Below, piece after piece: positions 1-64,000 of a stretch of 64,000 nucleotides of DNA. How positions within the stretch are numbered: position 1 is the first letter of the stretch; each line of letters opens with the position of its first letter. A program made the position numbers and the translations under genes. The DNA is taken from positions 138,205,989 through 138,269,988 of the forward strand of contig CP136068.1 in assembly GCA_032622095.1 (NCBI GenBank), written 5' to 3'. Below the pieces are notes generated by a model, which saw only the letters and a list, made by a program, of their open reading frames with translations, did no database searches and was not told the DNA's origin. Source of the DNA: Siphonodentalium dalli. Taxonomy: Eukaryota > Mollusca > Scaphopoda > Gadilida > Siphonodentaliidae.

Positions 1-111
1 AATGGCCGTTATAGAATAAGATCCTGTCCGGTATCATAATGGCCGTTACAAAATAAGATCCTGTCCGGTCTCATAATGGCCGTTATAGAATAAGATCCTG
101 TCCGGTCTCAC
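1..111. repeat. Tandem repeat, 37-bp unit, three copies
   Basis: Three consecutive 37-bp units begin AATGGCCGTTA and carry ATAAGATCCTGTCCGG. They start at 1, 38 and 75 and differ at only a few bases. A fourth partial unit decays after 111. The array is probably cut by the window edge. Confidence 0.9.
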
Positions 112-892
112 AATGCCCGTAAAACCAAAGCAAATTTTGTTCGACCTCTTTCTTAATCCGCCGCTCTTTTGTTTCATGAGAAATATCTCCACTGTATAGC
201 GCTAATTATACACTGTTAATCTATATATCACTTGGGTATCGGGAGCTGATATGCTACCTCTACACACGAGACTTAACTTAGCCAAACTCATTTTCTTCCT
301 TATTATGTCCCTCAACTTTTAGGAAATGTTAACATGGAACACAGTGGCCGCACAGACACCAGACAAGATGGCATAAAAATGGCCGCCGATTTCAGACGAG
401 ACACTAAGTCCGTGTGGTGAAAGTTATAGAGAGAACATCTTGTCAAATGTATACACATAGACATAATGCCAAATCTTCATGGAAAAATTGGAACTCCCTT
501 TCCAAGATCACCACCAAAATGGCCACCGGAAGTGGAAAGTTACACTATTTTTCAATAAAATCTTCTAGATCAGTTGGAACGTGTGGTTAATTGTGACTGT
601 ATTTACTATTGTATATTGTTCATGTTATCTGATTTTACAGAATGTGATATAAAAATTCACAAAAAAACAAAAACATCGCCATTTGGATTATTGTCATAGT
701 TCAACAAGAAATTATCACAACTGGGCGAAGTAAGCGAGGCCGAATGGCGCCTGCAGTCGCTCATAATTTGTGGTTGATGTTGATGAATAATAGTGGGTAA
801 GCTACTCTCTATACATTGAATACTAATATCAGTGACTATTGTATCCACTGACATTGCCAGAAATATTGGATTGTTTTCTCACAAACTTTCAT
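112..892. other. No gene recognised; AT-rich repeat-like DNA
   Basis: I see no credible coding region. The part from about 800 resembles the DNA at about 6790 (shared 'CATTGAATACTAA' and 'CCACTGACAT'), so it is the beginning of the diverged repeat that continues after the MITE at 899-1586. Confidence 0.5.
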
Positions 893-898
893 AAATAT

Positions 899-1586
899 CA
901 AGGGGGGGGGGGGGCGAAAAAAAATTGCGAGACGTGGGGTGGGGTGGAGGTGGGTACCCGAGGCCGGAAACAGTTTTTGACCACTTTTTTTGCATTTTAT
1001 TTTTATTGACATATTTTCAACTGTTTTAAACATATTTGTTTATATGTTGTGGCTTTTTGCAGTATGAGAAGCACTAATACATTCAATATTGTTATAACTA
1101 CCCCCATAAGTTGATATAAAATGGAAAAATAGTGAATATTGTGGGGGTGTGTCCCAAAATTTTCATTGATTTTTTTTGCACGCAAATGTTTTTTATTGTG
1201 TCTGTTTCCGCTTGCTTGGCAGTTTTTATATTGAAAATTGTCTAGTTCACGGTGTAGTTCAATAAAAAAAATACTTCAGATAGCTCTAGGGTAAAGTGAA
1301 CTTAATGCAGTCTGACAATATCTGCTAACAACTCATGACAGAATATTACAATAATTCTTATACTTAATGACAGTCTCTTTACTCATACAGTTAGTTGATG
1401 CATGAGTGTAATGTATGAAATAGAGCGGTTGGTCGTTTTTACAGAGGGGACCAACATAAAGCTTTGGGGTTTTGGGGTGGGTGTCTAAAATTTTATGAAA
1501 AAACAAGAAAGGGTGGTGGGTGTAAAAAAATGGCAATGTAAAAAAAAACATCCCACGTCTCGCAACTTGTTTTCGCCCCCCCCCTG
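899..1586. mobile_element. hAT-like MITE (non-autonomous)
   Basis: Inverted ends: the left end is CAAG plus a poly-G run and GCGAAAA, followed by TTGCGAGACGTGGG. The reverse complement of the right end reads CAGGGGGGGGGCGAAAAC followed by TTGCGAGACGTGGG. AAATAT flanks both sides (893-898 and 1587-1592). The related repeat at about 6900 lacks this segment, which supports an insertion. The CAGGGG terminus fits hAT elements, but the visible duplication is 6 rather than 8 bp. No transposase is present. Confidence 0.6.
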
Positions 1587-2655
1587 AAATATCGGTAAAA
1601 AAAATCACTTGGACCATGTTTTCAAATAAAACGGAACTATCTTTGGTACCAAATGTGTTGGTTGTTTTTAACTATCATTAATGTAACACTGATGTGATTA
1701 TATAAAAGAATACGGAATCAAGATGGCTTGCAAAATGGCAACCAAATAATTTTTCACAAATATCCCGAACACTGTTCTCTGCTATTCCGAAAAGTTAGCA
1801 AATCGTGATTCACGGTCTTGGTTAATAAACACGTTAGTTAATCAGCTGACAACTAAATATTCTATTTGTAGAGTAATCACCCCTACCCCTTCTTATTCAA
1901 GGGACGTGATAGTACATACTAAACATATCTATCTTAACCGATGGGGGGAGACAGGAATATAATCGAACTATAAGTGACCCCAACCAAATTACCAAGGTCA
2001 TACTCGAAGAGGCCGCGACCTATGGGTTATGCAAGTCTAACCACAAAGGAAGGAAGTATTAGGTAATATTTCCAGTTCACCCATGGGTCAGTACAGACAA
2101 AGAGATACACTAATGACTGCTATGTCATTAGCGTATATATAAACCAGACATTAATCTACTCTTCAATCAGTTTCGGCTCTTCAGACTAATTGGCAGATGT
2201 CAACATCCACCCGCTAAATTAATAAGCGGCGTTCCTGTCTTTCCATCCATCCAAGATGGTGCATAACATTGCTGTTGACTATACATTGATATTAGATGTG
2301 AATAAATGATATACAAGAACTGACTTCATTCTTCCACATATTCTGGTAGTCCCAGTATCGTATTGGTAATGACAAATTCATTTGAAAGGATGCGGTATGG
2401 AATTTTGCCGAAAACGTCCTTTGATATATTGTCACCATGTTTTAAAAGTAAATTGGCAGAACCTTCTCAAGGACCTGAGAGAGACCATAATATTTGGCTC
2501 TCTGACCCATTAACACAAGTAATTACTGATTGTAAAATCAAACAATGCGAACAATTTCAATCTATATGTAGTGTAAAATTTCCATCTGATGTTTTGACAG
2601 GCATGACATTTCCAATTGTTGAACATTTTGATCAAGTTGGGGGGAAGGATTGAGA
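1587..2655. repeat. Diverged dispersed repeat, copy A
   Basis: Segments here (for example 'GGAACTATCTTTGGTA', 'CAAGATGGCTT', 'ATCAGCTGACAACTAAA', and after 2343 'GTCCCAGTA' and 'GGAATTTTGCC') align in order with 6940-7330. The copy is interrupted by the LTR-like insertion at 1867-2338. Open frames here are not conserved between the copies, so I do not call a gene. Confidence 0.65.
1867..2338 (+). mobile_element. Candidate solo LTR
   Basis: A 472-bp block begins TGTAGAGTAATC and ends TTCCACA (TG...CA), with TATT immediately before (1863-1866) and after (2339-2342). It contains a TATA-like TATATATAAA at about 2133 and AATAAA at about 2300, in the order expected for an LTR promoter and polyadenylation signal. 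The related repeat at about 7200 is continuous across this point, so it is an insertion. No internal retrotransposon genes are adjacent. Confidence 0.6.
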
Positions 2656-2892
2656 CACCCACTGTCGCCATTCCCTGGCCCCATTGTGTATATCTGATAC
2701 CATCTAGGACTTATCACATGTATGATGTTACTCGAACACCGGCGCAGATAAGAATTGCAGGTTCACACACTGCAGGTAGCATGCACTTACGGTGGATGCA
2801 GGAGTGACCAGTAATAAATATAATTAAAACGACTGCTGTTATCCTTCCGTCATTAACTCTCTTAAAGATAGTGTCACTCTTCATATCACGTT

Positions 2893-3915
2893 TTATACAG
2901 ATTGCGGGATATAAGATAAATGATAAGAATCGAGGCCATCTGATTCTCTAGCACGGTTACGACAAATACAAACCCCATTCTTGTAATAACGTCGGAATTC
3001 CTTACCAGCGAGCAAACACAATGGGAATGCCACGAACGACAACCATTGTATGATTGTCAGCGACCGAACTGTGTAAAACATGTCGCGGTAACCAGAACGC
3101 GTGATTACGCACTGACTAACACCTTCAATTGTTTCCTCGTGGCAGAGTACGGCATAGAAAATCACATAGGAAGAATCTATGGCAATGAAAAAGAAGACGG
3201 CGTTAATATAAGGCCATATGGGTATGCCAATACCACGTGACATGAAATAGAACTTATAGCAGCCAACACAGATGATCATGGTTAGAACAGTCGCTCCCAA
3301 AGGTAGGAAATATCCAACGGATTGTATTATCCTAGTCTTAACATATGTCAGCCCAATAGAACAGTCACCATCAGTACGACCACCGCTAATGTCATGAGCA
3401 ACAGAAAAAATTGTAGCTATGGCAAATGCCCATGGCAATACTACACAGAGGATCTTCACGAGGCACGTAAAACGTCTCTTAGCCTTTGATATCGTTTCGT
3501 CTTCCGTTGGTTGTGTAGATAATTTGAAGAACATCTCTGTAAGCACCGATAACATAATCGTAAACGACACGGCGACTCCCACAGTATCCAAGATGTAATA
3601 CCAAACAGATAATATATCACATCCGGGCAGTTTTTGTTTTCTATCGATGTTTCCAAGGAAGTAATTAACTTGATTCTTTCCATTTCCAAGGAAGCTAACT
3701 TCATTCCATGCCATGTATACAATGCCGAAATAACTAACGGCGAAGAAGTTAACGACGGCGATGTTCCTGACTTTGCTCCGCTCACGTTTCGACAAAAGTA
3801 TTCCAATCAACATCGGGACATCAAGGACGATGATGATTATGATAAGAGGGATAAAGACAACAAGAGGGGGAATTTGCGTTGAAATTTTTTCATAATCTGA
3901 CTGCCAGTGCACCAT
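2893..3915 (-). CDS. Seven-transmembrane (GPCR-like) receptor, single exon
   Basis: This is a 340-aa protein with about seven hydrophobic helices. TM1 lies near residues 17-41, followed by KRERSKVRN as a basic first cytoplasmic loop. A Cys in the PGCD segment before TM3 and a Cys in the DGDCS extracellular loop could form the usual disulphide. TM7 is followed by a basic AGKEFRRYYKNG segment typical of helix 8 and a Cys-rich tail. DRY and NPxxY motifs are not recognisable, so it is a divergent or orphan receptor; the ligand is unknown. The intact single-exon frame suggests an intronless host gene or a retrocopy. It is the only credible host protein gene I see here. Confidence 0.75.
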   Translation of the reverse strand: MVHWQSDYEKISTQIPPLVVFIPLIIIIIVLDVPMLIGILLSKRERSKVRNIAVVNFFAVSYFGIVYMAWNEVSFLGNGKNQVNYFLGNIDRKQKLPGCDILSVWYYILDTVGVAVSFTIMLSVLTEMFFKLSTQPTEDETISKAKRRFTCLVKILCVVLPWAFAIATIFSVAHDISGGRTDGDCSIGLTYVKTRIIQSVGYFLPLGATVLTMIICVGCYKFYFMSRGIGIPIWPYINAVFFFIAIDSSYVIFYAVLCHEETIEGVSQCVITRSGYRDMFYTVRSLTIIQWLSFVAFPLCLLAGKEFRRYYKNGVCICRNRARESDGLDSYHLSYIPQSV

Positions 3916-4334
3916 GATGTGTCTTTAACTGAAACGAACAAACGTAACATTAGACAACACATCGACACATTATTACGAGAGTCTTTCGTGAGAAACAACA
4001 GCGGCAATTTAGGGAGTAGATATACATGTAGACATGTTTATAAAACATGTTCATTTGTCGTTAAAACTACAGCACTTTATATATATATACACCTTACTAG
4101 CGTGTAATATGCCTATTGCTGTAGTGTTTATTGCTTGTGGTGTGAAATTTTGAAATTTTGGGTAACTTTCTTCATCAAAATAAAAAAAATTCTCAAATCC
4201 ACAATTTAACGCACTTTTTCTGACATATCGTTAATTACACATATGTGCATTCAAACATTATGCTTAGGTTTAATTTGAGTTATTAGTGCATTCAGATATT
4301 TTCTGCAGATTTTGACATAAATAATTTTGGTCAG
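3916..4334. other. Upstream flank of the receptor gene; no gene seen
   Basis: AT-rich sequence with 'TTTATATATATATACACC' near 4076 that could act as a TATA-rich promoter for the minus-strand receptor gene. I see no other structure. Confidence 0.35.
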
Positions 4335-4343
4335 TAAGCTACC

Positions 4344-5158
4344 CAGTTCTGATTAAAACCATACCCAGACTCTAAAAGTCTGATGACAATGGGAAGAGGT
4401 TCCATTACACCCAGCAGGAATTATGTAATTGCCAGCCAATCACAATATCCTGAAGAACGCGAGGTAACCAATCAGGCGATAGTCGCATGTAATCCCCAAT
4501 ACTAGGGGAATTCCTTCAGCCGGTGCCGATTCCAGTAACCCCCCGCCCAATAGTTATAATTAAATAACACAATAACTTTTCCGCAGCATGGCTAATTTTT
4601 ACAAATTCAGAGTTTTGCGACAGCAAATTTAACTTTGAAAAGCGTATTTAAAGAATGCAGAATTGACCAATTTTACTTAATATGTAATAATTGAATGTTA
4701 TTAAGAAATTCAACATATAGTACCGAATAATTTAGAAGTCGCGATGTCGTACATTTATTTAATTTCCGGCATATGATGTTAACTTCGAAATTATTAAAAC
4801 AAAGAAAATATTATTTTGATTCGAGTCATAAACGCTTTAAAGTTTGTTAAACGTGAATAATCTCAGTTAAAATTATGTCACAACGCGCAGAAGATATTCT
4901 GAGAGAAAGCGTAGCGTCAATTCTCCCAGGAACTGGCATAAAGAGTCGGCGGAAACTAAATTTTAACTCATACGCCGAAACGAAACCGAAACTACATTAT
5001 GTCAATCAAAGCTATTTTTAAAGACAATTGTTGGCGGTGACGTCATACTGCAAGGGGTTTGTCTGTGGAAGTTATTTATACCGACAGTAATGCGACAGAT
5101 AGCGGGTTTCATCAGACTCAGTACTTTTAGAGTCTGAGTATGGTTTTAATCAGAACTG
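4344..5158. mobile_element. MITE with 9-bp target duplication (Mutator-like)
   Basis: The ends are CAGTTCTGATTAAAACC and its exact inverse. The similarity extends about 36 bp inward (CATACYCAGACTCTAAAAGT). A perfect 9-bp direct repeat TAAGCTACC flanks the element (4335-4343 and 5159-5167). The 815-bp interior has no coding capacity. A 9-bp duplication is typical of Mutator-like elements, so it is probably a non-autonomous MULE. Confidence 0.85.
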
Positions 5159-5167
5159 TAAGCTACC

Positions 5168-6780
5168 ACACACTTATCTTATGACCTTGGGGAACACGGG
5201 TGCGCAATAGGAAATACCAGTCGCACTTTGTCAGCTATATATAGCGAATACTTGAAGCACAGAGAAACTTGTTTTCATTAACATTTTAGTATCGGGTGCC
5301 TCTCTAAATCTTGACTTGTCTATGTGGGAGCGGGACGTATCTACGTGCTGACTGGCGTCCCAATCCCAATTATTGTGTATACTTATAAGTCTTATATACA
5401 ATTATATCTATATTTGAGAATGTCTCTCTGTTTTCCATAGAAATTAACGGGTAACTGTCTAACCATCTCGAAATGGGTAACTTTATACGAGGAAGATAAT
5501 CAGGGACGTGGCTCCTTTGTGGGACCCCCGTTGGGCTTTGGTTTGTGCCAACTGTATATCAGTTTCTTTGCCCAAAGTAAAGATCGGGTTCGAATATGGA
5601 ATTACGGAGTTATAGTCCTTTTTCGAATCCACCAACGCTCCAATAACTCACTGACATGTTAGTCCATGAGCCAGGTCCGAGAATGGTACCATTTTGGTGG
5701 GCAAATTCTATCAACATTTTTCTCAAAGCTTATAATCTGAAGTTTATCTGAGTGCTGGGGCGCACTGTAGCAGTGTAGCTTAGTGTGCAAAATTTGTGTT
5801 TCCATGGCAACGGAGGGTCTTTTTGGCCAGTATAAAAAATATGCATATAATGGTCGACAACTAGAAAGTTTAATGCAGTAACTCTATCTTTACATTGATA
5901 TTGGGTGATACCCTTGGTGGGCTTTCATTTGGCATTGGAGATTTCATCTCTAGAGGTCAAGGTCATACACAAAGGTCAAGGTCATTCACCAAAATTTTAG
6001 CTTTTTTCATATCGGGTCATACATTTTCTACCCACAGATTTTTTTTATCAGTTTTTAATACGGTATCTTTGCTGCTAAATAAACGGTAGCATATGCGCTA
6101 CATGGAGAATTGCGTTATTGTTCAAACCGACATGTCAGTCATGAGATATAGGCCTTGAAACTTGGTGACCATTTTCCAAAATGGGTCAAAATCAGTTATT
6201 TCCCAATATATCATGCTTCTGTGTAGTCCAAGCGCTTGGTGCATGGAAATGTAATTGCACAAATTGTGATAAAAGCATGAAACTTCCAATATATGTTCCC
6301 TGGATCGTACCGATCATTTCCAAATATAGATCCCATCGAGATTTGGCCCTGCTTTGCAACGGTTGCTATGCATCTACCCGAAAGTATGAAATGCTCATAT
6401 AAGGATGTATTACAGTATTTCATCCAACTTTATTTGTTGTGAATTGCATATTTGAGGTATATTTGTGACATAGGATGAATTGAAAAGACTTGTGACCTTG
6501 TGTCCTATCATAATGTCCATAACAGCTACCCAGACAGTAAGATGTATATTTGGCACTCTTCTCGATGGCATTTTGGACCAGAATTGATGGTATATTAGTC
6601 TGAAATACATTTTACATATGCTAATGCATCACATAATGTATATTATACAGGGATGTATAGTTTCTATGGTTGGAAGGTGTCATTGCCACCGTTCTTAGGA
6701 AACCAACCCATATTATTTTTAAATTCCAAAAGCATCAATAATCTTAACGCAAGTTGTGGCTGATGAAAACATTGACTTTT
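5168..6780. other. No gene recognised
   Basis: Unannotated DNA with short low-complexity and repeat-like pieces, for example two 'AAGGTCAAGGTCAT'-type words near 5960-5985. The open frames are short and unlike any family I know. Confidence 0.4.
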
Positions 6781-7380
6781 CTGTCCTATATACATTGAAT
6801 ACTAACATTTCTGATGCACCTTGATTAATTGTTGCTATTTTAACCACTGACATAATAGAATTAATGTATTTACTGAGTCTATCACAGATTTGGCATCAAA
6901 ATCAGCAAAATTCACTTTTCAGGTTTGGACAATTTTTTCAAGTAAAATGGAACTATCTTTGGTATCAAACGTGTTTAATTTTTTTATCCTGTCTTAAATA
7001 TGTCACACTGATGTGTTCTGTAGACAAAATAACTCAAGATGGCTTACATAATGAAAACAAAAAATTGATTTTTTGGTACAAAAAAAGTTGATTTTCCACA
7101 TATATCCGAACATTATTATCTGTTCTTCCGAAAATGTAGCAATTGTGACTCTGTTGGTTATTAACCCTGTTACTTAATCAACTGACAACTAAAATTATTG
7201 TTCTATTATGGTTGTCCCAGTACCTTATGAGATATGACAAATTCATTCTGAAGGATGCAGTGTGGAATTTTGCCAAAAACTTTTCGGGCCATGTTTTGAA
7301 CGGAAATGCACAGAAACGGAATTATTTGGCCACTGTAGAATCAACGTTGATTGATTTAATATATGGTGTAAGTCGAAATG
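6780..7380. repeat. Diverged dispersed repeat, copy B
   Basis: Collinear with copy A (about 800-898, 1587-1866 and 2343-2655) but lacking both the MITE and the LTR-like insertion. It is the uninterrupted reference for the repeat. It runs directly into the minisatellite. Confidence 0.65.
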
Positions 7381-7529
7381 GCAGCCAGGGAGTGACTGTG
7401 GTGATGTGAGTTGAATAGTTATACAAGGAGTGGCTATATTGTAATGGGTGGTGTCCACATTGATTTGCATAGGAATATAAGGAGTGGTCACGTGAGAGGT
7501 GAATATGTATACATGGAGTGGCTATATGG
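7381..7529. repeat. Left fragment of the large minisatellite
   Basis: Words such as 'GGAGTGGCTATATGGTCAAT' and 'GTGAATATGTATACATGG' are the same units that fill 10860-14050. The array was therefore split by the element at 7530-10859. Confidence 0.75.
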
Positions 7530-7915
7530 TCAATAGAGACCTTTCGCAAAACTCACGTTTACGATTACGGATACGGATAGGGTACGACGTCACCAACATT
7601 TGTGTACTTTCTAATCGTTGTCGTATTTTACTATCCGTAATAACGGTTACGATTTCGTGATTTCTAATAAGCTCAAATAACACCTGAAATTTATTTTCTG
7701 CAATATATCACTTTACTCCGTTCGAGACTGTATATGTATATCATGTAAACCATCCAGTTAAATTGAGCTACGACCTCTGTGTGCTGTTAAGATTGGCAAT
7801 CACTCTACTCGTCGTCGTGAATCTCGAGCTTAATTCCCGCGAAATAAGATAGCTATTCACAACGGATAGTCATCACTGGCTGCGACACAAAACTGTGAAG
7901 TAATAGAAGTGCACT

Positions 7916-8176
7916 ATGAAACCAGTCGCCAAAAAATACACGGCTGACATGGATTTGGTGTTACTAAAGGAATATTTGGCACACCCACCGACATCACCAG
8001 AGCTCAGCAGTCTCTGTTATATAGGTTTGTTCTTTGCATTTATTTTAAATTTAAAAAACACAACTCGCAAAATGCGGCATTTAAAGGTACTCAATCGGAT
8101 TAGATGTCCCCATATCATCATATTCCAACAACAACATTTGTTTTTAAATGCCGCTTCTGTAATCAGAATCGAGTAA
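7916..8176 (+). pseudogene. Possible Myb/SANT-like transposon protein fragment
   Basis: The first about 35 residues (KKYTADMDLVLLKEYLAHPP) resemble the start of Myb/SANT-like domains found in transposon-encoded DNA-binding proteins, where an aromatic/Thr segment leads to a LLKE helix. A GTTTGTTC sequence near 8024 could be a splice donor. Downstream residues look non-coding. If real, it is a remnant exon of the 7530-10859 element. The evidence is weak. Confidence 0.2.
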
Positions 8177-8275
8177 TTGCCCAAAATTAATGCTAACCAC
8201 AGTCAACTATAGTATAAAATTGCCCAAAACCTGTTATTTATCAACATTTTGTTCAACGAAATTTTGCCGGTTTGT
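8085..8275. repeat. Dispersed repeat, copy 1 of 2
   Basis: Starts GGTACTCAATCGGAT and contains CCAACAACAACA, TAATGCTAAC and AATTGCCCAAAA in the same order as 15179-15365. The two copies are diverged. Confidence 0.7.
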
Positions 8276-8756
8276 CAAATATCTGACACAGAAAAGCCAC
8301 CTGATGCACATCGCTTCAACCGTGTCGACTGTTTCGATTTGATAGTACCAAATCAGAAGTGATGCACATCAGCGATCACATCGACCTTATGTCAGATTTC
8401 CTAAACCCAAAGAGGTGATAGGCCTGTGAAGCCGAAATCGCATTGAAATCAAATTGCGGACTGGACGGGTATTGAAGTGGTGGCGTCGTGGTTGATGTCA
8501 GGTCCAAATTCAGGAACCCCTCATCCTCCATCAGCATAACGTCTATATCAGGTCATCCATGATAACAACGAACTGAATTTCTACCACATATGACCTGGCA
8601 TTTATACCTGTATTGCCACAATCAATGTATGACGAGAATCAATGTATGACGAGAATCCCGGGTCGTACGTTGTGACTGGTCGAATTATTGACAATAAACA
8701 GGTCATGGTTATCGCATTGTTGCAAATGAGACGATAAGTGAAGTATTAAGGGACTG

Positions 8757-10673
8757 GGGCCTGTTTCATGAAGCAATGTCATAAGATTATCTTAAGATGG
8801 ACTTAATCTAAGATCTAAGGTGGATCTTATGATGTAACTTTTCCGTTTCAAGAACGCGTTTCACAAAACAAGATTAAGTCCTACTTAAGTAGTAATTTAA
8901 GTTCGCGCGCTTTTAGACTGGCTCTCGACAATTTATTACAGCTATGCACAGAAAATGTTGGTTCTGTGTGTGTTATATGCCTAGGTACAGTGTCTGGTGA
9001 CAGATACTAGGGCGTGTCTAAGAATAATTATGATATTTGAATGCAAGGGCGATAATCAGTATAATGACTGGTGCATACTTAACTGCACGAGCGCGCTTTT
9101 TAACTGTGTTTTCGCGTCAGAACCCGCATGCTTCCTATGCCTGTTTTATTCAAACGTATCGAGCTCAAATATATTATTTCAGTTATTAAAGGGACTTATA
9201 CATCCTAACTCAGAATGTGAACCTTCACCCATATAACATGCCATTAAAGCGACGCGAGACATATGTTCGCTCCTTTCAATGCTGATATTAGGTTCTAATA
9301 CATTATACATCTTTGAAGCATCTATAATACAAGGAAACCGAATATGTCGCCACGACGGCATACACATACAATACACCACAATGGAAGCACTGAGCCAAAC
9401 GCTCTTTATTGATTGCCAACATTCATGGAATACTAACACAAAACGCTCTTTATTTATATTGCTATAATGTGAATAGGACTTCATATCGTGTTCCAAATAG
9501 ACTTATTTCCAACCTGAGACATACTTGTAGAAGCCATATATAAATGATGTTAGTGCCATTTGCTCTGGTTCTGTTGACAAATGTGCTAAACGCCTGTTAT
9601 AATTAACAACCTGCGTATGAACTTCGAAAGTACGTTACGTTGAACGACATTATGCATATATGTTTTAATAAAAACCAAATCAACGACTTCTAATAAAGAG
9701 CGTTTATAATTAACAACACGTGAACAGACGGCCGGTTCACAGGCCCCTGGGGAAAATTACTAAATACCAATATAGACTATACCACTGGTATATTGGTATT
9801 TTAGTAATACCCCCAGTGGTCTGTGGGCCAGTTCACAGTGATATTATATGTTCTTTCGTGGATCCCGGTGTGCTCGCGCGGTCCGTATATACTATATACA
9901 TGCTATATATCTTTTTATTTCATAGTTAATAGATTATGATAATATACATAATAATAATAAAATAACACATATTATGTATTATTATCTTGTTGATATATAT
10001 ACGGGGTACATATACAATACATTTTTACAATCAAATTATAACATAATAATATCGAAAGGCAAGTAAATAATAATAATAATAATAATAATAGCTGACCTAA
10101 GCATTTATAAAAAAACTGAGTATAAATCATTCACTATTATCCTCGATGTGAAAATGTTCGGACTAATTGTCTCAACATGATTATTGTCTACAGTGCGATT
10201 GGGTGATTTGAATCGCAAATGATGTTCAACTCTATGTAAATATATTCTTTTTGTAACAGCAATTAGAAATGTATATATAGTCCGGTCTTGGCGGTTTACT
10301 GTTAGTAGCGGAGACCCCGCCAATCTTGCAACCACTGGCCACGTCACTGCTATAGCTTACCAGTTGGTTATTAATTACTACCATTTCTGAAACACCCCTC
10401 CGTGCTAGCAAGGTGTTATTCAGTTAAATGTGTTTATAATAATATATACATGAACTAGATCCCATCCACATTTCGGACCAACTGCGGATCACAACGTAGG
10501 TCTTAACTTTAAGATTATCTTATGACACCTCACACCAGTCTTAAAGTTAAGACCAAAGTTAAGACCATCTTAGGTTAATACTTTGTTCGTGAAACGCACT
10601 TATGACTGAAGTTTGAACTTATGACCATCTTAAGTCCCAACTATGTCATAAGTTGCCTTCATGAAACAGGGCC
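8757..10673. mobile_element. Harbinger-like non-autonomous element
   Basis: The left end is GGGCCTGTTTCATGAAG and the reverse complement of the right end is GGCCCTGTTTCATGAAG, flanked by a CTG direct repeat (8754-8756 and 10674-10676). The 3-bp duplication and GGGCCTGTTT terminus suggest the PIF/Harbinger class. Subterminal regions are rich in CTTAAG, CTTAAC and CATAAG words in both orientations. It is 1.9 kb long without a recognisable transposase and is nested in the 7530-10859 element. Confidence 0.6.
9735..9836. repeat. Foldback hairpin
   Basis: The left arm carries GGCCC, GGGG and ATTACTAAATACCAATATA. The right arm carries the inverse TATATTGGTATTTTAGTAAT, CCCC and GGGCC. It is an imperfect hairpin of about 100 bp. 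Confidence 0.65.
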
Positions 10674-10859
10674 CTGTATACCAAACACACGCTTTGAGTT
10701 GTAAAAGTTGTACGAAATAATGATGGTACATGTTCGTCAAAACTCTTACGCGTAGTCGTTTTGCGAAAGGACTTTTTGGCCATACGGATAGACTTACGAC
10801 TATGAACAGCTATCCGTATTCGTAATAGTAAACGTGAGGATGCGAAAGGTCTCTATTGA

Positions 10860-13800
10860 AGTGGTGTATGTGTAAAACAAGAGTAGATATTTGTGCTGTT
10901 TATGTATATATGGAGTGACTGTATGGTCATATCTGACATGCACAGGTGTACCTTGGGTGGCTGTATTGCCATGGCTGGGTGTATATGTATACATTTGTTG
11001 ACGGTATGATCATGGATGGGGTATGGATAAATAAGGAGCAGTTGTATGCTTACGAGCAATGTGTATAGCTGTACGTGGAATTCATGCATGATCATGATTG
11101 TATGTATAGCTGGTTGGTCATTGGCTGGCGTGTGAGTAGATATGGAGTGCCATTGTGGTATGGGTGTATATGGCATGTCTATGATTTATTTCTGTTGCTG
11201 ATATATTGTCATTTGTGGGTGTATATGTATACAGGGAGTAGATGTATGGTCATGGCTGGGGTTTATGAGTATACAGCGAGTGGCTGAATTGTCATCGGTG
11301 ATGTGTATATGCAAGTCTTGGGTGTACAAATGACCATGTGTGAGGGGTATTGGTATATACATTCAACGGTAGGGTGTATATGAATACATGGAATGAATCT
11401 ATGGTCAAGTGCGGGGTGTGTATGTATATCGAGAGTGGCTATATGGCAATGTGTATGACAAATATGCATACAGGGAGTGACCATATGGCCAATGGTCGAG
11501 TGAATGTGTACACAAGGTGTGACTGTATGGTCACAACTGTGGTGTATGAGTATATAGTGTGTGGCTGAATTATCATGGGTGAGGTGTATTTGCCAAGTAT
11601 GGAGTGCACGAATGGCCATGTGTACAGTGTATAAGTATATATTGAAGTGCTATATCGCCATGGGTGTGGCGAATATGTACATGTATACAGGACGTGACGG
11701 TATGGCCAAGTGGTGGAGTGAATATGTATACACGGAGTATATATTGAAGGGCTGTATCGCCATGGGTGTGGCGAATAGGTACATGTATACAGGAAGTGAG
11801 GGTATGGCCAAATGGTGGAGTGAATAGGTATACATGGAGTGACTGTATGGTAATACATTTGGTGTATGATTGTCATGGTGATGTTTATATTCAAGCCTGT
11901 AGTGTATGAATGGCCGTATGTGGGGTAATTGTATATATAGAAGGGCTGTATGGCCATTGGTGGTGTATATATATAATTGGAGTGACTCTATGGTTATGGG
12001 TGTGGTGTATATGTATATCTTGAGTGACTATATGGCCATGGGTGTGGCGACTAGGTATACACGGAGTGACCTTTGTCCAACGGTGGAGTGAATAGGTATA
12101 CAGTGAGTGACTGTGTGGCAAACAAATTGGTGCATGATTGTAATGGGTGAGGTGTATAATTATTCAAGCCTGGAGTGTATGAATGGCCGATTATGCAGGG
12201 TGTATATATATACTTGGAGTGACTCTATGGTTATGGGTGTGGTGTATATGTATATCTTGAGTGGTTATATGGCCATGGGTGTGGTGACTAGGTATACAGG
12301 GAGTGACATTTTTCCACTGGTGGAGTGAATATGTATACAATGAGTGACTGTGTGGCAAACAAATTGGTGCATGATTGTCATTGTTGAGGTGTATATTCAA
12401 GCCTGGAGTGTATGAATGGCCGAGTGTGCGGGGTATATATATATACTTGGAGTGGGTGTGGTGTATATGTATATACAAATGGCCATGTGTGAGGGGTATT
12501 GGTATATAAATTCAATGGTAGTGTGTATATGTATACCTTGAGTGAATCTATGGTCAAGTGCGGGGTGTGTATGTATATCGTGAGTGGCTATATGGCCATG
12601 TGCATGACAAATATTTATATAGAGAGTGACCATATGGCAAATGGTGGAGTGAATGTGTACACAAGGTGTGACTGTATGGTAAAATAAATTGGTGTATGAT
12701 TGTCATGGGTGAGGTGTATATTCAAGCCTGGAGTGTATGAATGGCCGATTGTGCGGGGTATTGGTATATATATAGAAGGGCTGTATGGCCATTGTCGGGG
12801 CGTATATATATACTTGGAGTGACCCTATGGTTATGGGTGTGGTGTATATGTATATCTTGAGTGGCTATATGGCCATGGTATTGTGGCTAGGTATACAGGG
12901 AGTGACCTTTGGCAAAAGGTTGAGTGAATAGGTATACCAGGAGTGACTGTATGGTAATACATTTGGTGTATGATTGTCATGGGTGAGATGTCTATTCAAG
13001 CCTGGAGTGTATGAATGGCCGAGTTTGCGGGGTAATGGTATCTATATAAGGACTTTATGGCCATTAGTGGGGTGTATATACACACTTGGGAGTGAATCTA
13101 TGGTTATGTGTGTGGTGTATGTGCATATCTTGGGTGGTTATATGGCCATGGGTGAATGTATGGTCAATGGTGGAGTGATTAGGTATGCAAGGAGTGACTG
13201 TGTGGTAACAAATGGGGTGCATGATTGTCATGGATGAGGCGTATATTCAAGCCTGGAGTGTATGAATGGCTGAGTGTATTGGGCACTGGTGTATATATAG
13301 AAGGGTTGTATTGCCATTGGTTGTGTATATGTATAATTGGAGTGAATTTATGGTTATGTGTGTGGTGTATACTAGTATGTGTACCTTGAGTGGCTGTATG
13401 GCCATGGGTGTGGCAATCATGTATACAGGGAGTGACCGTATGGCCAATTGTGGAGTTAATAGGTATGCAAGGAGTGACTGTATGGTCATAAATGGGGTGT
13501 ATGATTGTCATGGATGAGGCGTATATTCAAGCCTGGAGTTCATGAATGGCTGAGTGTATGGGGCACTGGTGTATATATATCGAAGGGTTGTATTGCCATT
13601 GGTGGTGTATATGCATACTTGGAATAAATATATTGTTATGTGTGTGGTGTATACTAGTATACACCACACACATAACAATAGATTCACTCCAAGTATACAT
13701 ATACGTGTGGTGTATACTAGTATGTGTACCTTGAGTGGCTATATGGCCATGGGTGTGGCAAATAGGTATACAGGCGGTGACCGTATGGCCAATGGTGGAG

Positions 13801-14050
13801 TTCACAGGTATTCAAGAGTGACTTTATGGTCATAAATATGGTGTATGCTTGTCATGGGTGAGGTGCATATTCAAACCTGGAGTGTATGAATGGCCGATTG
13901 CAGGGTATTGGTATATATGAGAAGGGTTTTGTTGTCATTAATGATGTGTATACTATGTACACCTGGGGTGACTCTGGTCAGGAGTGGAGTGTGTGTATAT
14001 ATATATAGTTTGAGTGGCTATATGGTCATGGGTGTGGCCAATGTTATTGG
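10860..14050. repeat. Large degenerate minisatellite with higher-order repeats
   Basis: About 3.2 kb of short related units built from words such as GTATATGTATAC, GGAGTGACTGTATGG and CATGGGTGTGG. A marker word (TATTCAAGCCTGGAGTG) recurs near 11887, 12162, 12391, 12718, 12990, 13241, 13522 and 13871. This gives higher-order units of about 230-350 bp. A local inverted piece lies near 13650-13700. Open frames through it are repeat artefacts. Confidence 0.9.
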
Positions 14051-15177
14051 GTTTGCTAAAGGAATTTTCTGAGGAAAACACTGACGCACAGAGGGAAGAC
14101 CAACACATGGCGATATTATCGTTCAAACTTGACTTTGTCAAGTTGAGGTAAAAATGTATTGGAAATGAATAACTGCCATAAAAAAATACATGACCCGAAC
14201 TAGTAAAATACCCGAATGACTTCAATAGAGAGCAGTACTGCTTCATGAATATTAACAGAATGTTAGTTGTTTGCTCGAACATTGTAAGCATTAATTATGC
14301 AAGAACTGATATAAACAGGTGGACTTAGATGGTTTTAGGTCATATCTCCATCTAAATTCCTCAGCTGAACAACTATCTCTAATACTGTGTCCTAGATACA
14401 TTTGATTGCTCCATACTTGAGTGAATGGCCTGCATACCAACATTGTATTCATTTGGCTGGTTATTGAATTTAACTGTTGTTGCAAATGGCTACTCAATTT
14501 TCAGCACACAACTAACATTCTGTTAAAATTATTGAAGTAATGTTGCTCTCTATTAAATAGTCCTTCGAAGTTCGATCCTTTTACTGGGTCAGATCATATA
14601 CTGTTTATGGTATATATTCATTTCCAATATTTGTTTATACTTGCGGAGAACCCTCCTCGAAATATTTCCCTTCTAAAAAATATGATTAAAGTCATCTTTT
14701 TGACATTTTTATTGTAATATGCTTGATGTGATCTCAGGCAGCATAGATTCCTTCATGTGGTTTAACAATTAACTATATTTCTGTGTATGTCCGTCTGGAC
14801 TTTCCACTTCCTGAGATAGCTCAGGTGTGGAAACCCCTTAAGTCGGGTTTGATCGTGACTTTTGTATTTGCATAAATGCAGCGCTCATCAGATTGCCAAC
14901 TGTAAGCTTTTGCTTTTTCAACTGTTCCCAAATAGTTAATGTCATTGACACGGGAACTATATTTTATCTGGATATAGACCCATCATCTAGGCATCCCCTC
15001 TACAAGGTTTTCGCTATAGCCAAGAAACATTTAAAGGCAAAATATCGTGCTTTAGTTAAAAAGTCACAAATTGTGTTTATATTGTTCTGATTGTATCTCA
15101 AGGGTAATGTATCATGAGTCATGTATTACCACAAATACTATAACAAGTAGTAATTAAAATGTGGTTATATATATATT
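14051..15177. other. No gene recognised
   Basis: AT-rich DNA after the end of the minisatellite. The small open frames on both strands do not resemble known proteins. No inverted ends or tandem structure was noticed. Confidence 0.4.
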
Positions 15178-15365
15178 AAAGGTACTCAATCCGATCAGAG
15201 GGTCCCCATCTCAACAGATTCCAACAACAACAAAATGTTATCAAAGGTCACTTTAGTTATCTTATCAGAATCGATTAATTATCCAAAAATAATGCTAACG
15301 ACTGTGAACTATCGTATATAATTGCCCAAAATGTGTTGTATAGCAACATTGTGTTCAATGTAATT
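15178..15365. repeat. Dispersed repeat, copy 2 of 2
   Basis: Collinear, diverged match to 8085-8275. Confidence 0.7.
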
Positions 15366-15424
15366 TAGTATCGAGAGTATGTCGGTCGGCTTTTTCGGTA
15401 AACTTCTGGGACAGAAACAATAAT

Positions 15425-15965
15425 AATAACCTAAATAATGGCCGCAGCTCGGAAGCATTCACCATAATCAATCTTGGAATTAATATGTAGCATCAACATC
15501 CCAGCAGTACAGTTGGTCATATAGCACGAATTTGTTTCCGTAGCTTTTAGGTTATAGAACACATTGGCGATGAAATTAAATTTTTATAATGATATGATCA
15601 CACCCCTTATGATTTTCCTACCACCACGCGAACGCGCCTCTTTGTTATAATCACTAATTTCGCGGTAGGCATGTCCATTTTTGATACCCATTTACGATAA
15701 TTTATAAAATTTTATGTTGAGTCACTTACACATTCAAGCAACAACGCTCTTTAACAGAGCTCACGCTAACTTAATGGTATGGCCCAGCTCAGAACCATTC
15801 AACATAATCTATCTTGGAATTAAGATATAATATCCACACCCCAACAGTACAGTTGGTTATATAAAACGAATTTGTTTCCGTGACTTTTAGGGGATAGCAT
15901 ATATTGATGCATGATATTGAATTTTTATAATAATATAAACGCAACTCCACCCTAGGATTTCGCTA
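15425..15965. repeat. Two diverged copies of a ~200-bp repeat
   Basis: 15433-15640 and 15778-15965 align through ATCTTGGAATTAA, CAGTACAGTTGGT, ACGAATTTGTTTCCGT, CTTTTAGG and TACCACCACG. The copies are offset by about 345 bp. Confidence 0.7.
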
Positions 15966-16480
15966 CCACCACGTGAACGCAGTCCAATTGATCAGTCTCA
16001 GATACACATAAAAACACTCGAAAACTCATCAGAACTCCTTAAGTGATAAGCATATTTACTCGGCGTTTGGTCCCATCTTCATCTGTGCCGTTAGCATCTT
16101 TCTGGACCGACCAGAAATTAAAAACGATATTGAAAACGACACGGATTTTTTTTAATTCTGTCTAATCCTATGCTTCATTGACAGATTCAACTATATACCG
16201 GCATTTATTTTGGAAGCGTGGAAGTCCAGGAACTATACTAGTGAATGGATGTTCTCGAAAATTTGAGTGAGCAAAAGCAAAAACACCATTGAAAAAATTC
16301 GCCAAAATAAAATTAATGGTTTGATCTGGGAAAACTGATTGACAGCTGGTGGATAAATACTCCTGCTTCGTGTGGACATACTCATACGATGCTCGATGTC
16401 TGTTTTACGATGAGAAACAAACATATCCCCATATCATATACGTGAAAATGACTCTCCCATTTCCTCGGCTTTGGCGATAC
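15966..16480. other. No gene recognised
   Basis: Unremarkable AT-rich DNA leading into the 35-bp minisatellite. A 19-bp direct repeat (CCTCGGCTTTGGCGATACC) occurs twice near 16463-16500. Confidence 0.4.
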
Positions 16481-16506
16481 CCTCGGCTTTGGCGATACCA
16501 CGTACA

Positions 16507-16590
16507 CGAGGGTGATCATTTGCAACACGAATCGCGAAAATCACCATCATTTGTATCACATAGGAATCGCGGAAATCACCATCATTTGTA
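16507..16590. repeat. 35-bp minisatellite, left of the outer Polinton
   Basis: Partial units of TTTGTATCACATAGGAATCG followed by CGAAAATCACCATCA. The same array continues at 58394, so the outer element inserted into it. The last six bases (TTTGTA) are the left copy of the target duplication. Confidence 0.85.
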
Positions 16591-17515
16591 AGTAGTAAGG
16601 GAGGCTCGTTAGATCCACATCTAAAAATAGATTTTTTGGGTCTAAAATTGTTTGTACTAAAATATTCCCAAATTTTTTTTTCAAAACCCAAATTTTTTTT
16701 CTCAAAATTTTCAAAAAAAAAAAGTTTTAATCTCAAAAATTTATAATGAGTTTTCGATTTCGGATAATCTCGGTATTAAATTTTTTTAAATTATTTGCGT
16801 GTAATATCTTTTGTTATTTTTGTTCAACCAAATTTTAAATATTTTTCATGAAATAGCTTTATACCAATTATATGTGTATGGACAGGTCCGAGTCGCTGTA
16901 ATTTTGGACATTGTCACCATCGGTATGAATGCATACATTCCAGTGTTTATCAATCAGACACAACCCATACATCATATAATTGTCATACCTGAAATAATTT
17001 GACACCATTACTGTTACATGAATAATAGAGAGCGTTTATTCTTTACTTCTCTATCACGATGAAGTTATTGAGTATATGACAGGTGTGCATTATCGCGAAT
17101 TATTGGAAGTATTGAGATGTAATATGTTGAATCATGAGCGGACGAAGAGGGTAATGCGAAATTACCACCCTCAGAATGAACTGACATATTCGATGGAACA
17201 AATTTTTCAAGTATGTTCACATAATCACACGCGACATTGTGGGTAACAATGTCGAAAATAGTCGCACCTTGGTTTACCAAATGACTTCTATTATATCCCG
17301 TTGACAGTTATATGTGGTCCAATTATCGATATCTTGTCTGAACAACATTAGTTGTTTAACGGGTTATTATCACGTAAGGTTGATAAACTGTGTCATTGTT
17401 AGCATTAACGCGATAATTAGTTATGCAAAAAATATGCATACATAATACGTCCAGGTCATGAGACACTCAATAATTGAAGTTACTTCGGTGTCATTGTTAT
17501 AACAACATTACGTAA
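16591..17515. repeat. Outer Polinton left inverted repeat (main part)
   Basis: Matches the inverse of 57415-58393 almost base for base, including an A/T-rich CAAAACCC stretch, a GAATGCATACATTCCAGTG block and an AATAGAGAGCGTTTATT motif at 17024. The repeat is broken at 17515 by a 4.5-kb insertion and resumes at 21994. Confidence 0.9.
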
Positions 17516-18730
17516 CTAGAGGTCAGATTCCATGGAATCAGATATACTTCCATGGTAACCCATCCCATCCCATGTGAGTGTTATGCGTATATGTGTATTC
17601 CTCTTCATGCGAATGCATATTGGTGCTTATTGGTCCGATGGTGGACTTGCATTGACATTTCTAAATAATAAATATACTCCAAAGGTTTATGTCATGATGA
17701 TTAATGACTGTCTAATGCATCATGGTCCTGACCAACTGAGTCACCATTCACCCAGCCAATCAGTTCATTTGTATTCAGTAGGGATACATTTTATGGCTAA
17801 TTATAACCGCCCCCCCTGGATGCCCAAATCCTGTTTAACTGTCACGAAATTTGGTGTGCCTGATTATAGAGTAATGGGCATGTATATATATCAAAAGGGT
17901 GCAAATCATATTAATGTAAAATAACTCCGTTATATCGCATTTAGTGGATACTACTTTCAGTTTCGGATTCAGAATTGTTCGTTTTAATGGAAGAGGAAAG
18001 ACCGCTTATCAATTAATTCAGAGGGTCATCGCCACACTATACCCATTAACGTTTTTGTTATAGAGTTAACAGTAATCAAGATATAACTATATCACACTCG
18101 ACAATGTCATCTGAGTGCTTACCCGTCCGTTTTAAAACTAATGGTGATCGTATATATACTACAAAACACATACAATGTTCAAAATATAAAACACTAGATT
18201 GAGTAGATTCGCGATTTTCCATTGTTTCGCGCTCTCCTCGGGCAGGTTACTTTCATGGTAGAGCAGTAAATCTTTGGGGGCGTATCTATGGTATATCGTT
18301 TAGCCTGCTCGTGCATTAGCTAGCTCCTTGATAAACCCGTTTGAATTTGGCATCAAGAATAGTGCGGTTGAATTTGAGTAATATATTTCACCCGTTAACA
18401 ATGTTACGCGCTACCAGGATTAAACGGTCCACTCTAAAACTTATACAATCGTTCGAAAATTGCACCTGGATACTGCTGACCACGTCAACAAACTTTTGTC
18501 TCAAAGTTTGATTTTTAAAGTAATTTTCCACATTTGTTTCCGGTGGAATTTGTCAAGTCTGAACCCACCCGACGCAAGCTCTCCGCTGAGCATACATCTT
18601 GGAGGCGTACATACAGTATACCGACGTACATGCTCCTGCATTAAACTAGATCTTTATTAGCACGTTTGGATTTGGGGCTACAATTAGGTTAGTGATAGAC
18701 TACTTAAGTATAAATATTTATATTATACTA

Positions 18731-19145
18731 GCAGGGCGACCCGACTTCGTCCGTGCTGTTTTCCCTATTGACAATATTGAAGGTCAAGGTCAGGTCGGGG
18801 TCTCGATTTGACCCGTGTAAAACATTCCCACGACAAAATTACCCCTAGGTATCAATTTCATCAAAATCCCGTCCAAAGGCGCGATTTGACCTTGAATTGA
18901 CCATTTTAAAGGTCAAGGTCAGGTCGGGGACACAAGTTTACCGGTCCAAAAAACGTACCAATAGGTATCAAATTTCGTGGAAATCCATCCGTTTTACACG
19001 ATTTGACATTGAATTGACCATTTTTAAAGTCATGGCCAGGTCGGGGTCAAAAACACTCCCCGGACAAAATGATCCCTAGATATCAAATTTCGTCGAAATC
19101 CGTCCGGCAGTTTTCCCGGCCATACCTAACAGACAAACAGACAGA
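18731..19145 (+). repeat. Interspersed repeat with ~120-bp internal units and CAGACAAACAGACAG tail
   Basis: Begins ACTAGCAGGGCGACCCGACT, then three units carrying AAGGTCAGGTCGGGG (near 18782, 18911 and 19030), each followed by an ATCAAATTTCG/ATCCGTCC-type segment. It ends in CAGACAAACAGACAG. The organisation matches the 35056-35602 insertion in reverse, so both probably belong to one superfamily (non-LTR or Helentron-like; unresolved). Confidence 0.55.
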
Positions 19146-19625
19146 AGTCCCAAAATATGTAGTAGAGAGCGTTGTCACGAGTAAACCGATCCATCTGAAA
19201 ATTCGAAAATGGCACTTTAGATGCGCGCGAAAACTACCCGTCAGATGTACTCGTCAAAATGTTTCTATCTCGATGTTTGAATTTTGCCCCTTTGCGATAT
19301 TCGGTGGAATTTACCAAAAGTCTCAACCCACCCCATCTTGCATTCTCCGTTGGGTAGGTTACTTTTAAAGTATAGCTGTCAAGATTTGGGGGGGGGGGGG
19401 GGGCGTGAATAGAATATCCAAATGTACCTGCTACGGCATTACCTTGCTCTTTAATTAGCCCGTTTGGATTTGGTGGGAAGAATATGTGCATTTTCCCGTT
19501 CCCCGTATAGCGGAAAGGGGTATATATAGTCACGCATTTCAATCAGTTTGGATATAAAGTTTAAATATACACAGTTATATGCCTATATATTTAATACTAA
19601 TATATTTTCTTATAAATTAACAGCG

Positions 19626-19705
19626 CAGTGCGTAGCCGAGTGGTGAGAGTGTCAAACCTTCAGTTTGTGTTTTATTGCGACGTGAGTTCGAATCCCGTCA
19701 AATTA
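19626..19705 (+). repeat. tRNA-like segment (SINE head or tRNA pseudogene)
   Basis: TAGCCGAGTGGTGAGAG fits an internal A box and GAGTTCGAATCCC fits a B box, about 45 bases apart. A flanking acceptor-type stem is poor. This looks like a tRNA-derived SINE head or a tRNA pseudogene rather than a working tRNA. Confidence 0.5.
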
Positions 19706-21753
19706 TCTACTATCTTTTTGTTTTATTTTTAACATGTTTTTGTGTATTTTAATCATCAAATACGAATAATACCAAACTAAAGATCATGTACAGATGCTTT
19801 TTATATTCGATAAATAACTAGAATATAAACGTCGATGTGTTATTGAATCGGATATAAAACAATAAACACGTGGGTCGGTTTTCGCATATATAACATGAAG
19901 CGCGCTTAATGAACGTTCGTTCCGAAGAATATAATGAGCGATTAACAACAACACACAAATAGTTTGAACGTAATCGAACAGAAAAGAGCGTTCTCTATAA
20001 GTAGATTCCTTTATGGTAGGAATAATGAGCGGTTGTTTCCCGTTTGCTTTTTGACAAGACTTAAATGACGGAGTACGAAACTATCAGTGGTGTTTTATTT
20101 TGCGAAAGTATAAAAGGAGTCATTTCCAATTCGGCGCACATATACTAACGGAAAGAATTGAATGTCTATCAGCAGTATACTACGGTTTATAACAATATAC
20201 AAATTGTTCTTACGAAACTGATGATGTTTGCATGTTTCTATGTGTTTATCGTTGTTATCGCAAATGGAATAATTGGCTATACGTCGTCATTACGTTAGTA
20301 GAAATATACACCATATAACGAAGGCTTGTGTGATCAAATTAATGTAATGTTTGTATTTTGTTTGGTTGTATATGATATGCAATGCGTTGAAGATGCGAAA
20401 GAAAATACAAAAGTGAAATGCACGCACGCAGATAGCTCATGACACACTGTACACTATAAAATGATAATTTACCACACACCATGGGCTACACAATTTACGA
20501 ATAGGTGGGTTTATATTAAAATCCAAGTTATTTGCTTTATAACGGCTCGATATGAACTCATACCAATATACCACTCTGAAAATGATTGTTGGAATTCGAT
20601 GGGCGTTTTATCGGTTCTCAGGTAGAGGATTGAGACTGGCCCGCGGTAAGACGGGTGTATTCGAATGGGAGGCAGGTTCCATCCCAGGGGGGATGGGGTA
20701 GCCGGAGGAAGGAGGAAGGAGAGAGGGGAGTGACAAATTTTTGGCGTATATATAGATAATATATATTATATATATAAGCGGAATTATTTTGAAGAGCTCT
20801 TTTCACTTGACTGAGAAAAAAATAATGTTCTAAGTCCAAAAGATTTTGTTGAAATATTGGAGCCTTTTTCAAAAAGTGAAAACAAAATGAACGACTTTTC
20901 TGGAACAGGGCGATTTCGATCCGTTTTGGACTCTGGATTCCCCAAAAGTTATCTCCGTTTCGCGTGTAGCATAATATGACTTTTATGAATAAGTAACGGA
21001 TAGTTTGGGGAATGAGATGTGAGCTTGTACAACATTCGTTCATAGTTCGCGAATTACATTTGGATAGACATATTTCTGTTATATCCCAAATTTCATATGA
21101 TTCGGAGAAGAATTAAAAATTGGTACCGCAGACCACCCCTCCCCTGACCCACAATACTGGACCGACACTTGCAAACTTTGAGGGCCCGTAACTCTTGCAT
21201 TTCTTCTCGGATTACAAAAATCCTTTCCGGTATGGGTTTGTTTTCGTTCATGGAATCTACATACTTAAATAGATGAATGTCAATACAAAAAAAAAATTGC
21301 GAAAATTTTGCCCCCACCCCAGTGTAAAAATATATGGCCAACCCTGTCAAATTTTCTTCTTCGGACTAAGCTGACAACGGTCAACACGACTACAAAAACC
21401 AAATACAGTTATCTGGAATGATACGGGAGGACAACAGAGTACAATAAAATAGAGGTTTGCCAACTATGGGCGGTAACTCTTCAGGGAAAGCGCGGACTCA
21501 AGTTTTTATGCCCGTGGGCAGTAGTGCATATCGAGATGTGCATACGGTCTAATTTTCGATGCTCTGCTTCTTATAATTTCCGAGATAATAAACTGACATT
21601 TTTTCAAATAAAGGGAGATAACTCCTCGGTGAAAGCGCGGACAAAATCGTTATGGGCCATAGGCATAGAAGTCATGTACCCCAACCTACTTACCAAGTTT
21701 TAGTGTCCTACTTCTTGTACTTTTCGAGTAATAGTGGTTACAAAAGTGTCAAG

Positions 21754-21788
<35 letters not shown>

Positions 21789-21999
21789 TGAAAAATAATC
21801 GCAAAAGGGCAATAACTCCGCCAAGAAACATTGGGCGGAAATCCGGATACCATTATATGTAGTAAACCTTCGATGCCTACATTCGCTAGAGATTTCGCGT
21901 TCCTACTGCAATCAGTTTCTGATTATTTCGAAATAAACGGTAAACGACCTCAGTAGAAAAACAATATACTTCCTTGGTTACACCATGGAAGTATAATAA

Positions 22000-22642
22000 C
22001 CACTTATCTCCCCACATTCATACTTACACTCATAGATATTTGTATACCAAAACTCCATAACATAGTTAGCACCGATGAGGCAACATTATATCACTGCTAT
22101 TGTATCATTTTACAGCTATGAGTGTTTCGACTCGTTTGACATTAGCTCCCCCTCGCGTATGAAACTCTGCTAATTTTATTAATCGATGTTTAGAAATAGC
22201 TCTATACTAATTGCATGTGTGTAGCTGTTCATTATTCTCGAGAACTGGAGTTGGATGCCGAATATGGATATCTCATGGATAGCGGATATTTATCAGAAGA
22301 AAATGTCTGACTGTGACTGGTAGCTTTAGTAACGTTGTTGTTTGAATTGTATAATGTTATATTGATTATAACGTAAGGTTGATAAACTGTGTCATTGTTA
22401 GCATTAACGCGATAATTAGTTATCCAAAAAATATTACGTAATGTTGTTATAACAATGACACCTGTATCTTCACCGAAGATATTCGTTCCGCCCATAGCCT
22501 CTTCAACCTACACGTTCTCTTCCATCAACATTATCAGACCACGCTTTTGACCCATATAAAGCTGGTCTACACACGCCTTCCATAACAAATGTTTACTTAT
22601 GATGTATATAAGAACTGTATAGCTACTAATAAATAGGACACA
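22000..22642. other. End of outer left inverted repeat and leader of the ATPase gene
   Basis: 21994-22030 is the remainder of the inverted repeat. 22370-22470 is a second, rearranged copy of the repeat segment GATAAACTGTGTCATTG through GTTATAACAATGACAC, so the end of this repeat has been scrambled. No gene is seen before the ATPase. Confidence 0.6.
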
Positions 22643-23293
22643 GTGAACAAAAACATATGGTCAACTAACCATAGCGCCATACCATTTGAACCTTGTTCTA
22701 GTATTTGCATCAATGGACCAACTGGTTCTGGTAAGACGAGATGGGTCTACAGATTCCTACAAAATCTTAGTGGAATGTATTCTAGAGATCCACCTAAGAA
22801 AATAATGTACTGTTACGGTATTTATCAAAATTTCTATGATGAAATTGAATCATCAATCGAAAATTTGGTCATGCATCAAGGATTACCTACCCAAACAGAA
22901 ATCGAAGAGTTTGCTGATGGTAAACATAATATGTTAATATTAGACGACTTGATGCATCGTATTATTGACCAAAAAGAGATTGAATTACTATTTACGCAGC
23001 AAACTCATCATCGCTGTCTTTCGGTGCTATTTATTTCACAAAATTTATACGCACAAGGCAAGGCTGCGAGAACTATAGCCTTAAACACAGGATATGGATC
23101 ACAAATTTCCACATTGGGTAGACAATTGTATCCCGGTAAATCTAAAGTACTCATTGATGCATACAAGGATTGTATGAAGAAACCATTTGCGTATCTTATA
23201 ATAGATATGTCCCCTCACACTGAGGATAAATACAGACTACGAACAGACGTATTTCCCAACCAAGACCCTATAATTTACGTACCTACTACGTAA
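22643..23293 (+). pseudogene. Packaging ATPase (FtsK/HerA, A32-like), outer copy, damaged
   Basis: The Walker A GPTGSGKTRWVYRFLQ and Walker B NMLILDDL motifs are intact and place it with the A32-like genome-packaging ATPases of Polintons. Compared with the inner copy, the start region has lost two bases, so its ATG is out of frame and the reading frame has no early ATG. An in-frame 27-bp deletion removes nine residues (LILFKNLRD) in the middle. I therefore call it a pseudogene. It heads the rightward gene block. Confidence 0.85.
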
Positions 23294-23332
23294 TAAGAAG
23301 GGGCAGTATCGGAGCTGAGTCGCGACGATAAA

Positions 23333-23656
23333 ATGAGTCGATTATTACGTAAGGAGTTGAATTTTGTCAGAATATTGACATCAACCCAATCAAGATCTCA
23401 ACGAAACGCATTATTGACATCGATAACTAATAATCAGTTGAAAGTTCTAGTTGAAATTACGGTCAATTTACTACATGAAATTTTAACAGTTACAGTTCAA
23501 CAAAAAGCTAAATTACGGCGATATAAATCATTTTATATATTCTTGGGTGATAAATCTGTGAGCTTGTTGAGGAAAAGAAAAAGTGTGAATAATCACTCAC
23601 CCGCCATTGCTTTGATGTTGAACATCGTTGAACCTAAATTGAAACAGTTTTTGTGA
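23333..23656 (+). CDS. Conserved small Polinton protein, 107 aa (candidate virion/core protein)
   Basis: A basic, helical protein with the pattern QRNALLTSITNNQLKVLVEI ... KLRRYK. I recognise this from short proteins found beside Polinton capsid genes, where it is thought to be a minor virion or core component; its function is not proven. Its stop overlaps the next start (TGATG). It is intact and nearly identical to the inner copy, which supports recent function. Confidence 0.7.
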   Translation: MSRLLRKELNFVRILTSTQSRSQRNALLTSITNNQLKVLVEITVNLLHEILTVTVQQKAKLRRYKSFYIFLGDKSVSLLRKRKSVNNHSPAIALMLNIVEPKLKQFL

Positions 23657-24235
23657 TGGAGTCTGTGAAGAAAACTGTTTTGATCCCGTATGAAAGATAT
23701 ATGATGTACACAGAAAAAAGTGAACACAAAAAAGTTTCATCGGAGCCTAATATTGAACACAGCGACATCTCGGCAAACAATAGTAGCCATTCCGATGAAA
23801 TGAATAAAGAAAAGGACCTGATGAATAATCAGATTGTTAATACAGTTCAAGCGACTGAACATCAGGAGGCAATTCAAAAATCAGGAGTTAACTCTTTACT
23901 TCCCATAAGCGTCCCTGGACGCTTTGCACTATTTTCCCCATAAGCGCCTGTGGACGCCTCGCAGCATATCCCTAGAAGCGCATAAGAGCGCGTTACCAGA
24001 CTTCCCCACAAGCGCCTTAGAGCGCCACACTAGGCCCAGACTGTACTAATGGGTTCGCCCCTATGCTCCCCGCTAGTTTCTAATAGAGACCGCCCGGTTA
24101 TGTCAACTCGTTATTTGCCTATCTAATAACAATAAACGTGGCACCGTGGGCATCGCGCGCGACAGATGCTGTGTTACTTGGGGTTTATATTGGGGACAGA
24201 CATCAGTGGTACCATTCTAAGTATTTACGAACAAT

Positions 24236-24610
24236 ATGGCTGCAAAATTTTCGAAACAGCAAGTGATCGACATGTTAATGGGAGATGATAGCAATTTTAG
24301 CGGAGATTGCAGTTTCTCGTCATCAGAGGATTCAGATGACGATTACTCTCCACCCGCTACCAGCGACAATCTGACCTCCATCGCCGATAGTAGCTTGAAT
24401 ACTAACCCGATTGGCTGGTCATATAAACTTCGAAAGGTATCACTTCCGCCATTTACCCAAATGACAGGGCCAGTTATACCAGATGAATTCGACACTGATA
24501 CAGCAACAGCTTTGGACTATTTCAATTTGATGTTCTCGCCATCGAAGTATGCCGAAATAGCCAGGCATACTAACAACTATGCCAAGTGGAAAATGGAAGA
24601 ATATATATAG
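24236..24610 (+). pseudogene. piggyBac transposase, N-terminal fragment
   Basis: 124 aa: an acidic, Ser/Asp-rich start, then the TGPVIP ... ALDYFNLMFSPSKYAEIARHTNNYA pattern typical of the beginning of the piggyBac (DDE_Tnp_1_7) transposase domain. The frame ends before any catalytic Asp. Family members are about 500-600 aa, so most of the gene is missing. Confidence 0.85.
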
Positions 24611-26480
24611 TGCATGGAAATCATAGAGAACCCAATGTATATCGACTGTATATTGATATACTCAGTTAACATTCAAACTATCCAACTATATTAATTGTTC
24701 ACGCAACACATTTCATGATATAATTTCAAATTTGGTGAATTGCACGACTTGACTCATTTATAATTTCAAACCAAAGAATTGTCGACAACACCTGATCAAA
24801 TGGTCATGCTAATACGGTTGGGCCCTGCTGAATTGATATGATGCTGTTAGGGCAAACTGTTGCTGTTAACAAAAATTACCGTTATTTTATTTTTAATTTG
24901 TCTCAATCGCGGTGTTCCGATAATATGAAAATCCATTATGTGTATCAAATTATAACATTCAAAAACAAATTTATTGCGAAATATTTTTAAAGATACGGCC
25001 GGCGTTCGCGGTGGGTATGGTGTTCAAATATTCATCTATGTCAAAAACCACCATAAACAGAAGGAATAGTAAGAAAAAGACAGACCTTGTTCTTATGCCA
25101 ATCATAAATATGGCATAAACAGTGTTATAGTCAATTTGTTCCCCTTTGTTATGTAAACAAAAGCAAAAAACGTTACGTTTTCTGGCTTTTGTTTAGATCC
25201 GGGTATGGTAAACATAAAGAGCGTTATTTGTTACTGTTTTCCTAATATGGAAATAATAGAGAGCGTTTATATCATTTCTGTATGATTATCCAATATAATT
25301 TCGGCCTGTTATGTAAACAGAATCACAACTTATGTAACACGAGCAGTCTCTTGTTTACGTACACATTTGTACGTCTTGACGACAATATACTATTTATGCG
25401 CTGATTATGTTTGGCATATGTGTGGAACTGTATATATGTTGGCGTTCATTCTGTTGATGGCGATTTGAACAAATATAAATATTTCTGCAACAAATGCCGC
25501 CCGTGACTTTAATAATGGTTGCATTAGTTGAAAATCGACTATAATCAAGATGGCTATTTGCGTCGTTTTAGAAACACCAGCGCAGTTATTATTATATTTT
25601 AATATAGTAATAAACAATCGCAAACATCACCGTTCTGAAAATATATATTTAAAACCTTACTTGAATTTCGTAGCGTGACATCGCGTTATTTTGGCTGAAC
25701 GAAATAGAGGATATATAGCGTTCTGAATTGATACCGGACAAATATATTTATTTATTTTCGCGAGCGACTAGCTGCACTTTTCGCCAGCGGAAATACATTA
25801 TTTCTGGAAGTAGCAACAGAAACTCATTATCTCCAGAAACAATGTACTTTCGGTCACGATAAGTTGGTCAGGAAATTTAGTCATTGGGCCATATCATGAG
25901 ATATTTCTGGTATCCACTTAAAATATTATAGATATCCTCTCTTTAATTGTCTTCTAGATAGGAAGAAAACAGAACACATTTGCTTTGAATTGTTTACAAA
26001 ATACTTTTGGGAGTTGGTGACTTTTTCCAAATAAGACTGGTCTAAATCCGGAGCAAGGATCATTTGTATAAGACATATTTTATTGTCACAATGTGACATT
26101 CGTGTGCATACATTTCAGAGCTGACGAAACGCGCAATACATATACTTTAATATACTATTATTGAACTAATCCCAATGAAAAAGTCAAAGATACTAGCTTG
26201 CCCAGGGCTCTTATACTCAGGTGTCGACTTTTCTCATATTACGACACACGTCCCGGCTTACGCTCATTATCCCCAGTTGGAGCTGTCACTCCAATAGATT
26301 ACCCTCACTGCGTCAACACAGTAACAGGTTTACCACCATTTATTGAGCAACGGGATACTTTCCGACAAGCCAAATACTTATGGGGAAATAGCGTCTGGTA
26401 CTTGATATATACCCGGGAACACACCGTCGGTATCATGTTATAGCTGCAGGGAGATGGCGGGGTGGTTTATACAGCTAGTG
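24611..26480. other. Interior of the piggyBac relic; no further gene recognised
   Basis: AT-rich DNA with two GAGCGTTAT/GAGCGTTTAT motif copies near 25220 and 25262. The open frames at 25405-25623 and 26198-26443 do not match transposase. The second has ordinary amino-acid composition but no recognised motif. Confidence 0.45.
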
Positions 26481-26648
26481 TGGGAACTAAAGAGTTAACA
26501 CATCTAATAATACATCGAAAAAGACACACACTAGGCAAAGAAAAAAGAAAATAAGAGAGATTAAGCGTGAAATATCTAGACCTCCAGGTATAATCGCCGG
26601 TAGGCTGACTAAGATAAAGAAGAAACGTTGGATATCACTGTGAACAAT

Positions 26649-27758
26649 ATGGCCGATTGGAAAGATTATTTGAGTTCAATTTATTTTAATCCGGGTCACC
26701 CCGCATCGTACTCAGGAGCTACAAAGTTGCATCAGACTGTAAAATCTGAAAATAAGCACATAATTTCCAAGCGCGAGATTGTGGCGTGGCTACAAAATCA
26801 TGAAAGTTATTCCCTAACAAAAAGTGTTAGACGAAAATTCCCGAGGTCTCGTGTTATTGTAAACGCTTCTGACAGTCAATGGGATGGAGACCTCATGGAT
26901 ATGAATGATGTTTCCAAAGACAACGACAATTACACGTACGTGTTAATAATGATTGACATTTTTTCTAGGAAGCTATGGTGCGAAGCTATAAAGAGAAAAA
27001 CTGCAATTAATGTGATCAATGCTATGAAACATATATTTGAAGGTGGAAGAACCCCTCGCCTCCTCCGAACGGACCGCGGTTCGGAATTCACAAACAAACG
27101 GGTCAAAAGTTACCTTAAAGGTCTTCATATATCTCAAATTTTTACGCGAAACGAAATGAAAGCCAATTATTCGGAACGGGTCATAAAAACTATAAAGCAG
27201 AAGATTTCACGTTATATGATAAAGCATAATAATGCTAGATATATCGACATTCTACAAGATATTGTGAAAAGTTATAACCATACAATACATCGTTCGTTGG
27301 GTACCACCCCTGACTCAATAACTGTTGAGAATGAAGATGAGTCTCGCCTTGATCAGTGGTTAATAAGACAGAAGGGAGGTGTTAAAAGTAAATTGAAGAA
27401 AAAGTTCAAATACAATGTAAATGATATCGTTAGAATATCACACACCAAAGCAGTTTTTGACCGAGAATATTCTCAGAAATGGACCGGAGAGTTGTTCAAA
27501 GTGACTAAGAAGTTTTACAGACAGAACATACCCTTGTATACATTGACAGATTTCTTGGATGAAACCATTGAGGGCGCTTTCTACGAGTCAGAACTTCAAA
27601 GGGTGCGCGTTGATGACGAAACAGTTTACAGAATAGATAAAATTGTCAAAAAGAGGAAACGAAAGGGTCAAACTGAAGTCATGGTGCACTGGCATTCATG
27701 GCCTGACAAATTTAATTCATGGATTTTAGAGTCCGATGTCGACAGATATCAAAATTAA
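26649..27758 (+). CDS. Polinton integrase (rve family) with C-terminal chromodomain, outer copy
   Basis: 369 aa from ATG 26649; the frame is open further upstream but only with non-ATG codons. The RNase-H-fold core has its first Asp in SQWDGDLMDM, the second in RTDRGSEFTN and the Glu in NYSERVIKT, a DDE triad. An SH3-like region follows (KKFKYNVNDIVRI). The C-terminus (YRIDKIVKKRKRKGQTEVMV then HWHSWPDKFNSWI) is a chromodomain, which may guide insertion to chromatin. It catalyses joining of element ends to host DNA, producing 6-bp duplications like those seen here. The frame is intact, about 97% identical to the inner copy. Confidence 0.95.
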   Translation: MADWKDYLSSIYFNPGHPASYSGATKLHQTVKSENKHIISKREIVAWLQNHESYSLTKSVRRKFPRSRVIVNASDSQWDGDLMDMNDVSKDNDNYTYVLIMIDIFSRKLWCEAIKRKTAINVINAMKHIFEGGRTPRLLRTDRGSEFTNKRVKSYLKGLHISQIFTRNEMKANYSERVIKTIKQKISRYMIKHNNARYIDILQDIVKSYNHTIHRSLGTTPDSITVENEDESRLDQWLIRQKGGVKSKLKKKFKYNVNDIVRISHTKAVFDREYSQKWTGELFKVTKKFYRQNIPLYTLTDFLDETIEGAFYESELQRVRVDDETVYRIDKIVKKRKRKGQTEVMVHWHSWPDKFNSWILESDVDRYQN

Positions 27759-27792
27759 TAAGAGTAAGCTATCCACGGGAACCATTACAATC

Positions 27793-28146
27793 ATGGATAA
27801 TATAACAGATACCTTGACGAATATGTTTCAAACAGAACGCGGTCGTCTACATATGAATCTCCTTAAATGGATAGGAATTACTATTATGGCAATATCTCTG
27901 TCACTACCAGTTATTTTAATTCCAAAGAAGATACCGCGTGAGCCGGTGGACTATGAATTACGTCATACGAATGAGTCACACCCCCATGATTACGAACAAC
28001 ACCCCTGTGGGTTCGTGAAAAAGTGGACAATACGATCAAACATTACGGTAACAGTCTGTAATAATCAAGGGCACATTTATACAGACATTAGGCGAGTTGT
28101 GAATAACACTCCGACGATTATAAGTATTCCGTGTAACCAGTGGTAG
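27793..28146 (+). pseudogene. Membrane-anchored protein with PC4-like tail, outer copy, truncated
   Basis: Starts at ATG 27793. A hydrophobic segment (WIGITIMAISLSLPVILIP) is a single membrane span followed by a Cys-containing region. A TAG replaces a sense codon right after the NQW of the PC4-like tail, removing about 29 C-terminal residues present in the inner copy. The codons after the stop are still recognisable to about 28227. Confidence 0.75.
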
Positions 28147-28238
28147 GATTTCAAGTATATATTCAGTGATGTTGATAAAACTATAAGAGAAGAGATGAAT
28201 ATTGATTCTCTTTTGAAAAAAATTTAGAAACTAGTCAT

Positions 28239-28676
28239 ATGGATAATTATTATCTGTACCTGACTAGCGACGATTCCATAGATAAATATCCAGATAATCG
28301 TCCTCTCGACTTCACAATAGAGTTACCTGGTGTATTAATATTGGAAGGAACGTGGTTATGTTGTTTGAAAGACATAAATATAACTGATCATATAGACACG
28401 GATTTATTATATATTTGCTGGGACATATGCGGAGAATCAATAGCCTGCGACACATCATCCCCCATCCTCAGGGTTATAAAGATAGACACACGTGATACGG
28501 GTGATTGGCGGAGTTTTGAGGACTCATTCTACATAAACGTAAGGCAGGATAAACTTCAGCGTCTCAGGATTTTTATAAGAGGCGATAAACTTTCTAAAAT
28601 AAATGCAGAAAAAAGAGTGACTTGTACACTACATCTGAAGAAACATGTCGATGACGTATATTCCAACCGATATTGA
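28239..28676 (+). CDS. Candidate minor capsid/structural protein, 145 aa, outer copy
   Basis: The N-terminus (YYLYLTSDDSIDKYPDNRP ... FTIELPGVLILEGTW) matches a pattern I associate with Polinton structural proteins that open with a strand-rich domain: YPxN, then LPxxxxLxGxW. It lies just upstream of the capsid protein and overlaps the next gene by 32 bp. A penton or minor capsid role is inferred from position and strand-rich sequence, not proven. Confidence 0.55.
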   Translation: MDNYYLYLTSDDSIDKYPDNRPLDFTIELPGVLILEGTWLCCLKDINITDHIDTDLLYICWDICGESIACDTSSPILRVIKIDTRDTGDWRSFEDSFYINVRQDKLQRLRIFIRGDKLSKINAEKRVTCTLHLKKHVDDVYSNRY

Positions 28677-28968
28677 AAAGTGGAGAAAACATTTCAGGGA
28701 CATGATTAATGGGAAGTTAAGGCCAGATAATGAGGGTCGCTACTTTATTGACAGAACTCAAAATAGTGATAGTGAAGAAGACGTTCTAAAACCACATATT
28801 AACGTAGTGACACCCGTCGCGCAAGCGATTGAAATGGCCAAAGCCGAAGTTGCAGAAAATAAGTTGACACAAGCACGTAAGGCGTCCAAGAAAACCAATA
28901 AGAGAGTGTTACCTAGCGGTTTGGCTCATAATCCTAAGAAAGTGAAAACTTTTTTCGATAAACCATGA
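28645..28968 (+). CDS. Small basic-tailed structural protein, 107 aa, outer copy
   Basis: Unknown function. It has an acidic middle (DSEEDV), an Ala/Glu-rich helix, and a basic C-terminus (KASKKTNKRVLP ... NPKKVKTFF). It overlaps the capsid gene by four bases (ATGA). Size, charge pattern and position suggest a capsid-associated or maturation peptide. The inner copy is frameshifted, so this is the intact version. Confidence 0.6.
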   Translation: MSMTYIPTDIEKWRKHFRDMINGKLRPDNEGRYFIDRTQNSDSEEDVLKPHINVVTPVAQAIEMAKAEVAENKLTQARKASKKTNKRVLPSGLAHNPKKVKTFFDKP

Positions 28969-30227
28969 ATGAATACAGAGAGTACCATACCGATAAATTG
29001 GCATTATTTGAATCGCCGGCGGTTGACAGCGGAATACAATCGACAGAATGGATAAACTACAGACCCGTGAATCAGCTGACAGACACTGCAGCTTTAGAGT
29101 TCAATATTCCCGCCATGGCCACAACCTACATGGACCTCAAACGCACATTGCTACTTCTCAAACTCAAAATAACCAAGCAAGATGGTTCGGCTCTAACCGT
29201 TAATGACGATGTGGGTCTGATAAATGCACCCCTACATTCAATATTTTCGCAGGTCGATTTGAATATACAGCAAGTTCCCGTGAGTCAAGTCGGGCCGAAT
29301 TATCCATACAAAGCATATTTCGATGTACTCTTAGAAACTGAACGTAAGGAACAGCTACATGGACAAGCGTTCGAAAAGGACACGGCAGGTGGTATGGACC
29401 TGGCAGATTCGAAAAGCGGGAACTCTGGCCTGTATTATAGGTCCAAAACAACCCGTACTAGTCAAATAATGGATATTATGGGATTAATTCAGCTTGACTT
29501 CTTCCAACAGGACAAATTACTACTAAATGGTCTCCCGCTCACGTTAAAATTCTGGCAGACGAGAGATGTTTTTAGACTGATGTATGCGGGAACCACTGAG
29601 ACATACAAGTTGAAAATACAGGAAGCTAATTTGAGACTAGCGACTGTGAAAGTTAACCCGGCTGTATTACTCAGTCATACTGAGTCACTCAAGAAAAGCA
29701 ATGCGTGTTATCCTTTTTCAAAATCTATCATAAAGACGTATACAGTGTCAAAAGGTGCATTCAGTTTGGGAGAAGATAATCTATTTCAAGGAGACGTACC
29801 CAGTAGCTGTATTATTGGCTTAGTATCATCAAAGGCTGAAAGCGGTTCACGCGATAAGAACCCGTTCAACTTTGCGACTTTTGGATGCAACTTCGTCGCA
29901 TTTTACGTCAACGGGCAGTCTATGCTCGCCCAAGCACTACAACCGAACTTTACCAGTAAGGAATATGTAGAAGCTTACAATACGATAATAAAAGATGTGA
30001 AACGAAAAGCCGTTCATATTACTTATGAGGATTATGCGAAAGGTTATTGCATATATCGGATAAACCCGCAAGGAATTAATCACGATAGAGTCATACCTCT
30101 GAAAGGTCACACACGCCTTGAGATTAAATTCTCATCGGCTTTGAAAGACAATTGTACTGTAATTGTTTATGCCAAATTTCCTGCCGCTCTCAAAGTTGAC
30201 GAGAGTCGTAAAGTTTGCATTGAATAA
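28965..30227 (+). CDS. Major capsid protein (double jelly-roll), outer copy
   Basis: 420 aa. The pattern TTYMDLKRTLLLLKLKI, then LHSIFSQVDL, YPYKAYFDVLL, NSGLYYR, LLLNGLPLTLKFW and KNPFNFATFGCNF is the Polinton capsid (PY) protein family, predicted to form the double jelly-roll hexons of an icosahedral particle. Its stop overlaps the protease start (TAATG), indicating coordinated expression. Intact and about 97% identical to the inner copy; retention of a full frame implies selection on virion formation until recently. Confidence 0.92.
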   Translation: MNEYREYHTDKLALFESPAVDSGIQSTEWINYRPVNQLTDTAALEFNIPAMATTYMDLKRTLLLLKLKITKQDGSALTVNDDVGLINAPLHSIFSQVDLNIQQVPVSQVGPNYPYKAYFDVLLETERKEQLHGQAFEKDTAGGMDLADSKSGNSGLYYRSKTTRTSQIMDIMGLIQLDFFQQDKLLLNGLPLTLKFWQTRDVFRLMYAGTTETYKLKIQEANLRLATVKVNPAVLLSHTESLKKSNACYPFSKSIIKTYTVSKGAFSLGEDNLFQGDVPSSCIIGLVSSKAESGSRDKNPFNFATFGCNFVAFYVNGQSMLAQALQPNFTSKEYVEAYNTIIKDVKRKAVHITYEDYAKGYCIYRINPQGINHDRVIPLKGHTRLEIKFSSALKDNCTVIVYAKFPAALKVDESRKVCIE

Positions 30228-30673
30228 TGAATACACGCGGACTCATGAGGGCGATAAATAGTTTCACAAACCATAATGAGATAGATGTTTGTCCCATAGA
30301 CAAATTACCCCTTTATATCCAATATCCCCGGATGTATATAGTTAACACGGACGAGAGTAGCCAACCTGGACGCCACTGGATATTGATGATATTCCATGAA
30401 CATAAACTATCAGAGTTCTTCGACCCTATGGGGTTAAAGCCCGAGTGTTACAACGGACGATTTAAACACGTGTTGTTATTGAATGGACCTCGTTACGAGT
30501 GTAATGATTACAGATTACAGGGTTCTAATATATGCGGTCCCTATTGCATATACTTTGCATTCTATAAACTGTGTGGATACAGTCTAGAAAATATAATGAG
30601 GCGTTTCGGTGCCAATAATTATATGTATAATGATTTAATTATTAAGGATTTTATGTTGAAATATATTCTGTAA
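30227..30673 (+). CDS. Adenain-like cysteine protease, outer copy
   Basis: 148 aa. The catalytic His is in GRHWILM, the acidic residue in SEFFDPMG, the Gln in YRLQGSN and the nucleophilic Cys in NICGPYC, in the adenovirus-protease (C5/C48-like) order. It presumably matures virion proteins. It is shorter than adenovirus protease (about 200 aa) but within the Polinton range. It is the last gene of the rightward block and is intact. Confidence 0.92.
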   Translation: MNTRGLMRAINSFTNHNEIDVCPIDKLPLYIQYPRMYIVNTDESSQPGRHWILMIFHEHKLSEFFDPMGLKPECYNGRFKHVLLLNGPRYECNDYRLQGSNICGPYCIYFAFYKLCGYSLENIMRRFGANNYMYNDLIIKDFMLKYIL

Positions 30674-30971
30674 ACGCTCTTCATTAGCTACAACGAGAGA
30701 AACACTCTTTAAATTATATTATGTATATAAATAAAAAATTGTAAATACAATCATTTATCGTTCTTATATTATCATATGTATGACTGGGAAAATAGAGATA
30801 TATATATATATATATGACTGGGTTGAGGGGGTTGTGGAGGGAGGCGGGGATGAGGGGTATTAGGTCTGTTGCCAAAAAAAAAAAAATCTTTTTTTTTGGT
30901 CAAAAGCCAAAAAACAAAGGTATGTGAGCCCTCCCCGAATGAAAAAAAAGATAATCGATACATATATATAT
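30674..30971. promoter_or_regulatory. Convergent 3' region between protease and TBP genes
   Basis: Directly after the protease stop is AACGCTCTTCATT (inverse AATGAAGAGCGTT) and then ACACTCTTTAAAT, variants of the recurrent motif. AATAAA-type signals near 30729 serve the protease. An (AT)n run at 30797-30814 and A- and T-rich tracts near 30880 follow. The inner copy (48973-49323) preserves the same arrangement. This is likely the shared transcription-termination region. Confidence 0.55.
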
Positions 30972-31496
30972 TTATTCTGAAAGTAACTCAAGTTCACATA
31001 TAGTAGGATATACAATATTTAACATCTGCTTTTCACTTTTAATGCCCGTAATCACACTTTTTCCATTATGAAAGCATGTAAAATGTATTTTCTCACGTCT
31101 GAACATTGCCGCAGGGAACAGCTCTAATTCGTAAGAACATTCCATAAGTTTCACTAAAACGTTTAAGTCAAGTTTTCCATTTAACTGACAAAATGCAGAC
31201 ATTGTCAACATTTTTATGGAATTTAATCTCACTCGCCAACCACATTTTTGAATATGTCGAGCGTATCGACGCAGTCGAACACATGTCTGTTTGACATTAT
31301 CAGAACGCCCGTTAACAACGATTTTACCCGTGTTAAACACGAGGCAACATCCACCGAATTTAGAATGTTTCCATACAACTCCGCTAAACTTTTTGGAATT
31401 GTATTCAATGTTCGAACAACCGAGTGTCAAATCCCTTAGATTAATAGAACAGTTCAAATCTGCAGAACATACGACATTAGTTATTCGTAGCATCAT
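30972..31496 (-). CDS. TATA-binding protein (TBP) homologue, outer copy
   Basis: 174 aa, covering the whole two-repeat TBP core. Repeat 1: ITNVVCSADLNCSINLRDL, IEYNSKKFSGVV, LVFNTGKIVVNG, YARHIQKCGW. Repeat 2: LNSIKMLTMSAFCQLNG, CSYELELFPAAMF, FHNGKSVITGIKSE, NIVYP. These follow eukaryotic TBP in order (EYNPKRF, IFSSGKMVCTGA, YARVVQKLGF, YEPELFPGLIYR, IFVSGKVVLTGA). It should bind promoter DNA and recruit a transcription machinery. It lacks the long N-terminal tail of host TBP. It lies 11 bp after the PC4 gene in the same direction. The frame is intact. TBP is not a standard Polinton gene to my knowledge. Confidence 0.9.
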   Translation of the reverse strand: MMLRITNVVCSADLNCSINLRDLTLGCSNIEYNSKKFSGVVWKHSKFGGCCLVFNTGKIVVNGRSDNVKQTCVRLRRYARHIQKCGWRVRLNSIKMLTMSAFCQLNGKLDLNVLVKLMECSYELELFPAAMFRREKIHFTCFHNGKSVITGIKSEKQMLNIVYPTICELELLSE

Positions 31497-31507
31497 AGGA
31501 GTAATGT

Positions 31508-32119
31508 TTAGATCAATGTCTGCATCCGGTTAATCAAACATGTTCTATCACCGTTGGGGCAGCATTCCATACATCTTAAAGATCCTTCCTGGTTTTGGTG
31601 ATCGTCGGTCAAATAGCACTGCACAGTCTGATCAATTTCAGGAATATTAGCACACAGGACGAATATAGCTCCAGCTAGTTCTTCAAATTGGTCGAATGTC
31701 AGAGATATTCCGTATTTGGTTGCACACAAATCATCTGAATGTTCAGGCAGCCAATACCTGCGAATGTCAACACGCTGGATGCCGCTCTTTATAGTAATGA
31801 AGAAATTCCCACCGATATGACGTCTCATGAATACATCGGATTCCCCGGTACGATAACTGACCACTTCTTGATGTATATCTGATAGGTAAGATTTCAACTC
31901 TTTGAATCTCCTTAGATTTAATGTTATTCCAGATTTTGTCGGAAATTGTTGGCCTGCAGAACCTTCACCGCACTCTCTTATGTGTATATACAAGTTTCCC
32001 AGGAATCTACCGTCGAATAGGAAAATGTCATTTCCTAACGGGACTAAGCATTGTGGATGGAACGCTCTCTCATTCGTTTCAGTCCGTTGGTTTCCTTCAA
32101 CATCGGGTTGATCAGTCAT
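31508..32119 (-). CDS. Tandem PC4-domain protein, outer copy 1
   Basis: 203 aa. Domain 1 (about residues 27-85): DGRFLGNLYIHIRE ... PTKSGITLN ... FKELKSYLSDI. Domain 2 (about 97-160): IGGNFFITI ... VDIRRYW ... KYGISLTFDQFEEL. Both follow PC4/p15/SUB1 (FKGKVLIDIREYW ... [22 protein letters not shown]). PC4 binds single-stranded DNA and acts as a general coactivator, so replication/ssDNA protection or promoter opening are both possible. A C-terminal CxxC...C segment (CMECCPNGDRTC) could bind a metal. It is the downstream copy of a tandem duplication and lies just ahead of TBP. Confidence 0.88.
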   Translation of the reverse strand: MTDQPDVEGNQRTETNERAFHPQCLVPLGNDIFLFDGRFLGNLYIHIRECGEGSAGQQFPTKSGITLNLRRFKELKSYLSDIHQEVVSYRTGESDVFMRRHIGGNFFITIKSGIQRVDIRRYWLPEHSDDLCATKYGISLTFDQFEELAGAIFVLCANIPEIDQTVQCYLTDDHQNQEGSLRCMECCPNGDRTCLINRMQTLI

Positions 32120-32900
32120 TTTTTATTTGAACCTGGAAAATAAGAAAACAAACATTACTTATCAGTTACACATCGAGAGTACAAAGTCCGAAAGGAGTCC
32201 GCCCGCACTGAGGGGTTAATCAAACATGTTCTATCACCGTTGGGGCAGCATTCCATACATCTTAAAGATCCTTCCTGGTTTTGGTGATCGTCGGTCAAAT
32301 AGCACTGCACAGTCTGATCAATTTCAGGAATATTAGCACACAGGACGAATATAGCTCCAGCTAGTTCTTCAAATTGGTCGAATGTCAGAGATATTCCGTA
32401 TTTGGTTGCACACAAATCATCTGAATGTTCAGGCAGCCAATACCTGCGAATGTCAACACGCGGGATGCCGCTCTTTATAGTAATGAAGAAATTCCCACCG
32501 ATATGACGTCTCATGAATACATCGGATTCCCCGGTACGATAACTGACCACTTCTTGATGTATATCTGATAGGTAAGATTTCAACTCTTTGAATCTCCTTA
32601 GATTTAATGTTATTCCAGATTTTGTCGGAAATTTTTGGCCTGCAGAACCTTCACCGCACTCTCTTATGTGTATATACAAGTTTCCCAGGAATCTACCGTC
32701 GAATAGGAAAATGTCATTTCCTAACGGGACTAAGCATTGTGGATGGAACGCTCTCTCGTTCGTTTCAGTCCGTTGGTTTCCTTCAACATCGGGTTGATCA
32801 GTCATTTTTTATTTGAACCTGGAAAATAAGAAAACAAACATTACTTATCAGTTACACATCGAGAGTACAAAGTCCGAAAGGAGTCCGCCCGCACTGAGGG
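31530..32900. repeat. 686-bp tandem duplication covering the PC4 gene
   Basis: 31530-32215 repeats at 32216-32900 with only a handful of differences. It includes the coding region plus about 100 bp upstream ending GGAGTCCGCCCGCACTGAGG at the edge of the GC-rich array. The inner element has one copy, so the duplication is specific to the outer element and recent. Confidence 0.92.
32155..32805 (-). CDS. Tandem PC4-domain protein, outer copy 2 (altered C-terminus)
   Basis: 216 aa. The first about 197 residues are almost identical to the neighbouring copy and keep both PC4 domains. The duplication breakpoint replaces the last residues by about 19 others (ending YSRCVTDK) read from what was upstream DNA. 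It is a potentially functional variant with a new tail. Confidence 0.8.
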   Translation of the reverse strand: MTDQPDVEGNQRTETNERAFHPQCLVPLGNDIFLFDGRFLGNLYIHIRECGEGSAGQKFPTKSGITLNLRRFKELKSYLSDIHQEVVSYRTGESDVFMRRHIGGNFFITIKSGIPRVDIRRYWLPEHSDDLCATKYGISLTFDQFEELAGAIFVLCANIPEIDQTVQCYLTDDHQNQEGSLRCMECCPNGDRTCLINPSVRADSFRTLYSRCVTDK

Positions 32901-33085
32901 GTCCGCCCGCCCGCCCTGGGGGGTCCGCCCGCCCCGCCTTGGGGGTCCGCCCGCCCGCCCTGGGGGGTCCGCCCGCCAGCCCTGGGGGTCCGCCCGCCCG
33001 CCCTGGGGTCCGCCCGCCCCACTCCGCCCTGGGGGTCCGCCCTGGGGGGTCCGCCCGCCCGCCCCGCCCTGGGGGTCCGCCCCCT
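32896..33085. repeat. GC-rich minisatellite between divergent genes, outer copy
   Basis: Units of about 20 bp (GGGGGTCCGCCCGCCCGCCCT and shorter forms) in an otherwise AT-rich element. It lies exactly between the PC4 gene (leftward) and the 186-aa gene (rightward), so it overlaps both promoters. G-runs could form quadruplexes. Long open frames through it are artefacts. The inner element has its own differing array. Confidence 0.9.
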
Positions 33086-33137
33086 CTCTCGCATACTCAA
33101 TAAGAATAAGAAAATTGAGTCATTGAGTCAGTTCATT

Positions 33138-33698
33138 ATGGAGAGAATACTACCCGCAGAAATACTGGAGAAAATATACAATCAGCTAATTGACATGTCA
33201 ACTATAAATCCAGAAATAAAAAAACAACTACTACACAATTGGTTTATAAGAGAAATTAAAATAATACTGAAGAATATAGATGAAGGATATTTTCCTGTAC
33301 AGCGATTGAAATCTTTGATTGCGAGGTCTGAATTTGAAACTGATTTCTTACAGGATATATTGAATCAAATGTTTTCAAATCGCTGGGTATTTAGAGGCGT
33401 TCCTAAAAACAAAATACATGACATTCGTGAACTTATTGGAGATAACTTTGTGAGATTTGCAGAATACCGAGACTGGGTTTTCAATCAGAGAAGTTTTGAA
33501 GAAGTGACAATAATTCACGGATATATCATTCTCCGTGAACCGTGTACACTGTTCACGATTGAACAAATACTTAACAGAGACGTGATTTTGGATTACATTT
33601 CTACAAGTAAATCGAAATATATTTCAGAATTAGAGAATGAATTAATCTGGTCATTCGGAATAATCTGGAATTATGGTGACTCTTCGTTGAGAAAATAA
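33138..33698 (+). CDS. 186-aa Polinton protein of unknown function, outer copy
   Basis: Start chosen at ATG 33138, since the inner copy supports no earlier ATG. The N-terminus ILPAEILEKIYNQLI resembles the first helix of an F-box (LPxEILxKIxxxL), followed by INPEIKKQLLHNWF. The rest (for example RWVFRGVPKNKIHDIRELIG, YRDWVFNQRSFEEVTII) matches nothing I recognise. If an F-box, it could recruit a host ubiquitin ligase; this is speculative. The frame is intact in both elements with few differences. It converges with the polymerase gene. Confidence 0.7.
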   Translation: MERILPAEILEKIYNQLIDMSTINPEIKKQLLHNWFIREIKIILKNIDEGYFPVQRLKSLIARSEFETDFLQDILNQMFSNRWVFRGVPKNKIHDIRELIGDNFVRFAEYRDWVFNQRSFEEVTIIHGYIILREPCTLFTIEQILNRDVILDYISTSKSKYISELENELIWSFGIIWNYGDSSLRK

Positions 33699-33953
33699 AA
33701 AAAAACATATTTGTTTTTGGTTTAAGACCGATATAATATTATAAGTATAAAGAGCGTTAAGACTGTACTGGAGGTAACTGCAATGATAGAAAAAAACAGC
33801 TAATTCATAACTAACCTGTATAGAATGTTTCACACACACAGTATAGGACTAACGAATTTGTAAATGTGAACTGGATCGGGTAGCATTTTATAGATCGAAA
33901 AAATGGACACCGTGGATAAATTGACCAATGACTGCCATCGGTTTATAGTAATA

Positions 33954-34003
33954 CGTGTTCAGACACGCTCGATGTTATCTAACATCGAACGTGTCTGAAC
34001 ACG
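33954..34003. repeat. 50-bp near-perfect hairpin between convergent genes
   Basis: CGTGTTCAGACACG, then TCGATGTTA, a 2-base centre, TAACATCGA and CGTGTCTGAACACG, with one mismatched pair. The same structure is at 46570-46617 in the inner element. It lies between the 3' ends of the 186-aa and polymerase genes. Possible roles are a terminator, a processing site or an origin-like structure. Confidence 0.8.
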
Positions 34004-34109
34004 CCTTAGTATAATCCGATAGCTGCCATCGATCGAATGTTTACACTCTCATTACAACCTTGATCAAATATAGACGATTAAATTATATAATATATATTAC
34101 GTACCTCGT

Positions 34110-35055
34110 TCAATATCCATATGGCAGAGTATCCATGTTATCCAATCGTCTGCGTTTTGTATAAACAACTCGGTACTGCTTCTCCTCAGATCTGTTATAT
34201 AATTTTCTTTTTCCTTTGGACCTGCATATTTTTCGAGGATTGGTTGTGGTGATGGGCACTGCACTTCCGGATTCTAACAGATCTTTAATCGTGTTGAAAT
34301 TGATGAACTGTGAATTTTCAAAGTTCAAAGAGAAACCCCGAACTTTACACGTCTCTTTAGCTTTATTGGTTCTATAAGCGTAATTCTTGGGTCCTCCAGA
34401 AACAAATTCCTCGATGTATTCATCCGGGTCTAGCTCACTAGTCAACTGTCCCAAATAGTCACCCAGTGGGGGGTTAATTTGATCCTCGATGCTGCTGAAT
34501 ACACAACTATCCGTGTCGTAATATAACACTCTTCTGTCCAAGGAATGAATAACTTCATATAACATTAATCGCGCGTGACACGTCGTGAACGTGGCCAAAT
34601 ATATGTTATTCGATGATCCACACGGTGCACAGTCATTTCGATAAGTCCACTCCATCTGAAGAATGTCATCGGTTATGACATGAAAATTTTCCATTTGTTT
34701 CATTGGATTTGAAATGAATTGGAATAGATTGTCTTGTTCCGATTCATGGAAATATTCGGTCTGTTTGAAATTCTGGTTTTGGCCAAATTTTCCCCAAAAC
34801 GAATTGAGCATCAGCTTGGATATTTGACGTAATCCTGGATTTTTTTCGATGCTTTCTCTGTCCAGCAATATACCTTCGTTGTCTTTATACTCTGTGATGT
34901 ATTTGTCCATGTCTTCGGTAGATTTTATCCAATCCGGAGGACCGCTAGCTTGCTGCTTGAATTTTAAGAATGTGTTTATATATTCAGTGAATAATCCATT
35001 TTGTTGTCCATAGTCTGACGTTTCGGTCCAATGGTATATCTCATATATATTTTGA
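34110..35055 (-). pseudogene. DNA polymerase B, outer copy: exon 2, 3' part
   Basis: Encodes the C-terminal palm and thumb. Polymerase motif B is LMLNSFWGKFGQ, motif C is YYDTDSCVF and the KxRG-type element is CKVRGFSLNFE. Separated from the upstream part by a 547-bp insertion with a 9-bp duplication (ATATTTTGA). Ends at TGA 34110. Confidence 0.92.
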
Positions 35056-35602
35056 AGACCTCTGTCTGTATGTATGTTTGTTTGTTTGTTTGTTTGTCTG
35101 TCTGTCTGTCTGTCATTTATACAAATCTACGATTCTCGACCGATCGGGACGAAACTTGGTACGTGTGTGTAGTTTGACCAGGCGGTGAACGTTGTCGTAT
35201 TGGCGAGTCCGTGCGGCGCCAGCTTCGCGCATGCGCAGACGAGATCTCGGAAACGGGTGGAGCTATCGACTTGAAATTTGCTATGTGAATGTATCTTGCC
35301 CCGGATACGAATTTTATCGGGTCGCCGAGCCCGTGCGACACCAGCTTCGCGCATGCGCAGACGAGATCTCGGAAACGGGTGGAGCTATCGACTTGAAATT
35401 TGCTATGTGAATGTATCTTGCCCCGGATACGAATTTTATCGGGTCGCCGAGCCCGTGCGACGCCAGCTTCGCGCATGCGCAGACCAGATCTCGGAAACGG
35501 GTAGAGCTATCGACTTGAAATCGTCGGGCTGGGTAGAGCTATCGACTTGAAATTTGGTTTTTGAATAGCCCGGACAACGTCGGGCTCATCGGCTAGTTTC
35601 AG
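35056..35602 (-). mobile_element. 547-bp interspersed repeat inserted in the polymerase gene
   Basis: ATATTTTGA stands at both junctions (35047-35055 and 35603-35611). On the minus strand it starts near CTAGCCGATGAGCCCGACG, contains three 122-bp units (AGCTTCGCGCATGCGCAGAC at 35221, 35343 and 35465 on the plus strand) and ends in (CAGA)n(CAAA)n. The inner gene is uninterrupted here. Same architecture as 18731-19145. The simple-repeat tail with a 9-bp duplication suggests retrotransposition, but Helentron-like is not excluded. Confidence 0.75.
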
Positions 35603-35611
35603 ATATTTTGA

Positions 35612-37496
35612 GAATCTTGTATCCTACTTTGATAGCTGTCTCCAGTTCAGGAATACACCAAACACCAGTAATAGCTCTCTGTTGGCACGTACACGTGCAA
35701 GGTCGTTGATTTTCATTATCAGCACAAGTCCTACACAGTGGAAACTTCAGTTTACCGTTGGATCGATACGGTAATACGGGGTGATAGAGTCCATTAGGTG
35801 GTAAAATCTTGACTTGAGCTATTCCGAAGTAATCCTTAAGTTCGGTAATGTCATCGCCCAAAATGATTTTCGGGTGTCCAATCGGGTATCGAGCGTATTT
35901 GAGCACATTTGGATAGAGCGACGTGAAGTCAAAATAGTGTATTTTCTCACCAACGTCAGCTTTGTAGTGTAATTTAGTTGCAATCGTTCTGCCGCCGAAG
36001 AAACTGTCTCTAGGCTCTAGTCGTTCAACAATGTCCAAACTAGTAATGAAATCACGAAGCTCCGGATTAGTCTTTCGGGCAGCGACGAACTCGTGTTCCC
36101 AAATGCACGCATATTTCAGGCCTCGACTTTCTATATACTTCTTCTTTTTCTGTGTCAGTCCGTATAATTCATTAGGTGTCTGGTTGGTTATCGGATTCTT
36201 GACTACGTCTCTCTCATGACTCAGACAAAGTTCACATCCATGGAATTGACATCCGTGAAATTCGAATGCCGTGTTTAACTCTTCACAATATCCATCCAAT
36301 CTGTACTTTGCACCATCGAGTTTCTTTTCACGGCCGTTCAAAGCGTGAGTTATGTGGATTTTATCTTTGAACATCATCCATTCCAGCCATTGAATCGAAC
36401 TTTTGCTGTATTGATCTTTATATGATGTCTTGGGGACGCGAGCTATCTGTGATTTGAGAAATTCTTTCTCTCGAATTTGTACGTCGCGTTCATCTTCAAG
36501 TTTTGTTTCTTGAACCCATTCACCTTTGTATAAAATCGACAAAGTTCCATCTTTACATTTAGCTGGAAGCCACGTTTTCCCTTCGGTACTTAGGCGCACT
36601 CTCCATTCCTCGTCGACGAATTTCGTTCTGAATATCCCCATACATACCGATGCGATTGTAACGTACTGGAATGGATCAACGGCACCAACCAGTTTGAACT
36701 TCATATCACCAGAAAACTCGTCAATTACGGGTTGTATATTTCCAGTCGCGTTCATGATGTGGGTTCTGAATTTTATGCAAGCTTGTCTCAAAATATTGAC
36801 ATCACTACGACAATAATCCGATAATTCTTTCTTGAAGATGAAAACTGCATTTGTTTGAGCCGCGTGCCATTTCGTGAAGTCTTTTCGTTCAGCCACACCC
36901 ATATAATCAGCGCCGTAATATTTGGCATCCGGATAGGGTCCTTCATAATTCTGGTTGGCTGGTTTATTGAAAAAGTGTGGGAACCATCCTTTTTTCTCGC
37001 CATCAAGACCGAATGTTTTTGGTAACAGTGCCAGCTTCATTGGTAGAAAGCTGAGACTGTCCAGTACTTTGATATGAATATCTTTTTCCACGTATAGGTA
37101 CATCAATTTGGATCCATTATATATAACTTTGGGTCTCAATGATTGATCAATGAGATATTCCATGAGAAAATATCCATCGTAACCCTTGAAGTTGTGAGCC
37201 AGTGCTATGAATCCCTTATGTTGTTCAGAGAATAACCATTTTCCAAACTGTTCACCGGTATCAGGACCGCTAAATATAACCTCACGGAGTCCACATGTAT
37301 CCGGACATAAATTTCGGTCATTCTTCTTCTTCTTCTTCTTCGCATCACTGTCGTTACAAGCATCACATAGAGGACCGCAATTTCGACAGTTCGGTTTCGC
37401 TTCCAACGATTCATGCATGCATTCGTAGCAAGCTGTTTGGGCGACGAGGAAGTTGGGTGTATGCTGAACTTTTCCGCACTATGTTTTTAAAGAGTT
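35612..37496 (-). pseudogene. DNA polymerase B, outer copy: exon 2, 5' part
   Basis: Carries exonuclease motif II (LAHNFKGYDGYFLMEYL), motif III (YCRSDVNILRQA), an inserted segment with FEFHGCQFHGCELC typical of Polinton polymerases, and polymerase motif A (YFDFTSLYPNVL). A TAG codon near 37479 (TGG in the inner copy) stops translation six codons into the exon. With the two insertions, this polymerase is dead. Confidence 0.92.
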
Positions 37497-39041
37497 CTGA
37501 AAAGTAATAATTGAACGTTTTAACCTCTAGCTTTATTGATAATAAAAACAAAATAAACGTCTAAACTTTGTTCAGATAATTATTTAAAAAAAAAATGTTT
37601 TGGTATAGGTTCAACGTTAATAAAGAGCGTTGACGTATTACTATTGTTTGTGGGTTGACCCTAAAAATTACTCGTTCCAATCTACGTGTCAATATTAAAA
37701 ATGTATGATGATCAGAACATCGACATATAGCCTGTATCATTGACGATTCAAGCACTCGGATACCAAGTTCAATAAAGTTAAAAAATTATATATTATGTTA
37801 GTTTACCATATAACAATTACAAAGCTCTTTTCACATAAAATATGTTACACATTTTTTCAATGTGTCAAGAATTTAAAGTTAATTACTCGGTTTAACATCT
37901 GTGACTCAGTTGAATTTTAATATTGAGACCCTTAACTTTGGTCGAATTCAAGTATGTAATTGTTATATGGTAATCTCACACGCAGATAAAGTAACAGCTA
38001 AAGAGCGTTCCTCGATAATCTAATATAATTTTAAAATAAAAGAGTGTCTCTACTTATGCGCGCCGATAATAAAGAGCGTTAACGTATTAATATTGTTTGT
38101 GTATTGACCCTAAAATTACTCGTTCCAATCTACGTGTCAATATTAAAAATGTATGATGATCAGACCATCGACATATAGCCTGTATCGTTGACGATTCAAG
38201 CACTCGGATATCAAGTTCAATAAAGTTAAAACATTATATATTATGTTAGTTTACTATATAACAATTACAAAGCTCTTTTCACATAAAATATGTTACACAT
38301 TTTTTCAATGTGTCAAGAATTAAAAGTTAATTACTCGGTTTAACATCTGTGACTCAGTTGAATTTTAATATTGAGACCCTTAACTTTGGTCGAATTCAAG
38401 TATGTAATTGTTATATGGTAATCTCACACGCAGATAAAGTAACAGCTAAAGAGCGTTCCTCGATAATCTAATATAATTTTAAAATAAAAGAGTGTCTCTA
38501 CTTATGCGCGCCGATAATAAAGAGCGTTGACGTATTAATATTGTTTGTGTAATGACCCTAAAATTACTCGTTCCAATCTATGTGTCAATATTAAAATGCA
38601 TGATGATCAGACCATCGACATATAGCCTGTATCGTTGACGATTCAAGCACTCGGATATCAAGTTCAATAAAGTTAAAACATTATATATTATGTTAGTTTA
38701 CTATATAACAATTACAAAGCTCTTTTCACATAAAATATGTTACACATTTTTTCAATGTGTCAAGAATTAAAAGTTAATTACTCGGTTTAACATCTGTGAC
38801 TCAGTTGAATTTTAATATTGAGACCCTTAACATTGGTCGAATTCAAGTATGTAATTGTTATATGGTAATCTCACACGCAGATAAAGTAACAGCTAAAGAG
38901 CGTTCCTCGATAATCTAATATAATTTTAAAAATAAAAGAGCGTCTCTTCTTATACGTGGTGATAATAAAGAGCGTTACGTTATCGTGATTTCGACTGTAA
39001 TGTGTTACATATATATATATTACAATTAGGTTAAGACTCAC
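37497..39041 (-). other. Polymerase intron, outer copy, expanded to 1545 bp
   Basis: The donor CAG|GTGAGT (at 39041) and acceptor TTATTACTTTTCAG| (at 37497) are strong consensus sites and phase 0. The intron is 654 bp in the inner element. The difference is due to three tandem 448-bp units. Confidence 0.85.
37619..38963. repeat. Three 448/449-bp tandem units in the polymerase intron
   Basis: Units start AATAAAGAGCGTT at 37619, 38068 and 38516; a final motif at 38964 closes the array. Each holds a TTACACATTTTTTCAATGTG hairpin, an inverted pair (CCATATAACAATTAC ... GTAATTGTTATATGG) and a second GCTAAAGAGCGTTC motif. Units are nearly identical, so amplification was recent or is kept homogeneous. 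The inner intron has one unit. Confidence 0.93.
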
Positions 39042-39875
39042 CTGACACCTAGCACATTTCTTGCATATATGATCCTCTTTACAGTCCTGGCAATCCTTTG
39101 TATGTAAAGGTGAATATCCTTCGGAACATTCCAGTATATCGTGTTGAAATGTTTCAAAGTCAAAGAAACAGAATTTAGCTCTTTCATCGTCAGTAACAGG
39201 AGGTATGGCCCTTACATAACATTCGTGTCCTCCCATTGTGTATTTGTCACACGATCTACAAAATGTTTCTCCGCACACGTGTTGATTCGGACGTCTTTTC
39301 CGTCTCTCCATGACTTTTTTACAGTCCAAACATTTCCACCATTTTTCGCAAGGAGCTGTCGTTTCTTTCGAAGCTTGATTAATAGGTTTTGCTTTATGAC
39401 GCACGAAACATTGATGAGACATACACGTCATGTTACAATCTGAACAATGTTCTTTGTTTTCACTTTGTTCACATTTATCACTTTTACACACGAAACAGGT
39501 GAGTTCACAATAATGCTTTCCTTTGGCTGCATAATGTTTTAAGCAATTCACACAGAAATATGCTGCGCTAAAGAATCCCGTTATGGATTGTATAGCGTGG
39601 AAATGTTCATTATCAGTCAGATATAAATATATCACGGGTCTTTCTGTACCGCCTGTAGGCGCGCTGGTAATGAATTTATTACCCAGTCTAGCACTAACGA
39701 CTAGTATTGTCAAATTCAGAGTGTCCTCGAATGCTTTTAGGTCTGCTAAACTGGCTGGTCTGTCTGTTGGTACACCTGCGATGACACTAATTGCTTTGGC
39801 TAATTTTCCTTTCTCAGTGCGTGTTTTGGCCGTCATATGTTTGTAATAATGGTGCGGTACTTTTCTGTATTCCAC
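39042..39875 (-). pseudogene. DNA polymerase B, outer copy: exon 1, 3' part
   Basis: Contains a Cys/His-rich region (FCVNCLKHY, CFVCKSDKCEQ, HCSDCNMTC), probably zinc-binding, and exonuclease motif I (CFFDFETFQ) intact, unlike the inner copy. Separated from the 5' part of the exon (56181-57092) by the inner Polinton at the GATGAG target site. Confidence 0.93.
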
Positions 39876-39881
39876 GATGAG

Positions 39882-41028
39882 AGAAGAATAGATGTCTCGT
39901 TGGCTCCACTTCTAAAAATAGAATCTTTGGGGTCTAAAATTGGTTGTACTAAAATATTCCCAAAACTTCCAAAATATCAAAACCCAAATTTTTTTTCAAA
40001 ACTTCCAAAAATTATTTTTCCAAAAAATTTCAAAACCCAAAACTTCCAAAAAATTTCAAAATCTCCAAATTTCCAAAAAAGTAAAAATTTCAAAACCCTC
40101 AAAATTATTTCTCTAAAAAAAAAATTTTAAATAAAAAATTTATAACGAGTTTTCGGTTTCTGAGAATCTCGATATTAAAAAATGTCGAATGTTTATTAAA
40201 ATTATTTGTGTGTAATATCTTTCGTTATTTTTTTGTTCAAATATTTTTCATGAAATTATTAATCGATGTTTAGAAATAGCTTTATTGGACATTGGGACCA
40301 TCGGTATGAATGCATACATTCCAGTGTTTATCGGACGCAGTTCATACATATATAATTGTCATACCTGAAAATAGACACCATTACTCTTACATAAATAATA
40401 AAGAGCGTTTATTCTTTACACTCTCTATCCCAGATGAAGTTATTGAGTATATGACAGGCATGTATTACCGTGAATTATTGGAAGTATTGAGATGTACTAT
40501 CTTGAATCACGAGCGGACAACCCCCCAGAATGAATTGTCATATTCGATGGAACATATTATGTACACGTAATCACACACGACATTGTGGGTAACAATGTAT
40601 GTGTCACACCTTGCTTTACCAAATGAATTCTATTATATTCCCGTTCACAGTTATATGCTGTTCAGAAAACATATCGATTTAATGTCTGAGCAGAATTAGT
40701 TGTTTAACGGGTTAGTATCAATTAAGGTTGATAAACTGTGTCATTGTTAGCATTAACACGATAATTAGTTATCCAAAACATGCATACATATTACGTCCAG
40801 GTCGTGAGACACTCAATTATAGAAATTGCTTCGGTGTCATTGTTATAACAACATTACGTAATAACCACTTATCACTCCATTCACACTTACGATCATTTTG
40901 TATACCGAAACTCCAGTTAGCACCGATGATGTAACATTATATCACTGCTATTGTATCAGTTGATAGGTTCAGACAAGTTCGATGTTTAGAAATAGATAAT
41001 AACAATTGTTAAATGTGCAGGTGTTCAC
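39882..41028. repeat. Inner Polinton left inverted repeat
   Basis: About 1.15 kb, inverse of 55014-56180 with a few percent mismatch and an indel of about 20 bp near 40520. Contains an A/T-rich CCAAAA-repeat stretch, AATAATAAAGAGCGTTTATT at 40396, a possible splice acceptor at 40433 and GACACTCAATTATAG blocks shared with the outer repeats. Confidence 0.92.
40434..40570 (+). other. Possible exon inside the inverted repeat (left copy)
   Basis: TTTACACTCTCTATCCCAG is a good acceptor-like sequence followed by a frame reading DEVIEYMTGMYYRELLEVLR. The same frame occurs in the right inner repeat and, with changes, in the outer left repeat. Reading-frame retention suggests coding, but no family is recognised and the copy here ends early. 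Confidence 0.3.
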
Positions 41029-41187
41029 ATTGGGGGAACACATGGTTACGTAATAATAACCAGTTAAACAACTAATGTTGCCTCGTCCGTAAAAAACCAA
41101 TTATCGGTCTATTCATTCTTACGTTCATATATATAATCTTATATAATGTTACGTCATCCGTGCTTGCATATGTTCGGGATTTTATGG

Positions 41188-41201
41188 TATAAAAATATAT
41201 A
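41188..41201 (+). promoter_or_regulatory. TATA-like promoter element of the polymerase gene
   Basis: TATAAAAATATATA lies 67-80 bp upstream of the polymerase ATG at 41268. It is conserved at 57161-57174 ahead of the outer copy. It is a plausible target for host TBP or for the element's own TBP homologue. Confidence 0.5.
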
Positions 41202-41267
41202 TGACTAAGCTGTATTCCATATAGTGAATAGACACCGGTGTAATCACTTCTCAGGACTTCTCGAAAA

Positions 41268-43000
41268 ATGGCTGAAGAAATAATGACACCTCTAACAGTG
41301 GAGGAAATTTATGAAATAGAATGTATTCTGCAAGACATCGAAGAATACGACAAGGCTATTGTAGCTTATCAACTAGATGAAGATATTATTGAAGCATCTA
41401 CGCTTTGTTCAGGAGATGACCCATGGCCGAACCAAATCGGATACGGAGAACATGATGCGCCTAAAATTGATGTTAACAACTCACAACCCGGTACAGCTGG
41501 ACCATCAGGATTACAAAACCGAGAAGACGAACAGACACCTCATCAAGATGAAGGAGGAGCTGTAAAATCAGACAATCAAACAGCCGGCAGTTCTGATATT
41601 CAAATAACCGGATATAGCATTCGCAAAAGGAGTGAACGAACCTTCGGAAACAATTTGGCAACACAGAGAACATATGAGATCAAATTAGATGAAATTTACA
41701 AAGAGAAAAAGTTAATCGACATATACAGGAATCTACATTCAATGTTCGAGGACACTATTCAAAGAGCTCGTGGAAATTTGGCTGACAATGATCTTGGCAG
41801 AGTTATCATTCACCATGAGAGTTTGGACAACCCTATAGTAGTTCCGTTACAAACGGTGCAAACGTTAAATGCTAACACTGTGATTGACAGAATCGAACTC
41901 GTTTTGAACAGCAACCAAACACTGACTGTTAATCAAAGTTTCCGCATAGATATAGGCACCATCGAGTTACCTAAAGGCGGAGCACGGCGGAGGATAACAG
42001 CTTTACATGATGAAAGTGACAATCTAAGAAATAAAACATCGATCGTTACGATTGAAAATACCGACAATATGTGTATGGCTCGGGCTATCGCCACATGTTG
42101 GGGTAAATTAAATATTTGCAGTCCTGATGAATGGCTAGAAATAACACAGAATAGAGGAACCAGAAATAATTTACAACTCATCATGGAATACAGAAAAGTA
42201 CCGATCAATTATTACAAACATGTGATGACCAAAAAACGTACTGAGCAAGGAAAATTAGCCAAAGCAATTAGTGCCATCGCAGGTGTATCAACAGACAGAC
42301 CAGCCAGTTTAGCAGATCTAAAAGCATTCGAGGAAACTCTGAATTTGACAATACTAGTCGTCAGTGCTAGACTGGGTAATAAATTCATTACCAGCGCGCC
42401 TACAGACGGTATAGAAAGACCCGTGATATATTTATATCTCACTGCTAATGAACATGTCCACGCTATACAATCCATAACGGGATTCTTTAGCGCAGTATAT
42501 TTCTGTGTGAATTGTTTAAAACATTATTCAAACAAAGGAAAGCATTATTGTGAACACACCTGTTTCGTGTGTAAAAGTGATAAATGTGAACAAAGTGAAA
42601 ACAAAGAACATTGTTCAGATTGTAATATGACGTGTATGTCTCATCAATGTTTCGTGCGTCATAAAGCAAAACCTATTAATCAAGCTTCGGGAGAAACGAC
42701 AGCTCCTTGCGAAAAATGGTGGAAATGCTTGGACTGTACAAAAGTCAGGGAGAGACGGAAAAGACGTCCGAATCAACACGTGTGCGGAGAAACATTTTGT
42801 AGATCGTGTGACAAATACACAATGGGAGCACACGAATGTTATGTAAGGGCCATACCTCCCGTTACTGATGATGAAAGAGCTAAATTCTCTTTCTTCGACA
42901 CGATATATTGGAATGTTCCGAAGGATAATCACCCTTACATACAAAGGATTGCCAGGACTGTAAAGAGGATCATATATGCAAGAAATGTGCTAAGTGTCAG
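41268..43000 (+). pseudogene. DNA polymerase B, inner copy: exon 1 with 16-bp deletion
   Basis: Begins MAEEIMTPLTVEEIYE, acidic. An early domain contains NTDNMCMARAIATCW, a pattern typical of Polinton polymerase N-termini, followed by the Cys/His-rich region. At about 42899 a 16-bp deletion removes the FET part of exonuclease motif I and shifts the frame, so the donor CAG|GTGAGT at 43000/43001 is reached in the wrong phase. Without it exon 1 would be 1749 bp (583 codons), phase 0. A sequencing or assembly error is possible but would have to remove exactly this block. Confidence 0.88.
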
Positions 43001-43654
43001 GTGAGTCTTAACCTAATTGTAATATATATATGTAACACATTACAGTCGAAATCGTGATAACGTAACGCTCTTTATTAAAGGCGTGCATAAGTAGAGACGC
43101 TCTTTCATTTTTAAAAATTATATTAGATTATCGCTGAACGCTCTTTAGCTGTTATCTTGCGTGTGAGGTTACCATATAACAATTACATACTTGAATTCGA
43201 CCAAAGTTAAGGGTCTCAATATTAAAATTCAACTGAGTCACAGATGTTAAATCGAGTAATTAACTTTTTTAATTCTTGACACATTGAAAAAATGTGTAAT
43301 ATATTTTTTTGTGAAAAGAGATTTGTAATTGTTATATGGTAAACTAACATAATATATAATTGTTTTAACTTTATTGAACTTGATAGCTGCGTGCTTGAAT
43401 CGACAATTATACAGGCTATATGTCGATGGTCGGATCATGATATACATTTTTAATATTGACACGTAGATTGGAACGAGTAATTTTTAGGATCAACCAACGA
43501 ACAATAGTAATACGTCAACGCTCTTTATTAACGTTGAACCTATACCAAAACATTTAAAAAAAAAAAAAATTATCTGAACAAAGTGTAGACGTTTTATTTT
43601 GTTTTTTATTATCGATAAAGCTAGAGGTTAAAACGTTCAATTATTACTTTTCAG
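43001..43654 (+). other. Polymerase intron, inner copy
   Basis: GTGAGT donor, TTATTACTTTTCAG acceptor, 654 bp. Contains one copy of the 448-bp unit found three times in the outer intron, with AACGCTCTTTATT at 43073, AACGCTCTTTAGC near 43137 and CAACGCTCTTTATTAACG near 43517. Confidence 0.85.
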
Positions 43655-46459
43655 AACTGTTTAAAAACATGGTGCGGAAAAGTCCAGCATACACCCAACT
43701 TCCTCGTCGCCCAAACAGCTTGCTACGAATGCATGCATGAAACGTTGGAAGCGAAACCGAACTGTAGAAATTGCGGACCTCTATGTGATGCGTGTAACGA
43801 CAGTGATGCGAAGAAGAAGAAGAAGAGTGACCGAAATTTATGTTCGGATACATGCGGACTCCGGGAGGTTATATTTAGCGGTCCTGATACCGGTGAAAAG
43901 TTTGGAAAATGGTTATTCTCTGAACAACACAAGGGATTCATAGCACTGGCTCACAACTTCAAGGGTTACGATGGATATTTTCTCATGGAATATCTCATTG
44001 ATCAATCATTGAGACCCAAAGTTATATATAATGGATCCAAATTGATGTACCTATACGTGGAAAAAGATCTTCATATCAAAGTACTGGACAGTCTCAGCTT
44101 TCTACCAATGAAGTTGGCACTGTTACCGAAAACTTTCGGTCTGGATGGCGAGAAAAAAGGATGGTTCCCGCACTTTTTCAATAAATCAGCCAACCAGAAT
44201 TATGAAGGACCCTATCCGGATGCCAAATATTACGGCGCTGATTATATGAGTGTGGCTGAACGAAAAGACTTCACGAAATGGCACGCGGCTCAAACAAATG
44301 CAGTTTTCATCTTCAAGAAAGAATTATCGGATTATTGTCGTAGTGATGTCAATATTTTGAGACAAGCTTGCATAAAATTCAGAACCCACATCATGAATGC
44401 GACTGGAAATATACAACCCGTAATTGACGAGTTTTCTGGCGATATGAAGTTCAAACTGGTTGGTGCTGTTGATCCATTCCAATACGTTACAATCGCATCG
44501 GTATGTATGGGTATATTCAGAACGAAATTCGTCGACGAGGAATGGAGAGTGCGTCTAAGTACCGAAGGGAAAACGTGGCTTCCAGCTAAATGTAAAGATG
44601 GAACTTTGTCTATTTTTCAAGAAACAAAACTTGAAGATGAACGCGGCGTACAAATTCGTGAGAAAGAATTTCTCAAATCCCAGATAGCTCGAATCCCCAA
44701 AACATCATATAAAGATCAATACAGCAAAAGTTCGATTCAATGGCTGGAATGGATGATGTTCAAAGATAAAATCCACATAACTCACGCTTTGAACGGCCGT
44801 GAAAAGAAACTCGATGATGCAAAGTACAGATTGGATGGCTATTGTGAAGAATTAAACACGGCATTCGAATTTCACGGATGTCAATTCCATGGATGTGAAC
44901 TTTGTCTGAGTCACGATAGAGACGTAGTCAAGAATCCCATAACCAACCAGACACCTAATGAATTATACGGACTCACACAGAAAAAGAAGTATATAGAAAG
45001 TCGAGGCCTGAAATATGTGTGCATTTGGGAACACGAGTTCGTCGCTGCCCGAAAGACTAATCCGGAGCTTCGTGACTTCATTGCTAGTTTAGACATTGTT
45101 GAACGGCTAGAGCCTAGAGACAGTTTCTTCGGCGGCAGAACGAATGCAACTAAATTACACTACAAAGCTGCCGTTGGTGAGAAAATACACTATTTTGACT
45201 TCACGTCGCTCTATCCAAGTGTGCTCAAATACTCTCGCTACCCGATTGGGCACCCGAAAATCATTTTGGGCGATGACATTACCGAGCTTAAGGATTACTT
45301 CGGAATAGCGCAAGTCAAGATTTTACCGCCTAATGGACTCTATCACCCCGTATTACCGTATCGATCCGAAGGTAAACTGAAGTTTCCACTGTGCAGGACT
45401 TGTGCTGATAATGAAAATCAACGACCTTGCACGTGTACGTGCCAACAGAGAGCTATTACCGGTGTTTGGTGTATTCCTGAACTGGAGACAGCTGTCAAAG
45501 TGGGATACAAGATTCTCAAAATATATGAAATATACCATTGGACCGAAACGTCAGACTATAGCCAACAAAATGGATTATTCACGGAATATATAAACACATT
45601 CTTAAAGTTCAAGCAGCAGGCTAGCGGTCCTCCGGATTGGATAAAATCTAACGAAGACATGGATAAATACATCACAGCGTATAAAGACAACGAAGGTATA
45701 TTACTGGACAGAGAAAGCATCGAAAAGAATCCAGGATTGCGTCAAATCAGTAAGCTCATGCTCAACAGTTTTTGGGGGAAGCTGGGCCAAAACCAGAATT
45801 TCAAACAGACCGAATATTTCCATGAATTGGAACAAGACAATCTATTCCAACTCATTTCAAATCCAATGAAACAAATGGAAAATTTTCATGTCATAACTGA
45901 TGACATTCTTCAAATGGAGTGGACCTATCGAAAAGACTGTGTGCCTTGTGGAGCAGCGAATAACATATATTTGGCCACATTCACGACGTGTCACGCTCGA
46001 TTAATGTTATATGAAGTTATTCATTCCTTGGACAGAAGAGTATTATATTACGACACGGATAGTTGTGTATTCAGCAGCACAGAGGATCAAATTAATCCCC
46101 CACTGGGTGACTATTTGGGACAACTGACTAGTGAGCTAGATCCTGATGAATACATCGAAGAATTTGTTTCTGGAGGACCCAAGAATTACGCTTATAGAAC
46201 AAATAAAGCTAAAGAGACGTGTAAAGTTCGGGGGTTCTCTTTGAACTTTGAAAATTCACAGTTCATCAATTTCCAGACGATTAAAGAGCTGTTAGAATCT
46301 GGAAGCACAGTGCCCATCACCACAACCAATCCACGGAAAATATGCAGATCTAAAGGAAAAAGAAAAATATATAACAGATCTGAGGAGAAACAGTACCGAG
46401 TTGTTTATACCAAACGCAGACGATTGGATAACATGGATACACTGCCATATGGATATTGA
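43655..46459 (+). CDS. Protein-primed DNA polymerase B, inner copy: exon 2
   Basis: 934 codons of open frame from the acceptor. Exonuclease II LAHNFKGYDGYFLMEYL, exonuclease III YCRSDVNILRQA, HGCQFHGCELC insertion, motif A YFDFTSLYPSVLKY, motif B LMLNSFWGKLGQ, motif C YYDTDSCVF. The whole protein would be about 1515 aa, replicating the element by protein priming at the inverted repeats. A short in-frame deletion (about eight residues after DGTLSI near 44613) distinguishes it from the outer copy. Cysteine pairs at the exon start (NCGPLCDAC) look zinc-binding. Confidence 0.93.
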   Translation, partial: NCLKTWCGKVQHTPNFLVAQTACYECMHETLEAKPNCRNCGPLCDACNDSDAKKKKKSDRNLCSDTCGLREVIFSGPDTGEKFGKWLFSEQHKGFIALAHNFKGYDGYFLMEYLIDQSLRPKVIYNGSKLMYLYVEKDLHIKVLDSLSFLPMKLALLPKTFGLDGEKKGWFPHFFNKSANQNYEGPYPDAKYYGADYMSVAERKDFTKWHAAQTNAVFIFKKELSDYCRSDVNILRQACIKFRTHIMNATGNIQPVIDEFSGDMKFKLVGAVDPFQYVTIASVCMGIFRTKFVDEEWRVRLSTEGKTWLPAKCKDGTLSIFQETKLEDERGVQIREKEFLKSQIARIPKTSYKDQYSKSSIQWLEWMMFKDKIHITHALNGREKKLDDAKYRLDGYCEELNTAFEFHGCQFHGCELCLSHDRDVVKNPITNQTPNELYGLTQKKKYIESRGLKYVCIWEHEFVAARKTNPELRDFIASLDIVERLEPRDSFFGGRTNATKLHYKAAVGEKIHYFDFTSLYPSVLKYSRYPIGHPKIILGDDITELKDYFGIAQVKILPPNGLYHPVLPYRSEGKLKFPLCRTCADNENQRPCTCTCQQRAITGVWCIPELETAVKVGYKILKIYEIYHWTETSDYSQQNGLFTEYINTFLKFKQQASGPPDWIKSNEDMDKYITAYKDNEGILLDRESIEKNPGLRQISKLMLNSFWGKLGQNQNFKQTEYFHELEQDNLFQLISNPMKQMENFHVITDDILQMEWTYRKDCVPCGAANNIYLATFTTCHARLMLYEVIHSLDRRVLYYDTDSCVFSSTEDQINPPLGDYLGQLTSELDPDEYIEEFVSGGPKNYAYRTNKAKETCKVRGFSLNFENSQFINFQTIKELLESGSTVPITTTNPRKICRSKGKRKIYNRSEEKQYRVVYTKRRRLDNMDTLPYGY

Positions 46460-46569
46460 ACGAGGTATGTAATATATATAGTATATAATTTAATCGTCTA
46501 TATTTGATCAAGGTTGTAATGAGAGTGTAAACATTCGATCGATGGTAGCTATCGGATTATACTAAGGCT

Positions 46570-46617
46570 TGTTCAGACACGTTCGATGTTAGATAACATC
46601 GAGCGTGCACGAACACG
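46570..46617. repeat. Hairpin between convergent genes, inner copy
   Basis: TGTTCAGACACG, TCGATGTTA, centre, TAACATCGA, CGTGCACGAACACG. It is the counterpart of 33954-34003. One arm has accumulated changes. Confidence 0.75.
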
Positions 46618-46880
46618 TATTACTATAAACCGATGGCAGTCATTGGTCAATTTATCCAAGGTGTCCATTGTTTCGATCTATAAAATGCTACCTGATCCAG
46701 TTCACAATTACAAATTCGTTAGTCCTATACTGTGCGTGTGAAATATTCTATACAGGTTAGTTATGAATTAGTTGTTTTTTTTCTATCATTGCATTTTTAC
46801 CTCCAGTACAATCTTAACGCTCTTTTTATACTTATAATATTATATCGGTCTTAAACCAAAAACAACTATGTTTTTTTGTT

Positions 46881-47441
46881 TTATTTTCTCAACGAAGAGT
46901 CACCATAATTCCAGATTATTCCGAATGACCAGATTAATTCATTCTCTAATTCTGAAATATATTTCGATTTACTTGTAGAAATGTAATCCAAAATCACGCC
47001 GCTGTTAAGTATTTGTTCAATCGTGAACAGTGTACACGGTTCACGGAGAATGATATATCCGTGAATTATTGTCACTTCTTCAAAACTTCTCTGATTGAAA
47101 ACCCAGTCTCGGTATTCTGCAAATCTCACAAAGTTATCTCCAATAAGTTCACGAATGTCATGTATTTTGTTTTTAGGAACGCCTCTAAATACCCAGCGAT
47201 TTGAAAACATTTGATTCAATATATCTTGTAAGAAATCAGTTTCAAATTCAGACCTAGCAATCAAAGATTTCAATCGTTGTACAGGAAAATATCCTTCATC
47301 TATATTCTTTAGTATTATTTTAATTTCTCTTATAAACCAATTGTGTAGTAGTTGTTTTTTTATTTCTGGATTTATAGTTGACATTTCAATTAGCTGATTG
47401 TATATTTTCTCCAGTATTTCTGCGGGTAGTATTCTCTCCAT
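46881..47441 (-). CDS. 186-aa Polinton protein of unknown function, inner copy
   Basis: ATG at 47441. The frame is open much further upstream through the GC array and antisense of PC4, but there is no conserved ATG. Same F-box-like start (ILPAEILEKIYNQLIEM). It differs from the outer copy at three residues over 186, arguing for constraint. Divergent from PC4 across the GC array. Confidence 0.72.
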   Translation of the reverse strand: MERILPAEILEKIYNQLIEMSTINPEIKKQLLHNWFIREIKIILKNIDEGYFPVQRLKSLIARSEFETDFLQDILNQMFSNRWVFRGVPKNKIHDIRELIGDNFVRFAEYRDWVFNQRSFEEVTIIHGYIILREPCTLFTIEQILNSGVILDYISTSKSKYISELENELIWSFGIIWNYGDSSLRK

Positions 47442-47490
47442 AATGAACTGACTCAATGACTCAATTTTCTTATTCTTATTGAGTATGCGA

Positions 47491-47710
47491 GGGGGCGGGC
47501 CTCCCCCAACAGGGCGAGCGGACCCCCCAGGGCGGGGGCGAGGGGACCCCCAGGGCGGGGCGGGCGGGGCGGGCGGACCTCCCCCTCCCCAGGGCGGGCG
47601 GGCGGGCGGGCCTCCCCTCCCCAGGGCGGGCGGGCGGGCGGGGCGGGCGGGCGGGCGGGCCTCCCCCCTCCCCCAGGGCGGGCGGGGCGGGCGGGGGCGG
47701 GCCTCCCCCA
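47491..47710. repeat. GC-rich minisatellite between divergent genes, inner copy
   Basis: GGGCGGGCGGGC and CCTCCCC units in about 220 bp. Position is equivalent to 32896-33085, but unit sequence and number differ, so the array evolves much faster than the flanking genes while its location is kept. Confidence 0.9.
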
Positions 47711-47824
47711 CACCCAACATCCACCAAACACATGAGCGGACTCCTTTCGGACTTTTGTACTCTCGATGTGTAACTGATAAGTAATGTTTTGTTTTCTTAT
47801 TTTCCAGGTTCAAAATAAAAAACA

Positions 47825-48436
47825 ATGACTGATCAACCCGATGTTGAAGGAAACCAACGGACTGAAACCAACGAGAGGGCGTTCCATCCACAATACTTAG
47901 CCCCGTTAGGAAATGACATTTTCCTATTTGACGGCCGATTCCTGGGAAATCTGTATATACACATACGAGAGTGCGGTGAAAGTTCTGCGGGCCAAAAATT
48001 TCCGACAAAATCTGGAATAACATTAAATCTAAGGAGATTCAAAGAGTTGAAATCTTACTTAGCAGATATACATCAAGAAGTGGTCAGTTATCGTACCGGT
48101 GAAGACGATGTATTCATGAGACGTCATATCGGAGGGAATTTCTTCATTACTATAAAGAGCGGCATCCCGCGTGTTGACATTCGCAGGTATTGGCTGCCTG
48201 AACATTCAGATTATTTGTGTGCAACCAAATACGGAATATCTCTGACATTCGACCAATTTGAAGAACTAGTTGGAGCTATATTCGTCCTGTGTGCTAATAT
48301 TCCTGAAATTGATCAGACCGTGCAGTGCTATTTGACAGACGATCACCAAAACCAGGAAGGCTATTTAAGATGTATGGAATGCTGCCCCAACGGCGATAGA
48401 ACGTGTTTGATTAACCGGATGCAGACATTGATCTAA
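47825..48436 (+). CDS. Tandem PC4-domain protein, inner copy
   Basis: 203 aa, single copy. Domain 1 has FLGNLYIHIRECGE and KSGITLNLRRFKELK; domain 2 has VDIRRYWLPE and KYGISLTFDQFEEL, both on the PC4/SUB1 pattern. C-terminal Cys cluster CMECCPNGDRTC. A TTTTCTTATTTTCCAG acceptor-like sequence ends 16 bp before the ATG, so the leader may be spliced. Followed after 11 bp by TBP in the same direction. About seven residue changes from the outer copies. Confidence 0.9.
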   Translation: MTDQPDVEGNQRTETNERAFHPQYLAPLGNDIFLFDGRFLGNLYIHIRECGESSAGQKFPTKSGITLNLRRFKELKSYLADIHQEVVSYRTGEDDVFMRRHIGGNFFITIKSGIPRVDIRRYWLPEHSDYLCATKYGISLTFDQFEELVGAIFVLCANIPEIDQTVQCYLTDDHQNQEGYLRCMECCPNGDRTCLINRMQTLI

Positions 48437-48447
48437 ACATAACTCCC

Positions 48448-48972
48448 ATGATGCTACGAATAACTAATGTCGTATGTTCTGCAGATTTGAACTGTTCTAT
48501 TAATCTAAGGGATTTGACACTCGGCTGTTCGAACATTGAATACAATTCCAAAAAGTTTAGCGGAGTTGTATGGAAACATTCTAAATTCGGTGGATGTTGC
48601 CTCGTGTTTAACACGGGTAAAATCGTTGTTAACGGGCGTTCTGATAGTGTCAAACAGACACGAGTTCGATTGCGTCGGTACGCTCGACATATTCAAAAAT
48701 GTGGTTGGCGAGTGAGATTAAATTCAATAAAAATTTTGACAATGTCTGCATTTTGTCAGTTAAATGGAAATCTTGACTTAAACGTTTTAGTGAAACTTAT
48801 GAAATGTTCTTACGAATCAGAGCTGTTCCCTGCGGCAATGTTCAGACGTGAGAAAATACATTTTACATGCTTTCATAATGGAAAAATTGTGATTACGGGC
48901 ATTAAAAGTGAAAAGCAGATGTTAAATATTGTATATCCTACTATATGTGAACTTGAATTACTTTCAGAATAA
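48448..48972 (+). CDS. TATA-binding protein (TBP) homologue, inner copy
   Basis: 174 aa, both TBP repeats complete: IEYNSKKFSGVVWKH, LVFNTGKIVVNGRSD, RYARHIQKCGW, then CSYESELFPAAMFRR, FHNGKIVITGIKSEKQ. Very close to the outer copy and also intact. A start at 48448 removes any TBP-type N-terminal tail. Likely cotranscribed with PC4. It may direct transcription of element genes or interfere with host initiation; the sequence cannot decide. Confidence 0.92.
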   Translation: MMLRITNVVCSADLNCSINLRDLTLGCSNIEYNSKKFSGVVWKHSKFGGCCLVFNTGKIVVNGRSDSVKQTRVRLRRYARHIQKCGWRVRLNSIKILTMSAFCQLNGNLDLNVLVKLMKCSYESELFPAAMFRREKIHFTCFHNGKIVITGIKSEKQMLNIVYPTICELELLSE

Positions 48973-49161
48973 ATATATATATATATGTATCGATTATCTA
49001 TTTTTTTTTCATTCGGGGATGGCTCACATACCTTTGTTTTTTGGCTTTTGACAAAACAAACAAAAAACAATAGATTTTTTTGTTTGTTTTGGCAACAGAC
49101 CTAATACCACCTCACCGGACTCTCTCCACAGACCCCCACCCCCCACCCTCTCAACCCAGTC

Positions 49162-49208
<47 letters not shown>

Positions 49209-49323
49209 CCCAGTCATACATATGATAATATAAGAACGATAAATGATTGTATTTACAATATTTTATTTATATACATAATATAATTTAAAGAGTGTTTCTC
49301 TCGTTGTCGCTAATGAAGAGCGT
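48973..49323. promoter_or_regulatory. Convergent 3' region between TBP and protease, inner copy
   Basis: Contains an (AT)n run of about 50 bp near 49156-49204, T- and A-rich tracts, TTTAAAGAGTGTTTC at 49288 and AATGAAGAGCGTTTAC just after the protease stop. The arrangement mirrors 30674-30971. Confidence 0.55.
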
Positions 49324-49770
49324 TTACAGAATATATTTCAACATAAAATCCTTAATAATTAAATCATTATACATATAATTATTGGCACTGAAACGTCTCA
49401 TTATATTTTCTAGACTGTATCCGCACAGTTTATAGAATGCAAAGTATATGCAATAGGGACCACATATATTAGAACCCTGTAATCTGTAAGCATTGCACTC
49501 GTAACGAGGTCCATTCAATAACAACACGTGTTTAAATCGTCCGTTGTAACACTCGGGTTTTAATCCCATAGGGTCGAAGAACTCTGATACGTTATGTTCC
49601 TGGAATGTCATCAATATCCAGTGGCGTCCAGGTTGGCTACTCTCGTCAGCGTTAACTATATACATCCGGGGATATTGGATATAAAGAGGTAATTTGTCTA
49701 TGGGACAAACATCTATCTCATTATGGTTTGTGAAACTATTTATCGCCCTCATGAGTCCGCGTGTATTCAT
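49324..49770 (-). CDS. Adenain-like cysteine protease, inner copy
   Basis: 148 aa with catalytic His in GRHWILM, acidic residue in FFDPMG, Gln in YRLQGSN and Cys in NICGPYC. Start overlaps the capsid stop. Intact. Confidence 0.92.
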   Translation of the reverse strand: MNTRGLMRAINSFTNHNEIDVCPIDKLPLYIQYPRMYIVNADESSQPGRHWILMTFQEHNVSEFFDPMGLKPECYNGRFKHVLLLNGPRYECNAYRLQGSNICGPYCIYFAFYKLCGYSLENIMRRFSANNYMYNDLIIKDFMLKYIL

Positions 49771-51032
49771 TATTCAATGCAAACTTTACGACTCTCGTCA
49801 ACTTTGAGAGCGGCAGGAAATTTTGCGTAAACAATTACAGTACAATTGTCTTTCAAAGCCGATGAGAATTTAATCTCGAGGCGTGTGTGACCTTTGTGCG
49901 GTATGACTCTATCGTGATTAATTCCTTGCGGGTTTATCCGATATATGCAATAACCTTTCGCATAATCCTCATAAGTAATATGAACGGCTTTTCGTTTCGC
50001 ATCTTTTATTATCGTATTGTAAGCTTCTACATATTCCTTACTGGTAAAGTTCGGTTGTAGTGCTTGGGCGGGCATAGACTGCCCGTTGACGTAAAATCCG
50101 ACGAAGTTGCATCCAAAAGTCGCAAAGTTGAACGGGTTCTTATCGCGTGAACCGCTTTCAGCCTTTGATGATACTAAGCCAATAATACAGCTACTGGATA
50201 CGTTTCCTTGAAATAGATTATCTTCTCCCAAACTGAATGCACCTTTTGACACCGTATACGTCTTTATGATAGATTTTGAAAAAGGATAACACGCGTTCTT
50301 TTTCTTGAGTGACTCAGTATGACTGAGTAATACACCGGGGTTAACTTTCACAGTGGCTAGTCTCAAATTAGCTTCCTGTATTTTCAACTTGTATGTCTCA
50401 GTGGTTCCCGCATACATCAGTCTAAAAACATCTCTCGTCTGCCAGAATTTTAACGTGAGCGGGAGACCATTTAGTAGTAATTTGTCCTGTTGGAAGAAGT
50501 CAAGCTGAATTGATCCCATAATATCCATTATTTGACTAGTACGGGTTGTTTTGGACCTGTAATACAGGCCAGAGTTCCCGCTTTTCGAATCTGCCAGGTC
50601 CATACCACCTGCCGTGTCCTTTTCGAACGCTTGTCCATGTAGCTGTTCCTTACGTTCAGTTTCTAAGAGTACATCGAAATATGCTTTGTATGGATAATTC
50701 GGACCGACTTGACTCACGGGAACTTGCTGTATATTCAAATCGACCTGCGAAAATATTGAATGTAGGGGTGCATTTATCAGACCCACATCGTCATTAACGG
50801 TTAGAGCCGAACCATCTTGCTTGGTTATTTTGAGTTTGAGAAGTAGCAATGTCCGTTTGAGGTCCATGTATGTTGTGGCCATGGCGGGAATATTGAACTC
50901 TAAAGCTGCAGTGTCTGTCAGCTGATTCACGGGTCTGTAGTTTAGCCATTCTGTCGCTTGTATTCCGCTGTCAACCGCAGGCGATTCAAATAATGCCAAT
51001 TTAGAGGTATGGTACTCTCTGTATTCATTCAT
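49770..51032 (-). CDS. Major capsid protein (double jelly-roll), inner copy
   Basis: 420 aa, same length as the outer copy with about ten substitutions (for example PSSC to SSSC, FVAFYV to FVGFYV). Polinton capsid motifs YMDLKRTLLLLKLKI, YPYKAYFDVLL and NPFNFATFGCNF are all present. Intact. Confidence 0.92.
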   Translation of the reverse strand: MNEYREYHTSKLALFESPAVDSGIQATEWLNYRPVNQLTDTAALEFNIPAMATTYMDLKRTLLLLKLKITKQDGSALTVNDDVGLINAPLHSIFSQVDLNIQQVPVSQVGPNYPYKAYFDVLLETERKEQLHGQAFEKDTAGGMDLADSKSGNSGLYYRSKTTRTSQIMDIMGSIQLDFFQQDKLLLNGLPLTLKFWQTRDVFRLMYAGTTETYKLKIQEANLRLATVKVNPGVLLSHTESLKKKNACYPFSKSIIKTYTVSKGAFSLGEDNLFQGNVSSSCIIGLVSSKAESGSRDKNPFNFATFGCNFVGFYVNGQSMPAQALQPNFTSKEYVEAYNTIIKDAKRKAVHITYEDYAKGYCIYRINPQGINHDRVIPHKGHTRLEIKFSSALKDNCTVIVYAKFPAALKVDESRKVCIE

Positions 51033-51054
51033 GGTTTATCGAAAAAGGTGGTTT

Positions 51055-51357
51055 TCACTTTCTTAGGGTTATGAGCCAAATCGTTAGGTAACACCCTCTT
51101 ATTGTTTTTTTGGACGCCTTACGTGCTTGTGTCAACTTATTTTCTGCAACTTCGGCTTTGGCCATTTCAATCGCTTGCGCTATGGGTGTCACTACGTTAA
51201 TATGCGGTTTTAGAACGTCTTCTTCTTCACTATCGCTATTTTGAGTTTTGTCAATAAAGTAGCGACCCTCATTATCTGGCGTTAACTTCCCATTAATCAT
51301 GTCCCTGAAATGTTTTCTCCACTTTTCAATATCGGTTGGAATATACGTGATCGACAT
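51055..51357 (-). pseudogene. Small basic-tailed structural protein, inner copy, frameshifted
   Basis: Same N-terminus and Ala/Glu-rich helix as the outer copy, but a single base is lost in the A-run after KASKKT (about 51108). The basic tail is replaced by an unrelated one ending at 51055, before the capsid start. Homopolymer position means an assembly or sequencing slip is possible. Confidence 0.75.
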
Positions 51358-51763
51358 GTTTCTTCAGATGTAGTGTACAGGTCACTCTTTTTTCTGCATT
51401 TATTTTAGAAAGTTTATCGCCTCTTATAAAAATCCTGAGACGCTGAAGTTTATCCTGTCTTACGTTTATGTAGAATGAGTCCTCAAAACTCCGCCAATGA
51501 CCCGTATCACGTGTGTCTCTCTTTATAACCCGGAGGATGGGGGATGATGTGTCGCAGGCTATTGATTCTCCACATATGTCCGAACAAATATATAATAAAT
51601 CCGTGTCTATATGGTCAGTTATGTTTATGTCTTTCAAACAACATAACCACGCTCCTTCCAATATTAATACACCAGGTAACTCTATTGTGAAGTCGAGAGG
51701 ACGATTATCTGGATATTTATCTATGGAATCGTCGCTAGTCAGGTACAGATAATAATTATCCAT
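51326..51763 (-). CDS. Candidate minor capsid/structural protein, 145 aa, inner copy
   Basis: Same YYLYLTSDDSIDKYPDNRP start and strand-rich body as 28239-28676. Overlaps the next gene by 32 bp. Function inferred from position. Confidence 0.55.
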   Translation of the reverse strand: MDNYYLYLTSDDSIDKYPDNRPLDFTIELPGVLILEGAWLCCLKDINITDHIDTDLLYICSDICGESIACDTSSPILRVIKRDTRDTGHWRSFEDSFYINVRQDKLQRLRIFIRGDKLSKINAEKRVTCTLHLKKHVDHVYSNRY

Positions 51764-51767
51764 ATGA

Positions 51768-52208
51768 CTAGTTTCTATTTTGTTTCAAAAGAGAATCAAT
51801 GTTCATCTCTTCTCTTATAGTTTTATCAACATCACTGAATATATACTTGAAGGCAGACCACTGGTTATACGGAATACTTATAATCGCGGGAGTGTTATTC
51901 ACAACTCGCCTAATGCGTGTATAAATGCGCCCTTGATTATTACATAATGTAACAGTAATGTTTGATCGTATTGTCCACTTTTTCACGAACCCACAGGGGT
52001 GTTGTTCGTAATCATGGGGGCGTGACTCATTCGTATGACGTAATTCATAGTCCACCGTCTGGCGTGGTATCTTCTTTGGAACTAATATAACTGGTAGTGA
52101 CAGAGTTATTACCATAATAGTAATTCCTATCCATTTAAGGAGATTCATATGTAGACGACCGCGTTCTGTTTGAAACATATTCGTCAAGGTATCTGTTCTA
52201 TTATTCAT
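51768..52208 (-). CDS. Membrane-anchored protein with PC4-like C-terminal domain, inner copy
   Basis: 146 aa from ATG 52208. One membrane span (WIGITIMVITLSLPVILVP, about residues 25-43), then a Cys-containing linker. The C-terminus reads ITVTLCNNQGRIYTRIRR ... IISIPYNQWSAFKYIFSDVDKTI. The last part matches the second half of PC4 ([23 protein letters not shown]) at I-S, QWS, F/L-K and SD-V/I-D. A membrane-tethered PC4-like domain is unexpected; it might anchor single-stranded DNA or packaging substrates. It lies between integrase and structural genes. The domain call is moderate because it rests on about 45 residues. Confidence 0.65.
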   Translation of the reverse strand: MNNRTDTLTNMFQTERGRLHMNLLKWIGITIMVITLSLPVILVPKKIPRQTVDYELRHTNESRPHDYEQHPCGFVKKWTIRSNITVTLCNNQGRIYTRIRRVVNNTPAIISIPYNQWSAFKYIFSDVDKTIREEMNIDSLLKQNRN

Positions 52209-52243
52209 GATTGTAATGATTTCCCGCGGATAGCTTGCTCTTA

Positions 52244-53353
52244 TTAATTTTGATATCTGTCGACATCGGACTCTAAAATCCATGAATTAAATTTGTCAGG
52301 CCATGTATGCCAGTGCACCAGGACTTCAGTTTGACCCTTTCGTTTCCTCTTTTTGACAATTTTATCTATTCTGTAAACTGTTTCGTCATCAACGCGCACC
52401 CTTTGAAGTTCTGACTCGTAGAAAGCGCCCTCAATGTTTTCATCCAAGAAATCTGTCAATGTATACAAGGGTATGTTCTGCCTGTAAAACCTCTTAGTCA
52501 CTTTGAACAACTCTCCAGTCCATTTCTGAGAATATTCTCGGTCAAAAACTGCTTTGGTGTGTGATATTCTAACGATATCATTTACATTGTATTTGAACTT
52601 TTTCTTCAATTTACTTTTAACACCTCCCTTCTGTCTTATTAACCACTGATCGAGACGAGACTCATCTTCATTCTCAACAGTTATGGAGTCAGGGGTGGTG
52701 CCTAAAGAACGATGTATTGTATGGTTATAACTTTTCACAATATCTTGTAGAATGTGGATATATCTAGCATTATTATGCTTTATCATATAACGTGAAATCT
52801 TCTGCTTTATAGTTTTTATGACCCGTTCCGAATAATTGGCTTTCATTTCGTTTTGCGTAAAAATTTGAGATATATGAAGACCCTTAAGGTAACTTTTGAC
52901 CCGTTTGTTTGTGAATTCCGAACCGCGATCCGTTCGGAGGATGCGAGGGGTTCTTCCACCTTCAAATATATGTTTCATAGCATTGATCACATTAATTGCA
53001 GTTTTCCTCTTTATAGCTTCACACCATAACTTCCTAGAAAAAATGTCAATCATTACTAACACGTAGGTGTAATTGTCGTTGTCTTTGGAAACATCATTCA
53101 TATCCATGAGGTCTCCATCCCATTGACTGTCAGAAGCGTTTACAATAACACGAGACCTCAGGAATTTTCGTCTAACACTTTTTGTCAGGGAATAACTTTC
53201 ATGATTTTGTAGCCACGCCACAATCTCGCGCTTGGAAATGTTGTGCTTATTTTCAGATTTTACAGTCTGATGCAACTTTGTAGCTCCTGAGTACGATGCG
53301 GGGTGACCCGGATTAAAATAAATTGAACTCAAATAATCTTTCCAATCGGCCAT
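52244..53353 (-). CDS. Polinton integrase with chromodomain, inner copy
   Basis: 369 aa from ATG 53353. Catalytic Asp in QWDGDLMDM, Asp in RTDRGSEF, Glu in NYSERVIK. C-terminal chromodomain YRIDKIVKKRKRKGQTEVLV then HWHTWPDKFNSWI. Intact. Overlap with the downstream frame is minor. Start lies six bases after the stop of the 122-aa gene. Confidence 0.95.
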   Translation of the reverse strand: MADWKDYLSSIYFNPGHPASYSGATKLHQTVKSENKHNISKREIVAWLQNHESYSLTKSVRRKFLRSRVIVNASDSQWDGDLMDMNDVSKDNDNYTYVLVMIDIFSRKLWCEAIKRKTAINVINAMKHIFEGGRTPRILRTDRGSEFTNKRVKSYLKGLHISQIFTQNEMKANYSERVIKTIKQKISRYMIKHNNARYIHILQDIVKSYNHTIHRSLGTTPDSITVENEDESRLDQWLIRQKGGVKSKLKKKFKYNVNDIVRISHTKAVFDREYSQKWTGELFKVTKRFYRQNIPLYTLTDFLDENIEGAFYESELQRVRVDDETVYRIDKIVKKRKRKGQTEVLVHWHTWPDKFNSWILESDVDRYQN

Positions 53354-53358
53354 ATTGT

Positions 53359-53727
53359 TCACAGTGATATCCAACGTTTGTTCTTTATCTTGGTCAGCTT
53401 ACCGGCGATTATACCCGGAGGTCTAGATATTTCACGCTTAACCCCTCTTATTTTCTTTTTTCTTTGCTTAGTATGTGTCTTTTTCGATGTGTTAACTTCT
53501 GATTTTTGGATTGCATCCTGAGGTTCAGTCGTTTGAACTGTATTAACAATCTGATTATTCATCGGGTCCATTTCTTTATCCATTTCATCGGAATGGCTAC
53601 TATTGTTTGCCGAGATGTCGCTGTGTTCAATGTTAGACTCCGATGAAACTTTTTTGTGTTCACTTTTTTCTGTGTACCTCATATATCTTTCATACAGGAT
53701 CAAAACAGTTTTCTTCACAGACTCCAT
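53359..53727 (-). CDS. 122-aa Polinton protein upstream of integrase, inner copy
   Basis: Continuous version of the gene interrupted in the outer element. VLILYERYM start, acidic Ser/Asn-rich middle, basic KQRKKKIRGVKREI, SRPPGIIAG, and an end with KNKRW. It overlaps the preceding stop (TGATG). Unknown function; basic tail suggests nucleic-acid or capsid interaction. Confidence 0.7.
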   Translation of the reverse strand: MESVKKTVLILYERYMRYTEKSEHKKVSSESNIEHSDISANNSSHSDEMDKEMDPMNNQIVNTVQTTEPQDAIQKSEVNTSKKTHTKQRKKKIRGVKREISRPPGIIAGKLTKIKNKRWISL

Positions 53728-54050
53728 CACAAAAACTGTTTCAATTTAGGTTCAACGATGTTCAACATCAAAGCAATGGCGGTTGAGTGATTATTCACAC
53801 TTTTTCTTTTCCTCAACAAGCTCACAGATTTATCACCCAAGAATATATAAAATGATTTATATCGCCGTAATTTAGCTTTTTGTTGAACTGTAACTGTTAA
53901 AATTTCATGTAGTAAATTGATCGTAATTTCAACCAGAACTTTCAACTGATTATTAGTTATCGATGTCAATAATGCGTTTCGTTGAGATCTTGATTGGGTT
54001 GATGTCAATAGTCTGACAAAATTCAACTCATTACGTAATAATCGACTCAT
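53727..54050 (-). CDS. Conserved small Polinton protein, 107 aa, inner copy
   Basis: Same basic helical protein as 23333-23656 with four substitutions. Pattern QRNALLTSITNNQLKVLVEI and KLRRYK. Candidate minor virion/core protein by family resemblance. Confidence 0.7.
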   Translation of the reverse strand: MSRLLRNELNFVRLLTSTQSRSQRNALLTSITNNQLKVLVEITINLLHEILTVTVQQKAKLRRYKSFYIFLGDKSVSLLRKRKSVNNHSTAIALMLNIVEPKLKQFL

Positions 54051-54090
54051 TTTATCGTCGCGACTCAGCTCCGATACTGTCCCCTTCTTA

Positions 54091-54756
54091 TTACGTAGTA
54101 GGTACGTAAATTATAGGGTCTTGGTTGGGAAACACGTCTGTTCGTAGCCTGTATTTATCCTCAGTGTGAGGGGACATATCTATTATAAGATACGCAAATG
54201 GTTTCTTCATACAATCCTTGTATGCATCAATGAGTACTTTAGATTTACCGGGATACAATTGTCTACCCAATGTGGAAATTTGTGATCCATCCCTCAAATT
54301 TTTGAATAAAATTAGATATCCTGTGTTTAAGGCTATAGTTCTCGCAGCCTTGCCTTGTGCGTATAAATTTTGTGAAATAAACAACACCGAAAGACAGCGA
54401 TGATGAGTTTGCTGCGTAAATAGTGTTTCAATCTCTTTTTGGTCAATAATGCGATGCATCAAGTCGTCTAATATTAACATATTATGTTTACCGTCAGCAA
54501 ATTCTTCGATTTCTGTTTGGGTAGGTAATCCTTGATGCATGACCAAATTTTCGATTGATGATTCAATTTCATCATAGAAATTTTGATAAATACCGTAACA
54601 GTACATTATTTTCTTAGGTGGATCTCTAGAATACATTCCATTAAGATTTTGCAGGAATCTGTAGACCCATCTCGTCTTACCAGAACCAGTTGGTCCGTTG
54701 ATGCAAATACTAGAACAAGGTTCAAATGGTATGGAGCTATGGTTAATTGGACCCAT
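54091..54756 (-). CDS. Packaging ATPase (FtsK/HerA, A32-like), inner copy
   Basis: 221 aa, ATG at 54756. Walker A GPTGSGKTRWVYRFLQ (about residues 19-34), Walker B NMLILDDLMH, and a downstream FISQNLYAQGKAARTIALN segment resembling the sensor/arginine region of A32-type ATPases. Intact, including the nine residues missing in the outer copy. Powers DNA translocation into capsids. Confidence 0.93.
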   Translation of the reverse strand: MGPINHSSIPFEPCSSICINGPTGSGKTRWVYRFLQNLNGMYSRDPPKKIMYCYGIYQNFYDEIESSIENLVMHQGLPTQTEIEEFADGKHNMLILDDLMHRIIDQKEIETLFTQQTHHRCLSVLFISQNLYAQGKAARTIALNTGYLILFKNLRDGSQISTLGRQLYPGKSKVLIDAYKDCMKKPFAYLIIDMSPHTEDKYRLRTDVFPNQDPIIYVPTT

Positions 54757-55013
54757 TTTTTTTTGTTCACTGTGTCCTATTTATTAGTAGCTATACAGTT
54801 CTTATATACATCATAAGTAAACATTTGTTATGGCTGTTGTAAATGAATTACCAGGATGACACTGCAAGCTATAATATTATAAAAACCTACAGTTCTTATA
54901 ACATCATTGGTTTTGGTAAGTGATGTGAAGGTGTTTGGTGGATGTTGGGGGTTGGGGTGTGGGCTGGTATTATCACGTTGGTCTGTGATTGAGTGTACAA
55001 AATCTCTTGTCAA

Positions 55014-56180
55014 GTGAACACCTGCACATTATCTATTTTCTAAACATCGAACTTGTCTGAACCTATCAACTGATACAATAGCAGTGATATAATGTTACAT
55101 CATCGGTGCTACCTGGAGTTTCGGTATACAAAATGATCGTAAGTGTGAATGGAGTGATAAGTGGTTATTACGTAATGTTGTTATAACAATGACACCGAAC
55201 CAATTTCTATAATTGAGTGTCTCACGACCTGACGTATTATGTATGCATGTTTTGGATAACTAATTATCGTGTTAATGTTAACAATGACACAGTTTATCAA
55301 CCTTAATTGATACTAACCCGTTAAACAACTAATTCTGCTCAGACATTAAATCGATATGTTTTCTGAATGGCATATAACTGTGAACGGGGATATAATATAA
55401 TTCATTTGGTAAAGCAAGGTGTGACACATACATTGTTACCCACAATGTCGTGTGTACATACTTGAAAATTTGTTCCATCGAATATGACAGTTCATTCTGA
55501 GGGTTGTTATTTCGCATTGCCCTTTTTTTCGTCCACTCGTGATTCAACATAGTACATCTCAATACTTCCAATAATTCACGATAATACACGCCTGTCATAT
55601 ACTCAATAACTTCATCTGGGATAGAGAAGTTAAGAATAAACGCTCTTTATTATTATTTATGTAAGAGTAATGGTGTCTATTTTCAGGTATGACAATTATA
55701 TGTATGAACTGCGTCCGATAAACACTGGAATGTATGCATTCATACCGATGGTCACAATGTCCAACATTACAGCGACTGTCCATACACATATAATTGGTAT
55801 AAAGCTATTTCTAAACATCGATTAATAAATACATTGAAACATTGGTTGAACAAAAAAATAACGAAAGATATTACATGCAAATAATTTAACATTCGACATT
55901 TTAATATCGAGATTCTCAGAAACCGAAAACTCGTTATAAATTTTTTATTTAAACTTTTTTGTTTAGAGAAATAATTTTGAGGGTTTTTGAAATTTGGGGA
56001 TTTTGAAATTTTTTGGAAGTTTTGGGTTTTGAAATTTTTTGGAAAAATAATTTTTGGAAGTTTTGAAAATTTTTTTGGGTTTTGATATTTGGGAAGTTTT
56101 GGGAATATTTTAGTACAACCAATTTTAGACCCCAAAGATTCTATTTTTAGAAGTGGAGCCAACGAGACATCTATTCTTCT
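55014..56180. repeat. Inner Polinton right inverted repeat
   Basis: Inverse of 39882-41028. Ends AGAAGAATAG (inverse) at the GATGAG duplication. Carries AACGCTCTTTATT at 55641. Confidence 0.92.
55329..55615 (-). other. Possible exon inside the inverted repeat (right copy)
   Basis: TTCTCTATCCCAG acceptor-like sequence at 55616, then an open frame of about 94 codons containing EVIEYMTGVYYRELLEVLR and NELSYSMEQIFKYV. It is longer than the left copy because a frame-shifting indel there is absent here. No family recognised. It may be a spliced gene of which only one exon is visible. Confidence 0.35.
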
Positions 56181-57092
56181 GATGAGCTGTAAATTATTTC
56201 TGGTTCCTCTATTCTGTGTTATTTCTAGCCATTCATCAGGACTGCAAATATTTAATTTACACCAACAAGTGGCGATAGCCCGAGCCATACACATATTGTC
56301 GGTATTTTCAATCGTAACGATCGATGTTTTATTTCTTAGATTATTACTTTCAGAGTGTAACGCCATTATCCTCCGCCGTGCTCCACCTTTAGGTAACTCA
56401 ATGGTGCCTATATCTATGCTGAAACTTTGATTAACAGTCAGTGTTTGGTTACTGTTCAAAACGAGTTCGATTCTGTCAATCACAGTGTTAGCATTTAACG
56501 TTTGCAACGTTTGTAACGGAACTATTATAGAGTTGTTCAAACTCTCATGGTGAATGATAACTCTGCCAAGATCATTGTCAGCCAAATTTCCACGAGCTCT
56601 TTGAATAGTGTCCTCGAACATTGAATGTAGATTCCTGTATATGTTGATTAACTTTTTATCTTTGTAAATTTCATCTAGTTTGATTTCATACGTTCTCTGT
56701 GTTGCCAAATTGTTTCCGAAGGTCCGTTCACTTCTTTTGCGAATGCTATATCCGGTTATTTGATTATCAGAACTGCTGGCTGTTTGACTGTCTGATTTTA
56801 CGGCTCCTTCATCTTGATCAGGTGTATGTTCGTCTTCTCGGTTTTGTAAGCCTGATGGTCCAGCTGTATCGGGTTGTGAGTTGTTAACATCATTCTTAGG
56901 TGCATCATCTTCTCCGTATCCGATTTGGTTTGGCCATGGGTCATCTCCTGGACAAAGCGTAGATGCTTCAATAAATTCTTCATCAAGCTGATAAGCTTCT
57001 ATAGCCCTGTCGTATTCTTCGATATATTGTAGAATACATTCTATTTCATGAATTTCCTCCACTGTTAGAGGTGTCATTATTTCTTCAGCCAT
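56181..57092 (-). pseudogene. DNA polymerase B, outer copy: exon 1, 5' part
   Basis: ATG at 57092, same MAEEIMTPLTVEEIHE start and NTDNMCMARAIATCW region as the inner gene. The frame meets the inner Polinton at the target site after NNLQL and continues 140 codons into the inverted repeat, which is an artefact. With 39042-39875 the exon totals 1746 bp, three fewer than expected for the undeleted inner exon. Confidence 0.93.
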
Positions 57093-57414
57093 TTTCGAGA
57101 ATAAGTCCTGAGAAGTTATTACAGCGGTGTCTATTCACTATATGGGATACAGCTTAGTCATATATATTTTTATACCATAAACCCCGAACATATGTAAGCA
57201 CGGATGAGGTAATATTATATACGATTATATATGAGCGTAAGTATGAATAGGTCGATAAGTGGTGTTATGGAGTTATGGTATACAAAGTATGAATAGGTGT
57301 ATAAGTGGTTATTGCGTAATGTTATAACAATGACACCGAAATAACTTCTATTATTGAGCAATGTTCAGACATGCTATCGATAACTTAATTGAAAGCGTGT
57401 CTGAACATGCATAA

Positions 57415-58393
57415 AAGGAAGCTTCGTCATAGATGAGCGTAAGTATGAATGTGGGGAGATAAGTGGTTATTACGTAATGTTGTTATAACAATGACACCGA
57501 AGTAACTTCAATTATTGAGTGTCTCATGACCTGGACGTATTATGTATGCATATTTTTTGCATAACTAATTATCGCGTTAATGCTAACAATGACACAGTTT
57601 ATCAACCTTACGTGATAATAACCCGTTAAACAACTAATGTTGTTCAGACAAGATATCGATAATTGGACCACATATAACTGTCAACGGGATATAATAGAAG
57701 TCATTTGGTAAACCAAGGTGCGACTATTTTCGACATTGTTACCCCCAATGTCGCGAGTGATTATGTGCACATACTTGAAAAATTTGTTCCATCGAATATG
57801 TCAGTTCATTCTGAGGGTTGTAATTTCGCATTACCCTCTTCGTCCGCTCATGATTCAACATAGTACATCTCAATACTTCCAATAATTCGCGATAATGCAC
57901 ACGTGTCATATACTCAATAACATCATCGTGATAGAGAAGTAAAGAATAAACGCTCTTTATTATTCATGTAAGAGTAATGGTGTCAAATTATTTCAGGTAT
58001 GACAATTATATGATGTATGGGTTGTGTCTGATTGATAAACACTGGAATGTATGCATTCATACCGATGGTGACAATGTCCAAAATTACAGCGACTCGGACC
58101 TGTCCATACACATATAATTGGTATAAAGCTATTTCATGAAAAATATTTAAAATTTGGTTGAACAAAAATAACAAAAGATATTACACGCAAATAATTAAAA
58201 AAAATTTAATACCGAGATTATCCGAAATCGAAAACTCATTATAAATTTTTGAGATTAAAACTTTTTTTTTTGAAAATTTTGAGAAAAAAAATTTGGGTTT
58301 TGAAAATTATTTTTGGGAATATTTTAGTACAAACAATTTTAGACCCAAAAAATCTATTTTTAGATGTGGATCTAACGAGCCTCCCTTACTACT
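57415..58393. repeat. Outer Polinton right inverted repeat
   Basis: Nearly exact inverse of 16591-17515 plus 21994 onward. Contains AACGCTCTTTATTATTC at 57952. Between it and the polymerase lie TATAAAAATATATA (inverse, 57161-57174) and a hairpin at 57361-57410 with TGTTCAGACA arms. Confidence 0.9.
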
Positions 58394-58610
58394 TTTGTAT
58401 CATATAGGAATCGCGAAAATCACAATCATTTGCATCACATAGGAATCGCGAAAATCACCATAAATTGTATCTCATAGAAATCGCGAAAATCGCCATCATT
58501 TGTATCACATAGGAATCGTGAAAATCATCATCAGTTGTATCACATAGGAATCGCGAAAATCACCATAATTTGTATCACATATGAATCCCGAAAATACAAA
58601 TGATCACCAC
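58394..58610. repeat. 35-bp minisatellite, right of the outer Polinton
   Basis: About six units of TTTGTATCACATAGGAATCG plus CGAAAATCACCATCA with point differences. Continuation of 16507-16590. The first six bases are the right copy of the target duplication. Confidence 0.9.
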
Positions 58611-59206
58611 CCGTAACTAATACGTCGAATTCTATCACTAAATCTCATAATTGGTAACGTTATATATTCTACCTTTATTATCTATTTTTAGGCAACGGGA
58701 GCATTGCTACTCTTTATATTAAGAGGTGATCTTTGGAAGGTTTGATAGGCTGACAAAAGTACAAAACGTGTTAACACTCCATATTTTGAAAGTCGATATC
58801 TGGCAAATAATCAAAACCTCATATTATTATCCATCCCTTAACTAACACTATTTCTGATTGGGCACATGATAAGCCGGGAAAAGGTCATATTGGACTCCCG
58901 AAAGTCATATTGGACTCAATGTGACTTTTTATCGGGACTCCGTGACGCCACGAAGTAACTATATTGGCAAATGAAATGGTGAAATTGTGATGCGCGCGCA
59001 GTACTCTGCATGGTGGATTTAACATACTTTTCACTTCCGCATTAAGTTTTGTTTCTCATGTCAGTGTTTACTCTTCCAAATCATACTTTATGATGATCAT
59101 TACATGCTTTTATAGAGAATCAAGTTCCGACAAATACCAAAAATAACCACAAAACTTTATTCCCAAAATTTGGATAAACATACAGATGGATACTAAAAAT
59201 GTCATT
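58611..59206. other. No gene recognised
   Basis: AT-rich DNA. 'GTCATATTGGACTC' occurs twice near 58884-58920 and again in the palindrome that follows, so this may be one repeat family. Confidence 0.4.
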
Positions 59207-59279
59207 CAGGTTGTGGTGAAAAGTCATATTGGACTCGACACTGTGTGTCTCGTCCGATATGACTTTTCACCACGACCTG
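59207..59279. repeat. Palindromic hairpin with ~30-bp arms
   Basis: CAGGTTGTGGTGAAAAGTCA continuing TATTGGAC, a short loop, then GTCCGATATGACTTTTCACC and ACGACCTG. Arms differ at two or three positions. Confidence 0.85.
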
Positions 59280-61387
59280 GACTCGTATAAGAAAAACACA
59301 TACTGTACACAACATTGTATAATAATTTTATATTAATGATCTCATGGGTCAGATTTAATTATGTTATGGTATAAACAAGTATTGTTCATCTGCATTGGAC
59401 AAAAACGTCTTTTTTATTGTCCTATCTATATGACAAAAACATTTTTCATTATATGAGTTTAGAAGATATCAATAACTCCAAATACATGCATTTACAGTGC
59501 GCCACTATATATTCATAAGGACGGAGGAAAGTTTGATATATATAGGCGCTCAGCGTGGTCTGTCGTGATTTTGATTACCTTTGGGCTCCTTTTACAACGG
59601 CAGATTAGTATCAACGTGACCGACAGATAACACCCGTCATTTTAATATATACAAATGAAAAACGCGAGGGGTGCAACGAAACATGAAATTTTCAGGATTG
59701 GCTTAGAATGGGGTAGCTGTAAATATCTGCTGAGAGTGTGTTGACCACGACAAACAACCAGTGTGCTGGGCGACATTGAACATTCCGTGGACATTGGCAA
59801 TGAGGGGGGTGGGTTGGACTGCTCCTGACGATTTGGTTCTCTGTCGAGCTCCGAGAGTATTTTTGAGGGACGATTCCTTTTCTCTGTTGAGCCATCGACG
59901 GCATAAATCGTTAAAAACAGCAACATTAGAACAATGTTTCGTGATTTTCATTGAGCTATATATCGTGAAATTATAGTTACTGGCCATCAGTGTGTGTAAA
60001 CAAATGTTCCCTAACTAATCTCGAAATCTACAGAAATCAACTTTTTAATTACCGACTCCGATTCTATGCCGAGTGCTCCGATTCTCATCCGAGTGCTCGG
60101 TTCTCTGTGAATAACCCGACTCCCTGCCTTATATAAAGCAGTACATATCATCAGCTTGATTTCGACCAATATGACTACATAATTAGTTAGAAACATGACA
60201 TGTGGTGAGTGGCGGTATATTGACATATGTATGCAGGTCCATTCGAACGTCTGATAGAATGCAACTGGATCAAAGAGCACGTAGTTATAATTACAAACAA
60301 AGTTTTTAAATTTACACCAAGCATCTCGCTCTATATAGCGTCCTATACTGGTCCCTAATATTAAAGCCACTTGTCGGTTTGCGGATCAAAATGCATTTAA
60401 TAATATTCGCTTTTGAATTTATCCCGGTATTAAAATAGGTCGATACTATGTTGAACTACATTTCTACGAACAGCATATGTCACAGAAAGACCAATTAAAG
60501 AAAGTCAGAAAAAATACAGCTTTGGAACAGAAAAGAGTGTTCCATGTTAACCTATTCCTGATATGGTAAAAATAAAGAGCATTTGTTTCACTTCTGTGCG
60601 AAAACTTGAAAGTAGCTGGAAAATGGCTGTGACCATGTCACATAATAGCCAGAGTCTATGAAACCGGTATACATTGTATAAGAAAATGATGAATTTGTCA
60701 ACCTATCTTTGTTGACAATAGCATCGCCATTTATGAGGAATATATATTGAAAACAGTGATGATATTTTTTTCATGTAAATTGAACAATCAAGACTGTGAC
60801 ATATCACTTAAAGGCGCACAATCTCTACAAAAAAAAAACCCAACAACGACAATGTTTTAGCCCAATAGTTGATTGTGAATAAAACTACTCCTCACACCTA
60901 TTTTGAACCGAAGCCACCGCGATTAAGACGTAAAGAATCGGAGCCATCAATCGAGAACCGGAACTTTCGCAAGATTTTCCTTATAGCTTTTCTCAAAAAT
61001 ATGCGAGAGTTATAGTTAATTCTTATTGTTAGCACCCCCAGTGGATGTTAAGGGCTCCATATTTCCAAAGTTATGACGCATTTCTATGAGTATTAGTTTG
61101 GGGAAATGCTGTGGAAATACAGTAATTTCCCAATAACATTTGAAATGCTGACGATAAACTGACCCGATTTTGGGACAAATAGTACAAACCTTCATTTGTG
61201 AAACCATTTTGCTACATCGTTTGGAATGATGCGAGGAGACGAGTAACAGAAAGATTGATTTAAGTATGATGATGTCATGAAAATGAGCAAAAATACAAAG
61301 AATAACAAACTTTACTCGGTAGAGAATGTAAATAAAACTCAGAGAACCAAATCGCCAAATCGCAAAAAGTAGTCCCCCACTCACTGT
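59280..61387. other. No gene recognised
   Basis: Open frames such as 60011-60370 (minus) and 61016-61384 (minus) have no recognisable motif or family. A degenerate AATAAAGAGCATT motif is near 60573. No transposon ends were found. Confidence 0.4.
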
Positions 61388-61515
61388 GGAAATGGGTGTG
61401 CTTTATCAAAAATCTGGCACAGATTGTAACAATTGGATTGTGCTCTAATTCCGTTTACTGTACAATTCAATTGTTACAATCATTCCCCGATGTTTGGCAA
61501 AGCACACCAATTTCC
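61388..61515. repeat. Foldback repeat with ~47-bp arms
   Basis: GGAAATGGGTGTGCTTT ... GATTGTAACAATTG, loop of about 35 bp, then CAATTGTTACAATC ... AAAGCACACCAATTTCC. Probably a short MITE or foldback element. Confidence 0.8.
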
Positions 61516-61830
61516 AAGCGTTAGGGTTCTGTGTCTTGGTCAACACACGCTCACCTGCGAATATTCAGTGTTCGCTCTGTCGGTGGCCAAGTTGGCGAAT
61601 GGCCAATTTTTTTTCTAAATTGGACAATACAAATTTCATTTGGCCAAACTCGATAGTCGACAGTCCTGACGAAGTTAGGCGACGAAAGTATTTCGTACTT
61701 AGGAAATATCGTATCATGAAAACCAAGAATTATTTTGTAACAGGAGCGTTGATTTAATGGTGACGATGAACATACGTATGGCAATAATAAGAGTGTGATG
61801 TTCTGTAGTGTGTGTATTCAGACTGGAGTC

Positions 61831-62640
61831 CAGGGGCCGCGCTGGACCGAAATTTACTTTTGCCAAATAATTTGCCAAATGAATATTTTTTGCCAAATTC
61901 TATTAGATCTTGCCAAATATTATCCCTGATAGTATCATTTTCTGCAACCTTTATTGAGTTTCATTTTTCGACATTCGCGGTTTGAATGACGTTTGATATC
62001 GATATTAAAGCAGTTCGTTAGTTATACTCGCATCTCTATTGTGGTTTATCATACAACAATAAACCAATCACCGAACAATAAAATGTTAGAAGAGTTGGTT
62101 CATCAAAAGGGAACATCACAAGGGGATTAGCTATGTAAACACCATCACCACACTAAATACTGGTATTCCATCAACCGTCGATAATGTTACCAGAGACACA
62201 TCCATAAATTGGAAATTTCATAATTATGAATCGTATGTATACGTGCTGTGTATAGTCATTATATTATGGTGAATTTGTTACGGAAGTATGATATGATAAT
62301 TGTTAACGTATAAATTGTTTGTATAAATTGTTTGTTTGTATATATGTATATATGTTTGGCTATGTTCCAACTTAAATGTTGGCTTTGCAAATAAACAAAC
62401 AATCAATCAACTGCATCTTATAATGGAGGTGTTAACTTTTCCGAAACCATATACACACCACTAATATGATTCTATTGTAATAGTTTCCTAAAATGAATGG
62501 TATTGATTGACCGATATTTTTCAACTTTATTGAGGAATTAAAAAGTGACTTGCCAAAACTTTTGCCAAATGAAAATATTTTTTGCTAAATGTGAATTATT
62601 TTTGCCATTGGCAAATTTGGCAAGTGGCAGCGCGACCCAG
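61831..62640. mobile_element. hAT MITE with 8-bp target duplication
   Basis: Left end CAGGGGCCGCGCTG, inverse of right end CTGGGTCGCGCTGCC. CTGGAGTC is exact at 61823-61830 and 62641-62648. Subterminal TTTGCCAAAT words recur in both orientations. 810 bp, no transposase. Confidence 0.85.
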
Positions 62641-62648
62641 CTGGAGTC

Positions 62649-64000
62649 GGTAACAATTTCTTGGCTGGCTGCACGAAACTGTATATAATCAAACATCACG
62701 AGACAGCAACATGTAAGCTCTAACATTTAACCAGCCATTTCAAATAATATTGGATTAAAAAAAACTAATCGTAAACACGCTTAATCTGTACACTGGTTAT
62801 GTAAATTTATTTTGATGAGGCAGGCTGTAAGATAAAATACCTAAATGCATTTCACAAATGGATGTACAGGCTAGCCGTACTTAACTCAATGGTTACGCAA
62901 TGTGACATAAACTGCATCCCGTTTAATAGCAACAACTTGGCTTCACATCATAAAAGGTTTGAATAGATATTCAACAGTTATTGGTCACCTCACAATAATA
63001 AGCAACATTTAAATAAAGTTTAAAACAACTATTTTAGTCTTCACTTGTGAACCGCCCAGAAAATGAGGATTTAACATGGCCAAAGTTTTTGTTTAATTTG
63101 GCCAAAGTTTTTTTAATTGCCAATACAATTTTCATTTGGCAAAACTTTCGACCTCACGATTTTTTGGTCCAGCGCGAACACTGCTTGCGATTTCCATCTA
63201 ATCCCATTGTGTGCGGTCAATCGGTCTCTATAAGTCGACCATAGCGAACAGTTCTTTACCGGAACAGATCTCCTATTCGACTCGATTGATTCTGGTAAAG
63301 AACTACTCTTATGGTCTAACCATTACTTGAGTCCCAACATTCGAAAAAGAAGTTAGAGTCATCACCGATCGAGCCATTATCGCGCAGAAAACTTACCTTG
63401 CGAGCTTCGAGATTTCAATGTGCCCCACCCGGATACAACATGTCTCATATACATCCATGCATGTCTCGGTAAATTAAATAATACATCATTCCAATTGAAG
63501 TCGACTACGGATAAAAATACTTCTTATCCATATACATGTATGGTCGTATATAACATCCTGGATCAATATATTTCTCGGAAGATGCATTCGTTCACGTACT
63601 TAATAAATCTAGAGATATAATCTTAACTTTTATAAAAGTGTTGAGTAGGATCTTAATGTTTACCTCTATTTGAAAACACGCATTTTACATGCTCGGGTTA
63701 TCTTTGCTGTCAAACCGTAGCCAGCAATCGACATTACTAAATATACATTCAACATCTTGTATGCATGATACAACTTGGACATAAAATTTGACTGCACACG
63801 TGACTGCATTTTCCTCCAGGCAGTATATGTGCATAAGACAGCGTATTGACATCTCTAGTTAAAGTGACATACAATAATCCGTTTAACCACAGTCGACTTT
63901 GCAAGCTTTCTTACAAACGGGTGGTCAATGCATGGGTAGAACATTACATACGATTTTAATGCAAAATACACCCAAATGGGCAGTTGCAAACATGAATAAA
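62649..64000. other. No gene recognised
   Basis: AT-rich DNA. 63076-63185 carries TTTGGCCAAAG and GGTCCAGCGCGAACACTG, which match in inverse the 61568-61665 segment starting CAGTGTTCGCTCTG. An older inverted-repeat element may therefore enclose the hAT MITE. No target duplication was found. Confidence 0.45.

Follow-up and report, generated by a model that had tools for sequence, protein, structure and literature searches.

Two nested Polintons and their genes

The gene studied here, which encodes a TATA-binding protein (TBP), lies in a Polinton, present as two nested copies in the window, i.e. the whole stretch of 64,000 nucleotides analysed. The Polinton hallmarks found in the window are long terminal inverted repeats with 6-bp target duplications, a family B DNA polymerase (PolB, PF03175) and a retrovirus-type integrase (PF00665). 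The features of the two copies are the following:

16591..58393, outer Polinton, terminal inverted repeats, 6-bp target duplication TTTGTA
39882..56180, inner Polinton (16,299 bp), terminal inverted repeats, 6-bp target duplication GATGAG
26628..27758, plus, retrovirus-type integrase with chromodomain, outer Polinton (PF00665, E 3.5e-14; PF00385, E 8.3e-07)
28965..30227, plus, capsid candidate, outer Polinton (97% identity to the inner copy)
30227..30673, plus, adenovirus-type protease candidate, outer Polinton (PF00770, E 0.0024, below the Pfam cut-off)
30972..31496, minus, TBP, outer Polinton (174 aa; PF00352, E 1.9e-29)
31508..32119, minus, PC4-like transcription coactivator, outer Polinton (PF02229, E 1.3e-13)
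32155..32805, minus, second (duplicated) PC4-like gene, outer Polinton (PF02229, E 1.1e-13)
35586..37418, minus, PolB, outer Polinton, first part (frame broken, rest at 34110-34910; PF03175, E 4.3e-39 and 2e-08)
43733..46459, plus, PolB, inner Polinton (PF03175, E 1.2e-51)
47825..48436, plus, PC4-like gene, inner Polinton (11 nt before TBP; used as query)
48448..48972, plus, TBP, inner Polinton (174 aa; PF00352, E 1.2e-32)
49324..49770, minus, protease candidate, inner Polinton (PF00770, E 0.0039, below the Pfam cut-off)
49770..51032, minus, major capsid protein candidate, inner Polinton (420 aa; 52 relatives)
52244..53374, minus, integrase, inner Polinton (inverted copy of 26628-27758)
54091..54756, minus, packaging ATPase candidate, inner Polinton (weak A32/AAA matches below the cut-offs; TATAAGA at -50)

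The two copies are inverted relative to each other and share ca. 93-99% identity along their paired stretches, with 96% around TBP. The insertion point of the inner Polinton lies within one gene of the outer one, which is split by it and probably by other inserts too. At its own borders, the outer Polinton is apparently inserted into a 35-bp minisatellite (16515-16590 and 58394-58630), and positions 10902-13869 are filled by an extended array of divergent repeats that recur every 42 bp. PC4 is doubled in the outer Polinton (31508-32805), a 300-nt stretch being 100% identical between both units. A 380-aa frame opposite PC4 (46881-48023, minus strand), for which no Pfam match was obtained, differs in length and identity among copies. 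Concerning the 420-aa candidate for the double jelly-roll major capsid protein, four of its 52 relatives are named as bivalve proteins (Saccostrea, Pinctada, Argopecten and Pecten); it has no Pfam match, and a profile search against PDB chains gave none up to E 5. No RNA polymerase gene was recognised in a Pfam search of the frames of the 16-kb Polinton.

The outer TBP frame is open exactly from 30972 to 31496 on the minus strand, the plus strand being full of stops there. PF00352 matches the two window TBPs with 101.7 and 112 bits (cut-off 22.9), in two stretches each. Both 174-aa frames are open, and the claim of the earlier note on this DNA, made from the letters alone, that both nested Polintons carry an intact two-repeat TBP was thus confirmed, as was the motif order that it quoted (EYNSKKF, FNTGKIVVNG, YARHIQKCGW, ELFPAAMF and HNGKSVITG). 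Two of the checks that it had proposed pointed the same way: both copies match PF00352 with the E-values listed above, and the fold obtained by structure prediction is the two-repeat TBP saddle. All four intercalating phenylalanines are present in the window TBP, and its best PDB sequence match is 4wzs_D (E 3.8e-22). Chance similarity to TBP was rejected on the Pfam, PDB and predicted-structure matches. The same note had described the other genes as decayed, which holds for the outer PolB, split into 34110-34910 and 35586-37418, and for the one outer gene cut by the inner Polinton, but not for the capsid candidate, protease and integrase, whose frames are open in both copies.

The window TBP is ca. 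30-31% identical to cellular TBP, vs. 22% for the best viral protein in BFVD (TM 0.78), where the named matches are mostly giant-virus proteins. Four scans of viral contigs, conducted with TBP as a single protein, with two TBP alignments and with PolB, gave no relatives. As for the scan of genome contigs with TBP, it returned only three archaeal TBPs, and the DNA context of the mobile TBPs is for this reason limited to the window's own genome.

Mobile TBPs in the genome and their descent

The 2.23-Gb assembly (nine contigs) from which the window comes was searched with TBP, 150 of 600 candidates being scored. The top match, partial and exon-like, is located on contig C6 and belongs to the host TBP gene: it is 82% identical to yeast over 61 residues and only 35% identical to the window TBP, and the 9.9 kb around it contain no match to the other Polinton queries. 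C6 aside, all but two of the matches listed are without a stop in the matched stretch. A TBP profile search gave 315 related proteins; among the 120 listed are one Pinctada imbricata protein and several labelled as bivalve symbionts, the latter being probably host DNA. In a tree built from 40 of the 125 proteins found, together with 8 rows from elements and 8 cellular ones (56 rows in all), the 48 mobile TBPs form one clade apart from the cellular TBPs, with a support of 100/100 and a stem of 1.66 changes per site. TLF/TRF2 is nearest to the mobile clade, a placement that is unreliable and was set aside because the TLF branch is long.

A recent chance pick-up of the host TBP would agree with the window TBP being closer to cellular TBPs than to BFVD viral proteins. 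Given a host exon that is classical and yet resembles the window TBP so little, and many lineages joined in one clade on so long a stem, a topology that contradicts this origin, we regard it as extremely improbable. TBP as a lone host gene was likewise rejected, from the tree, the separate host TBP on C6 and the position of the mobile genes inside elements.

That position was followed in 19 loci with mobile copies of the window's family (L013-L031), picked by best TBP score. TBP lies in the element and is adjoined by PC4 in all 19, and the protease comes after TBP in 18, an arrangement that the earlier note had proposed to look for in other Polintons; in L027, no element part was found beyond TBP. 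L018 (1833-8495) shows three tandem units of ca. 2.77 kb each, with TBP, PC4 and the 380-aa-type frame. None of the 22 full-length TBP copies compared has an indel or a stop, a count biased towards intact copies by this way of choosing the loci. Within the window's family, the pN/pS of TBP is 0.57, a value that is uninformative as a sequence-based measure of constraint.

Locus L017 contains another TBP, which shares 39.5% identity with the first, beside a different integrase. In this locus, a second-lineage Polinton with its own TBP (7958-9901) apparently sits within an element of the window's family. The genome was also searched with the second TBP (151 matches listed of 432 candidates, 150 scored). 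Among the matches listed, 57 full-length copies are at least 91% identical to it, followed by groups at 60-65%, 51-55% and 41-45%, and then by the window's family at 40-41%. TBP-bearing virus-like elements reach well over a hundred copies in this one genome, and with so many mobile TBP copies the notion of a single-copy oddity was rejected.

Seven further loci represent five lineages, namely L032, L033, L036, L035 with L037 (one family) and L034 with L038 (one lineage, with TBPs 68% identical). The TBPs of these five lineages are 38-68% identical mutually and 35-44% to the window TBP. In all seven loci, TBP is situated just upstream of the integrase, and penton-like, capsid-candidate and ATPase genes lie within the same stretch. 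TBP is therefore carried in the six lineages examined (the window's family and the five others) and is not a lone host insertion, the alternative that the earlier note had named; PC4 was seen within the fetched stretches of two of them, the window's family and L035/L037. Judged by sequence and predicted structure, the window gene is a genuine TATA-binding protein and a standing part of a Polinton lineage.

Between lineages, the pN of TBP is 0.21-0.43 vs. a pS of 0.59-0.87, synonymous change being mostly saturated; on these sequence comparisons, TBP is conserved between lineages even where over half of its residues are different. The suggestion of use until recently, previously drawn from the intact frames, is weak when based on these alone (cf. 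the pN/pS within the family) but is strengthened by the conservation between lineages. Among the 150 ATPase matches listed, 103 are at 56% or more, and at least 89 of these 103 have a listed TBP within 8 kb, at distances that are nearly all lineage-specific (about 4.1-4.2, 4.0-4.5 and 2.3-2.7 kb), whereas 14 have none within 8 kb among the TBP matches listed.

The frames of TBP and the integrase share 8 nt in four of the seven further loci (L032, L033, L034 and L036). Such an arrangement would fit TBP being a targeting or replication factor, which would bind TBP-associated factors or the element ends and direct the integrase, as TFIIIB does in the case of some yeast Ty elements. In the window's family, however, several genes separate TBP from the integrase, and the two insertions of the window, in another Polinton's gene and in the 35-bp minisatellite, are not visibly at a promoter. 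This role would also leave the promoter motifs presented below unexplained, and we consider it improbable.

Two other genes of these lineages may be mentioned. PolB was not found in L040; L039 and L041 have a likely intron in one PolB and no clear PolB start. In L041 (1-461), an intron bordered by GTAAGT and TTTTAG apparently splits the PolB of lineage F2, which points to nuclear expression. One Polinton lineage carries an inhibitor-of-apoptosis protein (L034, 5557-6180, minus strand, with a relative at 3804-4420 of L038), composed of BIR (E 7.6e-16) and RING domains.

DNA-contacting residues and promoter motifs

Residues were counted in an alignment of 133 rows, following the yeast numbering. 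The intercalating phenylalanines are kept in most rows (F99 in 113, F116 in 124, F190 in 127 and F207 in 90, the last being replaced by H in 35), and so are N69 (131), V71 (126) and T215 (127), as well as the E-x-E-L stirrup (E186 in 114, E188 in 128 and L189 in 114), the TFIIB contact of TBP. Five other positions are altered throughout the family: T124 is N in 103 rows, N159 is T in 130 and S in 3, V161 is S in 129 and T in 4, V203 is H in 72, N in 35 and T in 23 (130 in all), and L205 is T in 58, C in 36 and S in 23 (117 in all). Positions 69, 124, 159 and 215 make the central base contacts of TBP, and this canonical set (N69, T124, N159 and T215) is incomplete here, T124 and N159 being replaced. 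Positions 194, 203 and 205 are reportedly those changed in a laboratory altered-specificity TBP mutant. From its sequence and predicted fold, the mobile protein is a TBP by descent and fold, with non-canonical base contacts.

TFIIB contacts that are conserved beside DNA contacts that are changed could also indicate a decoy, which would sequester host TFIIB or further partners of TBP and shut down host transcription. For a pure decoy, the DNA-bending phenylalanines would be needless, yet they are mostly conserved (113, 124, 127 and 90 of 133), and the sorting of promoters described hereafter would have no explanation; such a function seems very unlikely.

Promoter motifs were analysed in six loci of the other lineages, L037 being omitted as a duplicate. 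TATAAA precedes TBP in all six, at -36 to -44 (flank identity 0.30-0.31; the L033 distance is -43 from the second of two start codons and -40 from the first). TATAAGG precedes the ATPase in five out of five loci with an intact start, at -34 to -36 (flank identity 0.26-0.29), the F4a copies (L035 and L037) falling outside this count since the 5' end of their ATPase is broken. Some capsid-candidate and core genes also have TATAAGG in the 90 nt ahead of them, as does the inhibitor-of-apoptosis (BIR) gene in L034, at -36. In none of the six loci does TATAAGG occur over the same 90 nt before the penton-like gene or the integrase, and the capsid candidate lacks it there in L032 and L036. TATAAA is also present at -11 before the L034 ATPase.

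As a whole, the six loci contain 36 TATAAGG vs. 9.6 expected under a first-order model. Ten of them fall 20-90 nt upstream of a curated start, which ranks first of 210 letter permutations (the mean of the others being 0.30 hits), and only 1 of 36 does so in antisense; several of the other 26 are inside coding sequence, at corresponding places of related ATPase genes. The two motifs are split by gene class: the seven TATAAA stand before TBP or PC4, and the ten TATAAGG before ATPase, capsid candidate, core or BIR genes (7:0 against 0:10; Fisher p 5e-5, a test which, like the nulls, assumes independence, while the counts are not independent because the lineages are related). The test covers hits 20-90 nt before curated starts in the six loci, non-ATG starts being dropped; it leaves out two TATAAA before integrase genes, both within the TBP coding sequence, and keeps the TATAAGG hits before the core gene, which lie inside the preceding gene.

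Twelve ATPase upstream regions, chosen for spread, were fetched afterwards as a test. TATAAGG was found at -34 to -43 in seven of them, and only at -82 or -83 in three (one subfamily); it is missing in L047 and in L051, a member of the window's family that has TATAAG. When the upstream regions were grouped by similar flanks, six of the eight non-window groups had TATAAGG at -34 to -43. The box distances of L043 and L044 are a few bases off, the match having not begun at ATG.

The existence of two kinds of TATA boxes suggests a two-step programme of gene expression run by the element itself, and these two classes of promoters support the earlier proposal that TBP lets the element select its promoters; TBP might also compete with host initiation, the other effect put forward in that note. 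The scheme fits less well in the window's own family: the ATPase is preceded by TATAAGA (at -50), the core gene by TATAAGAGG, the penton-like gene by TATAAGAG and the capsid candidate by ATAAGAGG. TBP, which comes 11 nt behind PC4, has no TATAAA in its 90 upstream nt.

In the usual numbering, TATAAGAG would be the G(-26) variant of structure 1qn5. According to the title of that structure, ordinary TBP was crystallised on the G(-26) TATA variant; TATAAGG thus need not require a special TBP, and the host TBP may bind such sites. A real Polinton TBP could then coexist with a host TBP that reads both boxes, TATAAGG being a weak TATA box for other genes and the element TBP only adding initiation capacity or freeing the element from host repressors of TBP. 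The conserved TFIIB-contact residues are compatible with this reading. The family-wide change at positions 124, 159, 161, 203 and 205 is hard to explain with unchanged specificity, however, and among the curated starts of the six loci each motif keeps to its own class of genes, which makes this reading, in our opinion, rather unlikely.

A possible early-to-late switch and its relation to known systems

We consider it probable that the element TBP is built into an early-to-late switch ("early" and "late" being assigned from gene roles), with host TFIID acting on TATAAA and the element TBP on TATAAGG. When the element is switched on, host TFIID would read the TATAAA of the regulatory genes, i.e. 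TBP and, in one lineage, PC4. The element TBP, which retains the stirrup for TFIIB and most of the phenylalanines that bend DNA, would for that reason be able to recruit host TFIIB and RNA polymerase II, and its altered concave face would favour the TATAAGG of the packaging gene and of some virion genes. PC4, where present, would be a helper of the element TBP. The whole scheme would amount to an early-to-late switch on a private TBP, comparable in its working to the late system of herpesviruses, except that the TBP would be complete and compact. More tentatively, and as a serious possibility only, the element may have a core-promoter code of its own, in which a compact altered-specificity TBP reads TATAAGG and splits an early programme (host TBP, TATAAA) from a late one on host RNA polymerase II, without a viral RNA polymerase or a large viral pre-initiation complex.

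Should the element TBP indeed read TATAAGG, it would be a natural altered-specificity TBP, a kind of protein so far known only from laboratory selection. If true, the switch would be a pared-down equivalent of the one used for herpesvirus late genes and would show by what means a DNA element of 16 kb can time its genes in the nucleus of an animal. TATAAGG before the packaging gene would then provide a sequence tag for recognising such elements, and the system would bear on how larger DNA viruses gained their own transcription machinery.

Compared with the cellular TBP core (PF00352), the mobile TBP has no N-terminal extension, is ca. 31% identical, has a shorter loop before the last strands and shows replacements of T124, N159, V161, V203 and L205. 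Animal TLF/TRF2 is likewise a divergent TBP, its long branch making its nearness to the mobile clade unreliable. The elements share with Polintons/Mavericks the PolB, the rve integrase with chromodomain, the long inverted repeats and the 6-bp duplications, and differ from them in carrying TBP (six lineages) and PC4 (two lineages). The earlier note had placed TBP outside the established Polinton gene set, and the matches listed from the open-licence literature agree, as they contain no TBP or other general transcription factor inside a Polinton, although a report may exist elsewhere. A TBP in a Polinton is not described in the excerpts on polintons and TATA-binding protein from PMC10675990, PMC7786948 and PMC10132985, nor in those from PMC12220804, PMC11071308 and PMC7221094.

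The KSHV protein ORF24 is a viral TBP mimic that reads the variant box TATT of late genes and, like the mobile TBPs, has a more polar DNA face and kept phenylalanines; it differs by forming a complex with five further viral proteins, in which it acts, and by a C-terminal DNA-binding part (excerpts of PMC12529657). The Polinton TBP, in contrast, is a bare 174-aa core that is clearly recognised by the TBP profile. At the other end of the size range, many giant-virus-type genomes have their own RNA polymerase. According to PMC10132985 and PMC5825884, giant viruses, asfarviruses and mirusviruses likewise encode TBP-fold proteins. TBP is given for 59% of the mirusviruses in the former, and sporadic TBPs are reported in integrated elements of putative mirusvirus origin in an excerpt of PMC10675990. 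All three virus groups have large genomes, whereas the TBP described here belongs to an element of 16 kb.
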